From positions 1 through 64,000 of the forward strand of contig WFMF01000405.1 of the NCBI GenBank assembly GCA_011033025.1: a stretch of DNA of 64,000 nucleotides, written 5' to 3'. This stretch comes from Beroe forskalii. Lineage: Eukaryota; Ctenophora; Nuda; Beroida; Beroidae. How positions within the stretch are numbered: position 1 is the stretch's first letter; the number at the start of each line of letters is the position of its first letter. The translations under genes and the position numbers were made by a program. This document shows, piece after piece, positions 1 to 64,000 of this stretch. The notes beneath the pieces are model-generated. The model searched no databases. It was not told the DNA's origin and saw nothing but the letters and a program-made list of their open reading frames with translations.

Positions 1-540
1 GCCTATTCACACCTAGTGAGCTATCACACTCCTAAGTGGCCATCCACTCTTAGTATCCACCCCTAAGAAGCCTACATCTAATAGCTATCACACCCTAGGT
101 TTGGCCTTACACCTCTAATTTAGTTCTTCACACCCTGGGTAAGCCTATCACCCTGTAACCATCAACCCATTATTAGTAGCTTATTGCACGCTATTAGCCT
201 TTCCACCCCTGAGTAAGCTTAATAAACCTGTGTCAATCACACTCCATAGTAATTAAAGCTATCACACCCCTGAGTCAGCCTATCCACTTCCAAGATAGCC
301 AAATGTAATTCAAATTCCAAATTCATTACCTTACTGTAAGTAGTTTATCACTCCCTAAGTAAGCCTATCACACCCTAGTAAGCCTCTCACACCCTAAGAG
401 TTTCACACTTTCTAAGTAGTAACCCTTCCACTCCCTCAGCTACCTATCACACTCCTGAGTACCCTCACCCCCACTCTAAGGAGCTACTCTGGCAGCCTAT
501 CTTGCCCGGGAGTTAGCCTATCACACCCTAAGTATGCCCA
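1..540. repeat. degenerate ~20-bp satellite
   Basis: Loose tandem copies of a unit close to CCTATCACACCCTAAGTA fill this stretch from the window edge. Copies vary in length and sequence, so this looks like old satellite. Each unit holds a CCCTAA-like hexamer, but the array is not a true telomere array. No gene is seen. Confidence 0.8.
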
Positions 541-559
541 TTTGGTTATTGGGACGACC

Positions 560-936
560 GTGGCCAGTTATCCGCCCAGTTTTCGCGGTGGCCAGTACCA
601 GCCAGTATCGCGCAGTAGCTACCCATCGCCACGCCACGGGCCGCGGCCGTAGCACGCCAGTACGCGAACGGTTGCCAGTATCCCGCCAGTTGATATAGCC
701 AGTTCAGATCGCTTATGGCCGTCCGGTTTTAAAGTATTTCCCCCGGGACAGCGATACGCTGATACGGCGTGAAAAGGCGCGATACTGGCGTGTACTGGCG
801 TGTACTCGATAACGGCGTGAGGTAGGCCTGATACTGGCGCGATACTGGGCGTGGTACTACCTGATACTGGTACTTGGTGTGATACTGGCCTGATACTGGC
901 GCGGTACTTGCGCGTGATACTGGCGCGATACTGGCC
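560..936. mobile_element. foldback element with tandem sub-repeats in both arms
   Basis: The left arm (about 560-715) holds repeated GCCAGTATCGCGC-type units. The right arm (about 752-936) holds the reverse complement, GCGCGATACTGGC, several times. The arms flank a short GC-rich centre near 730. Inverted arms made of short tandem sub-repeats are typical of foldback transposons. No coding frame and no clear target-site duplication were found. Confidence 0.65.
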
Positions 937-1058
937 TTTACGGATTGCTCAATTTTTCCCTATCTGTTAACCAGATCTGTATACTATATTCAAGCTCATC
1001 TGAACAATTTGGAACAAACTGAGTGATTTTATTTCAATTTTGCAATATTTTAAGGCTT

Positions 1059-1160
1059 TTTTGGCAAACTTTGGCAAACTATGGCAAACTTTGGCAAACA
1101 CTTTTTTTGGCAAACTCAAAAATTTAGGGATTAATTTGCCAAAGTTTGCCAAAGTTTGCC
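1059..1160. repeat. small inverted repeat built from TTTGGCAAAC units
   Basis: Four to five copies of TTTGGCAAAC face two to three copies of GCCAAAGTTT across a short AT-rich centre, so the segment can fold into one hairpin. It has the same design as the element at 560-936 with a different unit. Confidence 0.75.
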
Positions 1161-1710
1161 TTACCCCCCCCCCCACACAACATGAGAAATGTTAAATGTG
1201 TCTTATATGAAGACAAACTAACAGACTCACAAACACACAGTTACACACAAAGTGTTATACAAATCACGTGACACATCTCACAGAAAGAGACAACACCTCC
1301 CTCTCTCTCCCCGGTGTTAAAAGCGTTTTGACTGCTAATGTGGCAGTTGCAGCTGCTAATCTTTATTAATAATTCAAAGTGTTCCTGGTTCTGTGTGTGT
1401 ATCAGCGCTATTTAAGACCTGCGTGCAATATTTTTCATTGTATCCTAAAACGGCAGCGTATCCTAAAATATCAGACCAATATCATTGTGCAATGCGCATT
1501 GCGCAAGTTTTACGGTCAACTCGCGCGCGGATTGGCCAATGTCAAATGGACCTCTGGGTAAGCTTACAAACCGTTAATAATAGCGGGTACTATTCCTTGT
1601 ATCACAGGTTGTTCATTGATTGACACCAACAACATCATCAGGTCACATGATAAAGTAGCAAAGCGCGAGACGTTGAAAAAAGAAGCATGAAATTAAGCGA
1701 ATAATACCCG
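1161..1710. other. no gene seen
   Basis: Mixed-composition sequence with a C-run near 1164. Positions about 1533-1560 share TGTCAAATGGACCT and GGGTAAGCT with 10708-10740, probably a short dispersed repeat. The two overlapping plus-strand open frames at 1379-1623 have no recognisable domain. Confidence 0.5.
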
Positions 1711-2179
1711 GTGCAGTGTGCAGTGGTGCAGTGGCGCAGTGTGCAGTGGTACAGTGTGCAGTGTGTAGTGGTGCAGTGGTGCAGTGTGTAGTGGTGCAGT
1801 GGTGCAGTGGTGCAGTGTGCAGTGGTGCAAGGTGCAGTGTGCAGTGGTGCAGTGGTGCAGTGTACAGTGGTGCAGTGCAGTGGTGCAGAGTGCAGTGGTG
1901 CAGTTGTGCAGTGGTGCAGAGTGCAGTGGTGCAGAGTGCAGTGGTGCAGTGGTGCAGAGTGCAGTGGTGCAGTGGTGCAGTGTGCAGTGGTGCAGTGTGC
2001 AGTGGTGCAGTGTGCAGTGGTGCAGTGTGTAGTGGTGCAGTGGTGCAGTGTGCAGTGGTGCAGTGGTGCAGTGTGCAGTGGTGCAGTGTGTAGTGTGCAG
2101 TGCGCAGTGGTGCAGTGTGCAGTGGTGCAGTGGTGTAGTGTGCAGTGGTGCAGTGCGCAGTGGTGCAGTGTGCAGTGTG
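1711..2179. repeat. GTGCAGTG-type minisatellite
   Basis: Alternating GTGCAGTG and GTGCAGTGT pieces run for about 470 bp. Open frames on both strands are Cys/Val/Gln- or His/Thr-rich by-products of the repeat and are not taken as genes. Confidence 0.95.
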
Positions 2180-2684
2180 TATTCGTTGCCGACTTCGTTA
2201 CAGAATGTGCAATGAAAGATGGGCGAGTGGAGAGCACCAGGCATATCAGCTGTTAGCTCTATTAGTGTGTCTACTGGTATCTGTAATGCGTCAATGTCAC
2301 AGCTCAGAGTAGGAAGATTATGACTTGCGGGCAGGGTCAAGAAAACGTGAACCTATCTAATAATTCATTGCGGGCCGAGTATTTTTACCTACTAACCACA
2401 GTACATTTAAAGTGCTGTACTCTGATACTCTGATCAATCCATGCCTCTATACTTAATAGGAGAAAAATAATAATGAAGAAAGGTATTCATTATCATGCTC
2501 ATACGATGCTCATACCAAGCTCGTAAGTATATAAAACCTGTAAGAGTAGGAGCGACATTTCAGCGACAAGTAGTAAGAGAAAGCGTCAATTTGTAGCAGA
2601 GGGCTAGAGAGAACTTTATACTGGCCGGGTCTTTTCATCAGATGGAGGTTGTGTAACTAGCAACGGGCGGGCAGGTTTCTTTAT
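2180..2684. other. no gene seen
   Basis: Unique-looking sequence between the minisatellite and the nested element cluster. No domain, RNA gene or repeat was recognised. Confidence 0.4.
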
Positions 2685-3062
2685 CAGGGGGCTGGCAAGC
2701 CCCCCGCGGCGGTTTGCGAGCCCGAGGGCCCGAAGGGCCCGAGGGCGAGCTTTGGACGGCGAACCTTACTGGGCGAGGGCCGAAGGCCCGAGCGCGAGCC
2801 CGAGGACCCGAAGGGTCCGAGGGTGAGCATTGGACTGCGGACCTAACAGTGCGAGGGCCGAAGGCCCGAGCCGCGAGCCCGAGGACCCGAAGGGTCCGAG
2901 GGCGAGCATTAGACGGCGAACCTAACTGAGCGAGGGCCGAAGGCCCGAGCGCGAGCCCGAGGACCCGAAGGGTCCGAGGGCGAGCATTGGACGGCGATCC
3001 TAACATTATACGAGCCCCCGAGCATCGGGAGTGAGTTTAGGTAACTTTGCTTGCCAGCCCCC
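2685..3062 (+). mobile_element. family A GC-rich element, copy 1
   Basis: The ends are inverted: AGGGGGCTGGCAAGC on the left and GCTTGCCAGCCCCC on the right. Between them are three to four tandem units of about 80 bp built from the palindromes CGAGGGCCGAAGGCCCGAG and CGAGGACCCGAAGGGTCCGAG. Overlapping open frames are shadows of this repeat. Copies 2 and 3 lie at 3276-3578 and 4844-5141. Confidence 0.75.
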
Positions 3063-3270
3063 AACTATATGTTTTCATGGATTGGACATATTTCACGTTA
3101 AAATTTGAGGAAGTTCCCGTTGCCGAAATCGCACTAAAATTTGAACATCACATGTTTAGAGGTCAAAGGTGCAACTGTCAAAATTTCAGATCGATTGATT
3201 AAAATGGCCGAGTTATTACAACTTGAATTTTGCCAAAATCGAGGGTGTTCTTGTTAAATTGCCATATATA
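3063..3270 (+). repeat. module B, copy 1
   Basis: Non-coding AT-richer block running from CTATATGTTTTCATGGATT to a segment ending in TTGTTAAATTG. It directly follows family A copy 1 and recurs at 3579-3795 and, reversed, at 4632-4843. It probably belongs to the same composite element as family A. Confidence 0.7.
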
Positions 3271-3275
3271 TAGAT

Positions 3276-3578
3276 CAGGGGCTGGCAAGCCCCCGCGGTG
3301 GTTTTCAGGAGCCCGAGGCCCGAAGGGCCCGAGGGCGAGCATTGAACGGCGGTCCAAACAGTGCGAGGGCCGTAGGCCCGAGCTGCGAGCCTCCGAGGAC
3401 CCGAAGGGTCCGAGGGCGAGCATTGGACGGCGGACCTAATAGCAGCGAGGGCCGAAGGCCTGAGCGCGAGCCTGAGGACCCGAAGGGTCCGAGGGCGAGC
3501 ATTGGACGGCTATTCTAACAGTACACGAGCCTCCGAGCATCAGGAGTGAGTTTTCTTAACTTTGCTTGCCAGCCCCCA
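3276..3578 (+). mobile_element. family A GC-rich element, copy 2
   Basis: It has the same inverted ends (AGGGGCTGGCAAGC / CTTGCCAGCCCCC) and the same internal palindromic units as copy 1, with about one unit fewer. Module B follows it. Confidence 0.75.
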
Positions 3579-3795
3579 ACTATATGTTTTCATGGATTCA
3601 CCATATTTCACGTTAAAATTTGAGCAAGTTCCCGTTGCCAAAATCGCACTAAAATTTGAACATCACATGTTTAGGGGTCAAAGGTGCAACTGTCAAAATT
3701 TCAGGTCAATCAGATGAAAAATGACCGAGTTATTACAACTTGAATATTGCCAAAATCGAGGTGTTAACTTTATGTTAAATTGGGTTACGACCATA
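3579..3795 (+). repeat. module B, copy 2
   Basis: Near-identical to 3063-3270. It ends in GGGTTACGACCATATATAC, next to a palindromic element (family D). Confidence 0.7.
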
Positions 3796-4092
3796 TATAC
3801 ATACAGTAAAGAACGCTTTAAAACCCAAAACCAAAAAAGGATTTTGGTTTTGATGGAAAATATGCGGTTTTTCTTTACCGTAAACCCATGATATGAGAAA
3901 GAACGCGACGGTTAAAACCGCTGCAACGTCACTTATAAAACATACAGCATTCACGTAACTTTGATGCATCAAAAAGTGCCGTTGCGGCAGTTTTAACCGT
4001 CCCGTTCTTTCCTCATATCAGCGGGTTTTACAGTAAAGAACGCCTTAAAACCGCCGCGGACCATCACAACCAAATTTTTGGTTTTGGGAATC
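3796..4092. mobile_element. family D long palindromic MITE, copy 1 (diverged)
   Basis: The inner arms are ATATGAGAAAGAACGCGACG and its reverse complement. The outer arms are GTTTTACAGTAAAGAACGC-like and its complement. The left outer arm is rearranged relative to the copies at 5775-6061 and 6718-6997. No coding capacity. Confidence 0.75.
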
Positions 4093-4114
4093 CCTTTTTT
4101 CTGTGCCAGCTTTC

Positions 4115-4592
4115 ACAAGATTTAGCCAGTTTGATTTTTTCACATGTCAAAGTGCTGAGCTGAACCCATTTCAACGACAACAATATCTCAATGGAGGTGA
4201 GGACTCGCCACAAGATTTGAACTTTTGAACAATCGCAAATATCTCAATGATGCCGAGGAGCCCGGAACTTTTTGACCACATCGTTGGAAAGTACATTAAA
4301 TTTCCTTTCTGCGCTAACAGGAGCATTTTTTTCTATCTCGAAAGCTTCATACCGAAAATTGCGTTGAAAAACGCCTATTTTTGGGAAAATTGACATTTGA
4401 AATTCTTAGTTTTGTGACGTTATGACGTCATTATCATGACGTAAAATAGTTTTTAAGGTCACTAACTGCAAGTTCTATCTTTCTACTTACAACGCTGGGT
4501 CGATGAGCTCTGTATCTTTTATGGTTCCCGAGATATCGCCGTTTAAATAGGGTATACTTATCGCACTAAAGCGTCATCTCTCGTATATGTAT
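4115..4592 (-). repeat. module C, copy 1 (reversed)
   Basis: This is the reverse complement of the blocks at 5155-5770 and 6088-6715. Landmarks are GATATCTCGGGAACCATAAA, repeated TGACGTCAT motifs and GCGTTTTTCAACGCAATTTT. Minus-strand open frames in these blocks are conserved only as DNA repeat and show no protein domain. Confidence 0.75.
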
Positions 4593-4631
4593 ATACCTCT
4601 ATATATCTATATATATATGTATGTATATATA
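4593..4631. repeat. TA-rich microsatellite
   Basis: A run of TATATG/TATATA units separates module C from the reversed module B. Confidence 0.7.
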
Positions 4632-4843
4632 TGGTCGTAAACCCAATTTAACAAGAACACCCTCGATTTTGACAATATTCAAGTTGTAATAACTCGGTCA
4701 TTTTTCATCCGATTGACCTGAAATTTTGACAGTTGCACCTTTGACCCCCTAAACATGTGATGTTCAACTTTTAGTGCGATTTCGGCAACGGAACTTGCTC
4801 AAATTTCAACGTGAAATATGGTGAATCCATGAAAACATATAGT
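4632..4843 (-). repeat. module B, copy 3 (reversed)
   Basis: Reverse complement of 3579-3795. It lies next to the reversed family A copy, so A and B moved or were duplicated as one unit. Confidence 0.75.
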
Positions 4844-5141
4844 TGGGGGCTGCGCTAAAGTTAAGAAAACTCACTCCCCGATGCTCGGAGGCTCGTGTGT
4901 ACTGTTAGAATAGCCGTCAATACTCTCGGACCCTTCGGGTCCTGGTCTGGCTCCTTACTGGGCCTTCGGCCCTCGCACTGTTAGGTCCGTTGTCCTCGCC
5001 CTCGGACCCTTCGGGTCCTTCGGGTCCTGCTGGCTCGGGCCTTCGGCCCTCGCATTGGTTTGGACCGCCGTTCAATGCTCGCCCTCGGGCCCTTCGGGCC
5101 CTCGGGCTCGCAAACCGCCGCGGGGGGCTTGCCAGCCCCCT
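4844..5141 (-). mobile_element. family A GC-rich element, copy 3 (reversed)
   Basis: Reverse complement of copies 1 and 2, ending in GGGGGGCTTGCCAGCCCCCT. Internal palindromic units are partly lost or shortened. Confidence 0.75.
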
Positions 5142-5154
5142 GATATACATGTAC

Positions 5155-5770
5155 GAGAGATGACGCTTTAGTGCGAGAAGTATACCCTATTTAAACGGCG
5201 ATATCTCGGGAACCATAAAAGATACAGAGCTCATCGACCCAGCGTTGAGAAGTAGAAACATAGAACCTGCAGTTAGTGACCTTAAAAACTATTCTACGTC
5301 ATGATAATGACGTCATAATGACGTCACAAAACTAAGAATTTTTAATGTCGATTTTCCCAAAAATAGGCGTTTTTCAACGCAATTTTTCGGTATGAAGCTT
5401 TCGAGATAGGAAAAAAATGCCCTGTTAGCGCAGAAAGGAAATTTAATGTATTTCCAAAGATGTGGTCAAAAGTTCCGGGCTCTACGGCATCATTGAGATA
5501 TTTGCGATTGTTCGAAGCACTTTGACACGAAAAAATTCCAAAAACTGGCAAATCTTGTGAAGCTTGTGGAGAGAGAACGGGACCACCCCCAGAACTTCAT
5601 CTTTGATATGTTGTCGGTCATAGTCCCAACTGTGTAAATGAATGGGTCTCAGATAGCTCATCTAATTTTATGACGTAATTGTGACGTCATCAGTAATGCT
5701 AGGTAACGCGAATTTTTACGCGTGATTTGACGCCAAATTTCATTATCTCGGCACAGAAAAAGGGTGATAT
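5155..5770 (+). repeat. module C, copy 2
   Basis: Full-looking copy from GATGACGCTTTAGTGCGAG to the edge of the palindromic element at 5775. It contains CRE-like TGACGTCA motifs near 5300 and 5680, but no evidence that they act in transcription. Confidence 0.8.
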
Positions 5771-5774
5771 TTTT

Positions 5775-6061
5775 TTCCCAAAACCAAAAAGGATTTGGTT
5801 GTGATGGTCCGCAGCGGTTTTAAGGCGTTCTTTACTGTAAAACCCATGATATGAGAAAGAACGCGACGGTTAAAACTGCCGCAACGGCACTTTTTTGATG
5901 CATTAAAACATTAAAGTTACGTGAATGCTGTATGTTTTATAAGTGACGTTGCAGCAGTTTTAACCGTCGCGTTCTTTCTCATATCATGGGTTTTACAGTA
6001 AAGAACGCCTTAAAACCGCTGCGGACCATCACAACCAAATCCTTTTTGGTTTTGGGAAAAT
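5775..6061. mobile_element. family D long palindromic MITE, copy 2
   Basis: An almost perfect palindrome of about 285 bp. It opens with CCCAAAACCAAAAAGGATTT, turns at about 5900-5925, and closes with the reverse complement. The inner arm includes AAGAACGCGACGGTTAAAAC and its mirror. No open frame. Confidence 0.9.
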
Positions 6062-6087
6062 AGGTATATAGGTATATACATACCAAT

Positions 6088-6715
6088 AGAGAACATTTTT
6101 AAGCGAAAAGTATACCCTCTATACACGGCTATATCTCGGGAACCATAAAAGATGCAGAGCTCATCGACCCAGCGTTGGAAAGTAGAAAGATAGAACTTGT
6201 CAAAAGTGACCTTAAAAATTATTTTACGTCATGATAATGACGTCATAATGACGTCATAATGACGTCACAAAACTAAGAATTTCAAATGTCGATTTTCCCA
6301 AAAATAGGCGTTTTTCAACGCAATTTTTCGGTATGAAGCTTTCCAGTTAGGAAAAAATGCTCCTCCTACCGTAGAAAGGAAATTCAATGCACTTTCTAAA
6401 AATGTGGTCGAAAAGTTCAAGACTCCCCGGAAACATTGAGATATATACGATTGTTTGAAACACTTTGACACGAAAAAATCCCGAAAAATGGCAAAAACGG
6501 TGAAGCTTTCGGAGAGAGAACGGGACCACCCCAGAACTTCATCTTTGGATATGTTGTCGGTCATAGTCCTAATTGTGTTAATGAATGGGTCTCAGATAGC
6601 TTATCTAATTTTATGACGTAATTGTGACGTCATCAGTAATGCTAGGTAACGCGAATTTTGTACGCGCGATTTGACACCAAATTTCAATATCTGGGCACAG
6701 AAAAAGGGTGATATT
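6088..6715 (+). repeat. module C, copy 3
   Basis: Direct repeat of 5155-5770 that again runs straight into a family D palindrome. The direct C-D-C-D order suggests a tandem duplication of a C+D unit. Confidence 0.8.
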
Positions 6716-6717
6716 TT

Positions 6718-6997
6718 TCCCAAAACCAAAAAGGATTTGGTTGTGATGGTCCGCGGCGGTTTTAAAGCGTTCTTTACTGTAAAACCCATGATATGAGGAA
6801 GAACGCGACGGTTAAAACTGCCGCAACGGCACTTTTTTGATGCATTAAAGTTACGTGAATGCTGTATATTTTATAAGTGACGTTGCAGCAGTTTTAACCG
6901 TCGCGTTCTTCCTCATATCATGGGTTTTACACTAAAGAACGCTTTAAAACCGCCGCGGACCATCACAACCAAATCCTTTTTGGTTTTGGGAAAATCT
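6718..6997. mobile_element. family D long palindromic MITE, copy 3
   Basis: Same palindrome as 5775-6061. The loop is shorter, because a short repeated ATTAAA segment present in copy 2 is absent here. Confidence 0.9.
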
Positions 6998-7960
6998 GTA
7001 TATCAAGAATCTTTGTAGAAGTGAAGGAGAACACTAATACGTTGATGGAGTGGTATTTTGTAAAAATCCGACAAATATCAGCAACAACTACTACACTGCT
7101 CACTTGAATAGCTCTGTTGCAAAAACAAATCAGAAGATCAGCTGAAAACGTCCAGTATAGAAAACAAATCAGAAGATCAGCTGAAAACGTCGAGTATAGA
7201 AAACTATTCGCAGACACACTGGAATACGCATATAAATGTGTGACGGTGGAGTTGCACAATGCAAAAGGATGGTCTACCCACGTCACCCTTCCCCTACCTG
7301 ATATGGTAGTAGTTGCTAAATCTGGGGTTGAGTACAGGATATATAGCCCGCGTCATAATGTTATACTGTGTACGTTATAATCTCATGTCGAGGAGAGCGG
7401 GAGGTTAAATGCAGAGTAGCTGGGGAGTGGGGGCGGGTGCGGCAGGAAACACGGTGAGATATTGTATGTGATCAGATATGTACCGTGAGATGGAAAACGT
7501 CATTCTCAGATCCCTGTCTCCGCGGGGTGTTCTGCTAAGGAAGGTGTGTAGGAGAGGAGCAGGAGGAAGTCAAAGCTCAGAAGTGAGAGGTACTCAATAT
7601 GGTGTTTTATGTGACGGCTGTCAAAAATCCAGATTCCTTTTGAGGCAGTCTTTCGGAAGGTTATATTCCGCAGGTTTAGGCAGGATGGCTTAGTGTGTAG
7701 AATTAGGGTCACGTGGTTAGGTAGGAACGCTGATTGGTAGATCCAGAAGTGGCACGTGAGTCACGTGATAAGTACAGCACAGCTTGGCAATCTCTGTCTA
7801 TCAGTCAGTGCTTGGTTTAGCAATTTGAAAGTGCTGCTTTTAGCGATTGGAAAAAGGTTTTGAGTCGAGGAGTTCATTTGTCGAGGAAGTTTATTTCATT
7901 GAACGATTTTTATAAGATTACACCTTTCTAACATTTCCTGTATATGCTCGTACTCAATAC
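6998..7960. other. no supported gene; short 39-bp duplication
   Basis: At about 7117-7200 a 39-bp segment containing AATCAGAAGATCAGCTGAAA is present twice. A plus-strand open frame (7117-7380) reads through it, repeating 13 residues, but lacks an ATG start and any known domain. The rest, including a plus-strand frame at 7478-7693, shows nothing recognisable. Confidence 0.4.
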
Positions 7961-8060
7961 TCATTGTTGAAGTTGAAATGATGAAAGCGTCATCAAATTT
8001 ACGTAAAAGTGGTTGAAGACTTTTCTATATAGCTGTATTGACATATTTTGAACAAGTCGG

Positions 8061-8695
8061 TTGCACATGCATTTTGACGGTCCTAAGTCCATAGGTCCAA
8101 CATTGCCCAGGTGAGGCCTCGGAGCAAAAATAGCGCCAAAAATAGCGAAGCAGAAATCACCGGGGATTTTTGTTCTGATGGCCAAAAAAATTTTTTTGGT
8201 CAAAAACGATTAACATAAGTGTGAAAGTAAGTTTCAAAGCGATTCTGAGAATTTCATGCAGAAATATTGAAAAATGGCGAAGGAGTAGAGAAAAGTGTAA
8301 AGTCCACTTGGGCAAAAGCGCAAACTGAGATATAAGCGATTTAGCGGATTTTTGAAGGTTTTTATGGGCTAAAATGGCCAAATAAGTTCCAATTCACTTA
8401 TAAATTGGTTTGCCCATCATTTTTCACCTGAATGATAGGCAAAATAGTTTGAAGCTCTTCTCTCACAAAATATGACTATAATTGACATCTTTAGGCCCAA
8501 AAAAGGCCAATTTCCACTTCGGCGCACGCTCTTCGCATGACTATAACTCTGTCATTTTTCATCTAATTTTGACATACAAATATAAAGCTAAGCTCAATCT
8601 CCTTCGATTTTCGGAGGCCATTTTTGCTCTGAGGACTCACATGGACAATGTTGGACCTATGGACTCAAGATCAACGTCAAAATTTTTTGTACACG
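8061..8695. mobile_element. inverted-repeat (foldback-like) element
   Basis: The left arm (8061-8135) contains GTCCATAGGTCCAACATTG and GCCTCGGAGCAAAAATAGCG. The right arm (about 8601-8695) carries the near reverse complement, in the same order from the outside in. Arms are about 75-95 bp with a spacer of about 465 bp. The spacer holds no recognised protein. Confidence 0.75.
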
Positions 8696-9261
8696 CTCTG
8701 GTCATCCTGGCCAGCTCATATCTCAAATTCGTGTTTTCCAAATATGAGCTTGAGGGGTGAACCCCTCACCCCCTTAAAAACAACAACAATGCATAAACAA
8801 ACGTAACAGAAACAGCACTTTACGAGCTGCTCTTCATTGTACGTGCGCAAATATCCAATCTCCATAGCAATGGCACCTATAGCCTTCTTTTTTCTAGGTT
8901 ATTTCTTCGTGAGCTCAAGCTAGAATAATAGGGAATTGTATACATACAAAACCACGATTTGCGATTTTATATTTAAGAGATGAAACCTCTCGGTTCACTC
9001 ATTCTGAATAATGTACAGGAAATTATGTTGCGAATTAAAGGAGCTACGGAAGCCCGATTTCTACTTTCGCAGCTTCTGGGACGACAAAAGTATGGATTAC
9101 ACTTTAAAGTTCAGACCGTCAAAAGTTAATATTAAGACCCTTTCATAGGCTGATATGAACATATAATTTTTGTGTACATATTATATACAGTGTACATTAA
9201 ACAGTTGTTGAATGAATCACTAGAGAATCAAAATGATGTACAATTTACATTGTTCATACAC
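8696..9261. other. no gene seen
   Basis: AT-rich sequence between two repeat elements. No domain, RNA gene or tandem repeat was noticed. Confidence 0.4.
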
Positions 9262-9441
9262 GCATTATGGATTGTGTAACAGGAGTCGAGATGCAACTCT
9301 ATGATAAGCTAATATATCACTTTGTAATTCACCCTGCCTGTAGTCACACATACAAACTCGGTGATCTGAAAATGAGCGGGGCGAGCGGGGCTTGAACCCA
9401 CAACCTTCTGATATCTCGTTATCTCGTTGAACGAGATAGGT
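9262..9441 (-). mobile_element. truncated tRNA-derived SINE
   Basis: On the minus strand, GGTTGTGGGTTCAAGCCCCG matches a Pol III box B / T-arm, preceded by an anticodon-arm-like stretch. A non-tRNA tail follows, down to about 9262. The box A half is missing and is replaced by GTTCAACGAGATAACGAGAT. It is therefore a SINE piece rather than a working tRNA gene. Confidence 0.45.
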
Positions 9442-9454
9442 ATATGTACCAAGA

Positions 9455-10395
9455 GTGCCCGGGGGGGGCTCAAGCACTAAATGGTTGGAACACATGCCCA
9501 CTAAGTGGGATTTTTGAGAATTTTCAAAAGACCCACCCACCCTATCCCACTTAGTGTCCTGTAGTAAATGATTCTGCCAACAAAAATTATGGTACCCACC
9601 CTTTTTTGTCCACTTAGGCATTCAAATTCTATTTTAACTCAGCTTTCTTTAGTTTTGGATGACCATCAAACAGCATCAATTAATTAAATAGTGGTTCTAT
9701 TTGTTAAATTCATACTGTCTTTTGTAAATTGCACCCGACAATAATCATCGATAAATTGCCATTGGTTTGCAATGTGCTGTATGTAGGTATTTGATTTTGA
9801 AGATCATCTGCATGTAGGGTCATCGAAAACTGAAAATGGCATGGCAATGTTAGATACTGTTTAAATATCGAATTGGATAATTATGTTGTACTGTACAGTA
9901 AAAACTAAATTGTAATGACAGAAGAAACTCATATAGTAGAGAAATAATTTAAAGAGAGTCTCTAAGATGTTATTGCCTATTTGGATCTTGACACACGTAC
10001 TTGTGTAAAAAAACAGTGTGGAGAGCAGGTAGATTGTATTTCAACTCTGAAGCTATGATACTATGACAGAGAGAGAGAAAATATTCGGCTTCAACATATC
10101 AAAACTGGTCATTGTACAATACATATAACAACAAATTTTCACCATATTTCCAAACAAAAATTTTAAAAAATTGAAAGAAGTGTGAAAATTAAAAAATTAA
10201 TAAAATCAGTAATTTTCATCAAAATTTCTGGAATTTGACTAGTTAGTGCAAAAATTCCCGGCAGTCACTGCTAATTTTTGTGAAGAGAATCCACCCAATT
10301 AGTGCAGGTGCACTAAGTGGTCCTCACGTGGTCCAAACCACCCACCCACCAGCATGTGTTCCACCCACTTACTGCTGAGCCCCCCCCGGAGTGCC
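9455..10395. mobile_element. non-autonomous DNA transposon with ~50-bp TIRs
   Basis: The left end has CCGGGGGGGGCTCA followed by GGTTGGAACACATG. The right end is the reverse complement, CATGTGTTCCACCCACTTAC with GAGCCCCCCCCGG. Subterminal CCCACTAAGTGGG and CACTAAGTGG motifs repeat in both halves. The interior is AT-rich and non-coding, so any movement would need a transposase in trans. Confidence 0.7.
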
Positions 10396-13300
10396 ATATA
10401 TAGAATTAAATCTAATATATCACTCTTACACGCTAAATATACAAATTACAATCGCGTGTAAATATTATCAGCGCATTCATTAGAGATAATCAGTATCTCC
10501 GGTAAATGAATTATTAAGTTGAGTAGTATCATCTTGAGATGAATGGAATGAACTGAATGTAAAATATTACATCCAAGCAGTACAAGATATGTATACAATT
10601 TTGACACTGCCACACGTGATAGGCAAATGTATTATATAGACCGTATTTATAATACTGAATACCTTAGTAGGGGAAATTAAGATTAACAGATTAAGAAGGC
10701 ACGATGATTGGTTCGTGTCAAATGGACCTGTGGGTAAGCTAATAAAATGGTGGTGTCCCTGAAAAAGATGCAAATCAAGAAAAAGTAATATTTCTCCTCA
10801 CCTCAGGTCCAAGTCGTACTTCTCGTCGACATAACGCATTTTGTTTTCTCCTATTTTCCGTCGAAGGAGGTCGAAGCCAAGAGTCTTCGCTGAGCCAGGG
10901 TGATCCTGGAAACGAAGTGGAAGTTAAAAAAGGACGGTAGATTTCCTGGAAAGTTCTTTCCTAGGAATATACTGCCAAATCAATTAATCACTGAAGTTCT
11001 GGGAAATAATCCTTACAGAAATAGGATGCAATGAGCTACTCAAGGGAAAAGTTTAACCAAATCGTGAATAGTGCATAATTGATAACATTATGTTTCTATT
11101 CAAAAGAAAAAGAAAAAATGTCGAAATATGTCCTATAAATAGTCAAAAGTAAAAAATATATAAAAAAGAAATTGTTCCACCCTTAGAAATCATTAAATAC
11201 TAATATTAGTGCCGTAGTTCTAGGATAAGATACGAGGCGGCTGAACTTGCAGACCAGCTGCATTCATAGGTTCATATTACTTGAAAATCACCATCCTTAT
11301 CTTCCCGAAATTGAAAGTTTATCTTCGGGTTTTCAGCTTACATTTTTGGTTCATTACTTTTTCTGAGGGCCTGCTCGCTTTGATCACAAAATTCAACAAA
11401 TATGATGGGGATAAGATTTATTTCTGCTTGGTTTGAGACTTCGAAGACAAGGAAAATCACAATATAAATAACTAGAATTTAGGACAAGCGGGGTCTGAGG
11501 GCAGCTGCCCCTGAAGCCAGACATCTGAGCTGCGAGCACATAAAATCGTTGCCCAAATAATTTTAGAATAGAATGACAAAGCAAGGGTCTGGGGCGGCAG
11601 CACCTAGAAGCCAGACGTCCTGAGTAACTAAAATTAACGCCCTAATATGATTTTTGTGACTCATTTCTGTTTGTTGTTGCTTTCAAAACATGTGGAGCCA
11701 GATTTTGGCTCCACTGCAACTACCATGTCTACATTATTTCAATCTATCTGCCAAGCATCTGTAGAGTATTAGTAACCTTCGGTTCGTAGTTTAATATCAA
11801 AACACACTCTCAATACATGCTTTTTAAGCTGAGCATCAACTTATCAAGGACCCAGTGATGATAATTTTCGATTATTTCAGTTAATTACTTTTTCAAAGAG
11901 AAATAATTTTGATTTAAAACTAAGCTGCGCCTTGGAAAAGAAATAAACAACTTAAAAGCTAAAGATATCCTCAGATTGGGTCAGACCATGAGAAATTTGA
12001 AACTATCTTTGGTCTGAGCCTATCTTCCTAGAAATGAGATTAATCTAAATATAAGGTGGCTGCATTCAAACACATCTATCCAGAAAACGATATTAAGGAC
12101 AAACCTTCTATTTTCTCTTGGAGTTAGGTGACATTTTATCTAATGGAAGATATCCGTTCACCTCCGCAGAGCCAGGACAATTTGATAAATATGCAAACCG
12201 ACACCTTGTGAAGGTAAAGTCATATTTATAATGTTTTGAAAAGAAAATTGATTTTTGAAGACTAATCACAAACAGGGATAGTATTGTTTTTCATTTGTTG
12301 CTAAAACAAAAACATGCACTCACCAACACTGCTTAGTCTGTTAAATCAACAGTGAGGTGTAGAATGCTGAGGAGTAAAAATATACCGACCTGTAAAGTAT
12401 GAAAAGGCACAGACGAACTATTAGGTAAAAAGTGATCTTAGAGAACCAAAACTAGCACTGTCATAGAGAATTATTGTGAGAGAATACCACATGTACAATT
12501 AAGTGAATATAACTGATAATTCATACAATACATAGACAACAGCGTGCATTCGCCCTGATTAAGTAATAACTTAATTATCTTGCCATGTTATGTAACATAA
12601 TACGAGAAATATCATGTACACTCCTGTTCCTCCCTACACAATATGCGACAAAGTTAACAAATATCAACATTTTAACCAAACGACTTCCGAAACAGAAAAG
12701 GAAGGATAACAAGTGGCAACACTTCTTCAAACTCTTCTCCAGTGATTTAAATTACATGGCCATGTGTAACAATGGCATTTAATCAGCAGGGAACGAGTCA
12801 ATAATCACTGCGAGAATTCCAGGGCAACTTTTCCCATATTCACTGGGTGCATCCTGCATCAAGTTACAAATCAAGTTACCTAGTTAACACCCATTGCTGC
12901 AGTCCTAGCTGCAAAGCTCCACGAGGGTAGTTAATTCCAGTTATTGTTACCGCAGGATGCTCAAGGTATAACAAACCAAAATAAAATGTTCTTTTGACTT
13001 TTGGAACAAACAAAATTTCTGCTTCGAGGACAGGTATATGAGTATAAATGCGCTTAATGAGTCCCTTAAATCATTGATGACAACACACAAACCCTCCTAG
13101 GAAGGTAAAATACGAAGAGAAATTCTTGCTAAACGAGAGTATAGACTGAAACAGCAATCTAAAAAGCTCTGTCTTATTTCTAAGTCTGTGCAGTTCTTGG
13201 TATTTAGACTCAGTTTTAAAATAGGTAGATGACATGATGAAAACAACGTCAACACTTTGCTACACTAAACGGACTAAACTAATACTTCTAACCAGTAGAG

Positions 13301-13655
13301 CGTTGCTATGACTCGTACTACAGCTGCTACTTGATAACAACTGTTCTAATCACCAACTACCCGCCAAACCTCACTGGAATGTGTATTCTTACTCAGGTAT
13401 ACCCAAACAAGCACTACCAGGAATTTTAGATGCAATCCCGGAATGTAGCCCAATGGTCTAATCTGGTGTTTTCTGGTGCTTGAAGTAAGATTTAATAATA
13501 AGAATGATGTCTTACCTAAATGCCTATTAACTGAGAAGTGAGAAATGGTATTTGAGTTTTTCTTAGAAATAACTCGCTTTACAAGTTAAAGATGAAATAA
13601 TTGACATTCTAGCGGATCTATATGAAAACATTTCAGATGATTGATATTCTTAATG
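10396..13655. other. long stretch with no supported gene
   Basis: AT-rich sequence. The only structure noted is a pair of related segments at about 11490-11530 and 11585-11625, sharing GGGTCTG...GGCAGC...GAAGCCAGAC. The open frames at 11393-11584 (minus) and 12585-12782 (plus) have no recognisable features. Confidence 0.4.
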
Positions 13656-13659
13656 TGAG

Positions 13660-13945
13660 ACCAGAGACACATAACAGAATCTGGTCTGGAGATATTTAGA
13701 GACGTAAAGACACTGGTATCAAGTGAGACATAATCTGGTCTGGGGATAATCCCAGACGTAGAGACACTGGTATCAAGTGAGACATAATCTAGTCAGGGGA
13801 TAATCTCAGAGAAACACTGGTATTATAAGTGAGACATGAGACTAATGAACAGTGAGACATAATTATAAGTCTGGGGATAGTCCCAGACGGGATAGAGACA
13901 CTGTAACAAGTAGACATAATCTGGTCTGGGATAGTCCCAGTAACG
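13660..13945. repeat. ~54-bp tandem repeat
   Basis: About five degenerate copies of a unit containing AATCTGGTCTGGGGATAATC, CCCAGACG, AGACACTGGTAT and AAGTGAGACAT. Later copies are shortened. Confidence 0.85.
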
Positions 13946-13949
13946 TGAG

Positions 13950-14165
13950 GATTACAAAGGGATATTATAGGTGGGGATTAGGAGACTAGGCGGGGATTAT
14001 AACCTACTACTGGGGATTAGAATAGGGCGATTATAACCTTTGAGACGAGAGGACCCAAGGTTAGGACCTACTGGGGGATTCGAAAACAGGGCTACTGTGG
14101 GGATAAGGAAAAGAGGGTGGAAACAGGCGGGGATTGCAGGACTGGGATTGCAGCTCACCTTTCTT
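13950..14165. repeat. degenerate GGGGATTA-type repeat
   Basis: Irregular recurrences of GGGGATTATAACC and GGGGATTNGAA follow directly after the 54-bp array. Open frames on both strands here, one reading into a GTGTGT run, are by-products. Confidence 0.6.
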
Positions 14166-14477
14166 CGAGGGAAGGAGTATGTGTGTGTACGTGTGTGTGT
14201 GTGTGAAGACAAAACAATTCGAAACAGTGCGAGCACAATTGACAATATAGTACAGGGTACGGATTAACTAACACAGGAATCACTATAACTAACCCTCTCT
14301 CCCTCTCTCCCTGCTCTCTGACGGAGGATATATTTATTACACGGTGCACACACTCAGACATACACACACATCTTCACACTAACTGATAAAAACACGGTAT
14401 GTACACTCACAGCTGACACATTCAGAGGCCCTACATACACTTAGATCGTGGGAGGTGTAAGGGGACACGGTGATACA

Positions 14478-14572
14478 GGGCTGTTAATGACGATAAAAAG
14501 TTGATGATTTTTGATAAAAGTTGATGATTTTGATGAAGTTGATGATTTTCACGAGAGTTGATGATTTTGACA
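14478..14572. repeat. GTTGATGATTTT short tandem repeat
   Basis: Four to five imperfect copies of a unit of about 20 bp containing AGTTGATGATTTT. Confidence 0.85.
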
Positions 14573-15949
14573 TGCCAAGTTGAATATTATTCAAGAAACA
14601 TAACATATAAACTCACCTCTCACTGCGCCACACAAAGTTAATATTTAACAATTAACAAGTGTTAATAAAGATGGAAATGTAATAAAAACTTTGGTGCTGT
14701 GGGTATTATAAAAATAGACGTTTTTAAAAAACATATTATATTTCGTAAAGCAATACGACACACGATATTATATTATGTTGTAGCATGATAATTTACCAGT
14801 AATAAATTTGTCCTGATTCGGAAAGCTGGTGGTGTACGAACCTTTGCCGTTAGGGGTTTCGGAACGGCTGCGACATTAACATGATATATATAACTTGCTG
14901 TATATAATACTGACAATAACATCAGGGGAGTCAGAGGAATGAAATGCTGCGCGGAGTGAATAGGCGGGGTGACAACTCCAGCTGACCTCTGGGAACTGGT
15001 ATAATTCCCTCACTCACAGCCGCCTACCAGTTGCACAGGACATTTAACATAGAGTTTACAAAGGAGCAAAGCCGGACAAATCCGAGATAGGAAACAAGTC
15101 TCCCGGGGGAAGGTAGGAGTAGGGCGATAAAGCCTAAAAACAGGAGGCAGAGGTGTATAACATGTTATATGGGAAGCTGACCTATATACGATGATATAAT
15201 GCCCACCTGATTGATGCGATGATAGGTGGGTTATGAGGCTTTTATATTGACTCCTATATATTATGTATGTTAGGATATATGCTGTGATATATCTACAGTT
15301 AAGTGGCTGAGTGATGATCGTATTGACTTACTCCGACACGATGATCAGGTCCGAAGAGGGGTGAGGAGTCCTGAAGCAGTTCATATCGCGAGTAAAGCAA
15401 ACACTCCCCAGTTAGATAAGAATAGAGAATGTCTCTCTCTATCACATTAGTAGTTCTTCCTACGAGTGGCAGTGAGATAAGAAAAGAGAAAGTTTTAAAC
15501 TATATTTTATAACACTCCTTCTTCTTCTCCTATTATAATAGCAGCATTAGTAGAAGTACCTACATGCTATAACAAGTGCAAAGAGTGACAACCATAAGTA
15601 TGACAAACTACTATAAGGTATCACGGTCTAAGTAGTAGTATAAAGTGCAGCAGTATATAAGATGATTGATACCAATGAATATCTATAAGTTGTCATGCAC
15701 ATGAGTCATATGGCAATACTGCTACAGATGCGACAAAGGAAGAATAGGCAGTGAGTCACTAAGCGACCATAGGACTATGGAAATGACGTCATGTTTGACT
15801 GGGGCCTGTGAAGGCAGTGAGTATCACTCTATCAGTTGGTCGGTGCATCTGGTAATATAAGCGGGATACACCTGCATGCTAAAGAACATTGTCCCCACTA
15901 AAGCACATCTTACAGTGTCCAACACACAAATCTTACATAATCAGCTCAC
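14573..15949. other. no gene seen
   Basis: Unique-looking sequence ahead of the giant 24-bp array. No domain, tRNA or TIR element was recognised. Confidence 0.4.
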
Positions 15950-18900
15950 AAAATGCACAGGGACATTCCACTATCTAAGAATTACTCGGTGAGGTGGGAT
16001 AATGTAGTGTGCTCGGACACCTTACTCAAAGAACAGGACACAGTGTGCTCAAAAACAGGGACACTCCTCACTCTCCGAACAGGGACACTTCACTCAAAGA
16101 ACAGGGACACCTCACTCAAAGAACAGGGACACAGAACAGGACACACCTCACTCAAAGAACAGGGACACACCTCAACAAAGAACAGGGACACTTCACCAAA
16201 GAACAGGGACACACCTCACTCAAAGAACAGGGACACACCTCACTCAAAGAACAGGGACACACCTCACTCAAAGAACAGGACACACCACTCAAGAACAGGA
16301 CACACCTCACTCAAAGAACAGGGACACCTCACTCAAAGAACAGGGACACACCTCACTCAGAGGACAGGGACATACCTCACTCAAAGAACAGGGACACCTC
16401 ACTCAAAGAACAGGGACACTCAAAGAACAGGGACACACCTCACTCAAAGAACAGGGACACACCTCACTCAAAGAACAGGGACACAAAGAACAGGACACCA
16501 CTCAAAGAACAGGGACACACCTCACTCAAAGAACAGGGACACACCTCACTCAAAAGAACAGGGACACACTTCACTCGACAAAGAACAGGGACACACCTCA
16601 CTCAAAGAACAGGGACACACCTCACTCAAAGAACAGGGACACACCTCACTCAAAGAACAGGGACACACCTCACCAAGAACAGGGACCACCTCACTCAAAA
16701 GAACAGGGACACACCTCACTCAAAGAACAGGGACACACCTCACTCAAAGAACAGGGACAAAGAAACACACCTCACTCAAAGAACAGGGACACACCACCAA
16801 AGAACAGGGACACACCTCACTCAAAGAACAGGGACACACTCACTCAAAGAACAGGGACACACCTCACTCAAAGAACAGGGACACACCTCACTCAAAGAAC
16901 AGGACACACCTCACTCAAAGAACAGGGACACACCCCTCACTCAAAGAACAGGGACACACCTCACTCAAAGAACAGGGACACACCTCACTCAAAGAACAGG
17001 GACACACCTCACTCAAAGAACAGGGACACACTTCACTCAAAGAACAGGGACACACCTCACTCAAAGAACAGGGACACACCTCACTCAAAGAACAGGGACA
17101 CACCTCACCAAAGAACAGGGACACACCCTCACTCAAAGAACAGGGACACACCTCACTCAAAGAACAGGGACACACCTCACTCAAAAGAACAGGGACACAC
17201 CTCACTCAAAGAACAGGACACACCTCACTCAAAGAACAGGGACACACCTCACTCAAAGAACAGGGACACACCTCACCAAAGAACAGGGACACACCTCACT
17301 CAAAGAACAGGGACACACTCACTCAAAGAACAGGGACACACCTCACTCAAAGAACAGGGACACACCTCACTCAAAGAACAGGGACACACCTCACTCAAAG
17401 AACAGGGACACACCTCACTCAAAGAACAGGGACACACCTCACTCAAAGAACAGGGACACACCTCACTCAAAGAACAGGGACACACCTCACTCAAAGAACA
17501 GGGACACACCTCACTCAAAGAACAGGGACACACCTCACTCAAAGAACAGGGACACACCTCACTCAAAGAACAGGGACACACCTCACTCCAAAGAACAGGG
17601 ACACACCTCACTCAAAGAACAGGGACACACCTCACTCAAAGAACAGGGACACACCTCACTCAAAGAACAGGACACACCTCACTCAAAAAGAACAGGGACA
17701 CACCTCACTCAAAGAACAGGGACACACCTCACTCAAAGAACAGGGACACACCTCACTCAAAGAACAGGGACACACCTCACTCAAACAAAGAACAGGGACA
17801 CACCTCACTCAAAGAACAGGGACACACCTCACTCAAAGAACAGGGACACACCTCACTCAAAGAACAGGGACACACCTCACTCAAAGAACAGGGACACACC
17901 TCACTCAAAGAACAGGGACACACCTCACTCAAAGAACAGGGACACACCTCACTCAAAGAACAGGGACACACCTCACTCAAAGAACAGGGACACACCTCAC
18001 TCACTCAAAGAACAGGGACACACCTCACTCAAAGAACAGGGACACACCTCACTCAAGAAGAACAGGGACACACACCTCACTCAAAGAACAGGGACACACC
18101 TCACTCAAAGAACAGGGACACACCTCACTCAAAGAACAGGACACACCTCACTCAAAGAACAGGGACACACCTCACTCAAAGAACAGGGACACACCACCTC
18201 ACTCAAAGAACAGGGACAACTTCACTCAAAGAACAGGGACACACTTCACTCAAAGAACAGGGACACACCTCACTCAAAGAACAGGGACACACTTCACTCA
18301 AAGAACAGGGACACACCTCACTCAAAGAACAGGGACACACCTCACTCAAAGAACAGGGACACACCTCACTCAAAGAACAGGGACACACCTCACTCAAAGA
18401 ACAGGGACACACCTCACTCAAAGAACAGGGACACACCTCACTCAAAGAACAGGGACACACCTCACTCAAAGAACAGGGACAGGGACACACCTCACTCACA
18501 GAACAGGGACACACTTCACTCAAAGAACAGGGACAAACCTCACTCAAAGAACAGGGACACACCTCACTCAAAGAACAGGGACACACCTCAACAAAGAACA
18601 GGACACACCTCACTCAAAGAACAGGGACACACCTCACTCAAAGAACAGGGACACACCTCACTCAAAGAACAGGGACACACCTCACTCAAAGAACAGGGAC
18701 ACACCTCACTCAAAGAACAGGGACACACCTCACTCAAAGAACAGGGACACACCTCACTCAAAGAACAGGGACACACCTCACTCAAAGAACAGGGACACAC
18801 CTCACTCAAAGAACAGGGAAACACCTCACTCACAGAACAGGGACACACCTCACTCAAAGAACAGGGACACACCTCACTCAAAGAACAGGGACACACCTCA

Positions 18901-19265
18901 CTCAAAGAACAGGGACACACTTCACTCAAAGAACAGGGACACACCTCACTCAAAGAACAGGGACAAACCTCACTCACAGAACAGGGACACACCTCACTCA
19001 CAGAACAGGGACACACCTCACTCAAAGAACAGGGACACACCTCACTCAAAGAACAGGGACACACCTCACTCACAGAACAGGGACACACCTCACTCAAAGA
19101 ATAGGGACACACCTCACTCACAGAACAGGGACACACCTCACTCAAAGAACAGGGACACACCTCACTCAAAGAACAGGGACACACTTCACTCAAAGAACAG
19201 GGACACACCTCACTCAAAGAACAGGGACACACCTCACTCAAAGAACAGGGACACACCTCACTCAC
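15950..19265. repeat. giant 24-bp minisatellite (about 135 copies)
   Basis: Unit CCTCACTCAAAGAACAGGGA plus CACA. The left third (to about 17100) has many shortened or longer units. The right two thirds are mostly exact, with scattered CTTCACT, CTCACAG and ACAAAC variants. The unit contains no stop in any of the three plus-strand frames and is also open in one minus-strand frame, which explains open frames of over 1,000 codons. Because the repeat frame changes at indels while staying open, I do not call it a protein gene. The right edge stops sharply at CGAAGGGCCGTG. Confidence 0.97.
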
Positions 19266-22200
19266 GAAGGGCCGTGTTAATTCACGGTGCAGTGTAGGAG
19301 ATACCCATCGTATCTTCTGGGTATTTTACCTTGACTACGATGACTGGAAACCAATACAATATCTAGATAATATCTTACAACAACCTACGAGATATGTACG
19401 GAGAATATCGTTAAGATGTCAGAGCACGTCGTGCAACGTGGCCTGATCAACTGCTCGGTTACTGAAGGTGTGTGCGCTGCTTGCGGTGAGCAGACAATCA
19501 GCTTTATTAAAAACAATCAATTACTGATGGAGTGAGCAGGACAATGGGCGCGGTTCAATGGCACCGCATGGTCCAGTGAATGGGTCCTATTTAAACGCAA
19601 AATAAAGAAGCAACGAATTCAAAGGAGTCAGATTGAGATAGAATCGCAAGCAAAAGCAATTGGGTATCTATCGTAAATAATAATTTGTGTTTCCATGATA
19701 ATTGATCCAGCAAGCAGTTTTTCAATATTCAGAAAAACGTCAAACGGACATCGAAAGCAATTAACAATTAAAATTTGAATTTGATCAGAAATAATCAGAA
19801 AACCTTTATCTCCATGACGACCTAGACGTTTATTGCCAAAATTACCAATCAAATAAAGATTAGCAAACAGATGGCGAAGAAACTGTGCAATAACAATCAC
19901 ATTCGCAGAGCGGTGTTTAAACGTGTAAATTACGCTGAGAACCATCGTATCAAGTAAAAGCGGTGTTTTTATCAGATCATGAGATGTTCGTGTGACACTG
20001 TGTCATGAGATGTTCGTGTGACAATGTGTCCCTGTTTAACAGCCCACACTGACAGTGACATTTTAATATTAGCTCTTATTCACAAGAACTCCGAATTTTC
20101 TTATTCTAGGAACACCGCCTTCAGTTTAAAGTAGGTACTGCATTATGGTTTAAAAAACTTTCCAGATTTATGAAATTTCATCACTTCATGTCTTGATATA
20201 GATTCGAAGAAGTTTCCTATTATGTCTAACGTCATTCTATGAATTGACCAAATGTCTGCTATCTTAAGATGTGAATCAAAGCTTTTAAAAGTGGCTCTTC
20301 CTCTCCACTTCAGATGTTTGGAGGACTCACCAGTACCAATTGCTCAATTCAGGTTTACGTTTGTAAGTATCAAATAAATTTCATTTGAGAACGTGACTCT
20401 TGAAATCACTTCAGAACTTAGTACGAATCTTTCCAGATTAAAGTACCAATTCAGAACGCCCTACCATGTCCATAACCAGGTGGTTTCCATTACCGAATTA
20501 ACACTTAATGCATGTCATGCTATACTACTGTTCGGATAAATCAGCAGAGATGTAGCATCGTCTCGTCGCAAACTGAATGCAGGTTGTAAACCATGATAGT
20601 GACTTAACAGTATTAAGACAAGTGTGTAGTGAATATGCACGAACAGACCGCCCCCATGTAATATTAATACATATCACACGGCATGCTAGATCTGATGTAA
20701 ACATCCGGTCCAGCTACTGGGACAGACAAAGCAGCGATACAGACAACATAATGCTTGCAATTAAGGGAATGTTAAGAATACTAAACATGTTTTTATATAA
20801 GCATGAGAATGACGAAGCCCATCTAATTATCTAATTATATAATAGCCATGACTCGTGTGATTACGGTTTACACATAACTGATAATAACCTGAAGGCTGAA
20901 CGTCATTACCAATTACAAAATGTCATGCCTAATCAACTACAACATGTGTTAACCCAATAGAAAGTGATAATTAAACTGAATAATTAACATTATTTAAGAG
21001 CATATGCAATATGCATAGAAATAATGTATAAAGAGTGGATCATAAAGTAAGGAGAAGTCTCCATCTTGAACAGAAAAGAAATTATGGTAGTAGGGGGGGG
21101 GGTCGGCGATTTATGATCCACCCTGTAAAAACTCATTTCTCTTGGCTGAGCAAAGGAAAGATCACTATTCGAAGCACTTTTCACCAAGATCAAGACAACA
21201 TCAATGATCAAAAAAAGGTAGGGCACAAAACTTAATTAATGCAATGTTCTGCAAAGCTCTGCTGACTATATTAACGGAAAAGAAAGCAAAACCTTAGTTT
21301 CGGGGTGTGGTGGCTATAACTGTAACTACATTGTTCATTGCTGGTGATGATCCGTGTTATTAGTAGGCAGAAACACGGCGTGTTCAGCGCTGAGTTTTAC
21401 AGAAACAGGCGGTGGTTAGGTGCACATCAGTAACACATTCTAAACTCAGATAATGACATCACTGTTATTTGTACGTGTCAATTGCGAGTCAGCGATCCAA
21501 TATAATAACAATTCACATTCCAAATTACGACCAGTGATACCCGAAAGACAAAAATAGCAAACCCAAAAACTTCATAGTTACAGAAGAAAAGAATGCTTAT
21601 AAGTCACGGAAACAATAGAAAGACTTATTCAGGGTGTGGCATGTGGATCCTAATTAATTGCTGATGATAATTCATCTTCCGTGTGACATTTTTACAGATT
21701 CTTTATTCAATGCGCGCGAGGCTTTTCAGCGCATTGATTGGAGAATTCATAAACTCCGTGGATTTGAAACGTACCGATTGCTCCGTCGCATGATACGCGA
21801 TCATATGACTTATTAAAACGTCACAGCTTTTGCATGGTTTGAGCAGGAGATATGATCTTGGTTGCAAAGTGTTATTGTGAAGGTGGTTTTCAGAATAAAA
21901 CCCGTGCGGTACTACGGATGTGTAGGAATGAAATGTGAGGGTAGGGGAAGACATTAACTTTGGAAATTGACATTTTATTGGATAATATTGACCTAATGAC
22001 GTACGAAGGAAAGTACATGAAGAATGTCACCTACTTTGTGTGGACAAAAGGTGTGTTGGTGGGGTTGTGCCCCTCTCAAGTTTATAAAGGTTCATTTAAA
22101 ATCCTTGAAGTTTAATTGAAAGAGTTCCGATGCTTTTAGAACAACTCACGACGACCAAAAGACAATATTCAATAAAATAAGGTGGATAACAACAATGATG

Positions 22201-22920
22201 GGTGCCACTCTAAACTAAGGAAGTGATCGAAAAGTTGATCAAACTATGGAAATAAGGACGTTCTCTAGTCTCAAGTACCTATCATTCATATGCGTCATTT
22301 AGCTGCAAAGCTGCACATCGCACACTACAGCCACACTAAAACACAAGGGTTGCAGGGTACAGTAAATTAATAAAGCGGAATGAGAAAATCAAGAGAAAAA
22401 AGGCCGGCGTATGTATGTACTCCGTATACTAAATAAGTACCTAGAACGTATACCGTATAAATTAAAGGGAGTGTGCGGAATAAAGTGTACTCCTCCTAGA
22501 TAGCTGAAGTCAGGTGTAAATTGAGTGAGTGCAAAGTGCAACATCGACTGCTCCTCCCTCCAAAGAGAGTTACTTGAAAGTGTACACATATACATTATAC
22601 ACGCTACGTACATACACCAAGTGTAGAGTGGTGTGACGTATTAAAGTCACGTGGTAGTTGGAGAGGGTGGGGTATGCAATCCAATTAGCTGACACATGTG
22701 TGATAATTGAGTGAAGTTCTGGGGAGTGCCGAGCTTGATTAAAGCAAAGAAAAGATTTGTGATGACGGTGAAATTATATGCCTGTATACGCCTCTTGTTG
22801 TAACTTTGTTTTACGGTAAAACAGTTGGAAGAGTTTGCCCTGGGGCACATTTGTCATTCATATCACATTTACAAGCGCTGAAAAGGATACGCAACGAAAA
22901 AACCACAAAAATATAAAGTG
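19266..22920. other. long stretch with no firmly supported gene
   Basis: Two ATG-started open frames are the only coding hints: 105 codons on minus (19628-19945) and 85 codons on plus (20577-20834). Neither has a recognisable domain, partner exon or signal. A direct repeat of GAGATGTTCGTGTGAC lies near 19981-20022. Confidence 0.35.
21031..21125. mobile_element. 95-bp mini-MITE with TA target site (mariner-like)
   Basis: The ends are AAGAGTGGATCATAAAG and the inverted TTTATGATCCACCCTG, flanked by TA on both sides. The interior includes a G-run. Size, TA flanks and end sequence suit a Tc1/mariner-derived miniature element, and there is no coding capacity. Confidence 0.6.
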
Positions 22921-22924
22921 AACA

Positions 22925-23500
22925 ACTTAACCGGCAACCCACTCTACGTGTCTGAGTAAAACAACCCGCAACCCACTCTACGTGACTGAGTGAAACAACC
23001 CGCAACCCACTCTACGTGTCTGAGTGAAACAACCCGCAACCCACTCTACGTGTCTGAGTGAAACAACCCGCAACCCACTCTACGTGTCTCAGTGAAGCAA
23101 CCCGCAACCCACTCTACGTGTCTGAGTGAAACAACCCGCAACCCACTCTACGTGTCAGAGTGAAACAACCCGTAACCCACTCTACGTGTCTGAGTGAAAC
23201 AACCCGCAACCCACTACGTGTCTGAGTGAAACAACCCGCAACCCACTCTACGTGTCTCAGTGAAGCAACCCGCAACCCACTCTACGTGTCTGAGTGAAAC
23301 AACCCGCAACCCACTCTACGTGTCTGAGTGAAACAACCCGCAACCCACTCTACGTGTCTGAGTGAAACAACCCGCAACCCACTCTACGTGTCTGAGTGAA
23401 ACAACCCGCAACCCACTCCACGTGTCAGAGTGAAACAACCCGCAACCCACTCTACGTGTCTAGTGAAACAACCCGCAACCCACTCTGAGTGAAACATCTC
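22925..23500. repeat. 34-bp minisatellite (about 17 copies)
   Basis: Unit CAACCCGCAACCCACTCTAC plus GTGTCTGAGTGAAA. Copies are nearly identical, with a few single changes (CTCAG, TCAGAG, CCACGTG). The last unit is truncated near 23500. Confidence 0.95.
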
Positions 23501-23959
23501 ACAACGTTAACGAGCTAATACTAGAACAGGAGGGATACAGAGCGTGCACGTGTGAGAAGCTGGCAAACGTGCGGTAAAAATGCTGCGCGCGAACAATGGG
23601 AGTCCGCGTGTGACGTCATTATCATGCGTTGAAACGGTGAGTTGATGACGTGTGCGATCCTACTGGTCCGGAGCAAACGTGTTGAAACTAGGCGTGGTTA
23701 TATTGATGACGGTTTTAAGTAAATTCTTACATTAGATATATAAATATATAGACAGCTCAGTGAAGCATTATTGCGGAGTGAATATTATACTTTTATTATT
23801 GCATATATTTCGTATTTTACTACTGTCACGATGATGTTATACTATATACGCTCAAAAGCCAAAAAGCGTGGGATTTTCACAATGCAATGGGTAAATCATT
23901 GGATTATTTGTTGCTTCTCATTGCAAACTGGACTGTAATTGGTTGGTCGATCTTAATTA

Positions 23960-25530
23960 ACTAAAGAAATGTGCAACAAGCCTCAGTTTGCCAATCTATC
24001 TTCTGTGGTCGGAGTCCATCTCATCTGGCATTGTGCCAAAGTTCTACAAGACAGGGTTCATCACTCCGTTATTTAAGAAAGGTAGCCGATGTGAAGCTGC
24101 TAACTACAGACCTGTTACCTTAACTTCACATGTTGTAAAGTCTACGAGAGTAGTCAGAAAACACATGATTCACCATCTGGAATCGAACAATCTACTGACA
24201 GATAAGCAACACGGTTTCAGATCTAACAGAAGCTGCCTGACTCAAATGCTCGACCACTTTGAAGACATATTCGAAGAAGGATTTACTCAGGGGTCAAGAT
24301 ACAGACTCAATATATCTCGATTATGCGAAAGCATTTGATAAAGTGGATCTGGATATTCTCATCAAGAAGCTAAGGAGATATGGCTTTCACGAAAAAGCTA
24401 ATTACGTGGATCCAGTCATTTCTCACGGACCGTGACCAAGTGGTGGTTCTCAATGGTGTCCACTCCGTCATCGCCAAAGTGCTCAGCGGTGTTCCTCAGG
24501 GAAGTGTCCTTGGGCCGCTCTTATTCATTTGTTTATAAATGATTTGGAGCGTGTTGTGCTTGGCATCCAGGGTCAGCTTTTTTGCAGACGACACTCGAGT
24601 TTCCAAACAGATTGGCTGCTACGACGACTGTATGCTGCTTCAGGAAGACTTGAACAGAATTCTCAACTGGTCACGTGAAAATAACATGGAACTTCATGAG
24701 CAGAAATTTGAGCTCTTGAATCACTTCCATAACAGGAAAAGCTCATTCCTTGAACTCCCCTTCTTCACTGAAGCTTTGACTTACAAGGTTTCAAACGATG
24801 AATCTCTTTACCCTGTGGAGAACGTTAGAGATCTTGTGTTCAGGTATCAAGTGATTTGAGTTGGTCTAGACATATCGCAACCACCGTGTCAAAAGCTAGA
24901 GCACGCTATATCATGGGTTTTCAGTGTCTTCAAAACTCGAGACAGTATGGTCATGACTACCATGTATAAGTCACTGGTGAGGAGTACACTAGAGTACTGC
25001 TGTCCCTGTGGAACCCTAGCAAGGTCACTGAGATCCAGCTTTTAGAAGGGGTACAAAGAACTTTCACCAGTCGTGTAGTTGGTCTACGTCATCTCAACTA
25101 TTGGGAAAGACTAGCTAAGCTAAAGCTGATGTCACTGCAACGCAGAAGAGAAAGGTACATCATTCTGATGATGGAAGATTCTCCATAAAGTTGTACCAAA
25201 TTGCTGTGGAATCGAATTCAAGGGAGACATCGAGGCAAGGTACAATAGCCCTCATACCTTCTTTGTCTAAGTTGAGCACAGTAAGTAATCAGACGCTATA
25301 TGACAGATCATTTGCAGTCCAAGGACCAAAACTGTGGAACACTATACCGGGCGCAGTTAAACGCTGAAACATTTGATTCGTTTAAAATCAATTTATTCAG
25401 ATTATGTTGCTTTGATGCCGGACAACCCACCGGTCACTGGCTACAGCTGCAATTGGTCAAACTCTCTGGTAGACTACTCACCAGCGCGGTGGTCGGACCT
25501 CTGATGACCTTTTCGACTCTCGGATAAACT
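23960..25530 (+). pseudogene. non-LTR retrotransposon ORF2 fragment (Jockey/CR1-like), broken
   Basis: Reverse-transcriptase motifs appear in the correct order but in shifting frames. They are LFKKGSRCEAANYRPVTLTS and LTDKQHGFRSNRSCLTQ (frame at 23988-24338), YLDYAKAFDKVDLDIL (about 24310), GVPQGSVLGPLLF (about 24490) and the catalytic FADDT (about 24582). The 3' part (25280-25440) keeps FAVQGPKLWNT and TFDSFKINLF, typical of LINE C-termini. At least three frameshifts or stops break it. There is no endonuclease domain and no clear poly-A tail, so it is a dead 5'-truncated insertion. Confidence 0.85.
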
Positions 25531-25561
25531 CTACCAAGTTACCAAGTTAGTTATAGACTAT

Positions 25562-25722
25562 ATAACCACGCGACTAGAGAGAGACTTTTGCAATTCGCCA
25601 CGCGCAGCGTGGTGAATTACAATTAGGCGCGAACGCAGTGAGTGTCTAATTGCTCATATAGGTAGAACGTCAGTGAGTGCTATATGTGAAGATCAAAAGT
25701 CTCTCTCTTGGCGCGTGGTTAT
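25562..25722. mobile_element. family E multi-hairpin MITE, copy 1
   Basis: The ends are ATAACCACGCGACTAGAGAG and its near-inverse ending GCGCGTGGTTAT. Inside are three consecutive hairpins, at about 25592-25619, 25620-25651 and 25655-25686. The last two share the loop motif GAACG(C)AGTGAGTG. Length is 161 bp, with no coding frame. Confidence 0.85.
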
Positions 25723-25739
25723 TATATATACCCCCGGAA

Positions 25740-26545
25740 AAATAAGTTTTTTGGAAAAGATTTAGCCCTTCGGACACCATGTTTTTATATTATATTAAAT
25801 TTTAATTTTAAGTTTTTGAAGTTTTTTTGAAGGGGGCGATCAGCATAAAAATAATTCCATCAAAAAGTTCTTTTCAAATTTTTCCCCAAAAATTTAAAAA
25901 CAAAGAAAAGATCAATCAAAAGAATATTAAAAAACACACATTCTCACATTCGGGGAACCCATTCAAATATTTAAATGAGGAAAAGGCAACATATGGTAAT
26001 TTTAAATCATCAAATAAGACCAATACATCAAAATTTGAACACGGGAAGGACCGGGCCAAAAAAAAAAAGTGTAAATTAAAAATTGAGAACAAAAGAACTT
26101 TACCACTCATGGGGGAGGTCCGACTTTTGAAATTGAAAATTACCCCAAAAATTAAAGCACCCAAACCCCATTCTATACCTGTGTTAGAGCAGATTACGTG
26201 ACATACTTGTCAAACATATCTTTGTGCAAATGAAACAGTAATTACAATTTTGGTTGATTTGTTTTGGTTTCGTTTTTGTGTGTACTTTTTCAAAATTCTT
26301 TAAAAGGGGGTTCGGAAAAACAGGGTAAAAAATTAAATAAACACAAAAAGGGTAAAAAAACGGGGTAAAAAAAAGGGTAAAAAAACGGGGATTACCTGTA
26401 AGCTTTTGTTTTTAATTAATTTTTGAAATTTTCGGAAATTTTAAAGGTCGGAATGAATAAAAATCTAAGATGGATTTTCAAAATCTAATAGGTTTTTAAA
26501 ATTTCTCTTGAGGGAGTTTCTAGAAAAACTTTCGGCGGTTTAATT
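25740..26545. repeat. smeared copy of the segment at about 28790-29720
   Basis: Follows 28790-29720 closely, but many bases are replaced by their neighbour, giving A/T/G runs. The open frame at 25827-26201 is a product of this and is not a gene. Low-quality assembly of a duplicate or second haplotype is the simplest explanation. Confidence 0.6.
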
Positions 26546-26680
26546 CAGGGGTTGGAAAAGCCCCCTCCGCAGGTTTTGGATTTTGAGGGCCCGGGGGCCC
26601 CGGGGGGCTTTAACGGGGCCCCAACGGTGCGGGGCCAAAAAACCCGAGGCCCCGGGGGCGAAATTAGGGCTTAAACGAAA
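26546..26680 (+). mobile_element. family A GC-rich element, degraded copy
   Basis: AGGGGTTGGAAAAGCCCCC resembles the family A left end, followed by GGGCCCGGGGGCCCC-type sequence. It carries the same homopolymer smearing as the upstream block. Confidence 0.5.
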
Positions 26681-27059
26681 ATCTGTTCCCCATTTCACGA
26701 AGAAATTTGACAGTTTCAATTATTCGTTCCCAAATCGATACGTCATGTTTGACGTCAAGGTGTATCAAAATTTCAGATCGATTGACAAAAGATGCCCGTT
26801 ATGACAGCATTCTGCTGAAATGTTACACATGATCCATTGCACTACGCATCGCTGCAGCCTTATATATGTTTTTGTGGATTCTTAAATTTCAAAATTTTTG
26901 CAGAACCTTCCCGACGATCAAATCGATTGAAAATTGAGTTTCGCTTTTGCTGCCGCGCTCGGAGTTCCAAATTTGAGATCAATTCATTAAAAAATGGCTG
27001 AGTGGCTACTACTTGAAATATGAACAATTCTTGTTCAGGGTTACGACAATAACATACTA

Positions 27060-27655
27060 ATAGAGAACGTTTTTTAGGCGAAGAGTGCTTGCCCTCTTTA
27101 AAAGCCATATCTCGAGAACCGTAAAGATACAGAGCTCATCTACCAGCGTTGGAGAAAGATAGAAAAAAGTGCCTTGCGAAAAGCATCTACGTCATGTTGA
27201 TGACGTCATTATGACGTCACAAAGTCGAATTTGTTTTTTGATTTCGAAAATCGGCGTTTTCAGCGCAATTTTTCGGCATGAAGCTTTTGAGATAGGTTGA
27301 AAATCTTATGGTAATGCAGAAAGGAAATTTAGTGTACTTTCCAAAAATGGGGTCGAAAAGTTCCGGGCCCTCCGGCATCATTGAGATATCTGCAATTGTT
27401 TGAAACACTTTGACACGAAAAAATATGTAAAAATAGCAAACGGTAAGATGAGTTAGAGAGAACAGGACCATCCAGAACTTCATCTTGGATATGTTGTTTG
27501 GTCATAATCCCAACTGTTATAATGAATGGGTCTCAGATAGTTGATATAATTTTATGACGTAATTGTGACGTCATCAGTAATGCTAGGTAATTCAAATTTT
27601 GTAGGCGCGATTTGACGCTAAATTGCAATATCTGAAAAAGAGGATTTATGTTTTT
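27060..27655 (+). repeat. module C, copy 4 (diverged)
   Basis: Recognisable by CATATCTCGAGAACCGTAAA, TGATGACGTCATTATGACGT and GTAATTGTGACGTCATCAGT in the same order as at 5155-5770. Confidence 0.75.
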
Positions 27656-27908
27656 CAAAAACCAAAAGTTGTTGTGGTGGCCTGGTTTAAAGACGTTCTT
27701 TGCACAAACCCGCGTGAATAGAACGCGACGGTTAAAACTGCCGCAACGGCCTTTTTTCGAAGCATAATAGTTTCGTGAAAGCTGCACATTTGGCGACGTT
27801 GCGTAGTTTTAACCGTCGCGTTCTATTCTGTTACCGCGGTTTTAAAGTAAAGAACGCCTTAAAACCGCCGCGGGCCACCACAACCAAATCCTTTTTGGTT
27901 TTTGGAAA
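27656..27908. mobile_element. family D long palindromic MITE, copy 4 (diverged)
   Basis: Inner arm GAACGCGACGGTTAAAACTG and its inverse, plus outer arms with GTTCTTTGCACAAACC / AAGTAAAGAACGCC. It follows module C exactly as in the 5-7 kb cluster. Confidence 0.8.
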
Positions 27909-27975
27909 AAATAACTCCATCTCTGGTTTCGTAACTCCATCAGTGATGGTTATACGTATACAGCACGCGCGAAAA
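27909..27975. mobile_element. family F short repeat, copy 1
   Basis: ATAACTCCATCTCTGGTTTC, GTAACTCCATCAGTGATGG and CACGCGCGAAA match the element at 29719-29793. The left TTCGCGCGTG end is missing, because the sequence joins directly to the palindrome at 27908. Confidence 0.7.
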
Positions 27976-28019
27976 CAACACGGCCGTGTATATAAAATTT
28001 CCAATCATCTATAGACTTT

Positions 28020-28177
28020 ATAACCACGCGACTAGAGAGAGACTTTTGCAATTCGCCACGCGCAGCGTGGTGAATTACAATTAGGCGCGAACGCAGTGAG
28101 TGTCTAATTACCATATAGTACGAACGCCAGTGAGTGCTATATGTGAAGATCAAAAGTCTTCTTTGGCGCGTGGTTAT
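28020..28177. mobile_element. family E multi-hairpin MITE, copy 2
   Basis: Nearly identical to 25562-25722, with the same TIR and the same three hairpins. Small differences are in the third hairpin and near the right end. The left flank (CTATAGACT) resembles the flank of copy 1, so flanking sequence may have been duplicated with it. Confidence 0.85.
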
Positions 28178-28255
28178 AGTAGCAGCACACGGCCGGATTC
28201 GGAAGTAAGTTTAATTTGGACAGATTTAGACCCTCAGTGACACCTTATGACTCAT

Positions 28256-28790
28256 TCATACTAGTCGGTTCTGTCCCACGGACGGCGAATGATGGCAGCC
28301 GATGAGTTTAAAGGGGCCCCATGTCCCTTTTACAGTGATTTTTACCCGGGGGTTTAGGGGAAATTTGCAACCCTTTAAATTTTTGCGAAAAAAACTTCCC
28401 AGACCCAATAATTTCCGACAATTTCCCCAAAAAACCCTTTTTTCCCTCGGCAAACCCCCAGGGAAGGGTTTGAAAAAAACAAAATCTATTTTTGGGAAAA
28501 AGGGGGCCCCTTCCCCCCCCTTTTTTGGGGGAACCCAATTGGGCAAAATTTCAAAATTTTTTTCATCATTAATAACTTTATGGGAAGGGAATTTTTAAAA
28601 ATTTTGGGAAAATTTAATTTTTGGGAAAAAAACGGGGCCCCTTCCACGCCCTTAGGGTGACCCAAAACCCGGACAAAATTCTCAAAATTTTTATTCATCT
28701 AAGCAACTCAAGGGAAGGAATTTAAAAAATTCGAAATTTTAAAAAGGGGCTTTCCCCCCGTAGGGTAAAATTTTTTTTCAATATTTGATT
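28256..28790. other. homopolymer-rich, low-confidence sequence
   Basis: Long runs of A, C, G and T (for example GGGGCCCCTTCCCCCCCC) give overlapping open frames on both strands. The texture matches the other smeared blocks, so I treat these frames as artefacts. Confidence 0.6.
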
Positions 28791-29720
28791 TATTATAAAG
28801 CTTTTGCAACACGATGCAAAAGAATTTCAGCGCCTACTTGAATTCTGTATCGTTACCCAACCATATATATATATATATATATATATATTAACAACACGCA
28901 TTATATATAGTAAGATTATGCTTCATATTTGTGCATTGACTTAAGTATTTTGAAGCTTTTTTGAAAAGGCAGCAATCAAACATAAGAACATAGATTCCAT
29001 CAAAACGTTCATTTCGCAAACTTTTGCAAAATCAACGGTACAAACAAATCGAAAAGATACAATCACGAAGTGAATATTCAATACACACACTTTCCCACAT
29101 TCTCAAGAACCATTCACATTTAATTATAATTGCATACAACATGATTGGTAATGTAAATCATCAGCACAGATAACATCGGAATGTGAACACTGAAGGACCG
29201 ACCAAACAAAGTGTATGCAATATCAAAATTGAGAACGAAAAAGAACTAATTACCACTCATGGTAGTAGGTACATCGACATTTGCAATTGCAATTACCATT
29301 CTCAAAAATGTATAAGGCAGCCACATTCCATTCTTTTACCTGTTACGAGCAGTCACGTGACATACTTGTCTAACATATAACGTTTGCAAATGTACACAGT
29401 AATTACAATGTGTTGTGTTGATTGGTATTTGTTCGTTTCTTGTATTGTGCATGTGTACATTTGCTAAATACAGTAAACGGGTCAGGTAAACAGGGTAAAA
29501 TAAAGGTAAATAAACATAAACAGGGTAAATAAACATGGTAAATAAACAGGGTAAATAAAAGGGTAAATAAACAGGGGTAAATAAACAGTGTAATCATATT
29601 TAATCAAGTTATGTAACATTCGGTAACTCAGCGTGTCAGAATCCGAATATAAATCTAGAGATGGACTTTCGAAATCTACTGATGACTTGAAATCTACTGA
29701 TGGAGTTTTCAGAGAGACTT
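28790..29720. repeat. clean copy of the duplicated segment seen at 25740-26545
   Basis: Contains an (AT)n run at about 28863-28889. A short tandem repeat of GGGTAAATAAACA units lies at about 29480-29596; its smeared counterpart is at about 26320-26395. No gene is supported; minus-strand frames at 29336-29597 read the repeat. Confidence 0.65.
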
Positions 29721-29793
29721 TCGCGCGTGTTTATAACTCCATCTCTGGTTTCGTAACTCCATCAGTGATGGTTATACGGGCAGCACGCGCGAA
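29719..29793. mobile_element. family F short TIR element, copy 2 (75 bp)
   Basis: TTTCGCGCGTG at the left and CACGCGCGAAA at the right enclose ATAACTCCATCTCTGGTTTC and the small palindrome CCATCAGTGATGG. Confidence 0.7.
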
Positions 29794-30839
29794 AAAAAAG
29801 GTGGGGTTATAATTTTTTAAGTTTTTACCCAGATCGGCCCAGGTGTTTTGATTATGGGGAATAAGAATTTTTCGGGAAATTTCCAGTCGCAAAACCCAAA
29901 AGTCCCCAATCATGACGTAAAATGGTGGGTTTGGTTAAAATTTCGGAAAGATTAGCACTTCTATATGGTATGATCATCACCACCCCCAAGGAACCCCATG
30001 TAAGCCCAGTACGTGCATTTTATCCACCTTTGAAAAACAACTTCAAGAGAGGGCTGTAGGGAAACTCTTAATTGTTGTAGTAATAAATTGGGGTGCAACA
30101 GTTTTTGGGGGGCCAGGGACTATGCCATGGCTTATGTTACGTGGCTGTCGATAACTTACCCCCTTTTGGACTTTTTCCAATGTGTTTTTAAAAATGCCCA
30201 TACTTAAAAAGTGGGGGAAACGGCCCAAAGGAAAATATTTGGTTTAATGTGGTTTTAAATCCACATGGTTTTTTGCCACGTGTTCTTGTAGACTATAGTC
30301 GACACTGTACATAATTCCGGAGAAAGTTGTATACATTAACGCTAGCCAATCATAACGCTGTATCATGCGAGTTATTAACCAATCAAAAGCAAGAAAAGTG
30401 ATAGGGGTTATGTTTCCATTCTTCCTGTGTTGTGTTGGCGATCAGAGCATCCGAGGTATCATGTCAAATTCCATCAATCAATTTCTATTCGGGGACTCAG
30501 AAGAAACTTCTTTCGGATATTTTGTTACGATAACGTGTGTTGACAATAGTCTAGGAGACAGGCTTCGATTACCTCCACGTCGTGTGTCTTCACCCCAAAA
30601 CTCGGCGTAGACTATAGTCGACATGGCTTATAATCCACGTGTGTGCAGCCCCTAACTTGAAATGAAACCCGGGTATGGAATTCAATCCGCCAAACAAAGA
30701 AGCAACCCGTATTTTTGAAACCAATAATGGAATCTGGAGAGGCTCATGTTACACTTCAGCAATAATCTCAACAACATTGTGAAAGCGCATTAGGGCCCAC
30801 ATTATCATGTTGATAGGAAATGTTGATAGGAAAAATGTA
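29794..30839. other. no gene seen; flanking palindromes
   Basis: GTAGACTATAGTCGACA occurs at about 30289 and 30608, bracketing roughly 320 bp, possibly a small insertion. The open frame inside it (30365-30610) has no recognised domain. 29800-30250 is partly homopolymer-smeared. Confidence 0.4.
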
Positions 30840-31155
30840 TTTAATTTGTTTCCGCATCGATGAAAATTGGAATTTTAATAAAGATTGGCCATAATTTACT
30901 ATTCAGACTGGTTTAAAAACCTCGTTTTTTGCAACCCTTGCTATCACAAAATTATTGAGGTAAGCCTCAATGTTCATGATTAAACTAATACCAAAAAAGC
31001 AATATTGCTTATTTTTCCCGTGCTGAACTTTGGTTCAGGAATTATTGCGATAGACTCACCGGATACTAATTAAATAAATAGCTGGCACAGAATGAGACAC
31101 TAGACAAAAAGTATCACAAAAAGTTGCGTCCCCCACCTCAAATACTAAGAATTTA

Positions 31156-31268
31156 CTCACCAGACTGCGACTTCCCATATTATCTGCTGACAAAGTTGCA
31201 CTTACTTCGGCACTGGAGGCGTTTTCTTCGTGAACTCCAGCTCCTGCTCTTTGAAGAAAACTCCTGCA
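31156..31268 (-). pseudogene. damaged copy of the C1-like exon
   Basis: Aligned with the exon at 33495-33607. The acceptor ATATTTGCAG and the donor CTG/GTGAG are kept, and AGTGCAACTT is present, but indels break the reading frame. The His of the C1-like motif is not preserved. Confidence 0.5.
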
Positions 31269-31979
31269 AATATGCGGAGGAACTAGCAAGTATCTGTACA
31301 ATAGTGTCATTGAAAGATTAAGATTGAAAGCAATAAGATTACAAGAGTCATGTATTCTCGCGTGTATTACCGTACATGAATTTACAATTTTCAGAATGTA
31401 GACCGTGTTGTGTGGTATCAGAACACTTAACCACTAACCAGTGTATGCGGACAGTAATATCACACACTAGTCTGTATTGTCTTCCTACTGACATGCTCAG
31501 TAATAAGATTTGACACCCGACACACTGCTGTTATACATCCTGTACATTATAGAATACGAGGCTTGTTTGTATTCAACATACTCATGTACACCTCATGTAC
31601 TCATGTTTACTCATCATCATGAGAAGAACACTCTACTAAATTTTAAATTAATTAAGCAATGCCTTGGGATATCAAATATCACTGGAGAGGGTTTCATCAA
31701 TTCAACGAAAGAAAGCTTTCATATAAAAAATAGATGAATAATGAGATGAATAGGAAGCCAAAAACCGTATTAATTAGCCCAGAGAATTTGTGGTTTTAGG
31801 CCTTCAATTATCTGTCCAACACCTGGATTATATTCCATTCAATCAGGCATGGTTCTTTCATAAGCCTAAATGATTTTCAGCTTATTCTAATGACTTTAAA
31901 TTTCCCTACCATAAAGTATTGAGACACTGTTGATTTTTAACCACTCCCGTGGTTTATTTTAAATAATTTTTTAAAAAGA

Positions 31980-32150
31980 ATTAAAAAAACTCACGTGTGG
32001 TAGTCGGGGTTCCTTTTTTCCGGGAAGCCGCCCGAGGGGAAAACACTGAAAACCGGAAATGCCCTCAATTTTTTGGGAGGGGGGAATTTTATTCACATTG
32101 CCGACAGTAGTCCAAATCCCCCTTTCATTTCCCCAAAAATGCATTCCCGG
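31980..32150 (-). pseudogene. damaged copy of the C2H2 zinc-finger exon
   Basis: Corresponds to 34360-34518 through the donor region (AAAACTCACGTGTGG) and GAAATGCC. The finger cysteines and frame are lost in homopolymer-smeared sequence. This may be poor sequence rather than a true pseudogene. Confidence 0.4.
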
Positions 32151-33494
32151 GTCTGATTTAAGTTGAAAAAAATTCAAATTGGGGGCCCAAACAATTTAAT
32201 GAATTAAAAATTGGGATAAACTGGGGGTTGGTGATAAATCAGATTAGAGTTACAATGCGATTTTTTAAACGACGCAGTTTAAGAATAAAAAAGCGAAAAA
32301 AACCCAATAGATGTAAAAGCTGAAGCCCCCAAAGGTTTTAAATTCCTCATTAATTTTTCCAATACAAAATTAATACAAAAAAGAAAGTCAGAACTAAAAA
32401 GGTATATAAAACTATGGGGTTTGAGAGAAAATATTTCCCGGATATGGGGCTTTATATCCCGTGAGTCAAGACTCCCCCAACAGGACAATCGCCGCATACT
32501 GTTTAATATTCGAAAAAATCTCATTAACACAACTTTCTTATTTCTATTCCAAAGTTGCGAAGCAAAATGGGTATCTATTTTTTTTGGGATTGGCAACATG
32601 CTAACGGGTATGTTTTTTCCCAGGAATGAAAAATTCCCTTAAATCTACTGATCATTTTATCACACTAATAAGAGATTGCATTGAAATAACATTCATTTTA
32701 AGATAAAAAAAAAGCACAATAAAAATTTTGAAAAGGGGGAAAAGAAAAGGAAAATTTTAATTTGGCATAAAAGTATTTGATCATCGGAAAGAGGGGATGA
32801 TTTAATTAAGAAGGCCCCCAAATTTTAAACACAATCAAATTATTCAAACCCGTTCAGTGCCCCAAATTCCAGTCAAAAAGGTCGGGGAAATATTGAGCTG
32901 AACCCCTGGGTAGTGCCCAAAAGTTTTTTTTACCCAGGCAAACAGGGAAAAACCCCTTTCATCTTTTTTTTATGGGGTTAAACCTGAAACCTCCAAAACA
33001 GGGGCCCGGAAAGTCTTTAAAACCTCACAGCACACATCCTAGGTCCCCTTGCATCCCCAACCACTGAAAATTTCCCAAACCCCATTAAGATTGTTTAGCG
33101 TCGATTTGCTGGTACGATGATTGAACCAAAACCCGCGGGGCCTAGCGGGAATTTAATCTTCCCCCCAACCCCAGGTTTTTTGTTTCCCGTCGATGAAAAT
33201 TGGTTTAATAAAGATTAAATATGTAATTTCACTATTCCAGACTGGTTTAAAACCTGTTTTTTGCAACCCTTGCTATCACAAAATTATTGAGGTAAGCCTC
33301 AATGTTCATGATTAAACTAATACCAAAAAAGCAATATTGCTTATTTTTCCCAAAATGCTGAACTTTGGTTCAGAATTATTATGATAGACTCACCGGATAC
33401 TAATTAAATAAATAGCTGGCACAGAATGAGACACTAGACAAAAAGTATCACAAAAAGTTGCGTCCCCCACCTCAAATACTAAGAATTTACTCAC

Positions 33495-33607
33495 CAGACT
33501 GCGACTTCCCATATTATCTGCTGACAAAAGTTGCACTTGCTCGGGCACTGGAGGTTTTCTGTGCTGAACTCGTGCTCCGAAAACTCCGGCTCTTTGGAAG
33601 AAAACTC
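33495..33607 (-). CDS. putative exon 2: C1-like zinc finger half
   Basis: Bounded by the acceptor ATATTTGCAG and the donor GTCTG/GTGAGT. It encodes 37 codons plus two bases, including HEFSTENLQCPSKCNFCQQI. The spacing H-x12-C-x2-C followed by an IIW matches the first half of a C1 (diacylglycerol/phorbol-ester type) zinc finger. The second half (C-x2-C...H...C) would have to come from a later exon. I could not find one: the next splice-like segment, near 33394-33436, reaches a stop quickly. The exon enters in phase 0, matching the end of the zinc-finger exon at 34360-34518, so the two may be joined. C1 assignment is by motif spacing only. Confidence 0.45.
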
Positions 33608-34359
33608 CTGCAAATATGCGGAGGAACTTAGCAAGTATCTTGTACAATAATTAATAATTGAAAGATTAAGATTGAAAGCAATAAGATTACAAGAGTCAGC
33701 GAAATGTATTCTCGCGTGTATTTACCGTACATGAATTTACAATTTTCAGAATGTAGACCGTGTTGTGTGGTATCAGAACACTTAACCACTAACCAGTGTA
33801 TGCGGACAGTAATATCACACACTGTCTGTGTATTGTCTTCCCTACTGACTATGCTCAGTAATAAGATTTTGACACCCGACACACTGCTGTTATACATCCT
33901 ACATTATAGAATACGAGGCTTGTTTGTATTCAACATACTCATGTACACCTCATACTCATGTTTACTCATCATGAGAAGAACACTCTACTAAATTTTAAAT
34001 TAATTAAGCAATGCCTTGGGATATCAAATATCACTGGAGAGGGTTTCATCAATTCAAGCGAAAGAAGCTTTCGGTATACAAAATAGATGAATAATGAGAT
34101 AGATAGGAAGCCGAAAACCGTGGCCCATTGTTAGCCCAGAGAATTTGTGGTTTTTAGACCTTCAATTATCATCAACACCATGGATTACTGTTCCATTCAA
34201 TCAGGCATGGTTCTTTCATAAACCTAAATGATTTTCAGCTTATTCTATTGTTTTTAAATTCCTACTCACTATAATTGATGATTGAGACACTGTTGATTAC
34301 TACACCACTCCCGTGGTTTAGTATTTAAATAGATTTATTAAAGAATTGAAAAAACTCAC

Positions 34360-34518
34360 GATGTAAGTAGTCAGGGTTCCATTTTCTGGGAGTGTCCCGT
34401 CGGAGGGCAAATCATCGTGAAATATCCGGAAATGCCCCTCTAGTTTGGTACGAGAGGGGAATGATATGTCACATTGCCGACAGTAGTGCTCAATGCTTCC
34501 TTTCACTTCGCTAGACAT
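34360..34518 (-). CDS. putative exon 1: C2H2 zinc finger protein
   Basis: Starts at ATG (34518-34516) and ends at the donor TACATC/GTGAGT after 53 codons, phase 0. Residues 13-34 form a classical C2H2 finger: YCRQCDISFPSRTK then H-x4-H (C-x2-C-x12-H-x4-H). An acidic/Gly/Thr tail follows. It probably binds nucleic acid or protein, and no family name can be given. It is followed at about 33607 by a phase-matching C1-like exon. The whole two-exon segment is duplicated in tandem at 31.1-32.2 kb in damaged form. Confidence 0.5.
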
Positions 34519-35639
34519 GCATTACTGGGTCTGAGTGTAAGTTGAGTGAATTCAAATTGAGGGGCTAAATCAATAATTAATGAATTAATAATATGGGATA
34601 AACTGAGAATTGGTGATAAATCAGATTCAGAGTTACAATGCGAGTTTTGACGACGCAGTTTAAGAGGATAACAAAAGCGAAACAACCAATAGATGTAATA
34701 AAGCTATGAAGCCACCAGGTGTTATTACCTCATTAACTTTCCAATACATAATATTAATACAAACAGAAAGTCAGAACTAAGAAGTGTATATATACTATGA
34801 GTTATGTAGAGACATGAATAGTTCCGGATATGAGGCATTACATTGATACTGCAGTGAGTCTATAGACTCACCACACATTTTGCGACAATCGCCGCATACT
34901 GTATTAGTATTCGAACAACCATCTCATGTCAACACAACTTTCTTATTTCTATTGCATACCAAAGTTGCTGCGAAGCAGCACATAGCGTAGTATCTAGTTT
35001 CTTTTAGGATTGGCAACATGCTAACGGGTATGTTATTTCTCAGGAATGAGGAAATGTACTCAAATCTACTGATCATGTCATCACACTAAGTATATAAGAG
35101 ATTGCATTGCAATCAACATTCACTTTCTAAGATCAAGAAAGCACAATACAAATTGACAAGGAGAAAGAAAAAGGAAAACTTTAATCAAGTTATAAGAGTA
35201 TTTGATCATCGGCAAGATGGGATGACTTAATTAAGAAGGTCCCCAATTGTACGACAATCAAAGATTCATTCTAAGGCCCGTTCAGTGTCAGTAATTCCAG
35301 TCAGGAAGGTCTGAACATAATATATTGAGCTGAAGCCTGTGGGTAGTGTCCGTGTTTTAATATTTATCCAGGCAAAACACGGAAAAACCTAGTTCATCTT
35401 TATTATAGGGTTAGGGTAAAACTGCAACTCGCTAAAACATGAGCCGGAAAGTCTTTCAACCTCACAGCACACATCCTAGGTCGCTGCATCACTAACCACT
35501 GACAATTCCGAACCTTCACATTAAGATTGAAAATTTAGCGCTCGATTCTGCTGGTACGATGATTGAACCAAAACTGCGCGGCGCTAGCTGAATGTTTAAT
35601 CTTCACCTAACCAGGTGTTGTTGCTCTAACCAGATCCCT

Positions 35640-36029
35640 AGTTTCACGAGTGCGCGCCGCGCCTTGCTTTCGTGACTACGCGAAGCCCCTGGTTAGGGGA
35701 ACAAGTGTTGTCAGACGTTGTCTGCACATTATTTCGGCGGTCGCGCGCGCGAAGGGGTAAGACAACATCGGACAAATCAGTTGCTAGCGCCGCTCGGCAA
35801 AGGATCAGGATTACTATTAGGGTCGACGGACGTTGCCCGTTTATTTCTTTTGACTGGATTGTTGCAAAGAGACGTCCAAATGTGGAACGTTGCGCCGCGC
35901 GCGAGGGTAGGGTAACATCTTGCCCTAACGAGGACCCTGGTTACGCGCACGGAGTGCGCGGCGCGGCAAGCCCCTGGTTAGGGGAAAGTAACATCCTACG
36001 ACCGTCAACGTCAGACAAAACCTGGTACG
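35640..36029. repeat. left part of an inverted-repeat-rich block
   Basis: Contains TTGTCAGACGTTGTCTG, ATTATTTCGGCGG and GTGGAACGTTGCGCCGCGCG with GAGGGTAGGGTAACATC. These sequences recur, several in reverse orientation, at 41.4-42.0 kb. CCCCTGGTTAGGGGAA occurs twice, near 35686 and 35971. Open frames here are not recognisable proteins. Confidence 0.65.
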
Positions 36030-36266
36030 TCTCCCATATAAACGGGAGCCTTCATTATCTATGACAATGACGTCACTCAGAAAAATATAATTAAACGCAC
36101 CTAGCGCTTTAAGGACTAGGGTTAGGGTCAGGATTAGGGTCAGGATTTGTTAGGGTTAGGGTTAGGATTAAGGTTAGGGTTTTGGTTAGGGCTATGGTTA
36201 GGTTTAGGATACAGAAAAATTGACGTTTAGATCTGTGACGTCACTCAGAGCCGTTTATATGGGAGA
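36030..36266. mobile_element. TIR element enclosing telomere-like repeats
   Basis: The left arm TCTCCCATATAAACGG and TGACGTCACTCAG (36030-36080) face TGACGTCACTCAG and CCGTTTATATGGGAGA (36236-36266). Between them lies degenerate TTAGGG array. Non-coding, 237 bp. Confidence 0.75.
36114..36209 (+). repeat. interstitial telomere-like (TTAGGG)n array
   Basis: About 14 loose copies of GTTAGGG, with variants such as GTCAGGATTAGGG and GGTTTTGGTTAGGG. The TTAGGG type fits a metazoan genome. The array sits inside the TIR element at 36030-36266. Confidence 0.85.
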
Positions 36267-36269
36267 GAT

Positions 36270-36360
36270 ATGCCCCTCACCCAAGCCCCCGAAGGGGGCG
36301 TTAAGGGTGAGGGGTTTCTCCGAGGAGAAGAGAACATGAGCCAATTGATCCGGAAGGATC
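36270..36360 (+). repeat. arm of an inverted repeat with 37272-37352
   Basis: ATGCCCCTCACCCAAGCCCC, a CCCCCGAAGGGGG hairpin and ACATGAGCCAATTGAT recur in reverse at 37272-37352, about 0.9 kb away. Confidence 0.75.
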
Positions 36361-36525
36361 AACCACCACGGCAATTTAAAGTAAAAATTAAATTTTTTTA
36401 CTTGGTCGGAGCCGCGCACTCCGTGAATCATCATGTGTCTGAGAATCGAGCGCTGAATATCTCAACATCTCGATCGTCACCAAGAACAGGTCAGTTTTTG
36501 AAGCAAATGTCTGACGCCTCAAACA
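36350..36525 (+). repeat. conserved block, inverted copy at 41281-41440
   Basis: Runs from TTGATCCGGAAGGATCAA through a TAAAGTAAAAATTAAATTTT stretch, CGCGCACTCCGTGAATCATC and TCTGAGAATCGAGCGCTGAA to ACCAAGAACAGGTCAG. The same sequence lies reversed at 41281-41440 with very few changes. No RNA family was recognised. Confidence 0.8.
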
Positions 36526-36599
36526 AAACATGCGTTCCGGTCGCCCAAAGACGCGCGCGCGCAATAATTTAATTGCGCGCGCCCGCTGAAAATTTCATA

Positions 36600-38810
36600 T
36601 TTGGTATGAATCCGAAACGCAAATTTTGCTAGTTGCGCAAGTGATGTTGCAAATTTGTCCCACTATGTATAGGAACGCATTAAAAACGCAGAAATAAGTT
36701 CCAATAAATATAAAACCAGGAAGATAACCATGTCTAAGGCACAAGATGAAAAGCCCATCACTGTGTTGGGCTTATTACTAACCACTGAAAAACAAAAGGA
36801 CTGTTTCAAACTCAAAGACTGTGCCAATAAAAGGGATGACGACATCAAGATAATCCTTCACACTGTAAGTGTAAAATAGAGAGGGAATTAATGTCCCACC
36901 TGATTGAACCATAATCTCAATTTGTACGTAGGTACCGTATCGACTGGTTATGCAATAATATGTGCAACAGTCCTGTCGACTGTTCAGAGTAAACCGAAAT
37001 AGTAGTGTAGACGCACAAAATTCTTGTTTAGACGAGAAACATGTCAGAGACGCTTGCATAATGGCATGTCCATTGTCCACTGTCTACGATAACTAACGCA
37101 TCTGTTTAATACCTGTATAACCAAAACTTGTACGTAGTCTGTTGAAAATCTGAAGTATAGCTCCAGGTGAGCTTCCGCTTCCCTTCCACTTTCTTTTCAT
37201 GAAAACGGGTAACCGGATCCTCTATCATCACATGTTACTGGAAAATAAACAGTAGGTAATAGGGAGGAGGGAGGGAATCAATTGGCTCATGTTTCTTCTC
37301 TCTGAGAAACCTCACTTAACGCCCCCTTCGGGGGCTTGGGTGAGGGGCATTTCTCCTACGGATACGTTCACATGAGCCTGTTTGAAGCAAACTTATAGTA
37401 AGAGGAGAGAGAACTGAGCCGGTAAGATATGACTCAAACCAGATTCCAGAATGAAATAGGCAGCTTGTAATTATAGCCCCTCGTCCATCGTCATCTAACA
37501 AATGATGGGAAAGGCAAGACGACAAAACTTTCACTTAAGAAGTTTCAATGATACGAGAAGTCTTAAAGAACTCATAAGATTTAACACTATTTAAGATAGT
37601 GGTTTTGAGACCTTTACTACACTTACTGGAGTCCCCCAAAGCTCTCAAACCGCGTCAACTTGTTGTTGCGTAGAAATATGAAACAACCGTTACTCGGTGT
37701 GGAAAATGTATACAGTATACATCTAGACTGTTCAATTATTGAAATGTGGAATGTGTATGCCTGTAACTGTAAAGTGCAAGTACAATACCATGCTAGTCAC
37801 GTTGAGCAATGAGTAATAAGTCATCATATAATGATCGTTTCTACTGCGATGTAGACTCTCTTCTAACCCCACGTGGGTTGAAAACCTATAGCTACACTGA
37901 ACCTTGAAGGGAAGGTACAAGGTATAACAACTCATTGAGGCTTACCCGGGGTCTCACACATTATAGTTTAGTGAATATAACGAAAATCTAAAGCCTTTAG
38001 AGACTTATACTGTTATAGTAGTGATATTAAAGTTGTAATAACTCCGAATGGAGAAGAATACTAGCGAACAGCTCAATGGCCAGAAGTTCAGAGGGCGTAT
38101 CCCTCTAAATCTATGTAAGCAGCTATGCATGATCCCTGTGCTCTGTACAATGGGTGGTGATACTTCACGACTACTAGGATTGTTTCCTCATGACAGAGTG
38201 AGGACGAGGATCGTTGGTTTTTCAAGGACTTATACTAGCCTGATGCACACAGCTTGATCTCCTGTTCATCAAGGGACACCATAGTGTCCTGACGTCCTGC
38301 TGTCCCTGCTTGCGTTTTACCCTTGAGAGAAAGTGACTGGGAAGGGCTTGCTCATCATCTTGTCATTGATGAACAGTGGTGCATAACCACAAGCAACCAT
38401 CTCCTAGTGTCATACGACAGAATTGTACTTGCTTCACAATTCTATCCTTGCTATCTGTCACTTATTGCTTGCGAAACATATCAGAAAGCTTGGGACTGCT
38501 TTACACTTTTACATCACTTTGGATCCTGTGTCACAGTCCTTATCTCACTCCCTTATTCTCTAAGTTAAGAGACCAAGGAATTGTGGAAGTAGGTACATCA
38601 ATAAGTATTTCCTTCAGCATTAGCTACCCTGGTGGATAGTTCTCCTGGGGGTAGAAGCTATAAATTACTTAGTCTGTGGGCTAAAAACCCAGCAGGAGCA
38701 GTTCAGCTGCAATGTCAAGGTAAATTACATGCCTTCTGGTTCCTATGATGAACCTATGAAACGAAATCCATGCTTTTATGCTGTTTGATGAATTGAAAAC
38801 CTTCCTTCTT
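36600..38810. other. no supported gene
   Basis: Apart from the inverted-repeat arm at 37272-37352, this is unassigned. Short open frames (for example 37732-37935 minus, 38323-38568 plus) show no domain. Confidence 0.4.
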
Positions 38811-38811
38811 G

Positions 38812-39165
38812 TCAATCAGGGAGGCTGTATGTTGTTTGATCAGTTTTTAGAACTGAGTTAGATACTTACCCTCTCGGAATTAGCAGAGGCTCCATATGCT
38901 GCTTGGTCAGTTTATAGAACTGAATTATAAACCTTCCCTCTTAGAGTCTTAGAAGCAGGGAGGTTCATGTTGCTTGATCAGTTTATACTTTCATAACTGA
39001 TTTATAACTCTCCCTCTCGGAAGCAAGGAGGCGCTATGCTGCTTGGTCAGAAGTAGGACTGACTTGAGTAAGAAACTTTCCCTCTCAGGATCAGGGAAGC
39101 TCTATATGCAGCTTGTCAACTTATAGAAATGAGGTGAGAACCTTTCCCTGGGACGCTTAAATTAT
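38812..39165. repeat. ~60-bp degenerate tandem repeat
   Basis: Five to six copies of a unit with ATGCTGCTTGGTCAGTTTAT, AGAACTGA and ACCTTCCCTCTCGGA. Copies are strongly diverged. Confidence 0.75.
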
Positions 39166-39277
39166 CCTTTCCATGACTGCAGGGTATACTTCCCAATTCC
39201 TATTCACTCTACTATAAGAATGAACACTAGATTTATTCAAGATTAGTAGTGGGAGTCTTAGGACCCACAGGGACCAA

Positions 39278-39356
39278 TCAATCCACTGCATTGGCAGCTG
39301 TACAGCCGCCAATACAGTGGATTGATGTAACTCTGTAATGCATATTACAGAGTTAC
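39278..39356. repeat. two adjacent palindromes
   Basis: 39278-39325 reads TCAATCCACTGCATTGGC to GCCAATACAGTGGATTGA, a nearly perfect 48-bp palindrome. 39327-39356 (GTAACTCTGTAATGC / GCATATTACAGAGTTAC) is a second, 30-bp palindrome. They are one base apart. Confidence 0.9.
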
Positions 39357-39889
39357 GGTATGTGGGTACCTACTTCAAGATCAATTTCCACTTGAATTCC
39401 CTGTTTTCATCCGACAACATGAGTGGATGATAGAAACTCTGCCATTCAGAGTTTATTCTAAGAGATCATGTCATTGGTTATGGCAGTGTCCCGATCCAAC
39501 TGACTCTTCCGATCCAACTGATTGCAAAACTTTTTCTCTTACTAAATTTCAAAATTTCTGAGCAATATGATACTCCTGAATATCCTGTCCAAAACATGGC
39601 AGAGATCTTCTGGCCTGTTGTAGTCTATACCTACATAGGCATTTCAATGGAATGTTCAACTCAGATGGTTGTTTGTACATGGTGGTCTCATGGTTACACT
39701 TGCGATGGTGATTGGACTTTCATTGTCCATGAACAACCATGATGTCTCTTGGATCCATTTTCTAAGCATGACTGACAGAACATTGGCTTCTGGTGTGCCA
39801 TTCAGTATAATTCAATTCAATTCAATTCAATTATATATAAAGAAATTACTTCTCAAGTCATGGCATTCAATCTTGCCTGTATTTTGACG

Positions 39890-40265
39890 AATTGAATGAA
39901 CACTTCAAGACCTCAATAGGTCTGCTGGTCTGTCACATTGCTAAAGCCCTAAAGACCTCAAAGGGGTCTTACAGAGTCGACCTCAATAGGTCTGTCACTC
40001 TGACCATTGCTAGACCCCACCAAGGGGTCTTACAGAGTCGTCCTCAAAAGGTCTGTCACTCTGTCACATAACTAGACACCTCAAAAGGGTCTTTCATAAG
40101 AGCCGACCTCAGTAGGTCTGTCACTCTGTCATATGATCACTCTGTCACATACATGACTGACACCTCAAAAGGGTCTATAAGAGTGAATGATTTCAGTCCT
40201 CAATAGGTCTGTCATATGACTAGGCACTTCAAGATGTGCCTGTTATAGACCTTCTGATATTTAAT
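39890..40265. repeat. ~60-bp degenerate repeat with GACCTCAATAGGTC palindromes
   Basis: Repeated GACCTCAATAGGTCTGTCAC, TCTGTCACAT and AAAGGGGTCTTACAGAGTCG pieces, at least five times with variable spacing. Confidence 0.75.
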
Positions 40266-41270
40266 CAGGTCTGTAAATGTCTTATATGCTTATAGACAAA
40301 CATCTGACCTCAACTGCTCAACTATGCTATTCAATGAATGCAACTAGACCATTGAAAGGTCGATATAGTTTGAAACACCTGAGCCACAGCTCAGACAGAT
40401 CTGAACCACTAAATACTTATAGACACTTCCAAGGGTTCGTTTGAGAGTGCACTTCTAACTGTTGCTCTGTTGGTTACAGTTGATACCTCATCACTCATGG
40501 GTGATAGGTGGGCCAACACCTCACTCATAATAACTTGCTTAAGTGAGAATCATTGTGGTGTAATTACGTAAATACTACTTAGACTTAATACTTAAATAGA
40601 CACCCAACAAAAGATAAATGTTTGGTTGTTATTTCCATTATAGCTTTAGGGGTCTTACACCCACACTTGCTTAACAACAAGGTCCAAATAAGCAAAGGTA
40701 ATAAAACTTACCATTTTCTCAGATAGGGTTGATTCAGGCGAGAGATGCATCCTGCATATAAACATAGCATCTTTATTTCACTATTAGACTATTGTATTCC
40801 TGAAACTGAGTATTGCTTCATGGTATTTTTAATCCAATAGGTCTTATTTGGTAACAATAATTGAAACTTAAACAAAAGTTTAGATTTGTTCAAAAATTGA
40901 GATTGATTCATATTTTGCTAACTATACTTATAGGTTGCTTATCTGAGGTTTGGAAGTCTCAAGTCATCTGTTATCTGAGTATGGAATGAAATATGGAATA
41001 ACCAAATACCGAAACTGGTCCACCTTTCAGAGTTGCACCAAACACATGTACATGACAAGTGGCAACTGTTCAGATAACATCACACACTACAACTGTTCAA
41101 CTGGAGCTCCTATGTCTGAAAGTCAAAATATTAGTCTTATAAACTGTTTTTAGAATGTATATTACCATAAAAAAGTAAAAAGAAGTCAACAATTATAAAT
41201 AAAAGTCGACAATGATGTATTGAAGATGTTAAAGAATGATTACAAGAACCGTGGTGATTGAATCCTTCGG
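40266..41270. other. no gene seen
   Basis: AT-rich unique-looking sequence between the repeat array and the right inverted block. Confidence 0.4.
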
Positions 41271-42012
41271 CGGAAAAAAACTGACCTGTTCTTGGTGACG
41301 ATCGAGATGTTGAGATATTCAGCGCTCGATTCTCAGACACATGATGATTCACGGAGTGCGCGGCTCCGACTAAGTAAAAAATTTAATTTTTACTTTAAAT
41401 TGCCGTGGTGGTTGATCCTTCCGGATCAATTGGCTCATGTGAACGTATCCGTAGGAGAAACCCAAAACCTTGTCAGACGTTGTCTGACCATTATTTCGGC
41501 GGACGCGCGCTTGCTAAACACGTATATCCCTGTCTGCGTTGCGCGGCCGCGGCGCTTCCTCAGAAGAGTACGCTTCCTCAGCTTCAGAAGCGTACGCATG
41601 CACCTATGCGGGCTTAGGTTGATGGATTTCTCCCATCCCTGCGCGCAACACTCGGAGGTTTGGAGGGTCGTGTTTTGCTAAACACGTATATCCCTGTGTG
41701 GCTCGCGCGTAGGGAAGCGCGCGGCGCGTACACACACCTATGCGGGCTTAGGAAGGTCGTGTTGCATACGCGGAAAACGTTGCGTGCGCGGCGGAGGGTA
41801 GGGTAACATCCTACAAGGCTTAGGAAAACGCGTCGTAGGATGTTACCCTACCCTCGCGCGCGGCGCAACGTTCCACATTTGGACGTCACTTTGCAACCTC
41901 GCCATACAGTCAGAAGAAATAGACGGGGCAACGTCCGTCGAGAAGACGCACGCGTTGCCAGCTGACCCACTGAAATTAAATTTGAAAGGACACATGGGTC
42001 TGACAACGTCAG
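41271..42012. repeat. right part of the inverted-repeat-rich block
   Basis: 41281-41440 mirrors 36350-36525. 41470-41502 repeats TTGTCAGACGTTGTCTG in direct orientation to 35708. 41837-41885 mirrors 35880-35920. A 41772-41873 hairpin has arms of about 43 bp around GAGGGTAGGGTAACATCCTA. GCTAAACACGTATATCCCTG followed by CACCTATGCGGGCTTAGG occurs twice (41512-41620, 41674-41752). No protein or RNA gene was recognised. Confidence 0.7.
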
Positions 42013-43023
42013 ACAAGGACATGGGACACAAGGTCAATCAACGTAAAATTGCTGTCAATAAACAGAAAAATGTCACTATTCCCCCTTGGAGCTACCCTAC
42101 CACTTGCTGAAGTATATTAATATAGATTGCAATTTGCATATTAAAAAAGTACATTGATTGTTGATATAAAATTGTACAATGTCGTATTTTTTTATATTCC
42201 CCATTTGTATCTTTTTTTCTTTGTTTTTTGTTATTTTCCAAAAAGTTACTAATCAAATAATTAGCAAAAATTGAATGCCCCCTCCCCATCATCGATAGTG
42301 CATTCGAACTGCCCCTGTAAATTGTAACACTTCGTTGCAAAACTAAAAGGGAAGATAGTTAACTTCCGCACCTTGAAATTTGCACCTTCACTTTAAGTTT
42401 AACTTTAAGCTCTAAATTTCTTATTTCAAGATCGAAGATATACAATTGATCCTGGTTAAAAATATTCAATTTATAATAATTGATAATGACATAACACAAC
42501 GTGTTCATCATTTAAAACTATACTATGATATAAAGTACAATTCACAATAAATAAAATCAATCACGGTACTCATCATATCAGATATTACTTTGTCAGCTAA
42601 AAGAAGTTCACACTGTTGGCAATTATATTTATAGGTCCACTGATTTCCATGAAAGCACGAAATTCACTGGCACTGAATAATTTGAATAGTGGATAAATTC
42701 AGTGTTCTGGCCTAATAGCTAGAAAATTGAAATAAAATGCTAGTATGCTACATAAATAATAAGTATGGCATTGGCTATAAGTATTGGATTTGGAAATCAA
42801 TGAAATTGAATAAACGAAAATCGAAATCAATAGCGAGGTTCATTGATTTCAATGACATCAACTTCAAGGTTTTAGAAGTAGAACATAAAACCACAGACCA
42901 TTCTAGTCGCATTACAGCCACTGTCATATTGCTCGTTAAAAATCGATCTGATTCTTTCAGTTATGGTTTAATTTGTAACAATAACATTTAAAAAATAAAT
43001 CTAACTCTATGCTATCTTAATCT

Positions 43024-43112
43024 TGTCGGCCGTTGACAGACCCTCTCGTGAGAAATCAGCGCAGCGCGCTGATTCTCATCGCGCCTGGCGTCAGCGGGTC
43101 AGACGACGTTCG
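43024..43112. repeat. GC-rich hairpin segment
   Basis: GAGAAATCAGCGCAGCGCGC followed by TGATTCTC forms a strong hairpin. The outer sequences GTTGACAGACCC and GGGTCAGACGACGTTCGAC are partly inverted. A small MITE is possible. Confidence 0.5.
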
Positions 43113-43147
43113 ACAATATGCTATCTTGTAAATATGAATGTGTCATA

Positions 43148-43306
43148 CCGTAGTGTCTCAACCTTTTGAGGTTGGGTGCATCACGCTGCGCTTGGGTACT
43201 TTTTCGCAAATGTGCTTATTATGCATGTTTTGCATAGAATAGGAATGCTCATTTGCACGCTGCAAAAAATACCCAACCACGGCGTTAAAATGTCAGGGAC
43301 CAAATA
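43148..43306. mobile_element. possible hAT-type MITE
   Basis: TAGTGTCTCAACCTTTTGAG resembles hAT TIRs of the CAGTGGTTCTCAACC type. GGTTGGGT at 43173 faces ACCCAACC at 43272, and the inner ACTTTTTCGCAAATGTGC is mirrored by GCTCATTTGCACGCTGC. No target-site duplication was confirmed. Confidence 0.4.
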
Positions 43307-43854
43307 CTTGAAAATGTGTGTCGTAATCTAGACGTGAGTTATTAAAATTACATATTAACAATAAAATACCAACAAAAATTCTTCATTTCCAAAAATATAG
43401 CTGTATGGCACGTGATATTCCTAAAATACTCATTACTTAAAATGAAAGAATTGTAAAGGGTATAATCTTTATCACTATTAGTATTCACTATCAGAATTCT
43501 TGTAAATCAGTAGCAGCTCTGCAGTCAAATTAACTTTAATAATACTGCAGTCTTCTAAAACGGAGTCAACATAATACAATGCGCTTGATATTTCTGTAAT
43601 AATAGCATGTGCTCGTTTTGCTGAATTACTGACTGTGTGTCACCCTATAAAACATGTTGGGAGCTGTGCATTAGCGCACGTGTTAATGTAAAGGCATGTG
43701 CGCAGATGACTAATTAATTCCGGATACAGGGCAAGTGCCGGCATTGATTATAATAAGCCTACACACATCTATAAGGCATCGGAGGTGCAATTCTTTTAAT
43801 AAAACGTGCCGATTGTGGCAGCTTTTGCTAACTAAAACTCAAAATTATGCCTGT

Positions 43855-43860
43855 TTTATT
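43855..43860 (-). terminator. possible poly(A) signal of the hAT/ZBED gene
   Basis: AATAAA on the minus strand about 410 bp past the stop at 44269. Its use cannot be shown from sequence alone. Confidence 0.25.
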
Positions 43861-44268
43861 TACAAATTCGAACAATTCATCTGAAATTCATAGTCTCTAA
43901 CAAATTAATTGGACTCATAAGCAACATTTGATTTTAATCTCTAAATCATAACGAACTAAATGTTTTTAATAATTTTGCATTTATGCGACACATTTCTGAA
44001 AAAAGGAACAATTTTGTTGCTTATGATGACCGAGAAAACAAATATTAAGGCACTCATATCTAACGTTTAATATTTTATACATCACATGCGGTCTCTTTAA
44101 CCTCTCAGAGGCTCTTATAACTTCTGACTTGTTCCTCGATTAAAGTTCCTCAAACTTATAAACATCTCGTTTCACATCATCAAAACATCACTATCTCTTC
44201 TCTCGGAGCACTAGAGCTGCGCACGTGCGCGCGAGAACGCGCGCGCGCGTCTTTGCCTCGGTCTCGTC

Positions 44269-44467
44269 TCACCATAAGGAGGAGTTGACGTTGAGGAAGA
44301 AGAGGCGTTCCAACTCCTGGAGGGAGTTGCACTGCTGGAAGGAGTTGACGCTCACCGTCCACTCCAGGAAGACTTTGTCTACGGGGGGCGGGCAGGCCGG
44401 GATGGAACACAGGTAGTAGGACAGCTGGGCCAGACACCGGTACGTGCCGCACTTCTCCTGCCAGTAC
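44269..44467 (-). CDS. hAT/ZBED gene exon 12 (end of hAT dimerisation domain)
   Basis: 66 codons including TGA at 44271-44269. RYWQEKCGTYRCLAQLSYYL then CSIPACPPPVDKVFLEW is the classical hAT C-terminal pattern (W....Y..L..LA...L.IPA...P.ERVF). Asp-Lys replaces Glu-Arg. Confidence 0.9.
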
Positions 44468-47400
44468 CTGGACAGGGCAGTAGGTTAGAGAGGGGGTGAG
44501 GAGAGGGGGTTTAGAGAGGGTGGTTAGAGAGAGGGTTTAAATAGGGATGTAGAGAGGAGGTGTAGAGGGGGTGTTAAAGAGGGGTTTAGGGAGGTGGTTT
44601 AGACTTAGAGAGGGGTTAAAGAGGGGGTTAACGAGGGGCGTGTAGAAAGGGGGTTAGAAAGAGTTGTAGAGAGGGGTTTAGAAAGGGGATTTACGGTACG
44701 GAGGGAGGTTAGAGAGGGGTTTCAGATAGGGGGTTCAGAGAAAAGTGTTCAGTTAGTGAAATGGTACCTGGAGAGGGCAGGGTTTATAGAAGAGTTTCTA
44801 AAGGCCTGTAACCAAGGAGTTACACCAGATGTAACAAAACAAAGAGGCGAGAAGTCCAGGATTTAAGGTCATTCAAACTACAAAGAGAGGAATACCAAGT
44901 GTAGCATCGTTTATTTGTGTTATTGTTGGAATACCGGGATATCAAGCTAAGAACACCGTATCTATACCCCACAAAGCACACTCACCGGAAGGGACACTCG
45001 TAGTCGAGGAGGAGCTGCTCTCTGACGAAGTCGTTAAACTCCAGAAGCAGAGCGCTGCTCGGCTTCACGTCTTTCTCATCCGACTTCTCTAGGAACGAGA
45101 ATAGTTTTCTCCTCTTGCTTGCTTGCTCGTTCACCTGAAAACAGGGTTCAGTTAAACCTGGCAATGGGGTGATATAAATGAATCATTGGGGCCTGGGGAG
45201 CGCTCTCAAATACCTGATCTTTAGTTCTAATAAAGTAATCAGCGAGTATCCAGTTTACATGGTGTTTTCTTGAATGTAAATTCGATGATTAATAATCCTT
45301 TGATTTCAACTGATAATCCAGTGCAGCACCCCCCTACATACCAGCGTTACTAAAAGTAATTTGGAGCGTGCAAGGAGCTCGTGCTAAACCGTAGAATATT
45401 AATTCCAGGGAACAAAGGTATGTACTGGACCAGATTAATACTGCAAATTCCCCCGATAATGGATTCCTTTCAGTTTATTAACACCCGAGTCGAAATGGAA
45501 AATATTAGAATAAACTGATAATCCGATTTTAAGTCGTCTAAAAATGATCTAAACCATAAATACTGAATTTCATTTAATTTAGACTGGACGAGATAAATGC
45601 AAATTATTCCGTAATTCGTTTAACTTTGAGATAACTTTTCTTATCACGTGCTTATTAAATTCAAATACGAATATATTTTGGATCGTGTGCACCCAAACCC
45701 AAACACCCCTGCCACATATGGATTTAACTCAGTAATAACTAAGTGTTCCCTGAAGTACTAAGTCCCCCCTACCTTGGCATCGTTCACGTTCTCGTCAGCT
45801 TTGTAGAAGTTAGGAGGCGGGGAGGGGTTGCTGATCCGGAGTTCCTGAGCAAGTTCCTCCAGGCGGCTCTGCACTCTGTTCTCCTCCTGAGCTCCCCGAC
45901 ACCACCTCATCTTGAAACGCGGGTCTAGCGCAGCGGCTTCCTGGGGTAAATGGTAAGGTCAAAGAAATGGTGTGTGAGGGAGAGGGGGTGAAATGGTGAG
46001 GTCAAAGAAATGGGGGGAGAGGGAGTGGGGGGGTAAAATGGCGAGGGGGAGGTCAAAGAAATGGTGGTGGGAGAGGGTGTAAAATGTTGAATGGGAAGAA
46101 ATGGTGGGAGAGGGAGAGGGGGTAAAATAGTGAGGAGAGAGGTCAAAGAAACGTGATTTAGGAAGGAAAAGGCGGGTTAAATAATATGAGGGAGGGGGGT
46201 GAAGAGCTCGAGTATTAAAAGTTTTAGGAAAGGGAATGGGGATGCAAGTATTCGTTAGTTTGGTATAAGTGGTAAAAGCGGCATATCAGCCAAGGGATAA
46301 AGAAGCATTCCGCATGAGGTGATCCTGGTGATAATTCCACATTGTTATCAGTGTGGCTTCCTTCACACGTGTGATAAGGGGACGTAGTCAGGGAATGTTC
46401 AGTGAACTTGAGGCACTGATATGGAGGGGGAAATGGGTACTGTGAAAAGGGCCGGGAGGGGGATATAATGGCGTACGACTATTTTTAGCTTTTACCCCAC
46501 GGCATCTTACCCCAGACCTCTGTCCAGATCCAAACCATAACCATAACATACCCAAGAGCCTTATTGCAACCCAACCCCTAACTTTTGCGTGGAGGTAAAA
46601 TATTGCGAAATAAAGTGTCGTGAGGTGAAGTGTCACGAAATGAAGTGTCGTGGGGTGAAGTGTGGTGAGGTGGAAAGTCTGTTCCCAAATCCCAGAGAAA
46701 GAGGGGGGAGCACGGAAGTCAGAAAGAGAAAAAGGAAAGTAAGATGTGTACCTGGTAGTACTTCTGCCGTAGGAGGGGAGTGAGGTGTTTCTGGAGGGCA
46801 GTGTTGAGACTCAGTACCAACTCCCCAAGGTGGATGGACTTTATGTCCCGGAGCAGTTGGTCCAGAGAGAGGATACTCGGGACTATGATGCCCACACTCG
46901 GGGTCGTCTCACTCGAGATTAGGTTGTAGACCTGGACATTAATAGTGCGTTAGTCATTAAATCAGGAGGGAGCTTGAGATAATGGTAAAGGCATTAGCAA
47001 AGCAATGAACTCATGATATTATAGTGGATCTAGAAGTAGAATCATTATATCTCCCCGCCATGATGCTTCCCTGAAGAGAGGATTGGTACGGCCTGGTACG
47101 AGACACTGATACGCAGAGCCACAAGAGAGTTCCTACAGCAAGACATATGGCTTGAGGAGGCTCCGCAATACGAAACATGTCGAATAACGTGATTCTAACA
47201 ATACGTAGTTCCCATTCCCGGGTTAGGTGAACAGTTCATTGTCCGATGCTCGTTACGGTATCGTTATTACAGGGATCAGGGCTTGGTGGCCATTTGGGGA
47301 AAACGCTGGCATTGGGGAGTTCATTTGGCTGTGCGCGGCTAAAGTGCAATGTATTATTTATTTGCGGGCTTACCGAGTGGAGCCTGTTAAATAAAAGTTA

Positions 47401-50400
47401 AGTTAGTTAGTCGAGCATTATTATATGAAGTTATTAGTCACAAACAGGCAGACTTATTGACTACAAATAATTAGGATTGTTGTTGTGTTTGCAGCTACAT
47501 CCTACGGCTCTTTTAACCACCAATTATTAATCAATACTTTGTAGAATAACAAAGCAAGCGACTAGTACGCTATAGCTGGAACTGCTCCAGCTCCTTTATA
47601 ATATGCTCAGATTACAGCTAATTAATTAATTCCGCGGCTAATTATCATCGGGTGGTGACAGGCAAATAGTTGGGTAGTTACACAGTGAATTGCCGCGCAT
47701 TAATCTGAGTAATTGCTAGTGATCAGGAGCGCGTTTAAGCGACAAAGTGTCGAGTGTAATGTATTAGTCGGAGTATGTAGTGTACTATCTGATGTAGAGC
47801 CTGAAGTTAGTAGTGAATTGAAGGCGTAATTTAAGATTGATTAGGGTAATTGTTTGAGCTGAATTAGAGTTCTATGAACCCTCATTAGCTCCATGTTATT
47901 CTACTTCGCTTCTCTTGTTATCCGCAAAGACAATGCTTAATATAATAAGCTAAGTGCCACTATTAATAATTAACTAGTTAAGCTGCTTGACAAACAAGGG
48001 GCAGTAAAAACAATGGTCCCAGGTAAAGTTAATTAAAGGGTGAATGTGAAAAAACACCAGGGCACCAGGCTAAGTTGCTGTGTAGCTTGAGCGTAGTAGG
48101 TGGTTTAAGTTGGTAGGTGGCGTAAACAGCGTTTTAGGGATGTTATTTTCCTAAGTATCGTAGGAATGACGTATTGGTCAGGAAACTAACACTTGATAAT
48201 GGGTGATAACATGGCCGAGTCATGAGCTTCTAATGGACAGAGCAGTATTTGGGCAAGTGCAGACACACACACTCACAGTGGCAAAACAAAGCTCGCGTCT
48301 TTCTGCTATAATGGCGAAACTCACAATAAAGAACAATGACCACATATTACTACGTCAATTAAAAAATAAAAGCTACACGAGATACATGGTATGGTGGTAA
48401 AATGTAAATGTTTATGCTGCTGAGCCTACAAAAGTTCAGGACGAGCTGAAGGAGACTAAGGAGAGACACCGAGTCTCCAATCGGAGACTGTGAGACGGCT
48501 GCTGTGTGAATACACGGAGAATTAAACACTGCTCACCTCCTCGAAGGGCTCCAGGATGTCCACCAGCTCCACAGCCAGGGCCAGGTCTTGTAGGATGGAG
48601 ATGTTGTGGGCGGAGAAGGGAGAGGAGGGGCCCTCAGACTTGCCGTCCTTCCCTGGGGGGCTCACTCCTGGGCTCAGCTTTACTGTAGGACTGCTGAGCT
48701 GCGAAGTGGGCACATTCAGCCCGTTCAGGGTGCCGTTCAGTGTGGAGCTCAGCCCGTTAAATGTGGCGTTCAGTCCGTTGAGGCCCACGTGGAGCCCATT
48801 CAATCCGGCCTTCAGGCCGTTAAAGCCGCCCAAAGTGTTGCTCAGGCTCGTATTAAGTCCATTAAGGTTGAGACTGGCGTTGAGTCCATTAAGAGACACG
48901 TTGAGACTACTGTCTAAGGAGTTTGCTTGGGAGTGTGGCGCTGTGTTTGCGGTGGAGACTCCCCCGGCCACTGAGGCTGGCACTCCGTTGTGGAAGGGGC
49001 TGTTTAGTCGGGGGTGGAGGTGAGGAGCCCGTGGGTTAGGGAGGTGGGCAGTCCGTTGCTCAGGGAGGACAGGAGACTGCTCTTGGGGGAGGTAGCCCCA
49101 CTCACTGGCGCCGCCAGACTCCCTGTGTTGAGAGTGGAGTTGAGGGTGGCTGTGGTGGCTGAGGTGGCAGCAGGGTTCAGGGTTACTCCGGCAGACGACA
49201 AGGTGGCACTCAGCTCAGCTGCGCTCAGTCCCACAGCCCCGGGAGCTGCTATGCCCGTGTTGGAGATGCCCGTGTTGAGGGTGGATATCCCCGAGCTGGG
49301 AGTGGATATCCGCACGTTGGAGGAGACGCCCCCGTGAGTGGTGAGGCCCCCTCCGAGGGGGGAGGTGAGAGTGGTAGAGTTGATCCCCGGACCACTCCCC
49401 ATGGTCGTGCTGGACACGCCGTTGTTAGACAGGGGAGTCTTGGGCGAGGTGGCCAGCTCTGACTCAGACTTGATTGCTACCACGTCTTTGTTGTTGTTGA
49501 TAAACACTGAAATGTATGTTTTGTAAATTGACGTTATACCAGAAATATAGGAAGATTTCCAACAATCATACTTATTTTAGAGGCCTTGTGAGTCAAGAGT
49601 AGCTTGATAAACGTTATTATGTCAAATCAAAAGTAAATCTCAATATTACCATATACCATAAGTACGTGAATTTGAAGTGAATCAATCGTAATAAACTGTT
49701 TTACGCTTTATCATCATTAAATTTTAATACAGGTTTGTACTTTGATTAAATAGTTTGGGAGTTCCCACAAGAAATTATTTGCGCAAACTCGAGACATTCA
49801 GGAAATAAACACGATCATTGGCCCTGAATTTTGACAGGATTGAGAAGGGTCGCATCCTTTCTGTCAGCAGCAAATCACTGTCTTAATGAGAAAATTTCAA
49901 TATTCATAAATCGCAGATCTCAATCTTATTACTTTCTGATATCAAAAGCTTTGACCCCAGAAAGTGATAAAATTTATCGCGCGAGTGAATAACCCGTGGT
50001 TTAAATACATTCACATGCCTAAGACATGGACTGATCAGGGTGCAGCAATTCTGTACTGTGGTTAGTAAATAAAAATAATTTTGGAGAATGGACATCATAA
50101 AAAATTAACCCTTCAAGCAATCTCCCTTTGCTCCTTTGAAGCAAAAGTGAAATCAGGGATGTCACGGGATAATGAATGCCTAGTTTTTCACTCTTGATTA
50201 ACTCGACACAAATAAGAATAATGTCGGCTTGGATAAACGTGTTCCAAAACTTTGAACTGACCTGGTGCAGAGCTAAAACAGTAAAACACCTGCAGATTAA
50301 AACTTTCAAAACTTTCATTCCATGCAATGGGAGAGGTGTAGTTGTTTTAGGGGTTTTCAAAACTTGGTTCCATGATAACCTACAAGGCAGTCCCAAGTCA

Positions 50401-53400
50401 GTCAAGTAGGTCCTGCCCCAAAAAGCCATAGCAAAGTGTGCACGAGTTTTAACTACAGCAGATCACTGATTTACCTCTGAGTTTGGCCAGGACTTGGAGC
50501 CAGTAGGGGGTAAAGAGCGGTCCATCTTGGGGCATCGATTGATAGCAAACACCAGCAGTCGAGTTAGAGTTTGGGGTTGTTCCATCCTGGGCTGTTGGGA
50601 ACGCTCGTCCAGCAGTCGAGTTAGTTTGGGGTTGTTCAGCGCTTGGTGGATAACCTACAAGGCAGTCACAGTCAAGTATTCCCGTCTTGGGGAGGGGGAG
50701 GGGGGTTGCAAAGTGTGAACGGCGAGTATAAATGTATATTGTAGCCATCTATTGATGAACCTGTAACAAGTCACAAATAGGAGATATTTCTTAAAACACG
50801 AGATCCTCCCTCTTTACCTCGTATCAGTTAAATCAGGAGTTCTCCATCCCTCCCTTGTATCTCACCTTGGTTATGACGTAAGCGAAGGAGGAGTCAGTGT
50901 CAGTGGTATCAGCACCCGTCTGAGTGTCACCCTCAGAAGAAGTGGGTTCATTGTCTGCCCCTGACTTAGCTGCCCCTGACAACCTGGAGTACAACGAGTG
51001 TTACCAATGTGTGGGTCCCAGTACGAGTTATTCGAGAAAATACTTCCTCGGATTAAAAACGAATATTGGAGTTCTTTTTTGATCCAGTGCTACAGCTGCT
51101 AGCTATTGAATTTTCATCGAATGGAAGTCTTCACTTCATCACTGGCACCATAATATAACTGTTTCCTGGCAATTAGAAACACAATATGTAAAACTCACTT
51201 AGAGTTCTTTGTGAAGTCCTCCAGAGAAAGCTTGTTGACCTTCTCGTAGTAGATCTTGTTAGTGATACCGTACATTGTCTTGGTTTGCTCCACCAGATTC
51301 TCCCATTCCATTCCCGGAGAGATAACATAAACAGCAAGGAGGTGATGCTTCAACTCCCAGTACACACTGAGAACAGACATCAGTTAGAGAAAAGACATCA
51401 GTTAGGGAAGTGAGAACAAGTACACACTGAGAACAGACATCAGTTAGGTAAGTGAGAACAAGTACACACTGAGAACAGACATCAGTTAGGGAAGTGATGA
51501 CAAGTACACACTGAGAACAGACATCAGTTAGGGAAGTGATAACAATTACACACTGACAACAGACATCAGTTACTAGGGAAGTGATAACAAGTACACACTG
51601 AGAACAGACATCAGTTAGGGAAGTGATAACAAGTACACACTGAGAACAGACATCAGTTAGGGAAGTGAGAACAAGTATACACTGAGAACAGACATCAGTT
51701 AGGGAAGTGATAACAAGTACACACTGAGAACAGACATCAGTTAGTGATAACAAGTACACGCTGAGAACAGACATCAGTTAGAGAAGTGATGAAAAGTACA
51801 CACTGAGAACAGACATCGGTTAGGGAAGTGAAAACAAGTACACACTGAAAACAGACATCAGTTAAGGAAGTGATAACAAGTACATGCTGAGAACAGACAT
51901 CAGTTAGGGAAGTGACATCAGTTAGGGAAGTGAGAACAAGTACACGCTGAGAAGAGACATCAGTTAGGGAAGTGATAACAAGTACACACTGAGAACAGAC
52001 ATCAGTTAGTGATAACAAGTACACACTGAGAACAGACATCGGTTAGGGAAGTGAAAACAAGTACACACTGAAAACAGACATCAGTTAAGGAAGTGATAAC
52101 AAGTACATGCTGAGAACAGACATCAGTTAGGGAAGTGACATCAGTTAGGGAAGTGAGAACAAGTACACGCTGAGAAGAGACATTAGTTAGGGAAGTGACA
52201 ACAAATACACACTGAGAACAGACATCAGTTAGGAAGAGTGATAACAAGTACACACTGAGAACAGACATCAGTTAGGGAAGTGATAACAAGTACACACTGA
52301 GAGCAGACATCAGTTAGGGAAGTGAGAACAAGTACACTGAGAAAAGACATCAGTTAGGGGAGTGATAACAAGTACACACTGAGAACAGACATCAGTTAGG
52401 GAAGTGATAACAAGTACACACTGAGAGCAGACATCAGTTAGGGAAGTGAGAACAAGTACACTGAGAAAAGACATCAGTTAGGGGAGTGATGACAAGTACA
52501 CTGAGAAAAGACATCAGTTAGGGGAGTGATGACAAGTACACGCTGAGAACAGACATCAGTTAGGGAAGTGATAACAAGTACACGCTGAGAACAGACATCA
52601 GTTAGGGAAGTGAGAACAAGTACACGCTGAGAACAGACATCAGTTAGGGAATTATTAACAAGTGGTGCTTCAATTCCAGTACAGACTGGAATCAAGTACC
52701 AGTTAGAGACTTGCAAACAAGTGATTTTTCAACTCTCACTACACAGTGAGAAAAAATCAGTTAGATACCTGCCAATGAAATTAATTTTTTGGAAATTAAT
52801 TTTTTCGGCCCGCCCCGCCCAATGGTCCTATTAATTAGTGCAATGAGGTGCTTTTGAAGTAAAAGTGAAATGTATTTCTCCCTGCCTACATCACTTCCCT
52901 CCGGACATCAGTAGGTCTATAGTAGTGGGTGTAGTCTGGCAGACAACTCAGCCAGACACGGCTGGTATTTAACGTGTGTTATGGGAGGATGGGCACATTG
53001 TGTACTGATCAGTATGGAAATCAAATATTCAAATAGACGGCAGTTCAGGCAATAATCTTGTGGAAATGTGGACGCAGGATTGAACTGATCTGATTATATT
53101 CCGAGATAAAATCCCCTGTCAATAGATAGATATAACTAAACTATTCCAGGACATTACTCGGCACGACTGACTCTGACGCAATATCTCAATATCAAGGAGA
53201 TAACTATTATGGGAGGAGATGTATGGGAATAGGGTGCCAATGGGGACCTAAATGTAAATTTATTTACTTTACACTTATTTCAAGATTAATGACGAGTTAC
53301 TTGCAGATTATGAGTGATAAACGCGTCAAAAGTAGTTCGTGGTATTGTTAATTTTAGAACAAGGATGAATGAAAATTTCATTAACAATTCTTAAGTCAGA

Positions 53401-56400
53401 GTAAAATAATTCATTTAATTCGATTTCATATTGAATTTCCTCTTCAGACTGGTCAAAACACGTCAACTCACATACATCTCACACCGGGGGATATCAGTGA
53501 GTAAGTGCACAGACCTTATGCCCACTTACTCACGTGGTGGTCGTGCTCCAAAATTCACGAATGCAGTTACTCACATTGCAGTTACTCACAGGGAATTCTT
53601 GGAAAAAGGGTGGTGTCCCAAGGTCATGGTGAATATCACTTACTCATTTGTGAGTAAGTGCAGCAAAAACTGCAATATATGTAGCTTTGTCGGGATGTAA
53701 ATTTAGGTATTTCAAAGCATTTCGATGTGGTATACGATTGTATCTCAAAATTGAAGTCACAACTAATTATAGAACTATATCTAGATCTATATCTAGCCAG
53801 TTCATTTAGATATTGATTACACGACTACACCATATCATACATACATATTAAGATATTACATTATCAGCATTACTATCTCTATACCTACTCTCTACACAAT
53901 CTACTTGGCGCGGATATTGATCGTGTACTGAGCCGGTCTGGAGACAAAATACTGAACGGTACTGAAGCATAACAGTAACTTCAATGAGATTAGAATGTTT
54001 TTCTAATCCCGGCCAATCCCAGAATACCTTAGTACACTTAAGAACGGCGTCACTTAATTAGTGCGGTTTGGGAAAAACCGACCAATACCTAATGAGAAAT
54101 TTTAACAATTTCGTGAATTTTGCGTTTTCGAATTCGTTTTTTACATATTACGTTCTCAATCTATCGATTATCGTTTTCGATCTCAAATAAAAACCGCACA
54201 ATAAAGTCTTTTCCGCCAATTACGTGATGCCGTTCTTAGGTACTTTGATACGGCTTTCTGTCGTCGACCATACCTACTGAGTTTTAAAAGGTACTTTTTC
54301 GTTGTAAAATTTGAATGTTCGACAATCAACAGTTTTTCCCATAATAAAATCAAACGGTTAGGTTATTAAATATTCATAATTTGTCTTCTTGTGTGCAGAT
54401 CCATACCATGATTGTTATGGTTGAGATTCAAGCTCGTCGTGACTCGTGAATAATAATTTTTTCATAATTTCTCCAATGAACTATAGAAAACAAATTAAAC
54501 ATTCCTAACATGAAAGGGATCATATTGCTATCAATACATATTTTAATCTATGAACTACAGTACAGAAGTGCTGTAGTCCGATCAGTCCATATCTTTTGGT
54601 TACAATATAATATATTAAGTATCCCTATCCTACCACTATTTTATAGCTTATGCGGGTGTATTAGTGAACCAATAGAAAGTTATAGAAAGTTATTCTTTTA
54701 TTATTATATCAAGGCAGAAATTTTCATTTGCTGATCTGATCTAGCGTGCAAAATCTACCATTCATCAAAATGTTGCATTTTGTTGAAATAAGATTCTGTC
54801 ATAACTGTCTAAATATTCAAATTAGCCGATATTTTGGGGTGGTGCCTGAAAATTTTTTCAAAAATCACTTAGTATTAATTGGATTATTGTGAGTAACTGC
54901 AATATGGGGTGGGTGGTATCTCTGAAATTTGGCTAAATGCACTTTCTCACCATATATGTCTGTGCACTTACTCACTGATATCCCCCGATCACACTGATAC
55001 ATGTCAGGAATGAGAAGCATTAAATTAAAAGACACATTATGTGCATTGGGGTGACAGATTGAGAATTCCATAGAAAAATCGGAAAAACCGTCATCTAACA
55101 GTTTTAAAGCTATGGCTTACCTGTAGTATTTAGATGGGTTTGAATGTGCTCGGTGCCAGTGAAATGGAGTTCACTGCTGGTGAGTAAATATCTTGTTATG
55201 ATAGGGCTCGTTGAGAAATTAACGTGCGTTATCAGTCAATCAAACACAGTTGCTGGATAGTTGACTTTTTTCAATTGAATTGATTGAAGCCCAAGCTGGG
55301 GCACTCACACAGTTCCCAAAAGCATGAGAGCTATCACTGCCAGCTCTGTTTACCCTAATTGTTGAATTGAGATTGAATGTAAATGACAATTTTGTACACA
55401 AATTCCAGAGCTTATTATCAGATTTACCGTTTACGAATTTTACCGGTTACGAATCCCAATGAAACACACCATATTATGGAGGTAAATACTAATTTTTTTA
55501 AAGATTTTGGCTGCTTTTGCTTTTTGAACACATCAGGACTACAAACACCAAATTGAATCATGGAAATTTATCTGCTCTCTTGTGACAACGATGTAACTCC
55601 AAATTATTATCACATATAACGTGTAGTTTAAGGAGCACCTCCTGGTTTTAAGGACGAGCTGGAGGTACCTTAAAAATTCGCCGTTTAAGGAGCAGCTAAA
55701 GGACCAACTTAAGGACGAGGTGGATTGGGTAATACCGATTTTTCGGGAATTTTAAGGTCGACCTAACTCGCTTAGGAGCACCTTAAAATCGCCTCAAAGG
55801 AGCACATTGGGTAATACGGAATTTTAAGGTGGACCTTAAACTGCAGTTTGGGCCGTTTTAAGGAGCACCTAGGGCTAAAGGTCGACCTTAAACGGTTGTG
55901 TAATCCGGCCCTTAAGGTAGTAATTTTCATCATTATGACAATTTAATTACGGTAATCTGATAGTATCAAGAAAACAAAACAAGCCAATATCTTACCTGAG
56001 ATAGTAAGCAGTGACAGCTACGAAGCAGTTGGAGATAACTGAGATCTGGAGGTTGACTACGGGAACCAACGACAGTTGCGAGATAATCGAGTCTTTGACA
56101 TGCTCGTATGCTGTGGGACGGAAATACACGATTAAAAAGAGAGGTGGAATAATGAGAAGTGTAGCAGCAGAACTATAATATTAGATTTTATGAGTGGTCG
56201 AAAATCGTAAAAACAGAGAGCTCAGCTCACATAAATAGTCCATTATCTATTTTATGTATTATGCACGCTTTAAATATTCAAGAATTGAGCGAAAATGGTT
56301 TGGAGCATTTGGCACGTTTGGGAACCATTCATTTGACATTCAAGGTGTGAAAGTTCTCATGATTGACAACACTCCATTGACTGGTACATCTCTCTCACTC

Positions 56401-59400
56401 ACCAGAAGGAATGAGAGTGTCTCTGATCTGGCTGGCGGTTGGGAGACCAAAGAAGGGGTGCATGGCTCTCATCAGGTTCCTGAAGCCCTTCCTGTTGATG
56501 ACGGAGGCAGGCTGGATGTCCATAACGAGGTAGTTGAGAACTGATCTCATGATGGCTACTTGGCGGTCAGCATCTGACTGTCCCATGTTTGTCAGGGAGG
56601 CAAGGCTGGTTGGAGTGAGGCCTTCTTTCAAGGGGTTAGCCATGAACTCCCTCTTAGGTATCTGAGGGAGGAATGGGGTTAGCCATGAACTCTCTTAGGT
56701 ATCTGAAGGAGGAATGGGGTTAGCCATGAACTCCCTCTTAGGTATCTGAGGGAGGAATGGGGTTAAATATGAACTCTCTTAGGTATCTGAAGGAGGAATG
56801 GGGTTAGCCATGAACTCCCTCTTAGGTATCTGAGGGAGGAATGGGGTTAGCCATGAACTCTCTCTTAGGTATCTGAGGGAGGAATGGGGTTAGCCATGAA
56901 CTCCCTCTTAGGTATCTGAGGGAGGAATGGGGTTAGCCATAAACTCCCTCTTAGGTATCTGGGGAGGAATAAGCCATGAACTCCCTCTTAGGTATCTGAG
57001 GGAGGAATGGGGTTAGCCATGAACTCCCTCTTAGGTATCTGGGGGAGGAATGGGGTTAGCCATGAACTCCCTCTTAGGTATCTGAGGGAAGAATGGGGTT
57101 AGCCATGAACTCCCTCTTAGGTTTCTGAGGGAGGAATGGGGTTAGCCATGAACTCTCTTTTAGGTATCAGAGGGAGGAATGGGGTTAGCCATGAACTCCC
57201 TCTTAGGTATCTGAGGGAGGAATGGGGTTAGCCATGAACTCCCTCTTAGGTATCTGAGGGAGGAATGGGGTTAGCCATGAACTCCCTCTTAGGTATCTGA
57301 GGGAGGAATGGGGTTAGCCATGAACTCCCTCTTAGGTATCTGAGGGTAGGAATGGGGTTAGCCATGAACTCCCTCTTAGGTATCTGAGGGTAGGAATGGG
57401 GTTAGCCATGAACTCCCTCTTAGGTATCTGAGGGTAGGAATGGGGTTAACCATGAACTCCCTCTTAGGTATCTGAGGGAGGAATGGGGTTAGCCATGAAC
57501 TCTCTCTTAGGTATCTGAGGGAGGAATGGGGTTAGCCATGAACTCCCTCTTAGGTATCTGAGGGAGGAATGGGGTTAGCCATGAACTCCCTCTTAGGTAT
57601 CTGGGGGAGGAATGGGGTTAGCCATGAACTCCCTCTTAGGTATCTGAGGGAGGAATGGGGTTAGCCATGAACTCCCTCTTAGGTGTCTGGGGGAGGAATG
57701 GGGTCATACAAGACTGAAGGGCATTGAATGATTGGGTTGCATTGTTAATTTAGTGATGCAATAATACGTAGTTGAATTAACGAATGGGGATTGCACTAAG
57801 GTTTCATTGGGAGGTGATGCAATATGAAGTAGGGGTGGGGCCGTAAGGTATAATGAGGTATAGGGGTTTATTAAATCACTGCTTTTCTGGGATAGGGCGA
57901 TAGTCCGTAGATATATAATATATATTTTATGCTTCGCAACGGGAAGGGATTTAGAAGTACTATTTGGGCGACTTTACGTTGGAGTTAGACGATAAGGAAG
58001 TGTGTGTGTGTGTGCTGCCTCCCAGGCTCCTCCTCCTCAGGATAGGAGAGACTACCTTGAGATTCACTATAGTTCGTAAAATATGCGTCTGTCCATTTTT
58101 AAGAAGGTATTACATTCACTTCCCCTCCTGCTCATACATAATAGACAAGTCCTTATTTTATTATACGAAGTTTTGGTTTCACTTGATCTATCCACTAACG
58201 TTAAACTCGTGATTACCATGAATGTCCGGACTAGCCAGACAGGATTCCTGGAGTTCAGTTACTCTAGACAGAAACATAATATTTCTTATCATGTCCTTAT
58301 CCCTGACCGTTTTTAAATTAAACAATCACTTCACTTAGGTTAGTAATTTAAACCCGTCATTCGCTGTATTATTCATCGGTTTAAGGGCCGCAACCGAGCA
58401 ACTTGCATCATTAATATCAGGTCACGTGACGTTCCCTAGCTAAACCTCAAATAACGAGTCTAAATAGTAAATATTTAAGAATAATGACATTAGCCCAGAG
58501 CAGTAAGCTCTACAAATATATTCCCTCCTCCGATAATGATGGCTGAATTTAGTTGGAAAAGAAAAGTGGACATAAAATCATTGGTAGATGACGCACTGAA
58601 CCACTCAGGCTAAGGCTTACAGTTCTCCTAACTAGTCGATACTTTACTAAATTCTCATAAAGTCGAACTATTAACATATTATAGTATCAGTTTAGAGTAC
58701 CCTATTTCCGATAAAGAGAGATTGTTATTGTGGTCAATTAAAACAACCAGACTGGTGACGGACAGTCGGCCATTAACCCGGAGGTAAGGCACTGCCCGAG
58801 CAGGTCGTTATCCGAACACTTGAAACATTAACTGCCGATACCGATTGTTTACATAATGTGCCTACAATGTTACACTCACGTGACACCAACTGCGCGCTCT
58901 CGTGCGCCAGTAATGGAGCAACTTATTGGAGGCATTTACCTAGGACAATATGCCAAGGACAAGCAATCAATGATTAACAAATAATAGGCCTACATACCAG
59001 TGATTATATGAATAGCCGAGGACAAGCCGCGGAGTTCGCGGAGCCTAGGATTTCAAGTCAAGTCGCTCGCAAGTCACGAACAATAGGGTGGGCAGTCAAG
59101 AGTTGCAACACCTCCTCACAAAAACAGGGAGCCGCCTGACTCCAGAGGTCGCATAATGCGGATATAATACAGTGACTGGTGGTGGGATTTAATGCTTATA
59201 GGGAGGGAGGAGGTGAGAGGAGGAGGAGGAGGAGGAGGAGGAGGTCTTGATATACACATTAGTAATAGAGTATATATTATATTATTATATCATAGAGGAG
59301 GAGATTCGTACCAAAGAACCTCATGTGCTGTGCAGCAACTCGAGGAGGAACTAATTACAAAACGGGAATCCTAACCGATAAATGAGATGTATCAAGTGTA

Positions 59401-61278
59401 ATGGAGGGGAAGGAGGAGGAGAATGTTAAACGGTTACTAAAATGACAAACCAGATAGTTAATCGTTACAATTTGGAGGTTACAACTCCATCACGAGGAGC
59501 TCCTAACTATAATAGCAATCATTCAAACAACGGGAAACGAGTTTCAGGAATCCATTATACTGTCATCACGATGCTGGTATATTATATTGTATCATTGAAC
59601 TGCTACTGCTACTTTTACTGATTTGTATTCCGCTAATTCGAAACAGAATTCGAAAATGAGATCATCATATTATATAAACGTATATGATAAACATGCAGCT
59701 CGTGGACTGATCTAGACTCCTAGTTGCACCACTAAAATAATGTTTCAAATTGTATACAATCGCTCAGGTTGCTATAATAAACGGAGGTTCACGCTAGGGG
59801 AGCGCGAGAAGAAAGAACCGCTGTAATAATTGTACCTAATTTTGGTTAAATAGCCCGTGCTGTTAGACTCCTGCGGGAGACTTAACAGGGTTCCATCATC
59901 GAGACATGCATTGTACACGTGTTAAAATGCAGGGTCTGCGGTTGTGCCAGCAGATCCTATTCATCAAATTAGGGGTTTTATGACCAGAGATATTTTACCT
60001 CCAGGGTTTCCAACCTGCGGGGTTTTCTAACCTGCCAGGAGATATGATTAACTTGCGGGGGTTTCTAACCTGCGCAGAAGATATGATTAACCTATGGGGT
60101 TTTCTAACCTGTGCTGAATAGATGGTTAAGCTATGGGGTTTTCTAACCTGTACAGGAGATATGATTAACCTCCGGGGTTTTCTAATTTCTAACCTGCGCT
60201 GAAGATATGAATAACCTGCGGTGTTTCTAACTTGCCCAGGGGATATGATTAACATGCCGGGTTTTCTAACCTGCGCTGAAGAGATGGAGGAGAGGTAGTT
60301 TCTGCCGTAGGCGGGCAGCATGGAGGTGCCTTGGTGGCGGGACAGGAAGGATGTGGCTTTCTCAGCCCGCTCTGCTTTCTTGCGCGCCCAGTCGTGCAGC
60401 AGTTCTGGGTGCACGTGCTGAGGGGGAATGATGTGTGAAATGTGCGAAATAGGAGGGGTGAAAGCAGAGGAAGTTTCACTGTGAGGTATTCAGTGAAGCA
60501 CATGGTCACAGCCCGCCCATTCTGGAAAATTGAAGTATGGAGTAGTGAAACATGAACAATATACGAGGGTGTGGCGACAATCTCTCTGATAATGTGCAGT
60601 TTGGGGAGTGGTTTTGTCTACATACAGACTAAGGGCTGAGAACCAAGGGAGAGACGGGTAAAATGTTTCTTTTTAATAACTTGACTGGAGCGGAGCAGTA
60701 AATAGCTGCGGACGGCGGACCTCTCCTAACTCCTTAATCTATTCACGTCGACATGTCACAATCTACTGGTCACATACTTACCGTCGTTGTGTGACTCAGA
60801 TAGCTACTCAAAATGAAAATTCTTAACACACCTTTTTTCTGAATAACATGACCAAACCCTCTGGACCAATTTAGCAATTAATGCTCCATAAAATACGGCT
60901 TTTTTCTCCAATGTCTAATGACAGATTTCTGGTTGGACATAATTTTAACAACCAATCGACAAAATTATGGAACCAAAAAACCCTATTTATCATTCAATAA
61001 TGGCCGATTGTACCTAATGCACCTGGGGTGATATCCGGTTCAAACTTTAGTCACAATTCACAGTTTTATTTACAGAGTTTCTCTCGTCTCCTCATATAAC
61101 ATACCTTGAGGTGAGTGATGAAGTTGCTGTTGACGCTTGCCGTCCCCTTGTAGTCTCTCTGACAGATCTTACACCTCCTGATGGTTCGTTTCTTGCCGTC
61201 CACGAACTCCTCACGGACTAGGTCAAAGTACTTGTGTTCGATCTTAGCGTCCATTCCGTACTTGTGCTCTAGTTCCAT
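44269..61278 (-). CDS. domesticated hAT-transposase / ZBED-type zinc finger protein (12 exons, ~942 aa)
   Basis: Twelve exons with GT-AG borders chain in phase on the minus strand: 61278-61105, 60417-60271, 56661-56403, 56110-55996, 51366-51199, 50983-50866, 50654-50475, 49506-48537, 46931-46752, 45940-45773, 45134-44986, 44467-44269. Domains in order: a BED zinc finger (about residues 36-61, CKIC...HLKHVHP), a hAT core (about 108-390), a low-complexity insertion (about 390-690), more hAT core (about 690-790, with LDPRFKMRW near 776) and a hAT C-terminal dimerisation region (about 850-910, CPFRYWQEK...SIPACPPPVDKVF). Acidic catalytic positions expected near VNLQISVISN and after YGITNKIYYE are not seen. 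With the many introns, this argues for a host gene that binds DNA and dimerises rather than transposes. Exons 7 and 8 each need one extra base; assembly error is likely. An upstream non-coding exon may exist. Confidence 0.85.
44468..44790 (-). repeat. purine-rich repeat with a second copy of the exon 12 acceptor
   Basis: Degenerate GGTTTAGAGAGGGGG units (plus strand) begin at the exon 12 acceptor. Near 44764, TACCTGGAGAGGGCAGGG repeats the acceptor region TACCTGGACAGGGCAGTA of 44464. The array is thus bracketed by two copies of the splice junction. Confidence 0.75.
44986..45134 (-). CDS. hAT/ZBED gene exon 11 (start of dimerisation region)
   Basis: 149 bases, acceptor CCTGTTTTCAG and donor CTTCCG/GTGAGTG. 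NEQASKRRKLFSFLEKSDE contains a basic KRRK stretch that may serve nuclear import. ALLLEFNDFVREQLLLDYEC leads into the hAT C-terminal dimerisation domain. Confidence 0.85.
45180..45720 (-). other. intron 10 of the hAT/ZBED gene
   Basis: Unique-looking, no tandem array or TIR noticed. Confidence 0.4.
45773..45940 (-). CDS. hAT/ZBED gene exon 10 (LDPRFK motif)
   Basis: 56 codons, phase 0 at both ends. AAALDPRFKMRWC is the conserved LDPRFK signature of hAT transposases. It is followed by a charged helix (VQSRLEELAQEL) and a linker. Acceptor CCATTTACCCCAG, donor GCCAAG/GTAGGG. Confidence 0.9.
45941..46160 (-). repeat. ~45-bp repeat at the exon 10 acceptor
   Basis: About five degenerate copies of minus-strand CTCCCACCATTTCTTTGACC plus TCACCATTTTACCCC. 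The copy nearest exon 10 supplies the real pyrimidine tract and AG. Other copies have CCCCC where the AG should be. Confidence 0.8.
46590..46685. repeat. short GAAGTGTCGTGAGGT-type repeat in intron 9
   Basis: Four to five imperfect 15-20-bp units. They lie near the exon 9 donor but do not include it. Confidence 0.7.
46752..46931 (-). CDS. hAT/ZBED gene exon 9
   Basis: 60 codons, phase 0 at both ends, donor CTACCAG/GTACAC. VYNLISSETTPSVGIIVPSI then LSLDQLLRDIKS follows the hAT pattern (LSGE.YPTLS.V.P....L...L). The end, LTPLLRQKYYQ, runs into EAAALDPRFK of exon 10. Confidence 0.85.
47000..48500 (-). other. intron 8 of the hAT/ZBED gene
   Basis: Unique-looking AT-rich intron with no array or TIR element noticed, unlike most other introns of this gene. 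A plus-strand frame at 48203-48400 has no domain. Confidence 0.4.
48537..49506 (-). CDS. hAT/ZBED gene exon 8 (low-complexity insertion plus hAT helix)
   Basis: 970 bases, acceptor ACATACATTTCAG and donor CGAGGAG/GTGAGC. It encodes Ser/Thr/Gly/Asn/Leu-rich sequence with repeats such as LNGLNASLNLNGLNTSL. It ends in SILQDLALAVELVDILEPFE, which matches the hAT helix before the ...LSGE...PT.S segment. The frame breaks near 49004 next to a run of five C; one more C would join the two open frames without a stop. The repeats have grown inside coding sequence. Confidence 0.7.
50475..50654 (-). CDS. hAT/ZBED gene exon 7 (internal duplication, one-base frameshift)
   Basis: The acceptor is TGCCTTGTAG; the donor is CTCAGAG/GTAAAT. 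It opens as VIHQALNNPKLTRLLDE, but only a different frame (DGPLFTPYWLQVLAKLR) joins exon 8 in phase. One base is therefore missing in the assembly or the allele. Inside, ACAACCCCAAACT...AACTCGACTGCTGG is present twice about 60 bp apart. A stray copy of the acceptor (GACTGCCTTGTAGGTTATC) lies at about 50375-50400. Confidence 0.6.
50866..50983 (-). CDS. hAT/ZBED gene exon 6
   Basis: 118 bases, acceptor GTACTCCAG and donor AACCAAG/GTGAGA. It encodes an acidic Ser/Thr/Asp stretch (LSGAAKSGADNEPTSSEGDT) ending in SSFAYVITK, which runs on in phase into VIHQALNNPKLTRLLDE of exon 7. Active hATs usually have a His/Cys-bearing helix here. Confidence 0.75.
51199..51366 (-). CDS. hAT/ZBED gene exon 5 (hAT core)
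   Basis: 168 bases, phase 2 in and 2 out. VYWELKHHLLAVYVISPGME and TMYGITNKIYYEKV align in order with the hAT strand ...W.L....L....-...L..WGI.DKI.... The DNASN motif that should follow is replaced by KVNKLSLEDFTKN, so the second catalytic acid is missing. The acceptor TTCTCAG/TGTGTACT heads a tandem array. Confidence 0.85.
51367..52760 (-). repeat. 42-bp minisatellite copying the exon 5 acceptor junction
   Basis: About 31 copies. On the minus strand the unit holds CTAACTGATGTCTGTTCTCAG-type sequence, then TGTGTACTTG and TTATCACTTCC. This reproduces the branch/AG region and first eight exon bases. The distal end (52660-52760) holds diverged copies that also include GGTGCTTCAATTCC, equivalent to exon positions about 9-25. 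The array therefore arose from the exon edge. Confidence 0.95.
53485..54987. mobile_element. non-autonomous DNA transposon with perfect 30-bp TIRs (intron 4)
   Basis: The left end CGGGGGATATCAGTGAGTAA then GTGCACAGAC is repeated exactly, inverted, at 54958-54987. Subterminal TGAGTAAGTG and GTTACTCAC motifs recur. The flanks share TCACAC, a possible short target duplication with a one-base offset. The interior encodes no recognised transposase. Perfect ends suggest fairly recent activity. Confidence 0.8.
54037..54243. mobile_element. nested inverted-repeat element
   Basis: CTTAAGAACGGCGTCACTTA at the left faces TTACGTGATGCCGTTCTTAG at the right, about 207 bp apart, inside the larger transposon. 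Probably a MITE that inserted into it. Confidence 0.65.
55627..55917. repeat. degenerate inverted repeat in intron 4
   Basis: Repeated TTTTAAGGAGCACCT and TTAAGGTCGACCTTAAA-like segments in both orientations. Probably an old foldback element inside the intron. No coding content. Confidence 0.6.
55996..56110 (-). CDS. hAT/ZBED gene exon 4 (first RNase H-like strands)
   Basis: 115 bases, phases 1 in and 2 out, acceptor CCGTCCCACAG and donor CTCAG/GTAAGA. It encodes AYEHVKDSIISQL and VNLQISVISNCFVAVTAYYL. Active hATs have an Asp in the ...D.WTS... motif here; the matching place reads ISNCF, so the catalytic acid appears lost. Confidence 0.85.
56403..56661 (-). CDS. hAT/ZBED gene exon 3 (hAT core start)
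   Basis: 86 codons plus one base, from the acceptor CCTCCCTCAG to the donor CTTCTG/GTGAGTG. MDIQPASVINRKGFRNLMRA and HPFFGLPTASQIRDTLIPS match the conserved opening of hAT transposases (a region ahead of the catalytic core). This is the strongest family evidence with exons 10-12. Confidence 0.9.
56662..57705 (-). repeat. 43-bp minisatellite copying the exon 3 acceptor junction
   Basis: About 24 copies. On the minus strand each unit contains CCATTCCTCCCTCAG, then ATACCTAAGAGGGAGTTCAT and GGCTAACC. These are the pyrimidine tract, the AG and the first ~28 exon bases. The copy nearest the gene is the real exon edge. Since 43 is not a multiple of 3, each copy used as acceptor would change the frame. 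Confidence 0.95.
57706..59989 (-). other. middle of intron 2 of the hAT/ZBED gene
   Basis: Mostly unassigned. A (GGA)n microsatellite lies at 59196-59246. No other exon-like segment was convincing. Confidence 0.45.
59196..59246. repeat. (GGA)n microsatellite
   Basis: Run of GGA/GGAGGT units on the plus strand. Confidence 0.9.
59990..60270 (-). repeat. ~39-bp minisatellite copying the exon 2 donor junction
   Basis: About seven degenerate copies of the minus-strand unit TCTTCAGCGCAGGTTAGAAA plus CCCCGCAGGTTAATCATA. The unit includes the last exon 2 bases and the 5' splice site. The minus strand stays open through the array (13 residues per unit), so read-through or alternative donor use would be tolerated for most of its length. 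Confidence 0.9.
60271..60417 (-). CDS. hAT/ZBED gene exon 2 (second half of BED finger)
   Basis: 49 codons from the acceptor ATTCCCCCTCAG to the donor TCAGCGCAG/GTTAGAAA. HVHPELLHDWARKKAE completes the zinc-binding histidines. The donor is weak (GTTAGA) and is copied in a tandem array directly downstream. Confidence 0.8.
61105..61278 (-). CDS. hAT/ZBED gene exon 1 (start, first half of BED finger)
   Basis: 58 codons, ATG to the donor CTCAAG/GTATG. CKICQRDYKGTASVNSNFIT supplies the CxxC pair (C36, C39), and H56 lies at the exon end. An acceptor-like CTCCCCTCTAG sits just before the ATG, so the true first exon may be an untranslated one further upstream. Confidence 0.8.
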
Positions 61279-62440
61279 TATTCTAGAGGGGAGAGTAAGG
61301 GTGAGAGGCAGTGATACTTTAGATAGGTGCTCAGATAGGTTTATTATGACAGTTTTAAATGGGAAATTAGTGACGAGGAATGGTCTATTTTTGCTAAAGC
61401 AGGGTGCCTATATATCTATATAGTGTCTACAGCTCGATATAGCAGTTGATTTCCAAGGCATGCCGTCTATAACTATAGGAAGCATCATTAAGGATGCGTT
61501 ATCATGAACAATGACTGAGTTCTCGCCGCGCACTAATCGAGTCACTATCCGCGTTTAGGAGCCTGAAAAACAAAAGAGGAATTTAGGCTTAAATGAGAAC
61601 TAAATGTCGCTATTTTTTGCCTCCCATTTATGCTGTCGTAGCACATAAATTGCCCGTGCTACTCATCATTGGTAACTCCCAAATACCCATATGAATTGCA
61701 CTAAGTTACGCTAGACCGCTGCGTAACTGGGCGTTCACCCTATTAGACGTTTTGAAGTTAAATATTAGTCAACGTTGGTAATTTCATTGAAATGCCAGGC
61801 AAAAATTTAAGTCGGAAAAGTTGGTGTCATTAATTTGTGAACGGTTCCAATGTTGAGTTAGTATCTCTCTGTCATGTGAGAGAGGGATATTTAATTGGCG
61901 TTTAAAAAGCAGAGAAAAAGAAGACTCGGGTTAAAAGTCATCATTGAGAGAATGCCATTTCCATCGTCATGTTTACAGCACACCAAATACTCAAATACAG
62001 TAAACAGTTAGTTCCACCTATTTTACAATTTTTAAAACAGTGCATTCACGAAATGACAGGGAAATGTCCGTGAGAAAAGCCTGAAACGGCACAAGGCAGG
62101 AGGCAGTACAAAAGCAGAATGAGGGCGAAAGGGGGACGACCGATATCATGATATCTCATATCATCTTATCATCTTATTACACTAATCCGCATTACTTCAT
62201 TAGATTACGTTCTCCCAATTTCCATAGCTCATGAGTGTTTGTCTTGTTGAATTGGATTAAAATATCGTCGGAATTAACTGCCAAAACAAGTCACAGTGAG
62301 TCATGAAAGAGACCTAGAAATTAAATTTTTGTATTTTGGCAAACATTTCGTTTCGTGGGGATGATAACTTCCCCAGTATTTCAGTAGTTCATATAGTTTA
62401 TGACGGTACTCCGACTATTTTTACTTTTCTGCGGAAAGCA
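61279..62440. other. upstream flank of the hAT/ZBED coding start
   Basis: No clear promoter motif or upstream exon was recognised. This flank or the region beyond 63 kb probably holds the promoter. Confidence 0.35.
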
Positions 62441-62444
62441 ACAG

Positions 62445-62815
62445 CAATGAGCCGGTTACACGGTTGGAGCAAGACACATCTCCGGGTTGGAGCAAGACCC
62501 ACCTCTGGGCGGGAGCAAGACCCACCTCCGGGTGGGAACAAGACCCACCTCCGGGTTGGAGCAAGACCTACCTCCGGGCGGGAGCAAGTCCCACCTCAGG
62601 GTGAGAGCAAGACCCACCTCCGGGCGGGAGCAAGACCCATCCCCGTGTTGGAGCAAGACCCACCTCCGGGCGGGAGCAAGACCCACCTCCGGGCGGGAGC
62701 AAGACCCACCTCCGGGCAGGAGCAAGACCCACCTCCGGGCGGGAGCAAGACCCACCTCAGAAAAACACCGGAAGTCAAGTCGGGATCAGGACCTATCCCC
62801 CAGGAAGATGACATG
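62445..62815 (+). CDS. possible plus-strand exon made largely of a minisatellite
   Basis: An acceptor-like CTGCGGAAAGCAACAG precedes ATG at 62447. A strong donor, ACATG/GTAAGTG, follows at 62816. The frame is open throughout and repeats KTHLRAGARPTSGREQDPPP-like sequence. Without a known domain or partner exon it may be only an open repeat. Confidence 0.25.
62462..62765. repeat. 23-bp minisatellite (about 13 copies)
   Basis: Unit CCACCTCCGGGCGGGAGCAA plus GAC. Variants include GGGTTGG and CCCGTGTTGG. It ends 50 bp before the splice-donor-like site at 62816. Confidence 0.95.
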
Positions 62816-63150
62816 GTAAGTGTGACAGTCAGTGGGCTATTTTAACCTAAAATCAACGACTCAGTGAGTCGTGAGATAAGTGAAAGCGTGGGATGGATAT
62901 TGAATTCGTGCGTCAATAACAGAACAAGCTAAAGAAGGAGGAGCACACTTCTACAGAATAAATACAGTTCCATAGAAATAAGAAGTACTTGATGAATTTG
63001 TTAAGTATCAGTGGAGTGTGAACTGAAGAGGGCTACAGAGCTGCAATTCCTGCGATGTTGCAAGGTGTTTGGGTAGTTAAAAACTTAGGGGGGCATGTTG
63101 CAATGTAATCCAAATTGGGGCCCACAAATGCAAAAGTATGGGTGTTAAAG

Positions 63151-63481
63151 ACCGAATTGTCACCCGGACCGGTTTGTCACTCGGGGTGTTATTGATATAA
63201 CACGTGTCCTTACTTCATGCATGCGACAGAAGAATTATTTGATTGGGAGCCCGACATTTCACCTACAACAATTAACCTCACATTCAACTCTCATTATTTT
63301 TCTCTGACCTAACATAACCCACCCTAACCATAACCCACTAAACCTTACCCAAAGCCTTGACTCTAACACTAAAGTTGAGTCTGTAACAATCAAGCTAGTC
63401 GTCTGTCGCATTCATGAAGTAAGAACACGTGTTATATCAATGTCAATTCGAGTGACAAACCGTTACGGGTGACAAATCGGT
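63151..63481. mobile_element. MITE with ~85-bp TIRs enclosing telomere-like sequence
   Basis: The left arm (63151-63231), with ACCGAATTGTCACC, CCGGTTTGTCACTCG and TATAACACGTGTCCTTACTT, faces its near reverse complement (63399-63481). Inside, at 63307-63350, is CCTAAC-type sequence (CCCACCCTAACCATAACCC). No coding frame. Confidence 0.75.
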
Positions 63482-63629
63482 TCCACTGTCCAGTGTCCAA
63501 CCATGGGATATTTTAGACAAATCCCAAAATTTCCCACGATACAAGTAAGATATTTGTAAAGTTTCAAACCACTAACGGTGAAGGCTGATCAGGAATAGAC
63601 CGTGTTTTGCGATGTATGGTTGTGAGAGC

Positions 63630-63800
63630 TGGAAGGAAACTTGAAAGAAACAGGTGAGTAATGCTCCCTCCCCCACGAGTATTACTGCTCCTGCCTTCTC
63701 CCAGGAGGACAGGAAACAGGTGAGGAAGAAAACTGGAAAGAAACAGGTGGTCATGCTGATCCCTCACGAGGAACGCAACCTGCCTCTCCCAGGAGCAGGT
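63630..63800 (+). repeat. diverged duplication of a splice-junction-bearing segment
   Basis: GAAAGAAACAGGTGAGTAAT at 63641, GGAAACAGGTGAGG at 63711 and GAAAGAAACAGGTGGTCA at 63737 are copies of one donor-like segment. CCTGCCTTCTCCCAGGAG at 63691 and CCTGCCTCTCCCAGGAGCAG at 63779 are copies of one acceptor-like segment. A possible 15-base micro-exon (63705-63719) lies between an acceptor and a donor. No gene can be named. Confidence 0.4.
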
Positions 63801-64000
63801 AGTAGTGGTCAAACCACCTAAACCCGTTAATCGGTCTCCACCGTCGGGCACCTATAACACCTGCTGCAGTGGAACGCATGTGTGCGTAGCGCTCGACTGC
63901 CTAACCGTGGATTAAACAGAAAATTAAGTATTATAAATTTCTATATACGTGGCTCTTAAATCGCTTCGCGAAATGAAATCTAACTTACGATCTCGGTTGG

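Follow-up and report, generated by a model that had tools for sequence, protein, structure and literature searches.

Minisatellite-like tandem repeats that lie across an intron-exon boundary are known from amphioxus (Branchiostoma) as "mirages," and the sections of two accounts on which we draw (PMC3087553, PMC3902484) give as examples Adh3, the globins BflGb6 and BflGb9, troponin C, and PGBD5, the cases of PGBD5 and troponin C having been added by the second (PMC3902484). As described in those sections (PMC3087553, PMC3902484), both 5' and 3' boundaries are affected, AG/GT is kept in many of the copies, normal splicing is undisturbed, and copy number is unstable between alleles; the units measure 10 to 72 bp in Adh3, 60 and 108 bp in PGBD5, and ∼150 to 160 bp in the globins. 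Our search for ctenophore intron minisatellites found no account within the literature searched, and the part of the Hormiphora genome paper available to us, which reports 14 Mb (13%) of tandem repeats, leaves boundary-spanning arrays unmentioned.

Here, we describe arrays at exon edges in a 64,000-nucleotide stretch of the ctenophore Beroe forskalii (the window, on contig C476 of an assembly of 216 Mb in 1134 contigs) and in other genes of the same genome. We propose that those spanning a junction are probably mirages, i.e., local tandem duplications that included the exon-intron border and expanded as minisatellites into the intron.

Results

The principal gene of this study is a 12-exon gene for a zf-BED protein on the minus strand (44272..61278), delineated from phase-consistent splicing, matches to the Mnemiopsis protein P0001, and the zf-BED domain. 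Its exons are E1 to E6 at 61278-61105, 60417-60271, 56661-56403, 56110-55996, 51366-51199, and 50983-50866 and E7 to E12 at 50654-50475, 49506-48537, 46931-46752, 45940-45773, 45134-44986, and 44467-44272, the start of E7 having been shifted from 50586 to 50654 on comparison with P0001. The introns reach 4.6 kb, and the exon phases agree across the 22 junctions except for the E7 duplication described below and a 1-nt frame break in E8 (∼49015, beside a run of C), which may be an assembly error or a real break. The spliced product, a continuous conserved protein if the exon-proximal junction copies are used, has three matches in total: a Mnemiopsis leidyi hypothetical protein, which is the best (67% over 100%), a Bolinopsis microptera protein (66% over 62%), and an unnamed protein (73% over 42%). 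At an E value of ≤0.001, Pfam gives the BED zinc finger as the sole domain; the hAT identity proposed for this gene in the first-pass annotation is not supported. When P0001 was compared with the genome, the ten strongest of 39 matches were ten of the exons of this gene and the remaining 29 were weak and confined to the middle of the protein; the gene thus appears to be single copy.

One exon-internal duplication was caught in the window, within E7 (50551..50638, minus strand, ∼60 bp apart), by eye on comparing the sequence with P0001 and P0003. By the same comparison, it shifts the reading frame relative to the Mnemiopsis and Bolinopsis proteins, and the use of an alternative acceptor inside the duplication (50586, CAGCCCAG/GATGG, the slash marking the junction) would keep the frame at the cost of the conserved exon start.

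We searched with 28-mers centered on each of the 22 junctions for copies within 3 kb at ≥75% identity and combined this search with repeat detection. Array units contain the junction at 3 of the 22 junctions, all on the minus strand. The E2 donor array (60012..60287) has a 39-bp unit that includes CAG/GTTAGAAAAC, with 4 copies of the junction 28-mer; the E3 acceptor array (56632..57704) has ∼25 repeats of a 43-bp unit made up of ∼14 nt of intron end and ∼29 nt of exon start, with 24 copies of the 28-mer; and the E5 acceptor array (51359..52663) has ∼30 repeats of a 42-bp unit made up of ∼33 nt of intron end and ∼9 nt of exon start, with 26 copies. At the other 19 junctions, no 28-mer copy was found within 3 kb at ≥75% identity except for one of the E7 acceptor. 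This single degenerate copy (50366..50393, minus strand, 0.79 over 28 bp) sits in intron 7, 275 bp downstream of the E7 acceptor, in agreement with the stray copy noticed earlier.

Junction copying had been claimed for five arrays of this gene, and the claim holds for the three arrays above, whereas those at E10 and E12 stop before their acceptors, at distances of 7 and 20 bp, respectively. The E10 array (45948..46135, minus strand, period 43, from repeat detection) has units in which, as read from the sequence, the pyrimidine tract is present and AG/exon is absent. At E12, repeat detection gives a 13-bp array (44488..44731, minus strand) whose unit resembles, by eye, a branch site plus pyrimidine tract. 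The copies said to bracket this acceptor come down to one degenerate far copy (CTGCCCTCTCCAG/GTACCATT, ∼44763..44785, minus strand), which lies beyond the 13-bp array and was seen by eye, not recovered by the repeat and 28-mer searches.

Arrays of the E12 kind form a second class, located just upstream of acceptors, with motifs that look by eye like branch sites and pyrimidine tracts (CTAAC, TAACCCC) and with the AG not reached; they occur at L053 2329-2439, L056 400-513 (minus strand), L022 1433-1498, and window 44488-44731. The window also holds large minisatellites outside the zf-BED gene, at 16133-19264 (24/48 bp), 22929-23486 (34 bp), 62466-62758 (23 bp), and 1711-2177 (15 bp), none of them beside an assigned exon, an open frame at 23961-24335 that resembles by eye a non-LTR retrotransposon reverse transcriptase, and an interstitial telomere-like repeat (TAGGGT) at 36112-36208.

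Comparison genes chosen without regard to repeats (among them dyneins, MCM4, and UBLCP1) provided 67 introns and one lone acceptor, or 135 junctions, which we screened for local direct repeats with a lag of 12 to 200 whose match extends at least 4 bases to either side of the junction. Ten of these junctions are duplicated (7.4%; 95% interval, 3.6 to 13.2%), 5 donors and 5 acceptors, to be set beside 1 donor and 2 acceptors in the window. With at least 8 bases required on each side, the count is 5/135, the other five of the ten having fewer than 8 on the shorter side; junction overlap as measured is a lower bound, because matched stretches end at mismatches.

The composition of this sample was settled as follows. 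Nearly complete MCM4 and UBLCP1 genes could be read in three 20-kb stretches taken at arbitrary coordinates, and four more such stretches held few coding segments. Dynein heavy-chain exons were found by a DHC_N2 profile search, and the junctions of loci L047, L049, L052, and L053 were adjusted by eye before repeat detection. Doubtful dynein introns in L050 (the first), L051 (two), L056 (the second), and L057 (the first) were dropped before counting, as were the MCM4 intron that follows exon I, its donor being unplaceable, and the paralogue L054, which is not independent. Of 45 introns predicted ab initio, 10 were kept, 10 fell in genes already annotated by hand, and 25 resembled antisense shadows or poor peptides, a choice made by eye and not blind, the array lists being already known.

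In MCM4, an array of ∼2.7 copies lies at a donor, and acceptors carry a duplication (2 copies) and an array of 24 copies. UBLCP1 has one 2-copy acceptor duplication as well as repeats at two donors, that of exon 4 (2 weak copies) and that of exon 5 (a 15-bp array that takes in 2 bp of the exon), both scored as touching and not as spanning. The MCM4 and UBLCP1 products align unbroken to solved relatives over the duplicated junctions when the exon-proximal copy is used. The dynein heavy-chain cases are L050 (one donor and one acceptor), L052, L053, and L058, the last being an acceptor array with 57 bases on the shorter junction side in one matched stretch, which enters the junction count and, its intron being cut, not the array placement test. 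Two further spanning arrays lie in incomplete introns and were therefore not entered in the statistics: a 53-bp array of ∼18 copies over the donor of a GPCR-like exon (L002, by eye), a biased case since it was found via an arbitrary donor-like 14-mer, and a 56-bp unit in ∼14 copies over the acceptor of a gelsolin-like exon (L010, by eye).

L052 and L054 form an inverted dynein paralogue pair (G000:C712:66700-78200) with a donor array common to both, and L054 carries an additional 36-bp array upstream of the preceding exon. In two other dynein heavy-chain copies (G000:C534:78781-79992 and C1024:1426554-1427768), open frames of 3010 and 3715 codons include DHC_N2, a domain that is interrupted by introns in paralogues.

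To place the arrays, we used a null model in which a founding segment, one unit long, falls with uniform probability anywhere on an intron and its edges. In complete introns of the independent gene sample, 17 of 23 arrays span an edge or lie within 20 bp of one versus 7.49 expected (P = 2.6e-5), a count in which arrays of one gene may be nonindependent. As the first-pass annotation had supposed, arrays favor exon edges, at or close to which they lie with roughly twice the frequency expected from geometry, and a further bias is needed, either mutational or in retention. The narrower claim, of units that copy the junction itself at a rate above chance, survives in other genes at the lenient threshold of at least 4 bases (9/23 versus 4.46, P = 0.016), less clearly at 6 (7/23 versus 3.91, P = 0.068), and not at 8 (4/23 versus 3.40, P = 0.45) or 10 (4/23 versus 2.96, P = 0.34). 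When the repeat score is made stricter, still at 4 bases, 9/18 arrays span versus 3.76 expected (P = 0.003); split by source at 4 bases, the spanning arrays are 4/12 in dyneins (P = 0.11) and 5/11 in other genes (P = 0.069). The spanning excess over the geometric null is therefore fragile, and junction copying beyond geometric expectation is not secure outside the zf-BED gene. Within that gene, the three spanning arrays (3/8 versus 0.30 expected, P = 0.002, in a gene selected for these arrays), each of which covers 8 bases or more on either side of the junction, are striking, but the gene was picked for them.

These counts bear on two variants of our explanation. In the simpler one, duplication is uniform and local and purifying selection alone shapes the outcome, such that exon-internal duplications die and junctions have no special part. 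With a median of 301 bp (65 introns), the introns are short, and a 45-bp duplication would therefore often cross an edge anyway; the spanning count at 8 bases agrees with this geometry, and the one exon-internal duplication in E7 is of the kind expected. However, uniform duplication alone underpredicts the arrays near edges and is therefore incomplete, and it fits poorly with the spanning arrays in the long introns of the window, subject to the way in which that gene was chosen. We consider this variant possible, without leaning toward it. The other variant invokes hot spots linked to splicing or transcription (R-loops, paused polymerase, or nucleosome edges at exon borders), with introns growing from their ends. 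The near-edge excess would follow from it, as would the involvement of donors and acceptors alike among the cases outside the window, which also means that a slippery pyrimidine tract alone is insufficient. Nevertheless, the excess of deeply spanning arrays disappears at 8 bases and some arrays sit in mid-intron, and we regard hot spots as rather unlikely.

The units that span junctions measure 32 to 74 bp. Three arrays, among them those of E3 and E5, were tested for genome-wide matches to their units (≤3 mismatches), and all the matches (22/22, 27/27, and 21/21) fell within the array of origin, at its own junction, which indicates that these three units arose on the spot. In UBLCP1 (L033), the heptamer GCATGAA occurs at 7174, 7224, and 7270, flanking two copies of a duplicated block, a pattern characteristic of a tandem duplication bounded by microhomology; the outer edges of the E3 array share ACCCC. 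Within an intron, donor and acceptor resemble each other no more than randomly paired ones do (9.80/30 versus 9.60/30 over 65 introns), unlike in introns made by duplicating a proto-splice site. These two results bear on the proposal that the arrays are mobile elements of the introner kind or that the introns were recently created by tandem duplication, models that would both predict intronic repeats with splice signals. A dispersed mobile unit is rejected by the privacy of the three tested units and intron birth by duplication is rejected by the lack of homology between intron ends, and we attach very little credence to either origin.

The decoy splice sites inside the arrays are largely intact. 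In an ungapped comparison of seven arrays, AG/GT was kept in 118 of 123 copies, with the exception of the MADF gene, in which both copies have lost GT. Under gapped alignment of eight arrays, AG/GT was changed at 7/303 sites versus 241/7452 sites overall, and the decoy dinucleotides have thus not been purged. Within the decoys, changes are slightly rarer in the exon-derived half than in the intron-derived half (common odds ratio, 0.75; stratified P = 0.048). This conservation could be taken to mean that the arrays are selected as backup or regulatory splice sites, but under gapped alignment none of the eight arrays differs significantly between halves when taken singly (smallest P = 0.051; exon lower in 5/8; pooled P = 0.0005) and the periods of the spanning arrays have no preference for multiples of three (3/12). 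Since the ungapped signal of conserved dinucleotides and exon halves weakened under gapped alignment, selection on the decoys is largely rejected and we judge it improbable; a weak difference between exon and intron halves remains, which strict neutrality does not predict.

The donor array shared by the inverted dynein paralogues has ∼11 copies in one and ∼27 in the other, which suggests that copy number moves, at least between paralogues. The frame break in E8 and the broken E7 could be read as signs that the arrays are assembly artefacts, but the copies of an array are not identical, arrays are present on several contigs, and the array common to the inverted paralogues differs between them in copy number. 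We find an artefactual origin highly implausible.

Discussion

The spanning arrays studied here contain the junction, affect both boundary types, and occur in several unrelated genes, and the three units tested are of local origin. As a working model for their formation as mirages, we propose that microhomology-mediated slippage or template switching may found a tandem duplication, which slippage or unequal exchange could then enlarge. Duplications inside exons would be removed by selection, whereas those within introns or across an edge would be tolerated, the latter because the exon-proximal site is used, with exon definition holding the spliceosome on that copy. Each such event would lengthen the intron from its end, and the earlier suggestion that introns grow by copying their ends fits as a description. 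A bolder version, to which we give limited credit, is that in this genome minisatellites arise preferentially at exon-intron borders by some mechanism coupled to transcription or splicing; introns would then grow from their ends, and several percent of junctions would carry near-perfect decoys that have to be rejected by position alone.

If the rate of 10/135 junctions, obtained from a small sample, holds, this genome holds a great many natural experiments, each with a true splice site beside up to dozens of near-identical decoys, and such sets make the rule for choosing among equal splice sites (exon definition or proximity) directly testable. Arrays that copy junctions also represent a concrete route for intron lengthening.

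Introner elements are repeated sequences with splice signals that are dispersed over many loci; the ctenophore arrays share with them the repetition of splice signals, whereas each of the three tested units is private to one junction. In models by Zhuo (2007) and by Gao and Lynch (2009), introns reportedly derive from tandem arrays or internal gene duplication, and intron ends match. Tandem duplication with splice signals in genes is common to those models and to our arrays, but the ctenophore intron ends do not match.

The closest likeness is to the amphioxus mirages as far as the consulted sections describe them, in that the ctenophore units span the boundary, donors and acceptors are both hit, and many units keep AG/GT. 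The differences from those sections concern the host, a ctenophore, the size of the units, the availability of a frequency among sampled junctions, and the presence of several arrays in one gene; moreover, the amphioxus mirages come with haplotype and RT-PCR data, the ctenophore arrays with DNA sequence. An estimate of the junction rate and a placement test such as ours were not found in the parts of the published accounts of mirages that we consulted. Boundary-spanning minisatellites are thus a known phenomenon, met here in several unrelated genes of a distant animal lineage, and what was a lancelet curiosity becomes a feature seen in that lineage as well.
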